Shown here piece after piece: positions 1 to 49,292 of a stretch of 49,292 nt of DNA (the stretch's first letter is position 1; each line of letters starts with the position of its first letter). The DNA comes from an uncultured Alphaproteobacteria bacterium (lineage in GTDB: Bacteria > Pseudomonadota > Alphaproteobacteria > HIMB59 > GCA-002718135), in the NCBI GenBank assembly GCA_902569865.1, contig CACFVT010000005.1, positions 1 to 49,292 on the forward strand, written 5' to 3'. The notes beneath the pieces were generated by a model that saw nothing but the letters and a program-made list of their open reading frames with translations, had not been told where the DNA came from and did not search any database. A program made the position numbers and the translations under genes.

Positions 1-1
1 T

Positions 2-598
2 TTATCAAGTTCAGATAAAGATAAAAATACTTATAATAATTTGCAAAATAATAAATTTAAAAAAATATTTAATCTTAATATTAATACTGAATACAAAAGT
101 TTATCAAATTCTATGGCATTAAATTTAGGAAAGAATTTCCATCATGATCTAGTTAGACCAGGTATTGCTTTATATGGTGGACACCTAAATACAAAGATGA
201 AAAAAATCATCAAACCAGTTGTTACCTTAAAGAGTAAAATTTTACAGATTAAAGAAATTAATAAAAATGAATTTATTGGATATAATCAGACTTTTAAAAC
301 CAAAAAAAAAATTACAGTGGCAATTATAGGTATTGGGTATGCTGATGGCATTTCAAGAATATTAAGCAATACGGGAAAAGTATATTTAAATAATCAAAGT
401 TTTAATATTTTAGGCCGTATATCCATGGACTCTATCACCATTGATATTTCGCAAAAAAGTAATTTACTAAAAGTTGGAGATTACATGGAATTAATTAATC
501 ATGCTCACGGAATAGATAAAATGGCAAAACAATGTAATACAATTTCTCATGAAATTCTAACTTCGATTTCTAAGAGAGTTAATAGAGTTTATGTTTAG
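2..598 (+). CDS. alr: Alanine racemase, C-terminal part (5' end lies outside the window)
   Basis: Reading frame stays open from base 2. Motifs NSMALN...VRPGIALYGG, IGYADG and GRISMDSITID are typical of the alanine racemase C-terminal half. Confidence 0.9.
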   Translation, partial: LSSSDKDKNTYNNLQNNKFKKIFNLNINTEYKSLSNSMALNLGKNFHHDLVRPGIALYGGHLNTKMKKIIKPVVTLKSKILQIKEINKNEFIGYNQTFKTKKKITVAIIGIGYADGISRILSNTGKVYLNNQSFNILGRISMDSITIDISQKSNLLKVGDYMELINHAHGIDKMAKQCNTISHEILTSISKRVNRVYV

Positions 599-664
599 AA
601 TTACTCATAGGCAATTACACTAATGATTTCAAACATGATAGAAGCAGCAACCATTGACGTGATA

Positions 665-1579
665 TTATTTTTTTTGATCTTTAGTAGGCATTAAACATAC
701 AACATCTCCGCCTATAACATTTTTATTTTTTACTGATTGAATTAATGCTTTTGCTTCATCAATTGTTAAACCAGTAAAACTTGGTTCAATATTTGAGACT
801 GCAGGAGCTACTGAAGAATCTAAAGAATCTAAATCAAAAGTAATGTAAACTGGATTATCACCAATTTTATCAAGAGTTTCATCTATAACATCTTTAATAC
901 CTCTCTTTTGAAACTCTTGCATAGTAACGACATTGTAACCAAGATCATAACTTGGTTGAAGCCAATCCAGTGTACGTGGATTACCTCTCATCCCAATTTG
1001 CATACTATTTTTTGGATTAATAATTCCTTGATCAACAAGATAAGCGCCCCAATGTGCAGCACTCTTTTTTGCTCCCATAAAGTGATCTAGCTGACTAAAA
1101 GTATCTGTATGGGCATCAATATGAAGAAAGGATATTTTTTTTCCTTTTGTCATTTCTAAATTATTAGAGCCCAATCCTTGTAAAATACCACCTGTAATTG
1201 AATGATCACCACCAATAGATACAACTGGTTTTTTTTCTTTTGCTATCTTGGTATAAAAATTTGTAATATCCTCAATACATCGCTCATTATTATTTGCATG
1301 TGGAAGTGCAACATCACCTAAATCAAATATTTTTTTTTCTTTCCAAGGATTAATATTAAAATCTAAATGAACTCGCCTTAGTCCGGCTGATACATTCCTT
1401 ACAGCTCTTGGTCCTAAATGCTGATCTCTCTCAGTAGTGCCATTACCAGTACTATGAGGAACACCAACTAATGCTATATCACAATTTGATATATCTTTTC
1501 TATTTTCACATCGAAACAATGTTGGGATTCCCCACCAATACATCGTTTCCATCATCAACTCATCATTGGAGTTACTCAT
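665..1579 (-). CDS. Agmatinase/arginase-family ureohydrolase, C-terminus apparently frameshifted (restored ORF would end at 601)
   Basis: GGDHSITGG, HIDAHTDTF and FDLDSLD metal-binding motifs. The ORF ends abruptly at ...CLMPTKDQKK* in an A8 run; the alternative frame continues as NNITSMVAASIMFEIISVIAYE*. Confidence 0.88.
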   Translation of the reverse strand: MSNSNDELMMETMYWWGIPTLFRCENRKDISNCDIALVGVPHSTGNGTTERDQHLGPRAVRNVSAGLRRVHLDFNINPWKEKKIFDLGDVALPHANNNERCIEDITNFYTKIAKEKKPVVSIGGDHSITGGILQGLGSNNLEMTKGKKISFLHIDAHTDTFSQLDHFMGAKKSAAHWGAYLVDQGIINPKNSMQIGMRGNPRTLDWLQPSYDLGYNVVTMQEFQKRGIKDVIDETLDKIGDNPVYITFDLDSLDSSVAPAVSNIEPSFTGLTIDEAKALIQSVKNKNVIGGDVVCLMPTKDQKK

Positions 1580-1589
1580 TTTAAATAGA

Positions 1590-2705
1590 TTAATTTATTG
1601 CTATGCTTGGATCAACAAAATTATACCCTAAATCTTCTGCAACTGCCTTATAAGTTACATTGCCTTGGCAAATATTTAGGCCAGCAAGGAAATTTGCATC
1701 ACTACTCAAAGCATCTCTATAACCACTTTGTGCCAATTTTAAAACAAATGGTAAAGTTGCACTATTCAAAGCGATAGTAGACGTCATAGGAACACCGCCT
1801 GGCATATTGGCAACACAGTAATGCACAACATCATTAATTACATACGTTGGATTTGCATGGGTCGTTGGTTTACTTGTTTCTACGCAACCACCTTGATCTA
1901 TAGCAACATCTACGATTACTGATCCTCTTTTCATATCTGTAATCATTTCCCTTGATATTAATTTTGGAGCATTAGCACCAGGAATTAAGACGCCTCCGAT
2001 TAATAAGTCTGTTTCAACAACATAATCTTTTAAATTTATATGATCTGAGACTAAAGGAATAATTCTATCACCAAACTTCACTCGAAGTTCTTCAAGACGC
2101 GCTTCCGATTTATCAATAATATGAACTTTTGCTTTCATTCCTGTTGCAATCTCTGCGGCATTTTCACCCACAACTCCACCACCTAAAATTAGCACATTTC
2201 CAGGATTAACCCCTGGAGCCCCACCAATTAATAATCCTCTGCCACCTTGCGGTTTTTCCAAGCAATGTGCTCCAGCTTGAACAGACATTCTTCCTGCAAC
2301 AGCACTCATTGGAGCTAATAAAGGTAATCTCTTATTTTCATCAGTCACCGTTTCATAAGCAATACAAGTGGATTTTGAGTCAATTAAACTTCTTGTTAAT
2401 TCTGGAGCTGCAGATAAATGCAAGTAAGTAAATAAGATCTGGTTTTCTCTTAACATATTAACCTCTTCAGATTGAGGTTCTTTAACTTTTACAATCATAT
2501 CAGAGTCATTAAAAACATCAGCAGCTGTTGTAGCTATTTTAGCTCCAGCTTTTTCATAATCAGCATTTTCAAAACCTGCAGCATAACCTGCGTTATTCTC
2601 CACTAAAACATCATGTCCATGATTGGTTAATTCTTGAACACTTAAAGGTGTAAGTCCAACTCTAAATTCTTGTGCTTTGATTTCAGATGGAACACCAACT
2701 TTCAC
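1590..2705 (-). CDS. ald: Alanine dehydrogenase
   Basis: MKVGVPSEIKAQEFRVGLTP start, NAD-binding VLILGGGVVGENAAEIA, and HYCVANMPGGVPMTST. Confidence 0.95.
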   Translation of the reverse strand: MKVGVPSEIKAQEFRVGLTPLSVQELTNHGHDVLVENNAGYAAGFENADYEKAGAKIATTAADVFNDSDMIVKVKEPQSEEVNMLRENQILFTYLHLSAAPELTRSLIDSKSTCIAYETVTDENKRLPLLAPMSAVAGRMSVQAGAHCLEKPQGGRGLLIGGAPGVNPGNVLILGGGVVGENAAEIATGMKAKVHIIDKSEARLEELRVKFGDRIIPLVSDHINLKDYVVETDLLIGGVLIPGANAPKLISREMITDMKRGSVIVDVAIDQGGCVETSKPTTHANPTYVINDVVHYCVANMPGGVPMTSTIALNSATLPFVLKLAQSGYRDALSSDANFLAGLNICQGNVTYKAVAEDLGYNFVDPSIAIN

Positions 2706-4045
2706 TATTGATCCTTGAAATAATTAGTAATACCCGTTCGAAGTTTTTCAATAATTTCATCAATATGTTTTTTTTCTGAAATAAAAGGTGGCGCTACTAT
2801 TAAACAATCACCTGTTGCTTTCAGGTTGAGGCCTGAAGCAAACAAAGATTTAAAACATGCATAACCAGCCTTACCAAGACGTTCATCCATTCGTAAATCG
2901 ATACCACCCATCATGCCATAACCTCTAATATCTTCAATACCTTCAATATCTTTTAGGCTGAACAAGCCATCTAAAAAGTATGGTGACATTTCTTTAGCAC
3001 GATTAATTAAATCTTCTTTTTCAAAAATATCTTGCATGGCTAAACCAGCTGCAACTGAACACGGTATTGCTGAATATGTATAACCATGGAAAAATTCAAT
3101 AGCACCTTTAGGTGCAGCATCAACCATTGAGTCATAAATGTGTTCTCTTGATGCTACTGCTCCAAGTGGAACAACGCCATTAGTAATAGCTTTTGCCATT
3201 GTTATAATATCAGGAGTAACATCAAATGCTTGTGCTCCAAATGGTTCGCCCATTCTGCCCCAGCCTGTTATAACTTCATCAAAGATAAGAAGGATACCAT
3301 GCTTATCACAAATCTCTCTTAATTTTTTTAAATATCCTTTTGGTGGCACTAAAGTTCCTGTTGAACCAGCTACAGGCTCTACGATACATGCTGCGATGTT
3401 TTCTCCACCGATATGACCCGCAATACGTTCTAAATCTTCTGCTAAATAATCACCTTTTGCAGGTTCACCTCTTACAAATTTATTATCTGGAAGATGTGTA
3501 TGGCGCAAATGATGTACGTTCGGCATCAAGATACTTGAAAACGTTTTTCTGTTGGCAACCATACCTCCAACAGAAATTCCTCCAATGTTCATTCCGTGAT
3601 AACCTCTCTCGCGACCAACAATATGATGTCGATGCCCTTCACCTTTTGCTTTGAAATAAGCTATTACAGTTTTAATTGCTGTATCAACTGCAGAGGAACC
3701 ACACATAGTAAAAAAAATTCTATTTAAATCTTCAGGTGTATGTTTAGAAATTCTTCTTGCTAATTCAAATGAACCATTGAATCCCTGTTGAAAGGGTTGA
3801 ACATAATCAAGTTGTTCAAGTTGTTTATATACCGCTTCTCTGATTTCCAGACGTCCATGACCTGCTGGACTACAAAATAATCCCGAACTTGCATCAATTA
3901 ATTGATTGCCATGATGGTCAGTGTAGTACATTCCTTCGGCTTTAACCAATAACCTTGGATTATTTTTAAAATCATCATTGGATGTAAATGGCATCCAATG
4001 TTCTTCAAGTGAATTTGGTAATTCGTTTTTATTTTCTAAATCCAT
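2705..4045 (-). CDS. Class III omega-amino-acid:pyruvate aminotransferase (beta-alanine/taurine type; candidate taurine-pyruvate aminotransferase)
   Basis: EEHWMPFTSN start, RGYHGMNIGG, IFDEVITGWGRMG, AKAITNG. Resembles beta-alanine:pyruvate transaminases; abuts ald. Confidence 0.88.
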   Translation of the reverse strand: MDLENKNELPNSLEEHWMPFTSNDDFKNNPRLLVKAEGMYYTDHHGNQLIDASSGLFCSPAGHGRLEIREAVYKQLEQLDYVQPFQQGFNGSFELARRISKHTPEDLNRIFFTMCGSSAVDTAIKTVIAYFKAKGEGHRHHIVGRERGYHGMNIGGISVGGMVANRKTFSSILMPNVHHLRHTHLPDNKFVRGEPAKGDYLAEDLERIAGHIGGENIAACIVEPVAGSTGTLVPPKGYLKKLREICDKHGILLIFDEVITGWGRMGEPFGAQAFDVTPDIITMAKAITNGVVPLGAVASREHIYDSMVDAAPKGAIEFFHGYTYSAIPCSVAAGLAMQDIFEKEDLINRAKEMSPYFLDGLFSLKDIEGIEDIRGYGMMGGIDLRMDERLGKAGYACFKSLFASGLNLKATGDCLIVAPPFISEKKHIDEIIEKLRTGITNYFKDQ

Positions 4046-4177
4046 AATTATCCCTAAATAAGCAAATTTTATTAAGCCTTACATCATAGAAATAGCTAAT
4101 CCAAGAAGAATTCTTGCTGTTTTTCTTAATTTCATAGGAAAATTTAACACCCTAGTATAGAAGAAAAAAATTCATTT

Positions 4178-5089
4178 ATGCTACAATCAAAAGAAGCTCA
4201 AATTCCTAATAATTTAGTATCATTGGCTAAAAAAACGCCTAATCTTTCAGCAGGAATCATTTGTGCTAATCATGACTCCTCAATGGAATCAGCTAAAAAA
4301 TCAGTTGAGTTAAATCTTATAAACCCGATTTTTATTGGAAACAAACAAGAGATCAATGAAAAGGCTGAAAAAATTGAATGGGATATAAATGCTTATGAAA
4401 TAATTAATTCTGCTAATGATGTAGAGGCTGCAATTATTGGGGCAGAACTTGGAAGAGATAATAAAATAAAAGTAATGATTAAAGGCAATCTTCATACAGA
4501 TGTTTTAATGAGAACGTACTTAAAAAAAGAATTTGGTCTTATTGAAGGAAAAAGATTAAGTCATATTTGGCACATGACAATTTTAAAAGATGATAAACCA
4601 CTTTTTATAACTGATGGAGCTTTAAATGTTGCGCCTCGTATTGATGTCAAAATGCATATACTTAAAAATGTTATTGAATTTGCAAACCAAATCGACATTG
4701 CAAAACCAAGAGTAGCTATCTTATCAGGCACAGAAGATCCCATTGAAAGTATGCCAAGTTCTGTAGAGGCAAAAGAGTTAATGGAACGTGCGAAAAATGA
4801 AAATATTAATGCTTATGTTCATGGACCTTTAGCTTTTGATAATGCTATTTCTCCAGAAGCTGCTGCAATCAAAAATATTTCTAATGAAGTTGCTGGAAAA
4901 GCTGATATTCTTTTGGTTCCGAATTTAGAAACAGGTAACGCTTTATCAAAAATCATGGTTTACTTTATGGGAGCTTGCGCTGCTGGTTTTATTGTTGGTG
5001 GTAAAGTTCCTGTTGTTGTAACAAGTAGAGCAGATAGTTCTGCATCACGAATAGCATCTATCGCAGCTTCCGTTATAGCTGCGCAATAG
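4178..5089 (+). CDS. pta: Phosphate acetyltransferase/butyryltransferase family protein
   Basis: C-terminal DILLVPNLETGNALSKIMVYFMGACAAGFIVGGKVPVVVTSRADS is characteristic of PTA/PTB enzymes. Confidence 0.85.
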   Translation: MLQSKEAQIPNNLVSLAKKTPNLSAGIICANHDSSMESAKKSVELNLINPIFIGNKQEINEKAEKIEWDINAYEIINSANDVEAAIIGAELGRDNKIKVMIKGNLHTDVLMRTYLKKEFGLIEGKRLSHIWHMTILKDDKPLFITDGALNVAPRIDVKMHILKNVIEFANQIDIAKPRVAILSGTEDPIESMPSSVEAKELMERAKNENINAYVHGPLAFDNAISPEAAAIKNISNEVAGKADILLVPNLETGNALSKIMVYFMGACAAGFIVGGKVPVVVTSRADSSASRIASIAASVIAAQ

Positions 5090-5991
5090 TGAAAAAAAAT
5101 AAATTAATAAATGTTGCTTTATTAGCAATTGGAGCAACTTTCTTTGGTTCATTTATGGGGGCTGGAGTAAAATTACTCTCTACTGATCTTCATCCAATCA
5201 TTATTTGTTTTTATCGATGCTTAATGGGATTGATGATTATTACTCCTTTTGTAGCAAGAAATAATTTTAAAGCACTTAAATCAAGTAACACCAAACTTCA
5301 ATTAATTAGAGCTTCAATAAATATAATTTCAATGATTTGTTGGTTTTCTGCAATTGGAATGATGCATTTTGAAAAAGCTACAGCTCTTGGATTTACAACA
5401 CCTTTATTTACAACTGTTTTAGCTGTTATTGTTCTAGGTGAGGTAATTCGCTTTCATAGAACAGCAGCTCTAATCTTAGGTTTTGTTGGAATTATTATTA
5501 TTGTTCGTCCTGGCTACATGCCTTTTGAATTTGGTACAGTATTGATGCTTGCTGCCTCTTTTAGTTTTTCTTTTGTTTTAATCTTAGTTAAAAAATTGTC
5601 TGACACTGATTCTAGTCTAACAATTATTTTTTATCATTTGCTATACATGACTCCTGTTTTTTTTATTATTTCTCTATTTTATTGGGAAAGCGTTAACTTT
5701 AATCAATTAATAATTTTTGCATTTATGGGTGCAGCAGGATTGTTATCACATTGGTGTTTAGCGCAAGCTTTCAAACTTTCTGATACTACTTTTGTGATGC
5801 CGCTTCAATTTACTAAATTAATATGGGCTTCTTTAATCGGATTATTTATATTTGCTGAACAACCAGACATTTGGACTTGGACTGGAGGTATAGTTATATT
5901 TATCTCTGTTCTCTATATTACTTACCGTGAAGCATTTAAAAAGAAAGGAACAAAAAAACCTATTCAAGTTGATAGAGCTATCATAAATTAA
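5089..5991 (+). CDS. DMT/EamA-family transporter
   Basis: About ten hydrophobic segments with the EamA repeat pattern (FYRCLMGLMIITPF, AILSF-like repeats). GTG start overlaps the pta stop by 1 nt. Confidence 0.85.
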   Translation: MKKNKLINVALLAIGATFFGSFMGAGVKLLSTDLHPIIICFYRCLMGLMIITPFVARNNFKALKSSNTKLQLIRASINIISMICWFSAIGMMHFEKATALGFTTPLFTTVLAVIVLGEVIRFHRTAALILGFVGIIIIVRPGYMPFEFGTVLMLAASFSFSFVLILVKKLSDTDSSLTIIFYHLLYMTPVFFIISLFYWESVNFNQLIIFAFMGAAGLLSHWCLAQAFKLSDTTFVMPLQFTKLIWASLIGLFIFAEQPDIWTWTGGIVIFISVLYITYREAFKKKGTKKPIQVDRAIIN

Positions 5992-6040
5992 TGGATATTT
6001 AAAAATTACTTTAAAAACTTTTTTAATTATTAAATTAATC

Positions 6041-6220
6041 TTAATGTGCTGTATGTGCAGTTGTTGAGTGTTTTCTTCCAGAAAATACATAGTCTCTAAT
6101 TTCCGTAACTTCTTCTTGAGAAATTTTATTTGCAATAACTGCATATTTATCAGAAATTTTAACTGAGAAATATACAGATGTTAAAAGCACAATGATTATT
6201 CCTAAAGGTATATATTTCAT
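6041..6220 (-). CDS. Predicted 59-aa single-TM small membrane protein (below the ORF-track cutoff)
   Basis: My translation: MKYIPLGIIIVLLTSVYFSVKISDKYAVIANKISQEEVTEIRDYVFSGRKHSTTAHTAH*. AAGAAAGG ribosome-binding-like sequence upstream of the ATG; one hydrophobic N-terminal helix. Confidence 0.5.
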   Translation of the reverse strand: MKYIPLGIIIVLLTSVYFSVKISDKYAVIANKISQEEVTEIRDYVFSGRKHSTTAHTAH

Positions 6221-6355
6221 AAATTGCAGCCTTTCTTAATATTTTCAATATCCTTATTATTATACAAAAATTCAAATGATAATACCATACCATTAAATCT
6301 ACTTAAACCAATGGTTTGGGGAATTTTTAACTAAATACCTTAAAGAATATTATAA

Positions 6356-7123
6356 TTATTTTGCGGTCCAACCACCATCTATCACTAAGGATGAGCCAGT
6401 AATCATAGAAGAGGCATTCGATGCTAAATATACTACGGCCGTTGCAATATCACTTTCAGTACCAAAACGTCCCAAAGGAATATTATTCATCATTGTTTTC
6501 TTAAATTTTTTATCTTCAAAAAATTTTTTTACCATTGGGGTTTCAACAAAAGTAGGGCAGACTGTATTTACTCGGATATTTTTTTTTGCCAAATCTAACG
6601 CCATCCCTCTTGTTAAACCTTCAAGACCAAATTTTGTCATATTATAAATACTTCTATTTGGTGCTCCAACTTTCCCTAATTGAGAAGACATATTGATAAT
6701 AGAACCACCTCTTGATTTTCTATTTTTTGACTTTAGCATAACTTTTGCAGCCATCTGCGCTACATGAAAAGCAGCTTTCATATTTAAATCCACTACATAA
6801 TCCATATCTTCTTTTTTAATTTTAGTAAAATGATCTGGTCGATTAGCACCTGCATTGTTTACTAATATATCTAAAGAAGAAACTTTATTAAATACGCTTT
6901 TTACATCTTCATAGTTTGAGACATCACATATATACGATTTACATTTTCTCTTAAGTTTTTTTATTTGTTTTTCAACATTATCTAAATCGCTTTTAGTCCT
7001 ACTAAGAATAATAAGATTGGCGCCTGCCTCAGCTAAAGCTACAGCACAAGCTTTACCAATACCCTTGCCAGCTCCTGTAACTAAAGCTGTTTTATTTTTT
7101 ACTTGTGTTTGCTGTAAATACAT
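6356..7123 (-). CDS. Short-chain dehydrogenase/reductase
   Basis: TGAGKGIG cofactor motif, NNAGANR, YNMTK active site, C-terminal ITGSSLVIDGGWTAK. Confidence 0.93.
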   Translation of the reverse strand: MYLQQTQVKNKTALVTGAGKGIGKACAVALAEAGANLIILSRTKSDLDNVEKQIKKLKRKCKSYICDVSNYEDVKSVFNKVSSLDILVNNAGANRPDHFTKIKKEDMDYVVDLNMKAAFHVAQMAAKVMLKSKNRKSRGGSIINMSSQLGKVGAPNRSIYNMTKFGLEGLTRGMALDLAKKNIRVNTVCPTFVETPMVKKFFEDKKFKKTMMNNIPLGRFGTESDIATAVVYLASNASSMITGSSLVIDGGWTAK

Positions 7124-7156
7124 TGTGTAAAATATAACATTAATATTAAATTCCTT

Positions 7157-8038
7157 CTAACCTTTTACTGCTCCAGCTGTTAATCCACTAACAATCTGTC
7201 TTTGAAAAAACAGTACAAAAAAGAATAATGGAGCAGTTGCTGAAACAACGGCTGCTACAGCATACATTACTTTACCTTCTTCTTGGACAGTACCTAGAAA
7301 ACTTGCAATTGCTGGAATCATTGTTTCATTTTCATCTGAAAGCAACATGGATGTAACTGTAAAATCATTGTAAGCAAGAAGGAAACTAAATAATCCAGTA
7401 GTGATTACACCTGGCCACATTATAGGAATGATCACATATCTAAATGCTTGAAATCTATTACAACCATCGCACATAGCGCTTTCATCTAAATCTTTTGGTA
7501 TGTTTAAAAAAAATGAATGTAGCATCCACAAAGTAAAAGGTTGGTTAATTGCAACAAGCACAATTATTGTTGTGGGCAGAATTCCCCAAACATTCCATGC
7601 AAAAAAAGGTTGAAGATATCCTGAAATCAAAGTCATATGAGGCATCGCACGAAAGATAAGACCTGCCATTAAAATCCAGAAGGCGTAGCGATAAGTAGAC
7701 CTTGCAAGAGCATAACCACCTAAAGTCCCAAAAGTAAGAGAAATTAAAACTGTAAAAAATACTACTATGCTTGTATTAATAACGGCGCGCCAAAATTCTT
7801 CTTCAATCCAAGAGCCATAATATCCACCCATAGTAAAAAAACTGCCTGTTTGTTTTTCAGTATGAAAGCCAAATATTGCATTTGACCAATCAGCTTTTGA
7901 AAAAAAATCAGCTTGTACTTTGAAGGATCCCCACAATGTCCAAATAAAAGGAAACATAGCAACAATCAACCAAAGAGCTACAAATATAAAAGCAATAATA
8001 CGAACTGGGGTTAATTTATTTTCAATTTTTGTATTCAC
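7157..8038 (-). CDS. Sugar-type ABC transporter permease (MalG-like)
   Basis: Multi-TM protein with an EAA-type loop (DESAMCDGCNRFQAFRYVIIPIMWPGV). Confidence 0.92.
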   Translation of the reverse strand: MNTKIENKLTPVRIIAFIFVALWLIVAMFPFIWTLWGSFKVQADFFSKADWSNAIFGFHTEKQTGSFFTMGGYYGSWIEEEFWRAVINTSIVVFFTVLISLTFGTLGGYALARSTYRYAFWILMAGLIFRAMPHMTLISGYLQPFFAWNVWGILPTTIIVLVAINQPFTLWMLHSFFLNIPKDLDESAMCDGCNRFQAFRYVIIPIMWPGVITTGLFSFLLAYNDFTVTSMLLSDENETMIPAIASFLGTVQEEGKVMYAVAAVVSATAPLFFFVLFFQRQIVSGLTAGAVKG

Positions 8039-8044
8039 AAATTC

Positions 8045-9079
8045 CTAACCTTTATTTTTTTCTTTAAAATCTCGCCATGTTCGAATTAGTACGGGCAAAA
8101 GTAAAATTGCTACACCAAAAATAGTAATCATAGATGTAGCACCTGCGGCGTTATAGAGAGGGTAAGCACTTTCTCGCAAATGATTCCATATTAACCACGA
8201 TATTGAGGTGGCGTGCGCTTCAGCTCTAAAACCTATGATTGGTTCAAAAACTCTAAAATTATCCATCAAAAGTATTAAAGTTATGAAAATAGCAAGTGGC
8301 ATTAAATGAGGAATAACAACGTGGCGTATTCTTTGAAATTTTGATGCTCCATCTATTGTTGCCGCCTCTATTGTTTCTTGAGGAACCGTTTGAAGACCTG
8401 CATAAAAAACAATAAAACTAAAAGGCATCAAATGCCAAATACCGTATACCATTAACATAATCCAGGTAAGCACAGGTGATGCTTTCAAGCTAAGAGAATT
8501 ATCATTAAATATTTTTTGGAGTGTAGCTCCAATCACACCATCACCGTCAACCATCCAGAAAAGTATCAATGAGCCAACAAGAGGTGTAACTATCATTGGA
8601 AGAAGAGATGCAAAAATTGTTGGACCTTTAAACATCTTTGGAAGATTGTTAACTCCAACGGCAACTAAAAAACCAAGAAATAAGACAAAGGGAGTAACTA
8701 TAAAGGTATAAGTAAGAGTGAAACTGAGCGCTCTATATAAGGGGTAATTATATAATTTTTTAACAAAAACTGTAAAACTATCCGAGCTCTTCCAAGCCTC
8801 TCCTAATTCATCAAATGCAAAATGCATTCTGTTTGAATACGTTTTAAATCCATTAAATTTACCAAGAGGTGCTTTTTCTTTTAACTTTGCGGAAGCTTCA
8901 GTATCCACAGATGTTGTTGTCTCACAACCAAAAGGATCACAATTTTCTGTAACAATTATTACTTGTTTATGTTCAATATGTAGAGATTGAATAAAAACAG
9001 AAACTATAGGTATTGCAATAAATAAAAACATTACGCTTAATGAAGGAAGAGAAAATAATAAGAATGTGCTGTGCTTCAT
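8045..9079 (-). CDS. Sugar-type ABC transporter permease (MalF-like), with a large periplasmic insertion after TM1
   Basis: EAA loop EAATIDGASKFQRIRHVVIPHLMPL. Roughly 85-aa hydrophilic segment between TM1 and TM2. Confidence 0.92.
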   Translation of the reverse strand: MKHSTFLLFSLPSLSVMFLFIAIPIVSVFIQSLHIEHKQVIIVTENCDPFGCETTTSVDTEASAKLKEKAPLGKFNGFKTYSNRMHFAFDELGEAWKSSDSFTVFVKKLYNYPLYRALSFTLTYTFIVTPFVLFLGFLVAVGVNNLPKMFKGPTIFASLLPMIVTPLVGSLILFWMVDGDGVIGATLQKIFNDNSLSLKASPVLTWIMLMVYGIWHLMPFSFIVFYAGLQTVPQETIEAATIDGASKFQRIRHVVIPHLMPLAIFITLILLMDNFRVFEPIIGFRAEAHATSISWLIWNHLRESAYPLYNAAGATSMITIFGVAILLLPVLIRTWRDFKEKNKG

Positions 9080-9109
9080 TATGCGATTTTAAATTACATA
9101 GAAAGATAC

Positions 9110-9137
9110 AAGGGGTTTTCAAATTTGAAAACCCCTT
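9110..9137. promoter_or_regulatory. Perfect 28-nt inverted repeat (RNA stem-loop) between the binding-protein gene and the downstream permease genes
   Basis: AAGGGGTTTTCAAATTTGAAAACCCCTT is exactly self-complementary. Confidence 0.85.
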
Positions 9138-9159
9138 TTTACTGATTTATTTATATTGA

Positions 9160-10401
9160 CTACAGATAACCTGCGTCTTTAGCAGCTGTTTCGTAAACAG
9201 CCTCTACATCACTAAGTGCTTGTTCAGCGCTCTCTGATCCCTTTAAAAAATCAACTAGCTCTGCACCTAATGCATTGTGCAGCAAGCCCATTTGAGCAAA
9301 CATTGGGTAAGATTTAGCACCGCCTTGAGCAGTTGCAGAAACTCCTGCTGCAGCTGGACCAGGTTTAAAACCATCAATTAACCAAATTGCATCATCATTA
9401 TTAGCAGCAACCATTTCTGAAGTCATACCACTTACAAGTGCTGCAAAAGTTGCTTCTGCTTCACTGTCAGACACGTTAGTAGCTATAGTTATTCCATCCC
9501 ACCATAAAGTTGCTCCTGGTATTGAACCACCAGTAACAGTTGGAGCTGCAGATAGAACAGTATTTGAAGTCACTTCAGCTGAAGAACCTTCATTATCTAG
9601 TATAACTCCTCCGCGAGAACCCCACATAAAGCCAATTGCCGCTTGACCAGCTTCCCATAATCCTTGCGTATCATCAGATGCCTGCGTTAAATGATCTTCG
9701 TGAGCATACTCTACAAGAGCTTTCATTGTTTCTAGAGCAGCAACACCTTTGGCATTATTAATAGATGCTTCAGCACTACCAGGCTTAAAGAATTCTCCAC
9801 CATGTGCTAGGTATATAGTGTTAAATACTTCACCAACATTCCATCCGACTTTGAGATTCATTACAAGTGGATGCTCCATGATACCAGCTGCACGTATTTT
9901 TTCAGCAGCAGAAATTACTTCATCATAAGTTGCTGGTATTCCATCAACTCCAGATTTTTCTAAAATATCTGTTCTATAATACATGTGCTGAGAATTTGCC
10001 ATAAAAGCTATTGCCATTATTTTTCCATCAACAGTTATCAGTTGGTTAGATTTTAAGTGCCCACCATATTTTTCAACTAAATCATCTAATGGTCTAACAA
10101 GCCCATCGTTCATTAATTGAACTAGAGTAGAGTTAGCTACAATAACTGAAGTATACTCTGCTGGATTTGGTGTTTGAGCAGCATTCATTATTTGACGTGC
10201 TTCGGTAGTATGATTTCGATTGAATTCAGAAGCAGATCCTGCACAATTACTTTCAGCAGAATTTGCTATTGCGTGAATTGCTGGAAAATCACTTGCTAGA
10301 ATTCGGATTGATTGCCCATTAGGTCCACAATCAGCTGCATACAATGATGAGCTGAAAAATAGGGAAATAAATCCAACTAATATTAATTTTTTAAATATCA
10401 T
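9160..10401 (-). CDS. ABC transporter extracellular solute-binding protein (family 1, sugar-type)
   Basis: Signal peptide MIFKKLILVGFISLFFSSSLYA; MYYRTDILEKSGVDGIPATYDEVISAAEKI; operon with two permeases. Confidence 0.92.
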   Translation of the reverse strand: MIFKKLILVGFISLFFSSSLYAADCGPNGQSIRILASDFPAIHAIANSAESNCAGSASEFNRNHTTEARQIMNAAQTPNPAEYTSVIVANSTLVQLMNDGLVRPLDDLVEKYGGHLKSNQLITVDGKIMAIAFMANSQHMYYRTDILEKSGVDGIPATYDEVISAAEKIRAAGIMEHPLVMNLKVGWNVGEVFNTIYLAHGGEFFKPGSAEASINNAKGVAALETMKALVEYAHEDHLTQASDDTQGLWEAGQAAIGFMWGSRGGVILDNEGSSAEVTSNTVLSAAPTVTGGSIPGATLWWDGITIATNVSDSEAEATFAALVSGMTSEMVAANNDDAIWLIDGFKPGPAAAGVSATAQGGAKSYPMFAQMGLLHNALGAELVDFLKGSESAEQALSDVEAVYETAAKDAGYL

Positions 10402-10479
10402 TTTTCCTCCCTATTAATTACCCTTAAAATAAATTGTTATGTTAAGAGAATTAATATTATAAATATTTATAATTAATAT

Positions 10480-10519
10480 ATTGCATTGTTTTGAATAAAT
10501 ATGCAATGTAATGAATAAT
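10480..10519. promoter_or_regulatory. Candidate operator region: imperfect 20-bp-spaced direct repeat in the divergent lacI/binding-protein promoter
   Basis: TGCATTGTTTTGAATAA (10482-10498) and TGCAATGTAATGAATAA (10502-10518) match at 14 of 17 positions; the region also contains ATTGCAT...ATGCAAT as inverted arms. Confidence 0.4.
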
Positions 10520-10541
10520 ATTTCGGTGGATAAAGGCATAA

Positions 10542-11543
10542 ATGAAAACTAAATTAAAGAATCCAACATCCCAGAATGTGGCCACATTAGCTGGTGTATC
10601 CCAGTCAGCAGTCTCTCGGTGCTTCACCAAAGGAGCCAGTATCTCAAGTCGCACAAAATTACGCGTCATCGAAGCTGCTAAAAAATTGGGCTATAAACAT
10701 CAAACTATTCAGCATTCTTTTTCTTCATCAGTGGATGGTGGGCTAGTGGGCGTAATATTACCCTATATCACCAATAGATATTATCCTGAAGTCCTAACTG
10801 AATTACATGAGGCTCTTCGAATGAGTGGGTACAGGATACTTTTGATTACAACCGATGATGGTGAAGAACTTGATAACAACTTAATTCAACCTTACCTAAA
10901 AGAGAGATTGGTTGCGATTGTTTCGGCTACAAAGCCTACGGATACATTTGTAGAAAATTGTTTATCCAAACAAATTCAACTTATCGCTTTTAATAGAAAT
11001 TGGAAAATACCCACATTGAGTTCTGTAGCTTGTGATCACAGATATGGTGGAGAAGCAGCGGCAGAACATTTCATTACCAATGGACATATTAATATAGGAA
11101 TAGTTGAAGGACCAACTGGATCCTTTGTAAGTAATGAAAGATGTAAAGGTTTTAAAAACCATTTTAAAAATTTAAACAAAATTAAACTTTTTCATGAAAG
11201 AGGAAATTTTACATATGAAGGAGGTTTCGAGTCAGCAAAAAAACTTTTAAAAAAAAATATTACAGCATTGTTTTGTGCTGACGATACTATGGCTTTTGGT
11301 TGCCTTGATTATATTAAAGAAAATACAAAATTAAATATCCCAAAAGAAATAGAGATAATTGGATATGATGACATATCAACAGCAAATTGGCATTCATATA
11401 ATTTAACAACAATTAGACAACCTATTAGACAAATGTCAAAGCTTGTTACCCAAATTATAGATGATAATATAAAGGATCCAGAATTTGAGCCTATTAATCA
11501 TGTAATACAAGGCAAATTTATTTATCGAAATACAACTAGATAA
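10542..11543 (+). CDS. LacI-family transcriptional regulator
   Basis: N-terminal HTH TSQNVATLAGVSQSAVSRCF, periplasmic-binding-like domain, ALFCADDTMAFGCLDYIKE and IEIIGYDDIS. Confidence 0.95.
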   Translation: MKTKLKNPTSQNVATLAGVSQSAVSRCFTKGASISSRTKLRVIEAAKKLGYKHQTIQHSFSSSVDGGLVGVILPYITNRYYPEVLTELHEALRMSGYRILLITTDDGEELDNNLIQPYLKERLVAIVSATKPTDTFVENCLSKQIQLIAFNRNWKIPTLSSVACDHRYGGEAAAEHFITNGHINIGIVEGPTGSFVSNERCKGFKNHFKNLNKIKLFHERGNFTYEGGFESAKKLLKKNITALFCADDTMAFGCLDYIKENTKLNIPKEIEIIGYDDISTANWHSYNLTTIRQPIRQMSKLVTQIIDDNIKDPEFEPINHVIQGKFIYRNTTR

Positions 11544-11555
11544 AAAATTAACAAT

Positions 11556-12686
11556 TCAAATTATATTTGAGGCTATTTTAGCACCTTTAACTAGGGAGTC
11601 TAATTTTTCATAACAAATTTTCTCGTCAACTTTTCCAAATCCAGCAAATGTACTAAAACCACAATCTGTACCTGCCATAATCTGATCTTTTGGAACAACA
11701 CTTGCAAATTGTCTAAGTCGATCTGAAACAACTTCAGGGTGTTCAACAAAATTCGATGTGGAATCAATAACCCCTGGAACAATAACTTTATCTTTTGGTA
11801 ATTTAATATTCTCAAACACCTTCCATTCATGTGCATGTCTTGGATTTGAAGACTCAATTAACAAGTATTTAGTTTTAGCTTTTAGAACAATTGGTAAAAT
11901 TTTCTCCAAACCAACATCAAAAGTATGAGGCCCTTCATAATTACCCCAGCAAATATGAATTCTAATTTGATCCTGTGGAACTGCTGCGAGAGAAGCATTG
12001 AGAGCTTCAATTTGTTTTTCAGCGCGATGTAAAAAACTTTTTTCATCCATATCTTTGAAATTCATATGTCTAGCTAAAGCCAAATCAGGACAATCAATTT
12101 GTAAATATAAATTTTTTGATGTAATTTTTTCATATTCATCAGACATTATTGAAGAGAGCTTTTCAAGATATTCATCATCATTTTTATAATATTTGTTTGG
12201 TAAAAAAACATTTATAACTCCTGGGGAAGCAGAATTCATAAAGCCGTTTTTATGGTTGTTTGATTTAAGAGCAGATGTAAAATTATTTATATCTTTTAAA
12301 AGATCACTATTTTTTTTAAGTGACAGCTCTCCAGTACAACAGGGACGGGTGTAAGTAGGCGTTCCACCACTTTTGGCAATTTTTTCTTTATATTCGGGAA
12401 ATGCATCCAAATCAGCAGGGGTTCTTCTTTCACTTTCTCCAGAAAAGCCATTTATTCTCTCTTTGACATAGGTAGCATAACTGATTTTACTCATTTCCCC
12501 ATCACTGATAAAATCAATACCAATATCTAATTGTTTTTTTACAATTTCATGCACATTTTGAGATACTACTTCATCAAACTCATTTAAATTAAAACTTTCT
12601 CCCTTATCTTTAGTAAAAAGAAATTCAGATAATATTTTTGAACGTGGTAAACTTCCAACATGGGTTGTTAAAATTTTCGTATTCAA
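11556..12686 (-). CDS. Cobalamin-independent methionine synthase (MetE C-terminal domain)-like zinc thiol alkyltransferase
   Basis: TTHVGSLPRS start; candidate Zn ligands H-I-C (HICWGNYEG), E (LLIESSNPRH) and C (GTDCGF). Lacks the MetE N-terminal domain. Confidence 0.85.
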   Translation of the reverse strand: MNTKILTTHVGSLPRSKILSEFLFTKDKGESFNLNEFDEVVSQNVHEIVKKQLDIGIDFISDGEMSKISYATYVKERINGFSGESERRTPADLDAFPEYKEKIAKSGGTPTYTRPCCTGELSLKKNSDLLKDINNFTSALKSNNHKNGFMNSASPGVINVFLPNKYYKNDDEYLEKLSSIMSDEYEKITSKNLYLQIDCPDLALARHMNFKDMDEKSFLHRAEKQIEALNASLAAVPQDQIRIHICWGNYEGPHTFDVGLEKILPIVLKAKTKYLLIESSNPRHAHEWKVFENIKLPKDKVIVPGVIDSTSNFVEHPEVVSDRLRQFASVVPKDQIMAGTDCGFSTFAGFGKVDEKICYEKLDSLVKGAKIASNII

Positions 12687-12699
12687 TGTTTATCTATCC

Positions 12700-13671
12700 T
12701 TAACCAGTTTTCATTAAAATTTGTTTCCATATTGCAGTTTCATCAAATAAAACCCACTCATTTTTTATACCTCTGGGACCAAATTCTGCATGAGAAATTC
12801 CCATTACATAAACTTCTGCTTGACTAGAATTGCCAAAATACCCAGGACCAGAGTGAATACCATTTAAAGACCATCTTATCGCTGCTTTTCTATATGCTGC
12901 AGGCTCATCCAGATAACTGACATGTTCAATTTTAAATGTCACTTCAGGAAAGGAAGAAAAAATTGATGACCAAAAAGATTTAACCTCGTCTACTCCATAC
13001 GCTTTAAGACCACTAGGTTGTTCTTGATTAATAGATCTGTCATAAAATTTTTCAATACTATCCAAATCCTTTTGAAATATAGTTTTTAATATTTCAGCAT
13101 ATTCATAACCAGTGTTATTTTTAGGCAAACTTAACTGGGTATATTTTAAATCTAGAGGTGTATTTTGATTAAAAGGTATAGAGCATTTTGTTACACCACC
13201 TTGCTTATCAATTAATGTTTTAGCATAGGTTTTTGGATCTAAATTTAACTGTCTGACTATTGCTCCCTGATCTCTAACCAACCATTCATCATAAACTTGA
13301 TTATTTTTACAAGCACAATCTGCTATAACTCTGTAAGATAGTTTAATTCCTGTGGCTTTTCCGTAAATTCCATCATTTAGATGAGTTGCTTTTGTTAAAA
13401 TACGATGCGAAGATAAATAACCATCATTTTCATTACCTATCCAAATAACATCCTCTCCAAGAAGTTGCCGATCTGGAAATTCGTCAAGCGTAGCATAAGT
13501 TGCTTTTACTACTGTATCAGGTCCGTAGATAACTCCATCAGGAGATCTTACCGGAATTCCCTTTGCATAATACTCTCTAATTGACTCAACATCTTTATCC
13601 TCCCAAATCTGATGGGTAATCTTAAGAATATAATCAGGCAGATCTTTAAATTTTTTATCAAATCCCTGCAT
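12700..13671 (-). CDS. SnoaL-like/NTF2-fold protein with two tandem domains
   Basis: Two SnoaL-like repeats (IREYYAKGIPVRSPDGVIYG... and IEKFYDRSINQEQPSGLKAYG...). Confidence 0.65.
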   Translation of the reverse strand: MQGFDKKFKDLPDYILKITHQIWEDKDVESIREYYAKGIPVRSPDGVIYGPDTVVKATYATLDEFPDRQLLGEDVIWIGNENDGYLSSHRILTKATHLNDGIYGKATGIKLSYRVIADCACKNNQVYDEWLVRDQGAIVRQLNLDPKTYAKTLIDKQGGVTKCSIPFNQNTPLDLKYTQLSLPKNNTGYEYAEILKTIFQKDLDSIEKFYDRSINQEQPSGLKAYGVDEVKSFWSSIFSSFPEVTFKIEHVSYLDEPAAYRKAAIRWSLNGIHSGPGYFGNSSQAEVYVMGISHAEFGPRGIKNEWVLFDETAIWKQILMKTG

Positions 13672-13675
13672 TAAA

Positions 13676-14647
13676 TTATTTTTTTTGACGAATTATAAAA
13701 ATACTACCCTTATCTCCACTTATATTTTTGAGACTCCTTGAAGAGTTTTTTGGGGGAGAAAAGGCATCTTTAGGGCCTATTTTAACCTTTGATTCATTAC
13801 ATGTAATTTCCCACTCACCCTCTAGGCATAAATAAACTTCAGACTCAGGCAAAGTATAAGTATGTATATGTGCATTTTCTCCATGCAATAGGGTAAGCCC
13901 AAAACCAGTTTTATGATCTATGTTAGGATTAAAATCTTTATTGTGAATATTGAAGCTATCTAAGTAATTTAAAATCGAATTTGAATTATAATGTTCATCA
14001 TCTAGAAAATATTTGTTTTGATCTACAGAACGAATAACAAATTTTTCAATCTCTTGTGATGTGTAGTGATCAAATTGATTTAATTCATTTTCTTGCAAGG
14101 GTTCAATTAATTTTTTTCCATTTGGTATTTCATTTTTATCTAAATCAATTAAAGAGTTATCATCTAGTAAAACCATACCAGTTTCTTTTGCTTTTTTTAA
14201 TAAAGATGGGGTCCAAGTAATCACACCAGGGTCATTTTCACCAAGTACAACAAACATTAAAGCTTGTTGATCACTAACATTTTGAAAACCTCTAAACATG
14301 TTAGTCGGAAAAGAAGCAACATCACCTCTATGCAATACTATTTCCCCTTCTTTGCCATCGGTACCCCAGTAGAAACGCCATGATCCAGAAAAAATTAAAA
14401 AAACTTCAGCAGTTGTATGACTATGTAATCCTGAACCGTTCATTGGGGCTGCACTTACAGCCCCTATATTAAAACCGTGTGCTTCTGCTATTTTGACATT
14501 TTGTTTTGTATCTTCACTAACACCAGGTCCAACTATAGAATAATTTAATCTATCCTGATGACCCTTTAACTTACCTTCTACAAAAGGAATCTTACTGGGA
14601 ATAAGATCATTAAATCTTGCTAAACGTGTATCTATATTTATTGACAT
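13676..14647 (-). CDS. Double-cupin protein
   Basis: Two cupin motif-1-like segments: GSGLHSHTTAEVFLIFSGSW and ENAHIHTYTLPESEVYLCLEGEW. Confidence 0.8.
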   Translation of the reverse strand: MSINIDTRLARFNDLIPSKIPFVEGKLKGHQDRLNYSIVGPGVSEDTKQNVKIAEAHGFNIGAVSAAPMNGSGLHSHTTAEVFLIFSGSWRFYWGTDGKEGEIVLHRGDVASFPTNMFRGFQNVSDQQALMFVVLGENDPGVITWTPSLLKKAKETGMVLLDDNSLIDLDKNEIPNGKKLIEPLQENELNQFDHYTSQEIEKFVIRSVDQNKYFLDDEHYNSNSILNYLDSFNIHNKDFNPNIDHKTGFGLTLLHGENAHIHTYTLPESEVYLCLEGEWEITCNESKVKIGPKDAFSPPKNSSRSLKNISGDKGSIFIIRQKK

Positions 14648-14667
14648 TTTAAGAAAAATTATATTTT

Positions 14668-14703
14668 ATTCATTTTTAATGAATAATATTCAAAATATTG
14701 AAT
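14668..14703. promoter_or_regulatory. Two adjacent inverted repeats in the divergent cupin/SnoaL promoter
   Basis: ATTCAT-N5-ATGAAT (14668-14684) and ATTCAA-N4-TTGAAT (14688-14703). Confidence 0.35.
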
Positions 14704-14755
14704 AAATCAATTTAATATTTTGTCTAAATTGTGAGTAACTGAAATATAAAGAATT

Positions 14756-15847
14756 ATGACAACCATTGAAAATTTTAAAACTGGAATCAAAAAAGAAGGA
14801 AGTACTGAAGTAATTAATTTAGACCCAAAGATTAATATAGCAAATAAAAAAGAAATAAGAATTCTTTTAAAAAATATAGCAGAATCTAATTTAGAAAATA
14901 TTAATAAAAATATTAATGATGCCTATCATGATGATGCAGAAATAAGGGCTTTTCATCCACTTAATGACTTAAAAGGAGTTTCTGAAATATCAGAAATATT
15001 ATGGAAACCACTTATAAATGCATTTCCCGATCTTGAAAGAAGAGATAACCTAATTCTTGGTGGCGCTTTTCAGGATAAAATTTTTGTTTCAACAATAGCT
15101 CATTTAACTGGGACTTTTGTAAATCCATGGCTTAATGTTCCTGCTCATGGCAAAACAATACATTTAAGAATATGTGAAGCACATCAAATTAAAGATAATA
15201 AAATCATTCAATCACATATTCTAATTGATACATTAGATTTTATTCGTCAAGCCGGTTTATGGCCATTTAACAAATCCTTGGGCACAGAAGGTATGTGGCC
15301 TGGGCCAATAACAGGTGATGGTACAACATTTGAAAATATGGATAATGAATTATCAATCAATTCGATGAATCAAGCTTTAACAATGCAGAGAAGTTTAAAT
15401 ATAAAACCAGAAACGGATCCCGGATCAACACCTGAATATGTCAGAGATAAATTACTAAATCATCCTCAAAAAGATTTTTGGCATCCTAAAATGATGTGGT
15501 ACGGACCATGCGGCATTGGTACAGCGAGAGGTTTAAAAGGATTTGTGGATCATCATCAATTACCTTTTAGACTTACATTCAAAGAGAGGGATTACTGGAA
15601 AATTGGTCATTATATAGAGATAGCAGATGGTAATTATTCGATGACATCAGGCTGGCATAGTATCGAATGTATTCATGGTTCAAGTGAATGGCTAGGGTAC
15701 GAAGCAACAAATAAGTCATTAACAATGAGAGTAATGGATTTTTATTTGCATCATGAGGGTTTGATAAGAGAAAACTGGGTTCCAATAGATATAGCACACA
15801 TTTTGCATCAAATTGGAATTGATGCTTTCAATCTAGTAAAAAAATAA
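14756..15847 (+). CDS. SnoaL-like (ester cyclase/polyketide cyclase-like) protein with two tandem domains
   Basis: NTF2/SnoaL-like features: YHDDAEIRAFHPLNDLKGVSEISE...FPDLERR and the corresponding second half. Confidence 0.65.
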   Translation: MTTIENFKTGIKKEGSTEVINLDPKINIANKKEIRILLKNIAESNLENINKNINDAYHDDAEIRAFHPLNDLKGVSEISEILWKPLINAFPDLERRDNLILGGAFQDKIFVSTIAHLTGTFVNPWLNVPAHGKTIHLRICEAHQIKDNKIIQSHILIDTLDFIRQAGLWPFNKSLGTEGMWPGPITGDGTTFENMDNELSINSMNQALTMQRSLNIKPETDPGSTPEYVRDKLLNHPQKDFWHPKMMWYGPCGIGTARGLKGFVDHHQLPFRLTFKERDYWKIGHYIEIADGNYSMTSGWHSIECIHGSSEWLGYEATNKSLTMRVMDFYLHHEGLIRENWVPIDIAHILHQIGIDAFNLVKK

Positions 15848-15908
15848 CAGATTTAATAGATACTATCAGTTAATTATATATACAAAGTAAATTAATTAAG
15901 AGAAAAAA

Positions 15909-17195
15909 ATGACTATTTCATATATCAAAAAAGCAGATAAAACAGCCTCTTCAGATGAAGCAGAAACTCGTAAAAGAGTTCAAGATGTATTAAATGAAAT
16001 TGAATCAAGAAGAGATGAGGGTATAAAAGATATATCTCGTAAATTTGATAATTATGAAGGTGATGTAATTGTTTCTGAAGAAAAAATTGAAGAAGTTATT
16101 AAGTCTCTCGATCAAAAGGTAAAAGATGATGTTCAATTTTCTTATGACAGAGTAAGAAGTTTTGCTGAGCATCAATTAAAACACCTGAATAATGATTTTG
16201 AAGTCGAATTATCACCAGGATTGTTTGCAGGCCAAAAACTGATTCCTGTTAATAGTGTTGGTTGTTATGTTCCTGGTGGTCGTTATAATAATATTGCATC
16301 AGCAGTAATGAGTATTACAACAGCAAAAGTTGCTGGTGTAAAAAATGTTATTGCGGCAAGTCCTCCGAAAGATGAAAATGGGGCTAACCCAATAATTATT
16401 TACACGGCAAATTTATGTGGTGCTGATGTTATTATGAATATTGGCGGTATTGGAGCAATAGGTGCTTTTGCTTATGGCTGTTTTGGTAATCCTGAAGTTG
16501 ATATGATTGTTGGCCCAGGCAATCAGTATGTTGCTGAAGCAAAAAGAATTTTATACGGGAAAGTAGGAATTGATTTATTTGCAGGACCAACTGAGATAGG
16601 AATTATAGCTGATCACACAGCAGATAAAGAAATGATTGCTGTTGATTTAGTAGGACAAGCAGAGCATGGACCGAACTCCCCTGCTTGGCTATATTCCACT
16701 GATCAAAAATTATGTGACTATGTTATTCAAAGAGTACCTGAATTAATTGCTGCACTTCCTGAAACGTCAAGAAATAATGCTGGAGCAGCATGGCGAGATT
16801 ACGGAGAAGTTATTCTATGTGATACGAATGAAGAGTTATGTGAGATTAGTGATCAATATGCACCTGAACATTTAGAAGTACAAGCAGAAAATTTGAATTG
16901 GTGGCTTGAAAAATTAAAAAACTATGGATCTTTATTTTTAGGTGAAGAGACAACTGTTGCTTACGGAGATAAATGCTCAGGTACTAATCATATTCTTCCA
17001 ACAAAAGGGGCAGCAAAATATACGGGCGGTTTATTTGTTGGTAAGTTTATTAAAACAGTTACTTTCCAGCGTATGTCAAAAGAATCAAATAAAGAAGTTG
17101 GTGCAGCAGCTGCTAGAATTTCTCGGTTAGAAGGAATGGAAGCACACGCTAGAACAGGAGATGCTCGTTTACGAAAATACGGATTTCAAAACTAA
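15909..17195 (+). CDS. hpsN: HisD-family dehydrogenase, likely sulfopropanediol 3-dehydrogenase (HpsN-like)
   Basis: HisD superfamily core (GCYVPGGRY, IVGPGNQYVAEAKR, AGPTEIGIIAD, QAEHGPNSPA, YAPEHLE). C-terminus GTNHILPTKGAAKYTGGLFVGKFIKTVTFQRMS..EGMEAHARTGDARLRKYG recalls the HpsN-type branch. Not in a his operon. Confidence 0.65.
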   Translation: MTISYIKKADKTASSDEAETRKRVQDVLNEIESRRDEGIKDISRKFDNYEGDVIVSEEKIEEVIKSLDQKVKDDVQFSYDRVRSFAEHQLKHLNNDFEVELSPGLFAGQKLIPVNSVGCYVPGGRYNNIASAVMSITTAKVAGVKNVIAASPPKDENGANPIIIYTANLCGADVIMNIGGIGAIGAFAYGCFGNPEVDMIVGPGNQYVAEAKRILYGKVGIDLFAGPTEIGIIADHTADKEMIAVDLVGQAEHGPNSPAWLYSTDQKLCDYVIQRVPELIAALPETSRNNAGAAWRDYGEVILCDTNEELCEISDQYAPEHLEVQAENLNWWLEKLKNYGSLFLGEETTVAYGDKCSGTNHILPTKGAAKYTGGLFVGKFIKTVTFQRMSKESNKEVGAAAARISRLEGMEAHARTGDARLRKYGFQN

Positions 17196-17196
17196 A

Positions 17197-17598
17197 TTAT
17201 TTATCTTCTAGCTCACCTTTCTTGCGCATTTCTTTTCTAATATTCGTTGCAGAAATTTTATGTATTTCTGTTCCTAAGTCATGTTCAGTAAATGTGTACC
17301 CTACGCCCCTACCATAGGATATATCAGTAATGTTAGGCACCTTAATCACTACATACTCTCTACCTTCTTTATATCCATGAGTTTTCAGGCCTTCCATTAT
17401 ATTTTTTTTTACTTCTTCAAATTGGAATGGATTATCTGATTGGCCATCTACACCAGCATCTACTCCACCTACATCACGGTACATAATGCAAACCTGTCCA
17501 GTTTTTTGCAATGCTCTTTTAAATAATTCTGTATGACCATCATGCCAAGGCTGCCAACGTCCAAGCATCTCTACAGTAGGTTTTTTCCAATCAAACAT
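17197..17598 (-). CDS. Small HxGH-type nucleotidyltransferase-fold protein (133 aa)
   Basis: EMLGRWQPWHDGHTELFKRAL nucleotidyltransferase motif and KISATNIRKEMR (S-T-x-I-R-type motif). Confidence 0.8.
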   Translation of the reverse strand: MFDWKKPTVEMLGRWQPWHDGHTELFKRALQKTGQVCIMYRDVGGVDAGVDGQSDNPFQFEEVKKNIMEGLKTHGYKEGREYVVIKVPNITDISYGRGVGYTFTEHDLGTEIHKISATNIRKEMRKKGELEDK

Positions 17599-18085
17599 TT
17601 TTAATTTTCTTAGCTAACAATTTTATTTCATCATCAGTTAAAAAACTCGTTATGTGCTGGTTAATATTGCTTGGCTCTTCAAACATTTTCGTTGTATCAT
17701 CAAATTTCTTACTAGTCGAAAGAGATTGTGCATCAAATGGAAGATTGTTAATTTCATTAAGTTGATTTAATTTTTCAGTTACTACTCGTCCTTCCTTAAT
17801 AGTATCCATCCAAATAACATAATCAGCATCAAATGCTTTTCTTGCTTTCTCTGTAGGTGCTACAAAGTCACACACAACCCATCTGCCATTATTTTTTTCA
17901 AAATCTGCAAATGTCTTCATTCTATTAGCTTGTCTCATTCTACCTTCGATTTCAAAATCCCAATCATTGGCATATTTACGAACAAAATCAGCATTGTACC
18001 AAGCACAGTTATCCAAATGCTTTACTAGTCTTTCAGATAACCATGTTTTGCCAGACCCAGGTAAGCCACAAACCAATATTTTCAT
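17591..18085 (-). CDS. APS kinase (CysC)-like P-loop kinase
   Basis: Walker A GLPGSGKTWLSERL; NADFVRKYANDWDFEIEGRMRQANRMKTFADF and WVVCDFVAPTEKARKAF follow the CysC pattern. 8-nt overlap with the downstream nucleotidyltransferase ORF. Confidence 0.75.
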   Translation of the reverse strand: MKILVCGLPGSGKTWLSERLVKHLDNCAWYNADFVRKYANDWDFEIEGRMRQANRMKTFADFEKNNGRWVVCDFVAPTEKARKAFDADYVIWMDTIKEGRVVTEKLNQLNEINNLPFDAQSLSTSKKFDDTTKMFEEPSNINQHITSFLTDDEIKLLAKKIKNV

Positions 18086-18217
18086 AATTATAATGTTATT
18101 AAATATTTATTTATTTAACGCAATAAATGTTTCATTTTGGTAAAAATTCTTTAAGAACCTATGGAAACATACAAAAACTATCATAAATAATGATTTAATT
18201 TTGAGGAAATATACGGA

Positions 18218-19012
18218 ATGATTTCAACAAATCCCTTTGCAGAATTGTCACTAACCTTCCCGTCCTTTTTAATGCAGTTATTTGTTATATTTATGATACT
18301 TTTAGTTATTATTGGCACTGTTATGGATATAATCCATAAAAAAAATGTAAAATATTTTTTTCAAAATGCGAAAAAAGCAAAACTTCAAGCTAAAACAGAA
18401 GTTAGTGCGGGCGAAAAAACATCTATAGTTCTAAAAACAGTAGCTCATGAAATATTGACAACTTCTGAATTAGGCTCAGGAAAAAGAAGAGTGGCCCATC
18501 TATTAGGTATGTACGGAACTATTATTTTCTGGATTTCTTCCGTTATTATGATCTTTTGTTATTCTTCAACAAATATAGTTACACCTACTTACTGGCCAAT
18601 CTTATGGCACATAGGGGCTTTAATGACTTGTCTTGGTGGATACTGGTTTTGGTTTTTTCTAAGAGTAGATGTTTCTGCAGAAGCTTTCCCTTGGTACCGA
18701 ATCATTCAAGCTGACTTATTTGTATTAGCACTTATTATTACTTCAACTTTAGCTCTTGTATGGTCCTTTTTACAATTCTCAAATATTAATGTTTGGGATA
18801 CTTTATTTTTAGCTTTATTTGGAATATCTAACTTAGTTTTGTTTGGAGGAATATATTGGTCTAAATTTGCTCATATGTTTTATAAACCAGGCGCAGCAAT
18901 ACAAAAAAATTTAGCTGAGGCTGATGGTTCAAGAGATAATCTTCCGCTACCTTCAAATAAACCAAAACAATTTGGTTTAGGAATTAAAAGAGAAGCACCG
19001 AAACATTATTAA
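18218..19012 (+). CDS. aprM: AprM-type membrane protein, predicted membrane partner of APS reductase
   Basis: Multi-TM protein directly upstream of aprBA on the same strand. Confidence 0.75.
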   Translation: MISTNPFAELSLTFPSFLMQLFVIFMILLVIIGTVMDIIHKKNVKYFFQNAKKAKLQAKTEVSAGEKTSIVLKTVAHEILTTSELGSGKRRVAHLLGMYGTIIFWISSVIMIFCYSSTNIVTPTYWPILWHIGALMTCLGGYWFWFFLRVDVSAEAFPWYRIIQADLFVLALIITSTLALVWSFLQFSNINVWDTLFLALFGISNLVLFGGIYWSKFAHMFYKPGAAIQKNLAEADGSRDNLPLPSNKPKQFGLGIKREAPKHY

Positions 19013-19052
19013 AAAATTATGAAAAAAATTAATAAAAAAAGGAAAAAATAAA

Positions 19053-19523
19053 ATGTCAACTTTTGTATATATGACTAAATGTGATGGATGTGGACACTGT
19101 GTTGATATTTGTCCTTCTGATATAATGCACATTGATAAAACGACTCGTAGAGCCGTTAATATTGAGCCCAATATGTGTTGGGAATGTTATTCATGTGTAA
19201 AAGCATGTCCCAATGAAGCAATTGATGCAAGAGGTTATGCAGACTTTGCTCCAATGGGTCATAGTGTGAGAGTTTTGCGTGAAGAAGAAAAAGGAACAAT
19301 TTCATGGAGAATAAAGTTTAGAAATGGAACAGAAAAAAATTTTGAATCTCCAATCACAACAAAACCCTGGGGAGTATATATTCCAAAACTAGCTGATAAA
19401 GAATTACCAACAAAAGAAGAGATAGATTCTGAGCTTTTATACTTAGAGCCTAATGGTCTTAATATTGATACAGGTCTTCCGAAAATAAAAAAGAGTAGCT
19501 TTAAAAAGGGTGTTTATTACTGA
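19053..19523 (+). CDS. aprB: Adenylylsulfate (APS) reductase beta subunit
   Basis: Two [4Fe-4S] motifs, CDGCGHCVDICP and CWECYSCVKACP; typical AprB start MSTFVYMTKCDGCGHC. Confidence 0.96.
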   Translation: MSTFVYMTKCDGCGHCVDICPSDIMHIDKTTRRAVNIEPNMCWECYSCVKACPNEAIDARGYADFAPMGHSVRVLREEEKGTISWRIKFRNGTEKNFESPITTKPWGVYIPKLADKELPTKEEIDSELLYLEPNGLNIDTGLPKIKKSSFKKGVYY

Positions 19524-21382
19524 TGGCAAAAATTAAAACAGTTTATGAGAATTGTGATGTCCTAGTAGTAGGTGGAGGAATGGCAGGAACTGGAGCTGCT
19601 TTTGAGGCAAGACACTGGGGTAGAGATTTAAAAATTATTTGTGTAGAAAAAGCTAATATTGATAGAAGTGGTGCTGTTGCTCAAGGTTTGTATGCAATTA
19701 ATTGTTATATGGGTATGCAGTGGGATGAGAATCAACCAGAAGATCATGTCAGGTATGCCAGAAATGATTTAATGGGAATTGTACGTGAAGATCTTGGTTA
19801 CGATATGGCACGTCATGTTGATTCTACTGTTCATATGTTTGATGATTGGGGCTTACCAATGATGCGCAATGAAAAAACAGGACGCTATCTAAGAGAAGGT
19901 AAGTGGCAAATAATGATTCACGGGGAAAGTTACAAACCAATAGTAGCAGAAGCAGCAAAAAAATCAGCGGACAAAATTTACAATAGAATAATGATTACAC
20001 ATCTCCTTATGGATGAGAGTAAAGAAAATAGAGTTGGTGGTGCTGTTGGTTTTAATATGCGTACTGGGAATTACCATGTCTTTAGAGCTAAAGCAGTAAT
20101 AGTAGCTGCTGGTGGTGCATCTCATATTTTTAAACCTCGAGCTGTTGGGGAAGGAATGGGTAGAACTTGGTATGCGCCTTGGAGTAATGGATCGGCTTAT
20201 GCTTTGCCTATTGCTGTGGGAGCAAAAATGACACAAATGGAAAACAGAATTGTTCTAACGAGATTTAAAGATGGTTACGGTCCAGTTGGCGCTTATTTTC
20301 TTCATCTTAAGACTTATACTCAAAATGGTAATGGAGAAAATTATGAGAAAAAATGGTATGAAAAAACAAAAGAATTAGTTGGTGAATATATAGATCATGT
20401 TCCTGTTCCTACATGTTTACGAAATCACGCTTTTATTGAAGAGGTTAAAGCTGGTGGTGGTCCAATACACATGGTTACTAAAGAAGCTTTTCAAGATCCT
20501 CACTTAGAAACAGTTGGTTGGGAAAACTTCTTAGGTATGACCGTTGGTCAAGCAGTGGTATGGGCATCTCAAGATATTGATCCAAAATATACAAATCCTG
20601 AACTAACTACTTCTGAGCCCTATGTTATGGGGTCACACGCAACATGCTCAGGTGCATGGGTAAGTGGACCTGAAGATTTATCTCCTCCAGAGTATTTTTG
20701 GGGGTACAACAGAATGCTTACAGTTGACGGTTTGTTTGGTGCAGGTGATACTGTTGGTGGAAGTGCACATAAATTTTCTTCTGGATCATTTACCGAGGGA
20801 CGTTTAGCTGCAAAAGCTGCCGTTAAATATATCAAAGATCTTGGAGATGAAGAAATAGAAGTTAATGAAGAACAGTGTGCTAATTTTAAAGATATTATCT
20901 ATAAACCACTTGAAAATTATAAAGTTGGTAGAAATGAAATAACAAGCGGCACAGTGTCACCAAGTTATATTTTACCTATACAAGGACTTCAACGTCTTCA
21001 AAAAATAATGGATGAATATGTTGGTGGAGTTGGAGTTAATTATATGACAAATGATAATTTGCTAAAAAAAGGAATTGAGCATTTAAATATTTTACAAGAA
21101 GACCTTGAAAATATAGGAGCTGAAGACTATCATCAACTTATGCGTGCTTGGGAATTAAAGCATCGTACACTAACTTCACAATGTGTAGCAGAACATACTC
21201 TTTTCCGTGAAGAAACAAGATGGCCTGGATATTATTATCGAGGTGATCATATGAAATTGGATGATGAAAATTGGCATTGCTTAACAGTATCAAGAAGAGA
21301 TCCTAAAACAGGTAAATTTACATTGGAGAAAGCACCTCTTTATCATATCGTTGATGAAAAAGAAGAAAATGAATCTGCTTGA
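19523..21382 (+). CDS. aprA: Adenylylsulfate (APS) reductase alpha subunit
   Basis: FAD motif CDVLVVGGGMAGTGAAFEARHWG; GSHATCSGAWVSGPEDLSPPEYFWGYNRM; TRWPGYYYRGDH. Confidence 0.97.
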   Translation: MAKIKTVYENCDVLVVGGGMAGTGAAFEARHWGRDLKIICVEKANIDRSGAVAQGLYAINCYMGMQWDENQPEDHVRYARNDLMGIVREDLGYDMARHVDSTVHMFDDWGLPMMRNEKTGRYLREGKWQIMIHGESYKPIVAEAAKKSADKIYNRIMITHLLMDESKENRVGGAVGFNMRTGNYHVFRAKAVIVAAGGASHIFKPRAVGEGMGRTWYAPWSNGSAYALPIAVGAKMTQMENRIVLTRFKDGYGPVGAYFLHLKTYTQNGNGENYEKKWYEKTKELVGEYIDHVPVPTCLRNHAFIEEVKAGGGPIHMVTKEAFQDPHLETVGWENFLGMTVGQAVVWASQDIDPKYTNPELTTSEPYVMGSHATCSGAWVSGPEDLSPPEYFWGYNRMLTVDGLFGAGDTVGGSAHKFSSGSFTEGRLAAKAAVKYIKDLGDEEIEVNEEQCANFKDIIYKPLENYKVGRNEITSGTVSPSYILPIQGLQRLQKIMDEYVGGVGVNYMTNDNLLKKGIEHLNILQEDLENIGAEDYHQLMRAWELKHRTLTSQCVAEHTLFREETRWPGYYYRGDHMKLDDENWHCLTVSRRDPKTGKFTLEKAPLYHIVDEKEENESA

Positions 21383-21719
21383 AAAATCAGATAAAGAAAT
21401 TTTAGATATAGCAAATCCTTTATGGGATAATCTTGTAAATAGCTCAAATAAAAAAGATTATTTTGAATTTATAAAAGATTTTTCTGCCAAAATGCTCTTT
21501 GGTGCCAATGAAGTAGAGATTGGTAAGCAATGGGCTAATAATAAATTACTTACTAGTTTAGATGAGAATAAAATTTTTTTAGGATGTTTGCGCAGGGATG
21601 GATTTGTTACTGTTTTATTTAAACAAAAAAGTAATGAAGTTTCTGGAGATTTTTTAGGAAGACTTGTACTTGGTATTGAGGATGAACAAATTAAAATATT
21701 TGGTGCAACTATTTTTTAG
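21369..21719 (+). CDS. Conserved-looking hypothetical protein directly downstream of aprA (listed ORF starts at 21351; ATG at 21369 is the likelier start)
   Basis: Overlaps the aprA 3' end on the same strand. ORF MNLLEKSDKEILDIANPLWDNLVNSS..., ribosome-binding-like AAAGAAGAA upstream. Confidence 0.65.
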   Translation: MNLLEKSDKEILDIANPLWDNLVNSSNKKDYFEFIKDFSAKMLFGANEVEIGKQWANNKLLTSLDENKIFLGCLRRDGFVTVLFKQKSNEVSGDFLGRLVLGIEDEQIKIFGATIF

Positions 21720-22504
21720 ATATTATTGTTAGAAGCAATAAATTCTGGATTTAATAGACTCTCCTTTTCATTATATTTGATTTCTTTATTGTTCAAAGTT
21801 AATATCTTTCCACCTGCTTCATTTAAAATAATATGACCAGCAGCTATATCCCATTCAGAAGTGGGTCCGAAACGAGGATAAATATCTGCGTTTCCATCCG
21901 CAATTAAGCAAAATTTTATAGAACTGCCTGCTTGAATAATTTGAGCGTCAGGAAATTTTTCATTCACCCAAGTTGTAAAGGAATTATTAGAGTGAGAACG
22001 ACTTCCTATAACACGCACTGGGTCAGATTGCTTGAAAACAGATATTTGTGTTGCTTCATTAAGACTGTTTAGTTCTGCGCTAGTATGAAGTGTAAATGAT
22101 CCATATCCTTTTTGAGCAAAATAAATTAGTGATTTTACAGGTGCAAATATAACTCCTAAAATTGGACTATTTTTTTCAATTAAAGCAATATTAACAGTAA
22201 ATTCTCCATTGTTTTTAATAAACTCCTTAGTGCCGTCTAAAGGATCAACTAACCAGTATTTATTCCAACTCTTTCTCGTACTCCAGTCAACAAGTGATTC
22301 TTCACTTAAAATTGGAATAGTTGTATCCAAATTATGAAGTGCGGTTTTGATTATTTTATTTGAAGCTAAATCAGCTTTAGTTAAAGGTGAAGAATCACTT
22401 TTATGAGTAACTTCAATATTGTCTTTATAATATTCGAGAATTTTATTCCCTGCTCTGATAGAGATATTACAGATGTCCAGTATCAATCTTTTATTATCAA
22501 TCAT
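21716..22504 (-). CDS. cysQ: 3'(2'),5'-bisphosphate nucleotidase (CysQ-like, inositol monophosphatase superfamily)
   Basis: ILSEES, WLVDPLDGTKEFI, GPTSEWDIAAGHIILNEAGG. Confidence 0.92.
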   Translation of the reverse strand: MIDNKRLILDICNISIRAGNKILEYYKDNIEVTHKSDSSPLTKADLASNKIIKTALHNLDTTIPILSEESLVDWSTRKSWNKYWLVDPLDGTKEFIKNNGEFTVNIALIEKNSPILGVIFAPVKSLIYFAQKGYGSFTLHTSAELNSLNEATQISVFKQSDPVRVIGSRSHSNNSFTTWVNEKFPDAQIIQAGSSIKFCLIADGNADIYPRFGPTSEWDIAAGHIILNEAGGKILTLNNKEIKYNEKESLLNPEFIASNNNI

Positions 22505-22552
22505 TTTAATTTGACTTTTATAGAACCTAAATTAGTGTTTTGATAGGTTTTT

Positions 22553-23752
22553 ATGGAAAAAGAAATTTATAAATTCATAGATAAAGAAAAGCTAAGTGTT
22601 GTTAGTGAGGATATAGAAAAAGCACATGGTCTTCCTAATGAATGTTATCTAAATGGACCTTATACTAAAATAGAACGTAAAAAAATTTTTGAAGAAAAGT
22701 GGGTTACAATAGGTGTCGCAAGCTCAGTCCCAAATACAGGGGATGTTAAGCCTTACGATCTACTTGGTATTCCCCTACTCATAGTTAGAGATAAACAAAA
22801 GAAAATTAGAGTTTTTCATAATGTTTGTAGTCATAGAGGATATAAGTTAGTTAGTAAAACTTGTGCTCTTAAAAATATATTAAGATGTCCTTATCACTCA
22901 TGGTCATATGACTTGGAGGGAAACTTAATTGCCACGCCTCATTTAGGTGGAATAAATAAACATGAACATCAGGATTTTGATAAATCCAAAAGTGGATTAA
23001 AAGAAGTGCAATCATCTGTTTGGCTTGACTTAATCATGGTAAATATTTCAGGGAATGAATTACCTTTTGAAAAATATATAGAACCGCTTGAAAATAGATG
23101 GTCTGACTTTTGGACGAAACAAGATCAAGAAATGATCTGTCATGCTCAAGATTATGGATATTTCAAATTAGAAGCAAAATGTAATTGGAAATTTGCAATA
23201 GAAAACTATTGTGAAAGTTATCACTTACCTTTCGTTCATCCTGATCTAAATGCCTATTCAAAAATTGATGATCATTATCATATACAAGGACTACCTAACC
23301 GCTTTGCTGGACAAGGCACACTTGTCTATAATCCTAGATTTGAAAATAATGAAAAATTTCCAACATTCCCTGGATGGAAAAAGGGGAAAGAAGAACATGC
23401 TGAATACGTCGCTCTATTTCCAAACGTAATGCTTGGTATTCACAAAGACCATTATTATGCTTATTGGTTAGAGCCTGTTGCACATAATTTTACTAAGGAA
23501 CATATGGAAATTTATTATGTTGGTGAAGAGGCTGCTCTTGATGATTCATATAAATCGTTAAGAAAACAAAATTTTGAACAATGGCATAGCATTCAAACTG
23601 AAGATTTAAATATTATTGAAGGTATGCAGGAAGGAAGGAATTCACCTGTTTACAATGGTGGTAATTTTTCTCCAGTTCTTGATAATCCTACTCACCATTT
23701 TAATAAGTGGGTAGCTACTGCATTAACTGATAATGATTTTTCAAAAAATTAA
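22553..23752 (+). CDS. Rieske-type ring-hydroxylating/N-demethylating oxygenase alpha subunit
   Basis: Rieske ligands CSHRG...CPYHSW; mononuclear Fe motif ENYCESYHLPFVH. Confidence 0.93.
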   Translation: MEKEIYKFIDKEKLSVVSEDIEKAHGLPNECYLNGPYTKIERKKIFEEKWVTIGVASSVPNTGDVKPYDLLGIPLLIVRDKQKKIRVFHNVCSHRGYKLVSKTCALKNILRCPYHSWSYDLEGNLIATPHLGGINKHEHQDFDKSKSGLKEVQSSVWLDLIMVNISGNELPFEKYIEPLENRWSDFWTKQDQEMICHAQDYGYFKLEAKCNWKFAIENYCESYHLPFVHPDLNAYSKIDDHYHIQGLPNRFAGQGTLVYNPRFENNEKFPTFPGWKKGKEEHAEYVALFPNVMLGIHKDHYYAYWLEPVAHNFTKEHMEIYYVGEEAALDDSYKSLRKQNFEQWHSIQTEDLNIIEGMQEGRNSPVYNGGNFSPVLDNPTHHFNKWVATALTDNDFSKN

Positions 23753-23763
23753 ATAATAATTAT

Positions 23764-25806
23764 ATGTCAGACTCATTACTTCAATCTTTTAAATTGAAAC
23801 ATTTGAATTTAAAAAATCGAATTATTACGACAAGTCATGAACCAGCCTATAATGAGGATGGATTTCCAAAAGATAGATATGTAGCCTATCATTTAGAAAG
23901 AGCAAAAGGAGGCATAGCTATGACAATGACTGCAGGATCAACTGTAGTTTCAAAAGATAGCCCTCCTTCATTTGACAATATTCATGCCTACAAAGATGAA
24001 GTTGTTCCTTGGATTAAAAAACTTACTGAAGCTATTCATAATCAGGATTGTAAAATTATGATTCAGTTAACACATCTTGGAAGAAGAACTTCTTGGAATA
24101 AAGGTGATTGGCTTCCATCTATTTCATCAGGAAAACACCGAGAACCTGCGCATAAAGCATTTCCAAAAGTGGCTGAGAGCTGGGACATTGAAAGAATTAT
24201 TAAAGAATATGGTGATGCTGCTGAGAGAATGAAAGAAGGTGGTATGGACGGTGTTGAGCTTGAAGGTCAAGGTCATTTAATTGGTCAATTTCTTTCCCCC
24301 TTAACAAATGAATTAGAAACAGAATATGGTGGTAGTTTAGAAAATAGATTACGTTTTACACTTGATGTTCTTTCAGACATTAGAAACAAAGTTGGTCAAA
24401 AATTTATTGTAGGAATCCGTTGTGTCTTTGATGAAGTGGAAAAAGGAGGATTAACTAAATCAGATGGATTAAAAATTGCAAAAATATTATCTGATTCAGG
24501 TTTAATAGATTATTTAAACATCAATAGAGGAAGAATACATACTGATCCAATACTAACTAAACATATTCCCATTCAAGGAATGAAAAGTGCTCCACATCTA
24601 GAATTTGCAGGAGAAATAAAAAAAGAAATAAATTTACCAATTTTTCATGCATCTAAAATTTCTGATGTAGCAACTGCTAGATATGCAATTTCAAATGGAT
24701 TGGTTGACATGATAGGTATGACAAGAGGTCATTTAGCAGACCCACATATTGTAAAAAAAATAAAAGAAAAAAGAGAAGATGATATTAGACCTTGTGTTGG
24801 GGCTACTTATTGTTTGGACAGAATTTATCAAGGTGAGGAGGCTCTTTGTATTCATAATGCGGCAACAGGAAGAGAATTACAATTTCCAAATATTATTAGT
24901 AAATCAAAAATAAAAAAGAAAATTGTTGTAGTTGGTGCTGGACCTGGAGGACTTGAAGCTGCAAGAATAGCGGCAGAAAGAGGTCATGAGGTTATAGTTT
25001 TTGAAGCAGCACCTGATCCTGGAGGACAAATTAGATTATGTGCAAAATCCGCAAGAAGAAAAGATATGATGGGTATTATTGATTGGAGAATGCAGCAATG
25101 TATAAAGAAAAATGTTAAATTCAATTTTAATATTATTGCTGAAGTTCAAGATGTGATTAATGAAAATCCTGACACTATAATCATTGCGACAGGAGGTATG
25201 CCAAACCTCGAACTTTTTGAAACAAAAAAAGATTTAGAAAATGTTTTTACAAGCTGGGATATAATTTCAGGGGACGTTAAGTTAGCTGAAAATATATTAA
25301 TCTATGATGAGGCAGGTGATCATACAGCTATGCAATCGGCAGAAATAGCTATAGGGAAAGGATCAACTGTTGAATTTATGACACCAGATAGGTTAATTTC
25401 TTCTGAAATAATGGGGATGAATTTAACTCCTTATTTAAAAAATCTTCAAAATAAAAAAATAACATATTCCATTGCTAAAAGATTAATAGATGTATCAATA
25501 AAAGGAAACAAATTAAATGCTACAATTGGTTCTGATTATGATGAAAATTTTAAACATAACTCTATTTACGATCAAATTTTTTTAAACTACGGAGTAAAAC
25601 CTTTAGACGAATTATATTTTAATCTTGTATCTTTTTCCAAAAATGAAGGTGAAGTGAACTACACTAAATTTATAAAAGGTGAGATACAAAATATTATTAA
25701 AAATAAAAATAACAAATTTAATCTATATAGAATAGGAGATGCGGTTTCTTCTAGAAATATCCATGCAGCTATTTATGATGCTTTAAGATTAGTAATAAAC
25801 TTATAA
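23764..25806 (+). CDS. NADH:flavin oxidoreductase of the dimethylamine dehydrogenase / N-methylproline demethylase (StcD-like) family
   Basis: OYE-type barrel, Fe-S segment RPCVGATYCLDRIYQGEEALCIHNAATGRE, second dinucleotide motif VVVGAGPGGLEAARIAAERGHEV. Confidence 0.85.
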   Translation: MSDSLLQSFKLKHLNLKNRIITTSHEPAYNEDGFPKDRYVAYHLERAKGGIAMTMTAGSTVVSKDSPPSFDNIHAYKDEVVPWIKKLTEAIHNQDCKIMIQLTHLGRRTSWNKGDWLPSISSGKHREPAHKAFPKVAESWDIERIIKEYGDAAERMKEGGMDGVELEGQGHLIGQFLSPLTNELETEYGGSLENRLRFTLDVLSDIRNKVGQKFIVGIRCVFDEVEKGGLTKSDGLKIAKILSDSGLIDYLNINRGRIHTDPILTKHIPIQGMKSAPHLEFAGEIKKEINLPIFHASKISDVATARYAISNGLVDMIGMTRGHLADPHIVKKIKEKREDDIRPCVGATYCLDRIYQGEEALCIHNAATGRELQFPNIISKSKIKKKIVVVGAGPGGLEAARIAAERGHEVIVFEAAPDPGGQIRLCAKSARRKDMMGIIDWRMQQCIKKNVKFNFNIIAEVQDVINENPDTIIIATGGMPNLELFETKKDLENVFTSWDIISGDVKLAENILIYDEAGDHTAMQSAEIAIGKGSTVEFMTPDRLISSEIMGMNLTPYLKNLQNKKITYSIAKRLIDVSIKGNKLNATIGSDYDENFKHNSIYDQIFLNYGVKPLDELYFNLVSFSKNEGEVNYTKFIKGEIQNIIKNKNNKFNLYRIGDAVSSRNIHAAIYDALRLVINL

Positions 25807-25812
25807 ATACAA

Positions 25813-27087
25813 TTAAACCAAATCAAGAGGTATTGATGATAATAATTTCAACCCCTTGTCAGTAACTAAATATTGGTCTTCTAACTTTGCACCTTCATTT
25901 GCACCAACCTCCCCAATATAGCTTTCAACACACACCACCATATTTTCTTGAAAGGTTCCAGTATAATCTCCATTACTATAATCTTTATCAGGATAGCCAA
26001 TATACGGCCATTCATCACTCATTCCAACACCATGTATTTGACATGGATAGTGATTATCAAAACAATTGTCTGGAAGTTGCCATGCTTTTTCTGCAAATTC
26101 TCTAAAAGATACTCCGGGCTTAATTAATTGTTCATTATATTTAACATTTTCAAATGCTAAGCTATGAATTTTATTTTGATAATTACTTAATTTTTTTCCT
26201 TCTACAAATGTTCTTGAAATATCAGCACAATATCCATAAGGTCCAACCATATCGGTATCAAAAGCAACAAGTTCACCTCCTTGGATAATTCTATTACTGC
26301 ACTCTTGAAACCAAGGATTGGTTTTTGGACCTGAATTTAATAATCTTGTTTCAAACCATTCACCTCCATTTTCAATGTTGGTTTTATGCAAAATTGACCA
26401 CAATTCTTCTTCTGTCATTCCTGCTTTTAAATTTTCATGCATTAGTAAAATGCCTTTCTCTGCTGTTTTAACTGAAGCTTTCATACATATAATTTCATCT
26501 TGAGACTTTATCGATCTTGCAATTTCCATATATTTTTGAGCGTTAATTATGTCGTATTCATAATTATTATTTAAAACATTGATACCAGCTGGATCACAAA
26601 CATCGATAATAAGTTTTTTATTTTCAGAACTATATTTCTTCATTAGATCATCTACTACCTTTGACCATTCAAGAGCTTTATCATAAACATTATTTCCCCA
26701 AGTAAAATGATCCCAACTAATCACTTCTCTTACTTCATCGATGGTACAATTATTTTGGTAAATATGTTCACAATTTGGATATTCAAATAATATTACTGGT
26801 CCATTGGCAGGAATAAAAACGTAACGCGTCATCAGATGAAAAGAAAATACTGCCATATTTCTTGTATCTGTAGCATAACGAATATTTATCGGATCAAATA
26901 AAATACATGCACCTATATCATTTTGTAGTAATTGATCTCTTACTCTATTCAATCGATACATTCGCATACGATCAAAATTAATTTTATCTTGATAAAGTTT
27001 TGGTTTGAAACTCTTGTTTACAACAGAATCTTTTTCCCCAAACTTCGGACCAATTTTTCTATTGATATTTTTTTTATTAAAATTCAT
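25813..27087 (-). CDS. dddP: M24 family protein, DddP-like (candidate DMSP lyase)
   Basis: IRYATDTRNM, GGEWFETRLLNSGPKTNPWFQEC, FDTDMVGPYGYCADISR, YPCQIHGVGMSDEWP, CVES, AKLEDQYLV; pattern matches DddP rather than typical Xaa-Pro peptidases. Confidence 0.7.
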   Translation of the reverse strand: MNFNKKNINRKIGPKFGEKDSVVNKSFKPKLYQDKINFDRMRMYRLNRVRDQLLQNDIGACILFDPINIRYATDTRNMAVFSFHLMTRYVFIPANGPVILFEYPNCEHIYQNNCTIDEVREVISWDHFTWGNNVYDKALEWSKVVDDLMKKYSSENKKLIIDVCDPAGINVLNNNYEYDIINAQKYMEIARSIKSQDEIICMKASVKTAEKGILLMHENLKAGMTEEELWSILHKTNIENGGEWFETRLLNSGPKTNPWFQECSNRIIQGGELVAFDTDMVGPYGYCADISRTFVEGKKLSNYQNKIHSLAFENVKYNEQLIKPGVSFREFAEKAWQLPDNCFDNHYPCQIHGVGMSDEWPYIGYPDKDYSNGDYTGTFQENMVVCVESYIGEVGANEGAKLEDQYLVTDKGLKLLSSIPLDLV

Positions 27088-27133
27088 TTTATAATAATAT
27101 ACAACATACTTATAAATAAAAACAGAGGAAGAT

Positions 27134-27511
27134 ATGGATGAAGAATTATTTAAAAAAGGTTTAGAAAAAAGAAAAGCTACCTTAGGTAAAGAATATGTTG
27201 AAAAAAATTTAGAACAAGCTGATGATTTTACCCTGCCTTTTCAAAAGGCTATGACTGAATGGTGTTGGGGTTTTGGTTGGGGAGATGAAGTAATTGATAT
27301 GAAAACTCGATCAATGATGAACCTATCAATGATTGGGGCTTTAGGTAAAATGCAAGAATGGGAAATTCATTGCAGAGGAGCAATAACGAATGGAGTATCT
27401 AAAGAAGAGATAAGGGCTATTATTCATGTTATAGGAATTTATTGTGGTGTGCCTCAGGCGTTAGAGTGTTTTAAAGTGGCAAAAAAAGTGTTTGGAGAAA
27501 AAAATATTTAA
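27134..27511 (+). CDS. Carboxymuconolactone decarboxylase-family protein
   Basis: DMKTRSMMNLSMIGALGKMQEWEIHCRGAITNGVSKEEIRAIIHVIGIYCGVPQALECF. Confidence 0.88.
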   Translation: MDEELFKKGLEKRKATLGKEYVEKNLEQADDFTLPFQKAMTEWCWGFGWGDEVIDMKTRSMMNLSMIGALGKMQEWEIHCRGAITNGVSKEEIRAIIHVIGIYCGVPQALECFKVAKKVFGEKNI

Positions 27512-27519
27512 ATTGATTT

Positions 27520-28440
27520 TTAACTATAAATATAAAAAATATAACTAATGTATAATAGTAAACTTATAGATCCATAGGTTCTTCCAATTCTTTTTAAAAA
27601 AAACATAAATCCTAAGATCATCAAAGTTACAAATAACATAAATAGTAAATCCTCAGAACCTATTACTGCAGGTATGCTAAAATTTCCAAAAAAAGAAGAA
27701 ACACCTAATACACCCAAGATATTATAAATATTTGATCCCAAAACATTACCTAGAGCAAAATCAACTTTACGTCTAATTGCTGATAAAATTCCAACTACTA
27801 GCTCAGGAAGTGAAGTACCAAATGCAACTAATGATACACCTATTATAGCTTCTGGAATATTTAATTCATTTGCAATATTAATTGCTGATTTAACAAAAAG
27901 ATCTGATCCGTAAATGAGCAATAATATTCCAACTAAAATAAATATTATTGATATTATAAGAGAATAATCTCCTTTTTCCTCAACATCAGAAAAATCAAGT
28001 GAGCCCTGTTTCACTTGAATGTACATTATAAAAAATAATAGACAAACAGATAAAATGCCAAAAAGAAAATTAAAAGGTAAAATAAAAAAACTCATAGTTA
28101 TTAAAACTAAAGCTAAGAAAATGTTTATCCAAGCTTGGTTAATTTGATTTTGGTTAATATTACTAATAGGAATTAAAAAAGATGTTGCGGCCATTACAAG
28201 TATTAAATTAGCAATATTACTTCCAATAACAGCACCAACGGCTAAATCAGCATGATTTTTAACTACAGCATTAATACTACTTGCTAATTCTGGTAAAGAT
28301 GTTCCTCCAGCAATAATAACTACGCCTATAGCAAACAGTGAAACTTTTAATTTTTTGCCAAAACTAATCGAACCTCTAATAATTAACTCAGCACCAAAAA
28401 CAAGCAGGCCTAAACCTATAAACAAAAATATTAAATTCAC
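27520..28440 (-). CDS. Calcium/sodium antiporter (CaCA/YrbG family)
   Basis: Paired alpha-repeats GGTSLPELASSINAV...GSNIANL and FGTSLPELVVGILSA...GSNIYNILG. Confidence 0.94.
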   Translation of the reverse strand: MNLIFLFIGLGLLVFGAELIIRGSISFGKKLKVSLFAIGVVIIAGGTSLPELASSINAVVKNHADLAVGAVIGSNIANLILVMAATSFLIPISNINQNQINQAWINIFLALVLITMSFFILPFNFLFGILSVCLLFFIMYIQVKQGSLDFSDVEEKGDYSLIISIIFILVGILLLIYGSDLFVKSAINIANELNIPEAIIGVSLVAFGTSLPELVVGILSAIRRKVDFALGNVLGSNIYNILGVLGVSSFFGNFSIPAVIGSEDLLFMLFVTLMILGFMFFLKRIGRTYGSISLLLYISYIFYIYS

Positions 28441-28514
28441 ATGTTCTTATTAATTTATTTTATAAAAAAAGATATAAGCAAAGGTTAATCAATGATTATT
28501 GAAAATCAATAAGT

Positions 28515-30290
28515 TTATTGAACGACAGTATCCTCACTATTAATGCCCGCTACTTCAACTGGTGCTTTCATTGCATCTCTCCTAAATGGCTCACCAAGTT
28601 CTTGATTTAGAATGACTTCGATAAAAGTTGTAATACCATTCATTTGATCAACACATGATGCTTTAAGAGCTTCTGTTAACTCAGATTTAGTTGTAACTTT
28701 AACACCTTTGAAGCCGCATGCTTCTGCAATTTTTGCATAACTTAATTTTGGATCAAGTTCTGTTCCAATAAAGTTATTATCGTACCAAAGGGTGGTATTT
28801 CTTTTCTCTGCTCCCCATTGATAATTTCGAAATATAACCATTGTAATATTTGGCCACTCTTCTCGACTACATGAAGTCATCTCACTCATACTAATTCCAA
28901 AAGCACCATCGCCAGAAAAACCTACAACTGGTGTATTAGGACAACCAATTTTTGCACCTAAAACAGATGGAAAACCATAACCGCATGGTCCAAATAAACC
29001 TGGGGCTAAGTATTTTCTTCCTTGTTCAAAAGTAGGATAAGCATTACCAATTGCACAGTTATTTCCAATATCGCTTGAAATTATAGCATCATCCGGCAAA
29101 CCTGCTTGAATAGCTCTCCAAGCCATACGTGGAGACATTCTATCAGGATCTCTCTCCCTTGAATCTTTATTCCATGTTGTGCCTTCATCATCTTCTTCAT
29201 GGTCTAAACTTGTTAGTGTTTGAAGCCATGCTGATTTAGTCTGGTGTATTAATGCTTTTCTATCTTCTCTTCCACTATCTCCTGCAGTTGTAGATAATTG
29301 ACTTAGAATTTGTTGGGCAACGAGCTTAGCATCACCACAAATTCCTACTGATATTTTTTTTGCTAAACCAATTCTATCAGAGTTAATATCAACTTGAATT
29401 ATTTTTGCCTCTTTTGGCCAGTAATCAATTCCATAACCAGGTAGTGTTGAAAAAGGATTTAATCTTGTTCCAAGTGCTAGTACTACATCGGCCTTGGAAA
29501 TAATTTCCATCGCTGCTTTAGATCCGTTGTATCCAAGTGGGCCAATCGCAAGCGGATGTTTTCCTGGAAAACTGTCGTTGTGTTGATATCCACAAGCTAC
29601 AGGAGCATCTAATTTTTCAGCAATTTTTTTACAATCTTCAATAGCATCAGCAAGGACTACACCTGCTCCAGATAATATTACTGGAAATTTTGCATTTGAT
29701 AAAAGTTTTGAAGCCTCAGTAATTGCTGCAGCTCCTCCAGATGGTCTTTCAAATTCAATAATAGAGGGTAATTCAATATCAACAACTTGGGTCCAGAAAT
29801 CTCGTGGAACATTTATTTGCGCCGGGGCTGATCCTCTTTTAGCTTTTAATATTACTCTATTTAACACTTCTGCCATTCTAGAAGCATCACGAACTTCTTC
29901 TTGATAACACACCATATCTTTAAATAAATTCATTTGTTCTACTTCTTGAAAGCCACCTTGGCCCATTGTTTTATTTGCCGCTTGAGGAGTAACTAAAAGC
30001 ATCGGTGTGTGGTTCCAATAAGCTGTTTTTATTGGTGTTACTAATCCAGTGATACCAGGCCCATTTTGCGCGATACACATAGCAATTTTACCAGTTGATC
30101 TTGTATAGCCATCTGCGATTAAACCGCCATTTGACTCATGTGCTACATCCCAAAAAGTAATACCAGCTTTTGGAAAAAGATCTGAAATTGGCATAAAAGC
30201 TGATCCAATTATTCCAAAAGAATGTTGTATTCCGTGCATTTGTAAAACTTTTACAAAAGCTTCCTCAGTAGTCATTTTAGCCATCTTCAC
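28515..30290 (-). CDS. xsc: Sulfoacetaldehyde acetyltransferase
   Basis: ThDP-enzyme with near-characteristic Xsc start MTTEEAFVKVLQMHGIQHSFGIIGSAFMPISDLFPKAGITFWDVAHE, TPQAANKTMGQGGFQEVEQM, SAPAQINVPRDFWTQVVDIELP. Confidence 0.95.
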   Translation of the reverse strand: MKMAKMTTEEAFVKVLQMHGIQHSFGIIGSAFMPISDLFPKAGITFWDVAHESNGGLIADGYTRSTGKIAMCIAQNGPGITGLVTPIKTAYWNHTPMLLVTPQAANKTMGQGGFQEVEQMNLFKDMVCYQEEVRDASRMAEVLNRVILKAKRGSAPAQINVPRDFWTQVVDIELPSIIEFERPSGGAAAITEASKLLSNAKFPVILSGAGVVLADAIEDCKKIAEKLDAPVACGYQHNDSFPGKHPLAIGPLGYNGSKAAMEIISKADVVLALGTRLNPFSTLPGYGIDYWPKEAKIIQVDINSDRIGLAKKISVGICGDAKLVAQQILSQLSTTAGDSGREDRKALIHQTKSAWLQTLTSLDHEEDDEGTTWNKDSRERDPDRMSPRMAWRAIQAGLPDDAIISSDIGNNCAIGNAYPTFEQGRKYLAPGLFGPCGYGFPSVLGAKIGCPNTPVVGFSGDGAFGISMSEMTSCSREEWPNITMVIFRNYQWGAEKRNTTLWYDNNFIGTELDPKLSYAKIAEACGFKGVKVTTKSELTEALKASCVDQMNGITTFIEVILNQELGEPFRRDAMKAPVEVAGINSEDTVVQ

Positions 30291-30393
30291 ATCTCCAATT
30301 AGTGTATTATCTTTTTTATTTAGACTTATTTATTAATATTCTATTTTTTGAGTATAATAATTTAAGTTCATAATCTAGAAAATTAATAACATA

Positions 30394-32283
30394 ATGAAAA
30401 AAAAAGAGCAAAAAACTAATTATAACCCTGAAAATATTCAGCCAAATCTGAAAGGGCAAGAGATAATAAAGTTTATAACCAAAACTCTTCCTAATCAACC
30501 AGGGGTTTACCAAATGGAGGACGAGGATGGAAAAATATTATATATTGGAAAAGCAAAGAACCTTGCAAAAAGAGTTATAAATTACACAAGTCTAAATAAC
30601 CTGACACGTCGACTGCAAAGAATGGTCAGTCTTACAAAACAAATGAATTTTGTTGTTACTAATACTGAGATTGAAGCATTACTCCTTGAGTGTAATTTAA
30701 TTAAAAGACATAAACCACGGTTTAATATTATTTTAAGAGATGATAAGTCGTTCCCTTATATTCTTATAAATAAAGAACATCAATTCCCCAGACTACAAAA
30801 ATACCGGGGTAGAAAAAACATAAAAGGAGATTACTATGGTCCTTTTGTCTCTCCCTCTGTCGCAGATTATACATTAATTGCTCTTCAAAAAGCATTTTTA
30901 TTAAGAAGTTGCTCGGAGGGAACATTTAAAAACAGATCAAGACCTTGTTTATTATATGATATCAAGCGATGCAGTGGACCTTGCGTAAATTATATAAATG
31001 AAGCTAAATATAAAGAGAGTATCGATGATGCAAAAAAATTTTTAAAAGGTAATACAAAAATAATAGAAAAAAAACTTAATAAAAAAATGAAAATTGCAAG
31101 CAAAAATCAAATGTTTGAAGAGGCGGCAAGATTAAGAGATAGAATTAAATCGGTAAGTCAGATTCAAAAGTATCAGTCTGTATATATTAAAGACATGCGC
31201 AACATTGATATTTTTGCAATTAAACTTATTAATAATAAAAGTTGTATACATGGAAAATTTTATAGAAACGGAAGTAATTATGGAAATAAATCATTTTTCC
31301 CTTCACATGAAGATACAAGTGAGGATAGTGAAATACTTGAGTCTTTTTTATATCAATTTTATGCTGATAAAGAAATTCCTCCAAAGATATTAGTAAATAT
31401 TAATGAAGATTTTTTTAGAGATGTTGAAAGAACACTAAATAAAAAAAATAAATTAAAAACTAAAATACTTAAACCTAAGTCTGGAGAAAAACTTCAACAT
31501 ATTTTGCTTGCTGAAAAAAATGCTCTTGAGAGTATTAAGCTTAAAAAAATAAGTTTAGAAAATCATCATTTAGCGCTTCACTCATTAGCTCGTCTATTAA
31601 AAAGAAAAAATGAAATAACTAGAGTAGAATCATATGATAACAGTCATACTTTTGGCAAAAATTCTGTTGGTGTAATGATTGTTGCTGACAAAGAAGGGTT
31701 AAGCCCAAAACATTATAGAAAATTTAATATTCGATATGATTTGAAAGATAACAATATATCAAAGGTTGATGATTATTACATGATGGAAGAAGTACTAACT
31801 AGAAGATTAAGTAAAATTAATCCAAATGATAAGTTTCAAGTACCTGATGTAATAATTATTGATGGAGGAAGGGGTCAATTCAACAGTGTATCAAAAATTT
31901 TAAAAAAATTTAAATTAGAAAAAATAGATTTATTAAGTATTTCTAAGGGGCCTGAGAGAAACGTAGGAAGAGAAATTATCCATCTTGAAAAGAAAAATTT
32001 AAATTTAAAACCTAATGATAATCTGCTTAGTTTCATTCAAAGATTAAGAGATGAGGCTCATAGATTTGCAATTACAGCTCATAGATCTAGAAGGACAAAG
32101 GCTTCAATAAAATCAGTATTTGATGAAATTAAAGGAATTGGTCCAAAAAGAAAGAAAGATTTAATGATCCATTTTGGTACAGTGCAAAAGATGAAATCAG
32201 CTTCTATGGACGAACTAAAAAAAATTAAAACAATTCCTTTGAAAAAACTGGAGGAAATATATGAATTTTTTAATGGCTTATAA
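30394..32283 (+). CDS. uvrC: Excinuclease ABC subunit C
   Basis: GIY-YIG domain PGVYQMEDEDGKILYIGKAKNLAKRV; VESYDNSHTFGKNSVGVMIV; C-terminal HhH. Confidence 0.97.
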   Translation: MKKKEQKTNYNPENIQPNLKGQEIIKFITKTLPNQPGVYQMEDEDGKILYIGKAKNLAKRVINYTSLNNLTRRLQRMVSLTKQMNFVVTNTEIEALLLECNLIKRHKPRFNIILRDDKSFPYILINKEHQFPRLQKYRGRKNIKGDYYGPFVSPSVADYTLIALQKAFLLRSCSEGTFKNRSRPCLLYDIKRCSGPCVNYINEAKYKESIDDAKKFLKGNTKIIEKKLNKKMKIASKNQMFEEAARLRDRIKSVSQIQKYQSVYIKDMRNIDIFAIKLINNKSCIHGKFYRNGSNYGNKSFFPSHEDTSEDSEILESFLYQFYADKEIPPKILVNINEDFFRDVERTLNKKNKLKTKILKPKSGEKLQHILLAEKNALESIKLKKISLENHHLALHSLARLLKRKNEITRVESYDNSHTFGKNSVGVMIVADKEGLSPKHYRKFNIRYDLKDNNISKVDDYYMMEEVLTRRLSKINPNDKFQVPDVIIIDGGRGQFNSVSKILKKFKLEKIDLLSISKGPERNVGREIIHLEKKNLNLKPNDNLLSFIQRLRDEAHRFAITAHRSRRTKASIKSVFDEIKGIGPKRKKDLMIHFGTVQKMKSASMDELKKIKTIPLKKLEEIYEFFNGL

Positions 32284-32309
32284 GTTAAACTTAATCTAAA
32301 AAAATATTT

Positions 32310-32858
32310 ATGAAATTAAATATTTCAAATATACTTACATTAGCTAGGATAATTGTAATACCTATAATAGTTATATGTATATATCTTAAAGGTCCTTTTT
32401 ATGGATGGGTAGCTTTTATACTTTTCTGTTTAGCAAGTATCACAGATTATTTTGATGGATATATTGCACGTATAAGGAATGAAATAACAAACTTTGGAAC
32501 TTTTCTTGATCCAATCGCAGACAAGTTGTTGGTAGCGGCAGTAATATTAATTTTAACATCAAAAGAAATTATTGCTGATTGGGAGACTATACCAGCTTTA
32601 ATAATATTACTAAGAGAAATAGCTGTATCTGGCTTGAGAGAATATCTTGCAAAAATAAAAGTCAGTGTGCCAGTTTCAAGAATAGCAAAAGCCAAAACAT
32701 CTATTCAGTTAATTGCTTTGGCTTTTCTAATATTAAGTGAGAGCGGAATTACAATAGTTCCAATAATTTATATTGGCAAAATAGCACTATGGACTGCGGG
32801 ATTATTAACTTTATATACTGGTTATGATTATCTTAAATCTGGACTTAGGCATTTCTGA
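32310..32858 (+). CDS. pgsA: CDP-diacylglycerol--glycerol-3-phosphate 3-phosphatidyltransferase
   Basis: CDP-alcohol phosphatidyltransferase motif ASITDYFDGYIARIRNEITNFGTFLDPIADK. Confidence 0.95.
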   Translation: MKLNISNILTLARIIVIPIIVICIYLKGPFYGWVAFILFCLASITDYFDGYIARIRNEITNFGTFLDPIADKLLVAAVILILTSKEIIADWETIPALIILLREIAVSGLREYLAKIKVSVPVSRIAKAKTSIQLIALAFLILSESGITIVPIIYIGKIALWTAGLLTLYTGYDYLKSGLRHF

Positions 32859-33104
32859 ATGAAAATAAAATATTTTGCATGGATTAAAGATATAACTAAA
32901 CATGAAAGTGAAGAGATAATTTTAGAAAAAATAAAAAATTTAGATGATTTAAAAACGTTTATAATAAAGAAATATCCTGACTTAAAAAAACACTTAGATA
33001 AAGAAATATTGAGATTTGCAGTTAATCAAGAGTATATTATTAAAAACATAGACTTAAATGTCAATGATGAGATTGCTATTTTTCCACCTGTAAGTGGTGG
33101 TTAA
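32859..33104 (+). CDS. moaD: Molybdopterin synthase small subunit
   Basis: Ubiquitin-like, C-terminal VNDEIAIFPPVSGG; directly before moaE. Confidence 0.92.
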   Translation: MKIKYFAWIKDITKHESEEIILEKIKNLDDLKTFIIKKYPDLKKHLDKEILRFAVNQEYIIKNIDLNVNDEIAIFPPVSGG

Positions 33105-33520
33105 TGATTAAAATTCAAAAAGAAGATTTTAACTCTGAAGAAGAAATAAATAAAATTAAAGATTTACATGAAAATGTAGGAGCCGTATCTTCATTTACAG
33201 GATATGTAAAAAATAAGAATAATAAAAAAAAAGTTAAATCAATAAATTTAGAAGTATATGAAGAAATGGCATATAACCAATTTAAAAAAATTATTAGTGA
33301 AGCTAAGTTAAAATGGCAATTAACTGATTGTTTGATTATTCATCGATATGGTAAGTTAGATGTTAATAGTAAGATTGTTCTTGTTAGTTCCTTCTCTGAG
33401 CATAGAAAAGATAGTTTTGAATCATGCAACTTTTTAATGGATTATCTTAAAAAAGATGCGCCTTTTTGGAAGAACGAATTTTATGATAAAAAAAATGAAT
33501 GGTTGATTAATTATAGCTAG
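33104..33520 (+). CDS. moaE: Molybdopterin synthase large subunit
   Basis: GAVSSFTGYVKN, IIHRYGKLDVNSKIVLVSS, LKKDAPFWKNE. Confidence 0.92.
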   Translation: MIKIQKEDFNSEEEINKIKDLHENVGAVSSFTGYVKNKNNKKKVKSINLEVYEEMAYNQFKKIISEAKLKWQLTDCLIIHRYGKLDVNSKIVLVSSFSEHRKDSFESCNFLMDYLKKDAPFWKNEFYDKKNEWLINYS

Positions 33521-34397
33521 AACTTTTTACCATTTCACTAAAATCACCCATAAATTTAAAAGTAGTTGAATTATCACCTGTAGTAAAATTAACTTCATCT
33601 ATTGATCTAATTGGTGTAATTTCTGCAGCTGTTCCAGTTAAAAAAGCTTCATCATAATTACTAATTTCTTCTGGGAGTATATGTTTTTCAATTATTTTGA
33701 AACCCTGTTCAGTAGTCATCTTTATAACTGCTTGACGTGTAATACCATTTAAAAAACAATCTGGTATTGGTGTATGAATATCTTTATTTTTAATGAAGAA
33801 GATATTAGCCCCAGTTCCTTCGGCTACATAACCCCTATAATCTAACATCAAAGCATCATGATAACCATTCTTTTCTGCAAATTCTTTGGACATTGTGCAT
33901 ATGATATATGGGCCCGAAGCTTTGGCTTCATAAGGAGCAGTGTCTGGTGCTGGTCTTTTCCATGGTGAAGTTATTAATCTTAATCCTGCTTTTCTATCTT
34001 CAATTTTAAAATATGAGGCCCAGTCATCCCAAACAGCAATTGCTACATTTATATTTGATTGTGTTGTTGATATACCCATTTGATCTCCACCTCTCCAAGC
34101 TAATGGTCTTACATAGCAATCTTTGTAGTGCATTTTATTAATTAGTTGTTTTTTTGCTTCATTAATTTCATCTTTAGTAAACGGTATATTAATACCAATT
34201 ATTTTTGCTGAGTTAAAAAATCTGTTTGTGTGTTCTTCTGATTTAAAAATTTTTCCGTTATATGCTCTTTCTCCTTCAAAAACCGCACTAGCATAATGTA
34301 ATCCTTGAGAAATTATATGAGATGTAGCATTAGCCCATGGAATGAATTGACCATTCATCCAAATCCAACCCTCTCTTTTTTCAAAAGATTTGCTCAT
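33507..34397 (-). CDS. ilvE: Branched-chain amino acid aminotransferase
   Basis: GLHYASAVFEGERAY, VRPLAWRG, EAKASGPYIICTMSKEFAEKNGYHDALMLDYRGYVAEGTGANIFF. Confidence 0.94.
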   Translation of the reverse strand: MSKSFEKREGWIWMNGQFIPWANATSHIISQGLHYASAVFEGERAYNGKIFKSEEHTNRFFNSAKIIGINIPFTKDEINEAKKQLINKMHYKDCYVRPLAWRGGDQMGISTTQSNINVAIAVWDDWASYFKIEDRKAGLRLITSPWKRPAPDTAPYEAKASGPYIICTMSKEFAEKNGYHDALMLDYRGYVAEGTGANIFFIKNKDIHTPIPDCFLNGITRQAVIKMTTEQGFKIIEKHILPEEISNYDEAFLTGTAAEITPIRSIDEVNFTTGDNSTTFKFMGDFSEMVKSSSYN

Positions 34398-34426
34398 AAA
34401 TTCCTTCTATAATTTTTTTAATGACA

Positions 34427-34458
34427 ATTGACTATCAGTGATGCATAATTAAGTCAAT
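34427..34458. promoter_or_regulatory. Inverted repeat abutting the marR/petP-like start codon
   Basis: ATTGACT (34427-34433) ... AGTCAAT (34452-34458), perfect 7-bp arms with an 18-nt spacer. Confidence 0.4.
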
Positions 34459-34944
34459 ATGACTGACCTAAATAGTTTGCTATCGCCATTTTTTTTGAAT
34501 GATAAAGAGATTCGAAAAGTTATCGAACTTCTTTTTTTTTCATATAGAGATTTTACTTCTGGTCCTGATAAAATTTTAGAAAAATTAAACTTTGGGAGAG
34601 CTCATCATAGAATAATATACTTCGTTGGGAAAAAAAATAATATAACCATTAAAGATTTATTATTGGTATTACAAATAACTAAACAGAGTCTTTCAAGGGT
34701 TCTTAATCAATTGGTAAATGAAAAATTTATTATAGTTTCAACTGGCATAGACAAAAGAACAAAAAAATTGTCTCTTACTGAAAAGGGGAAAAAGCTTGAA
34801 AATCAATTATCGACAATACAAATAGATAAAATTAAAAGAGTTATAAATAAATATAGTGAAGAAAATATAAATGGATTTAAAGAAATATTATATGACATGA
34901 TAGAAACAGACAATAAAAAAATATTTCAACAAATAAATGATTAG
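34459..34944 (+). CDS. petP: MarR-family regulator (PetP-like)
   Basis: Winged-helix LLLVLQITKQSLSRVLNQLVNEKFIIVSTGIDKRTKKLSLTEKGK; directly upstream of an OmpR-type regulator, as in rhodobacterial petP-petR. Confidence 0.75.
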   Translation: MTDLNSLLSPFFLNDKEIRKVIELLFFSYRDFTSGPDKILEKLNFGRAHHRIIYFVGKKNNITIKDLLLVLQITKQSLSRVLNQLVNEKFIIVSTGIDKRTKKLSLTEKGKKLENQLSTIQIDKIKRVINKYSEENINGFKEILYDMIETDNKKIFQQIND

Positions 34945-34946
34945 AG

Positions 34947-35627
34947 ATGAGCAGAACTATTCTTTTAGTTGATGATGATCGTAGATTGAGAGATTTATTA
35001 AAAGATTATTTAAATGGAAAAAACCTACAAGTATTTACTTGTCAAGATTTCATAGAAGCTAAAGAGGTATTAAAGTTTTTTATTTTTGATCTGGTAATTT
35101 TAGATAGAATGATGCCAAGTGGTGATGGTGTTGATTTGATTTCATTGATAAAAAATAAATCAAATATACCTATTATAATTTTAACAGCTATGGGAGAAGA
35201 TGTTAATAAAATTCATGGCTTAAAAACAGGATCTGATGATTATGTTACAAAACCTTTTGAGCCTGAAGAGCTATATCTTCGTATTAAAAAGTTATTAAAA
35301 TTGTATGAAAATATTAATCAATCTGAATTACGCATTGAATTTGGAGATTATATTTTTAATACAAAGACTCAAGATCTTAAAATAAATAATAATGAAATTT
35401 ATTTAACCGAAGGAGAGCATAACCTTCTTCTAAAATTGATAAATAAAAGAAATCACCTTGTTTCAAGAGAAGAATTAGCTGATGAAGAATTTGATGAAAG
35501 TGAACTCAGAAAAGTAGATGTTGGGATAACGAGATTGCGTCAAAAAATAGAGAAAATTGCAAAAAAACCTCAATTTATTAAAACTATAAGAGGTAAAGGC
35601 TATATGTTAGTTTGCAGAGAAATATGA
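34947..35627 (+). CDS. petR: OmpR-family response regulator (PetR-like)
   Basis: Receiver VDDDRRLRDLL...VILDRMMPSGDGVDL and C-terminal winged helix KTIRGKGYML. Confidence 0.85.
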   Translation: MSRTILLVDDDRRLRDLLKDYLNGKNLQVFTCQDFIEAKEVLKFFIFDLVILDRMMPSGDGVDLISLIKNKSNIPIIILTAMGEDVNKIHGLKTGSDDYVTKPFEPEELYLRIKKLLKLYENINQSELRIEFGDYIFNTKTQDLKINNNEIYLTEGEHNLLLKLINKRNHLVSREELADEEFDESELRKVDVGITRLRQKIEKIAKKPQFIKTIRGKGYMLVCREI

Positions 35628-36922
35628 TTTTTAAAAAAATTATTCCGCTATCCCTATTGGGAAGATCAATAATAATTATATTTGTTCCTATAATAGTATT
35701 AGTAATAATTACTTCTATAATTTTTTACCAAACTTCTTGGAATATTATTTCAAAAAGACTAACGGAATCAGTTGTTGCAGACATAAGTGTACTTGTAAAA
35801 CTAATTGATAAAAATCTAGAGTTTGAGACAATACAAATTGCTAAAGAGGATTTTAAAATGACAATTAAAATTGTAGAAAGTGCAAATATAAATAAAACTT
35901 CTTATAAAAAGCAACGAGGTATTTTGTCAAATAGATTAAAACAGTCACTTGTAAATTTAGACATTCCTTTTGCATATGATTTAAGTAATATTGATGATGG
36001 TGTAAAAATAATTTTGCAATTAAAAAAAAATAAATATTTATTAATAAATGTAGATAAAGATAGACTTTATAGTGAAACTGCTTTCGTTTTTTTATTATGG
36101 ATGATATTTGCCTCAATCCTTCTTTTGTTTTTTTCTTACTTTTTTATGAATAAACAAATAAGACCTTTAAAGAGATTGGCAATAATTGCAGAAACATTTG
36201 GTAGAGGATTAGATGCGCCTGAGTTAAAATCTTCAGGAGCATTAGAGATTAGACAAACAACTAATGCATTTAATCAAATGAGAACTAGAATTAAAAGATT
36301 CTTAAAACAACGAACAGACATGCTTGCTGGTGTTAGTCATGATCTTCGTACACCTCTAACAAGAATGAAGCTGCAATTATCACTTTTAAAAGATCAAAAA
36401 GCTAAAAAAGAATTGGAGTTAGATATAAATGAAATGACTGCCATGCTTGATAGTTATGTAAGTTTTGTTAGATCAGAAACCCCTGAACCGATTGAGAATA
36501 TTAATTTAAATAAATTAATTAAAGATATAATAAAAAACATAGATTTTGAGAAACATAGCATTAGGTTCATAGAAAAAAATATAATCAAAACTTCTGGCAG
36601 ACCTTTACAATTAAAGCGTGCTATACAAAATATAATTGATAATTCTATAAGATATTCAAATAAATTAAATATTGAAATATTTTTAAATGATGATGGTTGT
36701 GTAATAGTAATTGAGGATAATGGCCCAGGAATACCTATTAAGAATTATGAAGATGTATTTAAGCCTTTTTTTTCATTAGATCCATCTCGGAATAAACTAA
36801 AGGGAGAAAGTGGATTAGGCTTATCTATTACAAGAGATATTATAAGGGCGCATGGAGGTGAAATAAAATTATCAAAATCAAGTTATGGTGGCTTAAAATC
36901 TATTATTCAACTTCCAATTTAA
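35612..36922 (+). CDS. Sensor histidine kinase (EnvZ-like)
   Basis: H-box GVSHDLRTPLTRMK, N-box QNIIDNSIRYS, G-box GESGLGLSITRDI; two TM segments and HAMP. Confidence 0.94.
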   Translation: MQRNMIFKKIIPLSLLGRSIIIIFVPIIVLVIITSIIFYQTSWNIISKRLTESVVADISVLVKLIDKNLEFETIQIAKEDFKMTIKIVESANINKTSYKKQRGILSNRLKQSLVNLDIPFAYDLSNIDDGVKIILQLKKNKYLLINVDKDRLYSETAFVFLLWMIFASILLLFFSYFFMNKQIRPLKRLAIIAETFGRGLDAPELKSSGALEIRQTTNAFNQMRTRIKRFLKQRTDMLAGVSHDLRTPLTRMKLQLSLLKDQKAKKELELDINEMTAMLDSYVSFVRSETPEPIENINLNKLIKDIIKNIDFEKHSIRFIEKNIIKTSGRPLQLKRAIQNIIDNSIRYSNKLNIEIFLNDDGCVIVIEDNGPGIPIKNYEDVFKPFFSLDPSRNKLKGESGLGLSITRDIIRAHGGEIKLSKSSYGGLKSIIQLPI

Positions 36923-37260
36923 AAGAGTTTGCCTCCGTTAGGTATAATTTTATTTGGCTCAATAAGTATAGGTTCTTTAGAATGATCTGGAAATCCAAGA
37001 ACCAAGACTTCAGAAGTTAAATTTCCAATTTGTTTTGTTTCAAAATTAACCACAGCTGCGATTTGCTTATTTATTAAATCTTCTGGTTTATAATTTTTAA
37101 TAAGCTGAGCAGAACTTTTTTTAATTCCAATTTCTTCGCCAAAATCAATTTTTAATACAATTGAAGGGTTATTAAGTTTTAAATTTTCTTCAGCTGAAAT
37201 AATAGTTCCGACCCTAATATCTACTAACTCAAATGCTTTATATGAAATAATATTAGTCAA
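36919..37260 (-). CDS. csaA: CsaA-like tRNA-binding protein
   Basis: EMAP-type fold: FELVDIRVGTIISAEENLKLNNPSIVLKIDFGEEIGIKKSSAQLIKNY..VVNFETKQIGNLTSEVLVLGF. Confidence 0.9.
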   Translation of the reverse strand: MTNIISYKAFELVDIRVGTIISAEENLKLNNPSIVLKIDFGEEIGIKKSSAQLIKNYKPEDLINKQIAAVVNFETKQIGNLTSEVLVLGFPDHSKEPILIEPNKIIPNGGKLF

Positions 37261-37802
37261 TTTAAATACTTACCAAATTTCTCAGCTTGATCTAAATTTT
37301 TATCAAGAGCATTCATTGTTTTTTCTAAAGATAAAGTATTATCTCCAACCCATGCATAAAATGTTAACAAATATACTATAAATAGTCCCTTTAATCTTAG
37401 CGACCCTTTTAAGCCATTAACATTGAAGTTTGCTAATTCTGCTGTAACTATCATGCTTTCAAGAAAAGATGGGAATAGGTTTAAAAAATTATTAGGAGAT
37501 TTTTTTAATGCTTCATAAATTTTTATAAAAGAAATTCTATTTTGTTGAAGAATATCAAATCTCATCATTAAAACCTCAAATAACATATCTTTAGTAGTAG
37601 AGTTTTCTAAATATTTTGTTTGTTCTACTAAAATACTGTCTACGTACCTATTTAAGTTTTTTAGTAAATCATTCTTTGTATTTATATATTTTTTTTTTTT
37701 AATATTTTTTACAAGCACATCATCTAAAGATAATTTACTCCAGGATTTATTAGTTAATTTTTTTAGAGTAATTTCAGCAATTTTTTTTTCTACATCTATC
37801 AT
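37257..37802 (-). CDS. COQ9-family protein
   Basis: C-terminal LKGSLRLKGLFIVYLLTFYAWVGDNTLSLEKTMNALDKNLDQAEKF. Confidence 0.8.
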   Translation of the reverse strand: MIDVEKKIAEITLKKLTNKSWSKLSLDDVLVKNIKKKKYINTKNDLLKNLNRYVDSILVEQTKYLENSTTKDMLFEVLMMRFDILQQNRISFIKIYEALKKSPNNFLNLFPSFLESMIVTAELANFNVNGLKGSLRLKGLFIVYLLTFYAWVGDNTLSLEKTMNALDKNLDQAEKFGKYLN

Positions 37803-38617
37803 TAATTTTTATTAGCTAATATTTTTGCTTTTTTGTAAGCTGACATATAAGTTTTATAAATAATTTTATCTATATTATTATTTTTTAAATTTTTTAAACC
37901 AGCTTCTGTTGTACCCCCTTTAACTGCAATTGATTTTTCTAAATCATATGGTTCTTGTTTTGTCTCTTGCATTAAATAAATAGATCCTAAGATAGTTGTT
38001 AAAACTAATTCTCTAGATTGTTTTTTAGAAAATCCTAATTTCTGTGCAGCCTTTTCAAAAGAATTAATTAATGCATAGACATAACCAGGTCCACTTCCAG
38101 AAACTGCTGTAGCTTTATCAATTTGACTTTCATTATTAAGCCATAATGTTTTTCCAACTTTCAAAAAAAGTTGATTAATAGTTTTTTTATTTTTATTACT
38201 TAAGTTATTAGTTGAAACAAAGCACGATATGCCATTTCTAATTAGGGCTGGCATATTTGGCATTATTCTGACAAATTGATTTGCATTTTTAAGGCGTTTT
38301 TGAAAAAAAATTATTTTTTTTCCCGCAATAATGCTACTTATTATTGAATTTTTTTTAAATTCAAAATCTTTATATTCAGATAAAACTCTATGAGCAATTT
38401 GTGGTTTAACTGCAAAAATAATTATATCAAATTTATTTATTTCTTTTTGTATTGGTGCTTTATTTAGAATGTCAATTTTCTTATTATTAAATTTATTTTT
38501 TAATTTTTTAAAATTGAACGGATCTACAACTGTAAAAGAATATGAATTTAAATTTAACCAAGACTTAACTAATGCAGTGCCCATGTGGCCACATCCTACT
38601 AATAAAACTTTATTCAT
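37802..38617 (-). CDS. proC: Pyrroline-5-carboxylate reductase
   Basis: VGCGHMGTALVKSWL, VRIMPNMPALIRNGISCF, AVSGSGPGYVYALINSFEKAA, VKGGTTEAGLK. Confidence 0.95.
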   Translation of the reverse strand: MNKVLLVGCGHMGTALVKSWLNLNSYSFTVVDPFNFKKLKNKFNNKKIDILNKAPIQKEINKFDIIIFAVKPQIAHRVLSEYKDFEFKKNSIISSIIAGKKIIFFQKRLKNANQFVRIMPNMPALIRNGISCFVSTNNLSNKNKKTINQLFLKVGKTLWLNNESQIDKATAVSGSGPGYVYALINSFEKAAQKLGFSKKQSRELVLTTILGSIYLMQETKQEPYDLEKSIAVKGGTTEAGLKNLKNNNIDKIIYKTYMSAYKKAKILANKN

Positions 38618-38660
38618 AATTTATTATTAATTATACTTTTTAAAAAAAATATATAGTTTT

Positions 38661-39149
38661 TTAGGCTGAACCAATAACTTCAAAGTTAGTAAATTCTAAG
38701 GACTCTAAAGGTTCAATATCATGAAATAGCGTCTGCTGGAATGATGGGTAATATTTTTCACATTCATATATTGAAATATCAACTAAATTTTCTAATTTTT
38801 TATGTAAAAAATCACTATCTGAATCAGACAAAATAGTATGACGAAATGCAGGAATTCCATTTTTACTTGTAATATCAAAATGACCTAGCCATAGTTTTTC
38901 ATTTATTAAACCAATTAATTCATAAGCTTTAATAATTTTGGATTGAGGATATTTTAAATCAAAAGTTATAGTGAAACTTATAGCTCTTATATTTTCAGAC
39001 CATGTGAAATACAGTCTATATTGACACCATTTTGAGTCAATATCGGCAACTAATTCATAATCATCTGCTCTACTAAAACTCCAATTCTTCTCATAAATAA
39101 CGTCCTCAACTATATCTATTGGATTTAAATGTATATTTTCAATATCCAT
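38661..39149 (-). CDS. YbjN domain-containing protein
   Basis: IDIVEDVIYEKNWSFSRADDYELVADIDSKWCQYRLYFTWSE..LNEKLWLGHFDI pattern. Confidence 0.82.
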   Translation of the reverse strand: MDIENIHLNPIDIVEDVIYEKNWSFSRADDYELVADIDSKWCQYRLYFTWSENIRAISFTITFDLKYPQSKIIKAYELIGLINEKLWLGHFDITSKNGIPAFRHTILSDSDSDFLHKKLENLVDISIYECEKYYPSFQQTLFHDIEPLESLEFTNFEVIGSA

Positions 39150-39255
39150 ACTTTATCTAGTATTTTATTTTTATTAACTACTAGATGTAGTCTTACTAAA
39201 TTAGTATGATGTTTCGCAAGTTAAATAAGTAAATTAAGGTAAAAAATGTGAATAA

Positions 39256-39537
39256 TTAAGGTTTTTTAGTCTTTTTTTTTCTTGGAGTAGTTTTTTTCTT
39301 TTTTTTAGTACTTGTTTTCCTAGTATTTTTTAATTTTTCATTATCAATTATTGATTTTTGGACAATTCTTTTAAGAGAATCAAATTCATCTCTTTTAACA
39401 AGATTCATTTTATTAATAACTTTATCAACCCTTAAAGAAACCATTGTTTCAATTTCTTTTCTTAGGCTTGATAAGGTACTCATTGCATCAACGGCAAATT
39501 TTGATAAATCTGATAAAATTCTGCTTTTATTAACCAT
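39256..39537 (-). CDS. ubiK: UbiK/BMFP-family accessory protein
   Basis: SRILSDLSKFAVDAMSTLSSLRKEIETMVSLRVDKVINKMNLVKRDEFD, with a Lys/Thr-rich tail. Confidence 0.75.
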   Translation of the reverse strand: MVNKSRILSDLSKFAVDAMSTLSSLRKEIETMVSLRVDKVINKMNLVKRDEFDSLKRIVQKSIIDNEKLKNTRKTSTKKKKKTTPRKKKTKKP

Positions 39538-39562
39538 AATATAGTAACCTATTTAAAATATA

Positions 39563-40339
39563 ATGATTTTAATTCAACCTTCAATAGATCCCATAATTAT
39601 TTCTTTAGGATTTATAGATATTCGTTGGTATAGCATTTCATACATCTTAGCTTTTGTTTTTGGATCAATATTAATTAAGCAATTTAATAGAAAGTCATAT
39701 AATTTACTTTCAAATGTTCAAATTGATAGATTTTTTATTTGGGCAGTTATAGGTGTAATAATTGGAGGCAGAATAGGTTATGTGCTTTTTTATCAAACAA
39801 ATTTATTATTTTTAAAACCTTTATATATATTTGAAATATGGAAAGGAGGTATGTCATTTCACGGAGGATTAATTGGCATAATCTTTTCAATCTATCTTTT
39901 TTCAATAAAAAATAGTGTTAAATTTTTTTATTTGTCAGATTTAGTTTCAATAGTTGCGCCTATTGGTTTGTTCTTAGGTAGAATGTCTAATTTTATAAAC
40001 ACAGAATTATATGGCAGAGTTACAGATTTTCCTTTTGCAATTATTTACCCTGAAATTGATAATAATCCAAGACATCCTTCACAATTATACGAATCATTTT
40101 TTGAAGGAATATTTTTATTTTTTATTTTATTTGTTTACTTCAATAGTAATCCAAAAAAATATTTGATAGGAAACATAAGTGCATTATTTTTAATTATATA
40201 TTCAATTTTTAGATTTTTAATTGAGTATTTAAGAGAGCCTGATTTACACTTGGGTTTATTTTTTAATTACTTCACTATGGGACAGCTTTTATGTATCCCC
40301 CTATTTTTTGCTGGTTTGATAATTTTATTTCGTAAATGA
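39563..40339 (+). CDS. lgt: Prolipoprotein diacylglyceryl transferase
   Basis: IRWYSISYILAF, KGGMSFHGGLIG, GRMSNFINTELYGRVTDFPFAI, RHPSQLYE. Confidence 0.96.
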   Translation: MILIQPSIDPIIISLGFIDIRWYSISYILAFVFGSILIKQFNRKSYNLLSNVQIDRFFIWAVIGVIIGGRIGYVLFYQTNLLFLKPLYIFEIWKGGMSFHGGLIGIIFSIYLFSIKNSVKFFYLSDLVSIVAPIGLFLGRMSNFINTELYGRVTDFPFAIIYPEIDNNPRHPSQLYESFFEGIFLFFILFVYFNSNPKKYLIGNISALFLIIYSIFRFLIEYLREPDLHLGLFFNYFTMGQLLCIPLFFAGLIILFRK

Positions 40340-41382
40340 AAATTAAAGAAATAATTATTTCAGAAATTAAAAAAAATAAGAAAATTGACGTTAGTAAGTT
40401 TATAGAATTTTGTCTGTATGGAGATGATGGGTATTATATTAAAAATGATGCAATAGGGGCAAAAAATGATTTTATAACTTCTCCTGAAATATCTCAAATG
40501 TTTGGAGAAATGCTTGCTGTTTTTTTAATAAATTACTGGAATAAAAATATTAAGAAGGAATTTAATTTAATTGAATTAGGACCAGGGACAGGAACTTTAA
40601 TTGTTGATATTTTACGAACGGCAGCTGAAAATAAAAAATTTCTTAATGAAATTAATCTTACGCTTATAGAAAAAAATAAAAATTTAATAATTAAACAAAA
40701 AAATAATTTACGTAATATAAATTTTTATTCAGCTAACTGGGCTAAAGATATTGATATCAAGAAAAATAATAGGCCTTCGATTATATATTCTAATGAATTC
40801 TTTGACTGCTTTCCAATTAGACAATTTTATAAAAAAAATAAATGGTATGAAAAATATATAAAATATAATGAAACACAAAAAATATTTAATTTCATATCGG
40901 AAGAGGTTGATAATATAAAAATTTTAGATAAACTAGAGAAATTTAATGATGTAGCTGTTGCAGAAATTTCAGATGCTAGAAAAAAATATTTTGAATTAGT
41001 ATGTAAACATATAAAAAAAAATAGTGGAGTTTGCATAACTATTGATTATGGTTATAGAGAACCGCCTAAATATTTCTCTTTACAAACAATTTATAATCAT
41101 AACAAAACCCATTTATTCGAAAATTTAGGGAATCAAGATATTACAGCTCATGTAAATTTTGATGAATTAATGAGTATTGCTTATAAATACGAATTAAAAA
41201 TAGACTTATTCTGTAATCAAAAAGATTTTTTAAATGGTTGTGGCTTAAAAGAAAGAAAAGAGGAATTACAAAAAAATAAAAATGAAAAAACTTTTAAAAA
41301 AATAGAATTAGATTATCAGCGTCTAACAAATAAATCTCAAATGGGAGAAATTTTCAAAGTTTTAGTAATTTCATGTCTTTAA
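40336..41382 (+). CDS. SAM-dependent methyltransferase (MidA/NDUFAF7 family)
   Basis: GDDGYYIKNDAIGAKNDFITSPEISQMFGEM, IELGPGTGTLIVDILR, YSNEFFDCFPIRQF. Confidence 0.92.
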   Translation: MKIKEIIISEIKKNKKIDVSKFIEFCLYGDDGYYIKNDAIGAKNDFITSPEISQMFGEMLAVFLINYWNKNIKKEFNLIELGPGTGTLIVDILRTAAENKKFLNEINLTLIEKNKNLIIKQKNNLRNINFYSANWAKDIDIKKNNRPSIIYSNEFFDCFPIRQFYKKNKWYEKYIKYNETQKIFNFISEEVDNIKILDKLEKFNDVAVAEISDARKKYFELVCKHIKKNSGVCITIDYGYREPPKYFSLQTIYNHNKTHLFENLGNQDITAHVNFDELMSIAYKYELKIDLFCNQKDFLNGCGLKERKEELQKNKNEKTFKKIELDYQRLTNKSQMGEIFKVLVISCL

Positions 41383-42137
41383 ATAAAAATTATTATAGTA
41401 TTAAAAACAGCAAAATAAATCATGGTTTTTTTAACAGGTTGTATGGTTTCTCTAAAAAAGAATTTAAATCTTTAAATTGCAGTTTATCTAATGGAGACAA
41501 TAAAAAACTAGTTTATAAAAATAGACTTAAAGCCTTAAGACAATTAAAATTACACAAAAAAAAATTAATATTGGTTAATCAAATCCATTCTTCTAAAGTA
41601 ATTAAAATTACAAAATCTAATCTTAATAAAAAAATAGAAGCTGATGGAATAATTACTTCCTTAAGTAATGTGGTCTTAGGAATATTAACTGCTGATTGTG
41701 CTCCAATTTTTATCTATGATAATAAAGCTAGATTTGTATGCTGTTTACATTCAGGTTGGAAAGGAGCATTAAAAAATATTTCTAAAAATGCAATAAAACT
41801 ATTTGATAACCAAAATATTGATAGAGGAAATCTAACTGCTATAATTGGGCCTTGTTTAGGGGCAAAAAATTATGAAGTGGATAGAAGTTTTAAAAAAAAA
41901 TTCTGTAAAAAAAATTCTAGTTATTCAAGATTTTTTAGAAAAAAAAATAATATGAAATATTTTTTTAATCTTAGAGGATTAATAAAGTATCAATTAAAAG
42001 AATTGGGTTTAAAAAAAATACATAATGTTAATTTGGATACTTATTCAAACAAAAGTCTATTTTTTAGTTATCGAAGATCTTTCCACAATGATAAAAAAAC
42101 TACTGGAAGGCTGATTAATTTGATCTCAATTACTTAA
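41373..42137 (+). CDS. pgeF: Laccase-domain (YfiH/PgeF) protein
   Basis: NQIHSSKVI, EADGIITSLSNVVLGILTADCAPIFIYD, CCLHSGWKGALKNI, IGPCLGAKNYEV. Confidence 0.92.
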   Translation: MSLNKNYYSIKNSKINHGFFNRLYGFSKKEFKSLNCSLSNGDNKKLVYKNRLKALRQLKLHKKKLILVNQIHSSKVIKITKSNLNKKIEADGIITSLSNVVLGILTADCAPIFIYDNKARFVCCLHSGWKGALKNISKNAIKLFDNQNIDRGNLTAIIGPCLGAKNYEVDRSFKKKFCKKNSSYSRFFRKKNNMKYFFNLRGLIKYQLKELGLKKIHNVNLDTYSNKSLFFSYRRSFHNDKKTTGRLINLISIT

Positions 42138-42181
42138 TGGTTGATCTATTTATATACTTATATATTGATAAAAAATATTAA

Positions 42182-43117
42182 ATGAAGATTATTGCCTGCA
42201 ATAGTAATAAAATTTTAGCTGAAGCAATTTGCTCATATATTGGTGTAGATTTGGCAAATACCTCACTTAGAAGATTCGCAGATAGAGAAATATTCGTTGA
42301 AATTAATGAAAATATTAGAGGAGAAGATGTTTTTATAATTCAATCAACATCACATCCAGCGAATGATCATCTTATGGAATTGTTGATTACAATCGATGCA
42401 GCTAAAAGGGGTTCGGCAAAAAGAATCACTGCCGTTATTCCTTATTATGGATATGCTCGTCAAGATAGGAAAACAGGACCTCGCACACCCATTACTGCAA
42501 AACTTGTGGCAAATTTAATAACTTCAGCTGGAGCTCATCGAGTTTTAACAATGGATTTACATGCAGGGCAAATACAAGGTTTTTTTGATATTCCCCTAGA
42601 TAATATTTTTTCAGCTCCACCAATCATAAAAGATATGAAAGAAAAATTCTCAAAGAATTCTAATTTAGTCATTGCTTCTCCAGATGTTGGTGGTGTTGTG
42701 AGAGCTAGAGCTTTTGCTAAAAGGTTAAATGCTGGTTTAGCAATTGCTGATAAAAGAAGAGAAAAAGCTGGAGAGTCTGAAGTAATGAATATTATCGGTG
42801 ATGTAAAGGGAAAGACATGTATTTTATTAGATGATATTGCTGACTCTGCTGGCACTTTATGTAATGCAGCAACAGCTCTTAAAGATAGTGGTGCTATGGA
42901 AATATATTCATATATATCACATGGAGTCTTATCAGGTGAGGCTTTAAATAGAATTGAAAATTCAACTATCAAAGAGCTAGTCCTAACAGATAGTATTGAG
43001 GCATCAAATGAGGTTAAAAATACAAAAAATATTAGACATATCAGTATTGCTCCTTTAATGGGAGAGGCCATAAAAAGGATCAACAGTGATTCATCTGTTT
43101 CAGCCCTTTTTGATTAA
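42182..43117 (+). CDS. prs: Ribose-phosphate pyrophosphokinase
   Basis: [64 protein letters not shown]. Confidence 0.97.
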
Positions 43118-43136
43118 AAACTAAAAAAACTTAGGT

Positions 43137-43826
43137 ATGGAAAAATATAAGGTAATTTATAGATCTAAAGAAACTGGTTCTACACACTCTTTAATTAACA
43201 AAGGTATGATACCAGGAATAGTATATGGCAAGGGTACAGAGCCTATAAAGATTGCATTTGAAAATAAAATACTTTTAAAATTAATGGATACTGGTTCTTT
43301 TTATTCTACAATTCTTGATATTGATATTGATGGAAAATCTGAAAAGGTACTTCCTAAACAATTACAATACCACCCAGTAACTGATAAATTAATTCACTTT
43401 GATTTTTTGCGCGTTCAAGATGACACAAAAGTTACCGTTGAGGTTCCTGTTGAATTTTTAAACCAAGAAACTTGTCCTGGACTTAAAAAAGGAGGTGTTC
43501 TTAATTTAGTTAGACGTGAAGTGGAGCTGAGCTGTAATGCTAATAACATACCTAATAAACTCCAATTCGATCTTATTGAAAGTGAAATTGGAGATTCAAT
43601 CAAAATAAGTAATATAGAACTGCCTGATGGAGTTATACCAACGATAACAGAAAGAGACTTTGTTGTTGCTACTTTAGTGCCGCCTACAGTAGAAGTTGAA
43701 ACGAAACCAGCTGAAGAAGAAGCAGAAGAAACTACTGATGATTCTAAAGAAGAAAAGCCTGAAGATAAAAAAGAAGAAAATAAAGAAGACTCTAAAAAAG
43801 AAGACTCTAAAGAAGAATCTAAATAA
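43137..43826 (+). CDS. rplY: 50S ribosomal protein L25/general stress protein Ctc, with a Lys/Glu/Asp-rich C-terminal tail
   Basis: GMIPGIVYGKGTEPIKIAFE, HPVTDKLIHFDFLRV, GGVLNLVRREVELSCNANNIPNKL. Confidence 0.95.
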   Translation: MEKYKVIYRSKETGSTHSLINKGMIPGIVYGKGTEPIKIAFENKILLKLMDTGSFYSTILDIDIDGKSEKVLPKQLQYHPVTDKLIHFDFLRVQDDTKVTVEVPVEFLNQETCPGLKKGGVLNLVRREVELSCNANNIPNKLQFDLIESEIGDSIKISNIELPDGVIPTITERDFVVATLVPPTVEVETKPAEEEAEETTDDSKEEKPEDKKEENKEDSKKEDSKEESK

Positions 43827-43844
43827 AATACTTTATAAATAATT

Positions 43845-44405
43845 ATGTTTTTAATATGTGGTCTGGGAAATCCAGGTAAACAATACATTAATACAAGACA
43901 CAATATTGGATTTAACCTAATCGATAAACTTGAAAGCTTTTATAATTTTGAACCATTTAAAAAAGACACTAAAAAAGAAATTTTCAAAGGTATTATTGCT
44001 AATAATTCATGTTTATTAATGAAACCTCTAAATTTTATGAATTTATCAGGACAACCAATTAGGGATGTAATTAGTTTTTATAAAATAGAAAAAAATAAAA
44101 TATTTATAATTCACGATGATTTAGACTTAGAATTAGGTAAGGTTAAAATAAAATTTGGTGGAGGTAATGGCGGTCATAATGGTCTTTCCAGTATTGATGA
44201 AATGATTGGTAATGATTATTATAGGATTCGTGTAGGTATTGATCATCCAGGAATGAAAGATTTAGTTTCAAACTATGTGTTAAATAAATTTAATTCAGAT
44301 GAAATAGAAAAGATTGATACTCAACTTGATAATATAACAAAAAACTTTGAGACACTATTAAATGATACGAGCCTTTTTTTAACAAAATTGGCTGAAGGAA
44401 AATAA
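43845..44405 (+). CDS. pth: Peptidyl-tRNA hydrolase
   Basis: CGLGNPGKQYINTRHNIGFNLID, KPLNFMNLSGQPI, IHDDLDLELGKVKIKFGGGNGGHNGLSSID. Confidence 0.97.
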   Translation: MFLICGLGNPGKQYINTRHNIGFNLIDKLESFYNFEPFKKDTKKEIFKGIIANNSCLLMKPLNFMNLSGQPIRDVISFYKIEKNKIFIIHDDLDLELGKVKIKFGGGNGGHNGLSSIDEMIGNDYYRIRVGIDHPGMKDLVSNYVLNKFNSDEIEKIDTQLDNITKNFETLLNDTSLFLTKLAEGK

Positions 44406-45505
44406 TGGGCTTTAAATGTGGTATTATTGGATTGCCCAATGTTGGTAAGTCAACATTATTTAATGCCTTAACTGAATCAAACAAAGCAGAGGCAGCAAAT
44501 TATCCTTTTGCTACTATTGAGCCAAATGTGGGAAGGGTTGCTGTTCCAGATCCAAGATTAGAAATATTAGGTAAGATGGGTAAAAGTGAAAAAATAATTC
44601 CTTCTTATATGGATTTTGTTGATATCGCTGGACTAGTAAAGGGTGCATCTAAAGGAGAAGGTCTAGGTAATAAATTTTTAGGTCATATACGTGAAGTAGA
44701 TGCTATTGCTCATGTAGTGCGATGTTTTAAAGATGATAATGTTACACATGTATCTAATAATATTAATCCTTTGAGTGATATTGAGACAATCAATACTGAG
44801 CTTCAATTATCAGATATTGAAACATTAGAAATTAAGAAAAATGCTCTGGAAAAAAAATCAAAAAAAGGAGATAAACTTATTAAAAATCAAATAAGTATAG
44901 TTGAAAAACTTTTAACAAATTTAAGTAATTTAAATTTTTTACAAAATAATGAATACTCCGAAGACGATAATCAATTCATTAATTCGCTAAATCTAATAAC
45001 AATTAAACCAATGCTATATATTTGTAATGTTGATGAAAAATCTGTTCAAAATGGGAATGAGCTTTCTAAAAAAGTTGATGCATATGCAGTGAAATATAAT
45101 CATAATTCAGTTATTATTTCTGCATCAATTGAATTTCAAATTGCGGAATTAGAAAACAAAGAAGAAAAACTTGAAATGATTAGGGAGATGGGATTAAATG
45201 ATACAACACTTACTAAGGTAGTCAAAAGTGGTTATAATCTTCTAAATCTAATTAACTACTTCACTTGTGGACCCAAAGAAACACGTTCTTGGACAATAAA
45301 TAAAAATACCTTAGCGCCGCAAGCTGCTGGTAAAATACATACTGATTTTGAAAAAGGTTTTATTAGAGCTGAAACTATATCTTATGAAGACTTTTTAAAA
45401 TATAATGGAGAGGCTGGTAGTAGAGATGCCGGAAAGTTAAGGCAGGAAGGAAAGGATTATACTGTTCAAGATGGGGATGTAATGCATTTCCTCTTTAATG
45501 TTTAA
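44405..45505 (+). CDS. ychF: Redox-regulated ATPase YchF
   Basis: GIIGLPNVGKSTLFNALT, YPFATIEPNVGRVAVPD, DIAGLVKGASKGEGLGNKFL, C-terminal TGS-like region. Confidence 0.97.
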   Translation: MGFKCGIIGLPNVGKSTLFNALTESNKAEAANYPFATIEPNVGRVAVPDPRLEILGKMGKSEKIIPSYMDFVDIAGLVKGASKGEGLGNKFLGHIREVDAIAHVVRCFKDDNVTHVSNNINPLSDIETINTELQLSDIETLEIKKNALEKKSKKGDKLIKNQISIVEKLLTNLSNLNFLQNNEYSEDDNQFINSLNLITIKPMLYICNVDEKSVQNGNELSKKVDAYAVKYNHNSVIISASIEFQIAELENKEEKLEMIREMGLNDTTLTKVVKSGYNLLNLINYFTCGPKETRSWTINKNTLAPQAAGKIHTDFEKGFIRAETISYEDFLKYNGEAGSRDAGKLRQEGKDYTVQDGDVMHFLFNV

Positions 45506-46254
45506 TCAACTTCTCTCCAGAGTTTATTTTTAACAAAATAAATAAATGTACCTAAAACTAAAAAAAACAATATAACTTTAATTCCGAGATTTTTTCTTAC
45601 TTCTAGTTCAGGTTCAGCTGCCCATTTCAAAAAAGTAACTACATCCTCTGTAAGTTGTTTGGCGTTATTATCTGTGCCATCATCATAATCAACACTTCCA
45701 TCATATATAGGTTGTGGCATAGATATTTGGTTACCCCCTACCCATTTATTATAATACATTCCATCGCCTATTTCCATTCCTTCAGGTGGTTCTTCATAGC
45801 CAAGAATAAAATTATAAATATAATCTTCACCATATTTTCTAGCTTTTGTTATTACACTTAAATCAGGAGGATAAGCGCCATTATTACTTTGCCTAGCTTC
45901 ATTGTCATTGGCGTAAGGAGAAACAAATCTATCTGCCGGTCTTGCATCTCGATCATACATTTCACCTTCATCATTAGGTCCATCTACAACTGTAAATTCA
46001 GCAGCAATTACTTTCACTTCTGCTTCAGAAAATCCAATATCTCTAAGATCTCTATAATACAATAATTTCATTGAATGACATCCTGAACAAACTTCTTGAT
46101 AAACCTTAAAACCTCTTTGCAGCGCTGCTCTATCAAAAGTACCTGTAATTCCATTAAAAGACCATTTGTGCTTAGGCATTGGCCCTGAATTTGTTTCAAC
46201 AGCAAAGATACTTGTAGATAATAAAAAAAGTAAAATTATAATAATAAATCTCAT
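45502..46254 (-). CDS. petC: Cytochrome c1 (bc1 complex)
   Basis: Heme motif VCSGCHSMK; RPADRFVSPYANDNEARQSNNGAYPPDLSVI; C-terminal TM anchor. Confidence 0.96.
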   Translation of the reverse strand: MRFIIIILLFLLSTSIFAVETNSGPMPKHKWSFNGITGTFDRAALQRGFKVYQEVCSGCHSMKLLYYRDLRDIGFSEAEVKVIAAEFTVVDGPNDEGEMYDRDARPADRFVSPYANDNEARQSNNGAYPPDLSVITKARKYGEDYIYNFILGYEEPPEGMEIGDGMYYNKWVGGNQISMPQPIYDGSVDYDDGTDNNAKQLTEDVVTFLKWAAEPELEVRKNLGIKVILFFLVLGTFIYFVKNKLWREVD

Positions 46255-46257
46255 CGA

Positions 46258-47523
46258 TTAAATAATCTCTTTTTGTACATTCGGTGTAGGGATTTCTTTG
46301 CCACCTCCTAAATAAACATCACTAATCCCTAAAGGAAGACTTTTTGGTGTTTCAATCTTATGTATAAACGGTGTTATGATTAAGAAAAAACCAAAATAAT
46401 AAACAAGACCTATTCTTGCTATTAAGAGGTATAACCCTTCAGCTGGCAACATGCCTACATAACCAAGAATAAAAAAATTAACAAAAAATAACATTACAAA
46501 CCATTTATATATCGGTCTAAAGTTACAACTTCTCACCTTTGATCTATCTAACCAAGGAAGTACAAACAATATTGCAATAGATCCAAACATTAGTAGGACT
46601 CCCCCTAGCTTATCTGGAATTGCTCTCAATATGGCATAAAAAGGAGCTAAATACCAATTAGGAACAATATGAGCAGGTGTTACAAGTGGATCAGCAGGTA
46701 TATAATTGTCGACTTCAGCCATTAAGTTTGGACCGAAAAAAATTACTGCAGAAATTATTACTCCAAAAACACAAAAAGCTAAAGCATCCTTCATAACCAT
46801 ATATGGGAAAAATCTTACTGTGTCATTTTTTGATTTAATATCGATTCCCGCTGGATTGTTTGAGCCATGAACATGGACTGCAGCAACATGTAATCCTACT
46901 ATGCCTAAAATAACAAATGGAAAAACATAATGTAAAGCAAAAAATCTATTTAGAGTAGCATTACCAACTGTGTAGTCTCCCAAAAGCCAAGTTTTTAATC
47001 CTTCACCAATAAAAGGGATAGCACTAAATAAATTTGTAATAACTGTTGCTCCCCAGTAAGACATTTGACCCCATGGCAGCACATATCCCATAAATGCTGT
47101 TGCCATCATTAGAAGATAAATAAAAACTCCAAGTATCCAGTTAAGCTCCCTTGGATATTTATATGAGCCATAATACATACCACGAAGTATATGAATATAT
47201 ACGACAATAAAAAAGAAAGCTGCACCATTAGAATGAATGTAACGAAGGAGCCAACCGAAATTTACATCACGCATAATTCTTTCTACGCTATCAAATGCCA
47301 TATCAGTATGTGGTGTATAATTCATAGCAAGAAAAATTCCACTTACAATCATAACAACAAGTGTAATTGTTGCTAATGCACCAAAGCTCCAAAAATAATT
47401 ACAATTTTTAGGCATTGGATAATCACCATATTCTTTTTCAAAATATGAAATTATTGGAAGCCTAAATTCTATCCAATTTAAAAAAGAATTCTTATATTTT
47501 CTATGCTCTGAATTTCCACGCAT
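46258..47523 (-). CDS. petB: Cytochrome b (bc1 complex)
   Basis: [84 protein letters not shown]. Confidence 0.97.
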
Positions 47524-47525
47524 AA

Positions 47526-48053
47526 TTAACCAATTTTAATAGTTGTCTCATTTAAAAACGAATATGGTGGGACAGGAAGATTGTTTGGGGCAGGACCTTT
47601 ACGTATTCTACCTGATGTGTCATAGTGAGATCCATGACAAGGGCAATACCAACCATTATATTCTCCTTTATTGTCAGTTAACTTTTGACCAAGAGGTACA
47701 CAGCCTAGATGCGTGCATACACCAATTAAAACTAACCATTCTTCTTTTTTTACCCTGTCGATATCTTGTTCTGGATCTATCAAATCTGTAAAGTCAACTT
47801 CTTTAGCTTCTTCAATCTCTTCTTTAGTTCTTTTACGAATAAATACTGGCTTACCTCTCCATTTTACTGTTATACTTTGACCTTCTGCAATAGAACTTAT
47901 ATCTACTTCTGTAGTTCCAAGTGCAAGGGTGTCTTCAGCTGGATTCATGCTTGAAAGAAATGGCCAGATAAACGCTGCAGTACCTAGAGCTCCAATAGAT
48001 ATCGTGCTTAGTTGTAAAAAATCTCTTCTTTTATTATTTGAATTTTTATCCAT
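47526..48053 (-). CDS. petA: Ubiquinol-cytochrome c reductase Rieske iron-sulfur subunit
   Basis: [10 protein letters not shown] and [31 protein letters not shown]-terminal TAT-like [10 protein letters not shown]. Confidence 0.97.
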
Positions 48054-48146
48054 AAATTGATTTTCTCTTATAGCTTAAATATTAAAATAAATACCAAATT
48101 ATATGTGCCAGCGTGACGCAATCATATAAATACTGTAGAAAGAATT

Positions 48147-48599
48147 ATGAGAATAGCTCTCTATCAGCCAGATATACCTCAAAATACAGGAAATATTTTC
48201 AGACTAGGTGCTTGCCTAGGAGTTTCAGTTGATATTATTGAGCCAACAGGCTTTATTTTTGATGATAAAAGATTCAAAAGAAGTGCAATGGATTATCTTG
48301 ATCACATTGACTATAAAAGACATATTGATTGGCAACATTTTTATGATTGGAAAAAAGAAAACAATTTTAGATTAATTTTAATGACTACCAAAAGTCAGGA
48401 AAGTTTATACAAATTTAAATTTAATCCTTCTGATATTTTATTGTTTGGAAGAGAAAGCGCAGGAGTGCCAAAAAATATTCATAATATAGTTGATCATCGT
48501 TTGAAAATTCCCATGAAAGGTGGAGTCAGATCAATAAATTTAAGTAGTTCAGTTGCTTTAGTATTAGGCGAAGGTCTTCGACAAACTAATCAATTATGA
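48147..48599 (+). CDS. trmL: tRNA (cytidine/uridine-2'-O-)-methyltransferase TrmL
   Basis: SPOUT fold: IALYQPDIPQNTGNIFRLGACLG, LLFGRESAGVP, IPMKGGVRSINLSSSVALVLGE. Confidence 0.95.
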   Translation: MRIALYQPDIPQNTGNIFRLGACLGVSVDIIEPTGFIFDDKRFKRSAMDYLDHIDYKRHIDWQHFYDWKKENNFRLILMTTKSQESLYKFKFNPSDILLFGRESAGVPKNIHNIVDHRLKIPMKGGVRSINLSSSVALVLGEGLRQTNQL

Positions 48600-48653
48600 A
48601 ATAAATATTTATTTTTTTTTATATGTTAAAAAAGATTAAGTAACTAAAAATAA

Positions 48654-49292
48654 CTAATTTATAATATTATCAATTTTATGTAGGCATTTTTTTAAACCTA
48701 AATCGTAGTTAGTTTTTATAAAATGCTCTTTAAGAATTTCTACCCATTTAAACTTAACTTGAGATTGATAAAAACAATTTAAAGGATATGGCATATTAAA
48801 CATTTTTAATACTTCTTGACGTATGACATCGTTTGTTAGAACAGCTAACGATTCATGGATATATTTTTCAACAATTGTTTGCGTTTTTATATTTATTAAT
48901 GGCAAATCAAACAAACCGAGAAAACGAAAATATCTGTATATTCTCAAATAATCTTCCTTAATTCTATCTTCAATTTCTCCAATAAATTTTATTGTTTTTG
49001 CCTGCAGATCTTTTTGACCTTTATGATAGTCATAAAGCTTACAATCTTCGTCAAGATATAATGCGTTAAATGTAAAGTCCCTTCTTGCTGCATCCTTCTT
49101 CCAGTCTTTTGTAAACAATACTGAGGTATGTCGTCCAAGTTGGTTAATATCTTCTCTTAAAGAAGTGATTTGAATTTTTTTATTATTAGGATAAGCAATA
49201 ACGGACCCATATCGTATAGCAAAATCATCATATTCAATATTATTTTGATCTAATAACTCAAGTACATCATTAGGTTCTAGTGGGGTTGCAGC
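48654..49292 (-). CDS. CCA-adding enzyme / polynucleotide adenylyltransferase family protein, N-terminus outside the window
   Basis: Frame stays open past the listed ORF start to the window edge: ATPLEPNDVLELLDQNN...LREDINQLGRHTSVLFTKDWKKDAARRDFTFNALYLD; RIYRYFRFLGLF. Confidence 0.9.
   Translation of the reverse strand, partial: AATPLEPNDVLELLDQNNIEYDDFAIRYGSVIAYPNNKKIQITSLREDINQLGRHTSVLFTKDWKKDAARRDFTFNALYLDEDCKLYDYHKGQKDLQAKTIKFIGEIEDRIKEDYLRIYRYFRFLGLFDLPLINIKTQTIVEKYIHESLAVLTNDVIRQEVLKMFNMPYPLNCFYQSQVKFKWVEILKEHFIKTNYDLGLKKCLHKIDNIIN

Follow-up and report, generated by a model that had tools for sequence, protein, structure and literature searches.

The window, a stretch of 49,292 nucleotides from an uncultured alphaproteobacterium of the HIMB59 lineage, carries a block of genes named here METE, SnoB, CUP and SnoA, all four present as open reading frames, together with the neighbouring genes and regulatory elements given below.

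6356..7123, minus strand, SDR dehydrogenase of the module (Pfam adh_short_C2)
7145..15843, cassette of permB, permA, SBP, LacI, METE, SnoB, CUP and SnoA, missing as one piece in the relative G011
7157..8038, minus strand, MalG-like ABC permease (PF00528; best family match MalG)
8045..9079, minus strand, UgpA-like ABC permease (PF00528)
9160..10401, minus strand, sugar/polyol-type solute-binding protein, SBP (PF01547)
10501..10516, operator-like palindrome ATTCATTACATTGCAT, between SBP and LacI
10542..11543, plus strand, LacI-family regulator (PF00356 and PF13377)
11556..12686, minus strand, METE, predicted MetE-like zinc methyl/alkyltransferase lacking the folate domain (PF01717 only; 376 aa, TTG start)
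12700..13671, minus strand, SnoB, tandem SnoaL/NTF2-fold protein (PF07366 twice)
13676..14647, minus strand, CUP, bicupin (PF07883, Cupin_2)
14668..14703, operator-like pair, ATTCATTTTTAATGAAT at 14668-14684 and ATTCAAAATATTGAAT at 14688-14703, between CUP and SnoA
14756..15847, plus strand, SnoA, second tandem SnoaL/NTF2-fold protein (PF07366 twice)
15909..17195, plus strand, HpsN-clade HisD-type dehydrogenase, GRYNN variant (520 bits to HpsN 8v35), where the module natively has a GKFPM-type HisD

The layout proposed in the initial annotation is found as described: METE, SnoB and CUP form a tight minus-strand operon whose genes are separated by 13 and 4 nt, SnoA is divergent from it and shows two SnoaL stretches in Pfam, LacI precedes the block and the HpsN-clade gene comes after it. 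LacI, the sugar-type ABC importer, the METE/SnoB/CUP operon and SnoA make up a cassette of 8.7 kb, at about 7145-15843. In this regard, the flanks found in G011 are those of the window (16347-15844 at 94% and 7144-6738 at 92% identity, overlapping by 12 bp where they join) and exactly 7145..15843 is absent, which leaves a clean empty site; the eight cassette genes behave as one unit of gain and loss. The SDR gene, which borders the cassette in the window, is retained in G011, and it adjoins HisD in Ruegeria, Octadecabacter, Sulfitobacter and Labrenzia.

Gene-neighbourhood conservation, on which the idea of a functional block had been made to depend, is extensive, since the order is kept in about 80 relatives (SAR11-type loci) and in several other alphaproteobacterial families, with the cassette set syntenic in roseobacters, rhizobia and Pelagibacteraceae. 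METE and SnoA occur together in 42/42 METE-bearing genomes, the UgpA-like permease is 43-100% identical across syntenic loci, and dN/dS values of about 0.06-0.11 against L055 indicate strong purifying selection on the genes; both the conservation of the block and the selection on it are far beyond chance. In some relatives the module is fuller and comprises extra SnoaL genes, an alpha/beta-hydrolase and an RraA/HpcH aldolase. Genes for an alpha/beta-hydrolase, an aldolase and a transporter ATPase are all absent beside the window's own copy of the cassette, which we counted against the explanation preferred below; because the window's genome is 59% complete, the absence of further genes there was not counted as evidence.

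All three divergent promoters inside the cassette have in common the palindrome ATTCAW-N4-WTGMAT, with a second copy of ATTCATTACATTGCAT at 10481-10496 carrying 1 mismatch. The motif recurs in 61/64 orthologous regions between CUP and SnoA, and it was found in 34/36, 30/33 and 20/23 of the distinct promoters from cassettes, whereas the other divergent promoters had it in 0/58 cases, with shuffle controls giving means of 0.2-0.4. From this distribution of sequence motifs, the cassette very probably constitutes a single LacI regulon.

METE had been read as a protein without the N-terminal, folate-binding half of MetE and with candidate zinc ligands. Both points hold: Pfam gives only PF01717, the catalytic half, where a full-length MetE has the two, and H244, C246 and C342 are invariant in 107/107 family members, with E278 kept in 104/107. 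Its best score against curated methionine-synthase models was 104 bits, for a cut-off of 406. Likening it to coenzyme-M-type transferases is not supported, as S12, E64 and D198, the homocysteine-binding residues, are invariant in 107/107 members of the family, which is expected with a homocysteine-type acceptor and favours methyl (alkyl) transfer to homocysteine over coenzyme-M-type chemistry. These residues are no proof that the group moved is a methyl. METE thus carries the H-C-E-C zinc ligands and the S/E/D homocysteine residues listed for the core methionine synthases MesA-MesD (PMC7857596), with which it also shares the stand-alone catalytic half; in contrast to them, its gene belongs to a catabolic LacI regulon that also contains SnoaL and cupin genes, and its score is far below the cut-off. 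The gene for MesX, the partner of MesD, is not seen next to METE, and searches for MesX (PF08908, DUF1852) gave 0 matches in 61 genomes, with the control set equally silent.

The likeness to Mes proteins suits another explanation, in which METE hitchhikes as a core methionine synthase that serves methionine supply while SnoA, SnoB, CUP, HisD and SDR alone carry out the catabolism. SAR11 bacteria reportedly have neither MetE nor MetH (PMC12366255), and METE is absent from the otherwise complete modules of Paracoccus alcaliphilus and Labrenzia, which indicates that the core chemistry can proceed without it and which we also counted against the preferred explanation. Such a role is nevertheless unlikely, as METE lies within an operator-linked operon, is never without SnoA in the 42 genomes, and is missing with the whole cassette from G037, a relative whose single-contig genome is 99% complete; METE is therefore not the general methionine synthase of the order.

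A larger alkyl group, from an epoxide or another activated carbon, might instead be shifted by METE to a thiol, with the SnoaL proteins acting like limonene-epoxide hydrolases, which are among their fold matches. Epoxyalkane:coenzyme M transferase is likewise a MetE-type zinc thiol alkyltransferase lacking the N-terminal half, and METE keeps the zinc site and weakly matches the Xanthobacter 2-hydroxypropyl-CoM lyase (29% over 164 residues, that is, over part of METE). The homocysteine-type residues would however be superfluous for a coenzyme M acceptor, and the cassette is without a monooxygenase or epoxide-forming gene, which makes this alternative quite improbable.

METE homologues at sphingomonad loci lie with aminomethyltransferase, MetF, PurU, FolD and LigAB genes, surroundings of a one-carbon/O-demethylation kind, and adjoin a SnoaL_4 protein. 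A SnoaL gene beside METE is true of the cassette copies and of Halobellus limi; as a universal rule it fails at 4/5 haloarchaeal loci and at several other alphaproteobacterial METE loci. The METE homologues without SnoaL genes at 4 of the 5 haloarchaeal loci viewed were also counted against the preferred explanation.

In the SnoA and SnoB proteins, PF07366 is found twice and the fold matches 3kkg, 2gey and 6hnn. Each half has the NTF2/SnoaL fold of the polyketide cyclases and hydroxylases SnoaL, AclR and IdmH, from which the proteins differ in their tandem two-domain build and catabolic context; among the best matches, no solved structure spans both halves. The AlphaFold2 model of SnoB has two NTF2 domains (pLDDT 93.9), and that of CUP (pLDDT 91.2) an OxdC/quercetinase-like fold. 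CUP shares its two cupins with the oxalate decarboxylase and quercetinase bicupins (TM about 0.5-0.6), but identity to them is about 14% and the third His of their complete 3-His/1-Glu metal site is absent from the CUP alignment, where the only invariant motif is HxHxxxE in the N-terminal half (H75, H77, E81). The PDB matches of SnoaL and cupin proteins come from profile searches, single-protein queries having given none, and plasmid-record rows were left out of the alignments for structure prediction.

The substrate had been supposed to be a thioether, sulfonate or carbohydrate-like compound taken up by the adjacent importer. Association with the importer is retained, its binding protein being of the sugar type, with profile matches to sugar-binding proteins including MalE3, SmoF and a sorbitol-binding protein, whereas the sulfonate option, drawn from the HpsN-like neighbour, is weakened. 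In its favour, the gene at 15909-17195 groups in the tree with Pelagibacter and Paracoccus HpsN (100/99 support) and adjoins the cassette, and the window also has taurine-type (Xsc, alanine dehydrogenase, Pta-like) and AprBA genes, so that the block could be imagined to degrade a sulfonate such as DHPS with these partners. DHPS catabolism relies on HpsN with HpsO/HpsP (PMC11382572, PMC11131964), and DHPS dehydrogenases are marked by the motif G-R-Y-A/S-H, whose His126 recognises the sulfonate (PMC11382572). This His is present in every HpsN examined, but in 7/7 sequences of the window's type the position is Asn (GRYNN). Moreover, the gene lies outside the cassette, and other genomes have at this position a different, non-HpsN HisD-type enzyme of the separate GKFPM clade (46-48% identical); one replaces the other, and no genome has both. 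The importer is a sugar-type ABC system and not TRAP, as in the DHPS-type operon (TRAP-hpsN-SDR-ADH). Sulfonate degradation is therefore very unlikely here, and 'HpsN-like' genes lacking His126 should not be scored, untested, as DHPS degraders in metagenome surveys. A biosynthetic, polyketide-type locus, suggested by the SnoaL name, family and fold, is hardly credible, as the syntenic loci viewed contain no polyketide synthase and the LacI regulator, importer, dehydrogenases and aldolases indicate catabolism.

Altogether, the block is real, intact and conserved; it looks catabolic and goes together with LacI and the neighbouring ABC importer, as first suspected. Our preferred reading, to which we give a probability of roughly 45%, is that of a LacI-regulated cassette which imports a small metabolite and begins to degrade it; the compound would be polyhydroxylated, like a sugar or polyol, and probably bears a methyl (or small alkyl) group. 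It draws on the synteny, the empty site, the constant pairing of METE and SnoA, the shared palindrome and the METE residues, and also on the one-carbon setting in sphingomonads, the sugar-type binding protein, the catalytic Glu-His and zinc residues retained by the HisD-type enzymes, and the aldolase and hydrolase partners. The importer would take in a substrate sensed by LacI, and cofactor-poor steps (isomerisation, hydration or C-C/C-O chemistry) may fall to the bicupin and the two tandem SnoaL proteins. METE would activate homocysteine on zinc, the methyl (alkyl) donor being the substrate or an intermediate; the HisD-type enzyme might convert a CH2OH into a carboxylate (4-electron oxidation) and the SDR would oxidise a secondary alcohol. 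In the fuller modules of relatives, the alpha/beta-hydrolase could open an ester or lactone and the RraA or HpcH aldolase could release a keto acid such as pyruvate.

We regard the cassette as a new catabolic system made from known enzyme families. No described pathway combining these parts was found in the literature, in agreement with the initial annotation, nor anything relevant on this gene combination, and two AEGEAN-169/HIMB59 genome papers do not mention the protein families of the cassette. A more specific proposal, possible though doubtful, is a pathway, common among bacteria of the surface ocean, for a methylated metabolite that resembles a sugar or polyol: the tandem SnoaL proteins and the bicupin would prepare this compound, and METE would move its methyl directly to homocysteine. 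If true, streamlined cells would have a new way of linking the breakdown of a marine metabolite, and thus carbon use, to their supply of methionine. The gene carriers (SAR11-type, Pelagibacteraceae, roseobacters) are the dominant consumers of dissolved organic matter in surface waters, and the shared operator, the clean empty site and the conserved MetE-like enzyme make the question of the substrate directly testable. The SnoaL-type lyases of lignin breakdown offer a possible parallel.

All four genes in which the initial annotation saw a catabolic block are intact in the window, and the block is, with a probability of about 0.9, one regulated catabolic cassette. METE (11556-12686, - strand) corresponds to the catalytic half of MetE alone (PF01717) and forms an operon with SnoB (12700-13671, -) and CUP (13676-14647, -), with intergenic gaps of 13 and 4 nt. 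SnoB and the divergent SnoA (14756-15847, +) contain two SnoaL stretches each, and CUP is a double cupin. Comparison of the window with the related locus L055 gave dN/dS values of ~0.06-0.11 for the four genes and ~0.03 for the adjacent HisD-type dehydrogenase (15909-17195, +), so all five are under strong purifying selection.

The limits of the cassette were revealed by G011, a relative where the flanking DNA is 92-94% identical and a single block is absent, which brings the dehydrogenase gene (window 15909) and the SDR gene (window 6356) side by side:

Cassette and its empty site
Window 7145-15843: block absent from G011, with permB, permA, the solute-binding protein, LacI, METE, SnoB, CUP and SnoA
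L195 (G011:C3), 11390-11401: join marking the empty site of the 8.7-kb cassette; the two flanks overlap here by 12 AT-rich bp

The cassette is thus a sharply bounded unit, larger than the four genes first noted, and the overlap fits either deletion or insertion by short homology. Among 61 genomes, comprising that of the window and those of 60 relatives, METE is present in 42, all of which (42/42) also carry SnoA. Three further genomes have SnoA but no METE; two of these (L200 and L201) were examined, and in both the contig stops before the expected place of METE.

An AT-rich palindrome, ATTCAW-N3-5-WTGMAT, is common to the divergent promoters between CUP and SnoA and between the solute-binding protein and LacI, and occurs also between SnoA2 and SnoB2 in relatives with that second pair. 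It was found in 34/36, 30/33 and 20/23 distinct regions of these three classes, respectively, counts that for the cassette promoters are not independent of its discovery, as it was first read off those of the window and its relatives. The third class and the control set (other divergent promoters from these loci, 0/58) offer a fairer test. Dinucleotide shuffles of the same regions yielded 0.2-0.4 on average, and exact matches across the whole window are confined to the two cassette promoters. SnoA lies behind a palindrome-bearing promoter, with the dehydrogenase downstream in the same orientation, and the LacI protein of the cassette probably acts as the regulator.

Regarding chemistry, the zinc ligands H244, C246 and C342 are conserved among 107 METE family members (E278 in 104/107), as are S12, E64 and D198, equivalents of S433, E484 and D599 of E. 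coli MetE (residue roles as given in PMC7857596). Because of this conservation, METE should hold a homocysteine-type thiol on zinc, which weakens the earlier leaning towards a coenzyme-M-type alkyltransferase. METE scores far below curated methionine-synthase models, and the METEs of cassettes fall into a SAR11-type and a roseobacter/rhizobium-type clade, both well supported. The AlphaFold2 model of SnoB (pLDDT 93.9) has two confident NTF2 domains, which match single SnoaL, AclR, IdmH or limonene-epoxide-hydrolase structures, whereas that of CUP (pLDDT 91.2) resembles an oxalate-decarboxylase/quercetinase-like bicupin. Of the N-terminal metal site, HxHxxxE is all that every CUP member keeps, so a dioxygenase or decarboxylase label is not justified. 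The reaction scheme put forward, in which homocysteine receives a methyl or alkyl group, is tentative, and confidence in any named substrate is low.

Most cassette-bearing relatives have a GKFPM-motif HisD-type enzyme at the position of the window dehydrogenase. In 40 genomes there is a copy 46-50% identical to that of the window, 6 carry the window's type, and no genome among those compared had both. The window type groups with genuine HpsN (support 100/99), sharing 71-72% identity with the HpsN of Pelagibacter. It reads GRYNN instead of GRY(A/S)H and lacks the diagnostic His126, which contacts the sulfonate in the solved HpsN (PMC11382572). The initial annotation thus saw the block correctly, the leanings towards a sulfonate and coenzyme M being its weaker part. 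Since G011 has the same GRYNN enzyme despite missing the cassette, the change is not tied to the latter. The simplest reading is an in-place swap of a native HisD-type alcohol-to-acid dehydrogenase for an HpsN-clade enzyme, with altered substrate choice, and the enzyme may still act on DHPS.

The same gene set exists in Pelagibacteraceae (L118-L129), and Ruegeria, Octadecabacter, Marinovum and other alphaproteobacteria add MalK, extra SnoaL genes, an alpha/beta-hydrolase and an RraA aldolase. Related modules without METE, some with an amidase or HpcH aldolase, occur in Paracoccus alcaliphilus, Labrenzia, Alloyangia, Novosphingobium, Deinococcus and Priestia, and the smallest form seen, in Sulfitobacter, comprises transporter, HpcH aldolase, HisD-type enzyme and SDR. 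These two forms therefore suggest that HisD, SDR and aldolase are the metabolic core, METE, SnoaL and cupin being substrate-specific front-end parts. The cassette core also appears, at 76-85% identity on the protein level, on a contig labelled Flavobacteriaceae (L053, VMCO01000101.1) that is probably mis-binned.

METE homologues also adjoin a SnoaL_4 protein in sphingomonad one-carbon/O-demethylation loci. In Novosphingobium and Croceicoccus (L190, 7995-9520; L193, 7998-9514) the homologue overlaps a SnoaL_4/NTF2 gene amid aminomethyltransferase, MetF, PurU, FolD and LigAB, possibly an unrecognised aromatic O-demethylation step. On a plasmid of the archaeon Halobellus limi (L192, 2753-9146), five consecutive 'ester cyclase' (SnoaL) genes directly precede the homologue; SnoaL genes were absent beside it in four other haloarchaea viewed. 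On a Rhodococcus sp. NJ-530 plasmid (L191, 7989-12351) it overlaps the gene of a 2-oxoglutarate/iron oxygenase, and next come phytanoyl-CoA-dioxygenase and HD-domain genes similar to a PhnY/PhnZ phosphonate pair; a human-faeces record labelled 'Bacteriophage sp.' (H41, MT835538.1, 4002-5201) holds a full-length homologue (34%).

Beside the dehydrogenase, window 17197-18085 contains two small genes, one for a kinase-like AAA_18 protein and the other for a nucleotidyltransferase-looking protein without a Pfam match at 1e-8, a position occupied by CysD/CysNC-like genes in other relatives. Genes of taurine-type sulfonate use and sulfite oxidation surround the cassette (1590-5089, 18218-21382 and 28515-30290), including alanine dehydrogenase, omega-aminotransferase, phosphotransacetylase-like, AprB/AprA and Xsc, several above NCBIfam cut-offs. 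A Rieske oxygenase adjoining an FMN/pyridine-nucleotide oxidoreductase (22553-25806) is common to some relatives.
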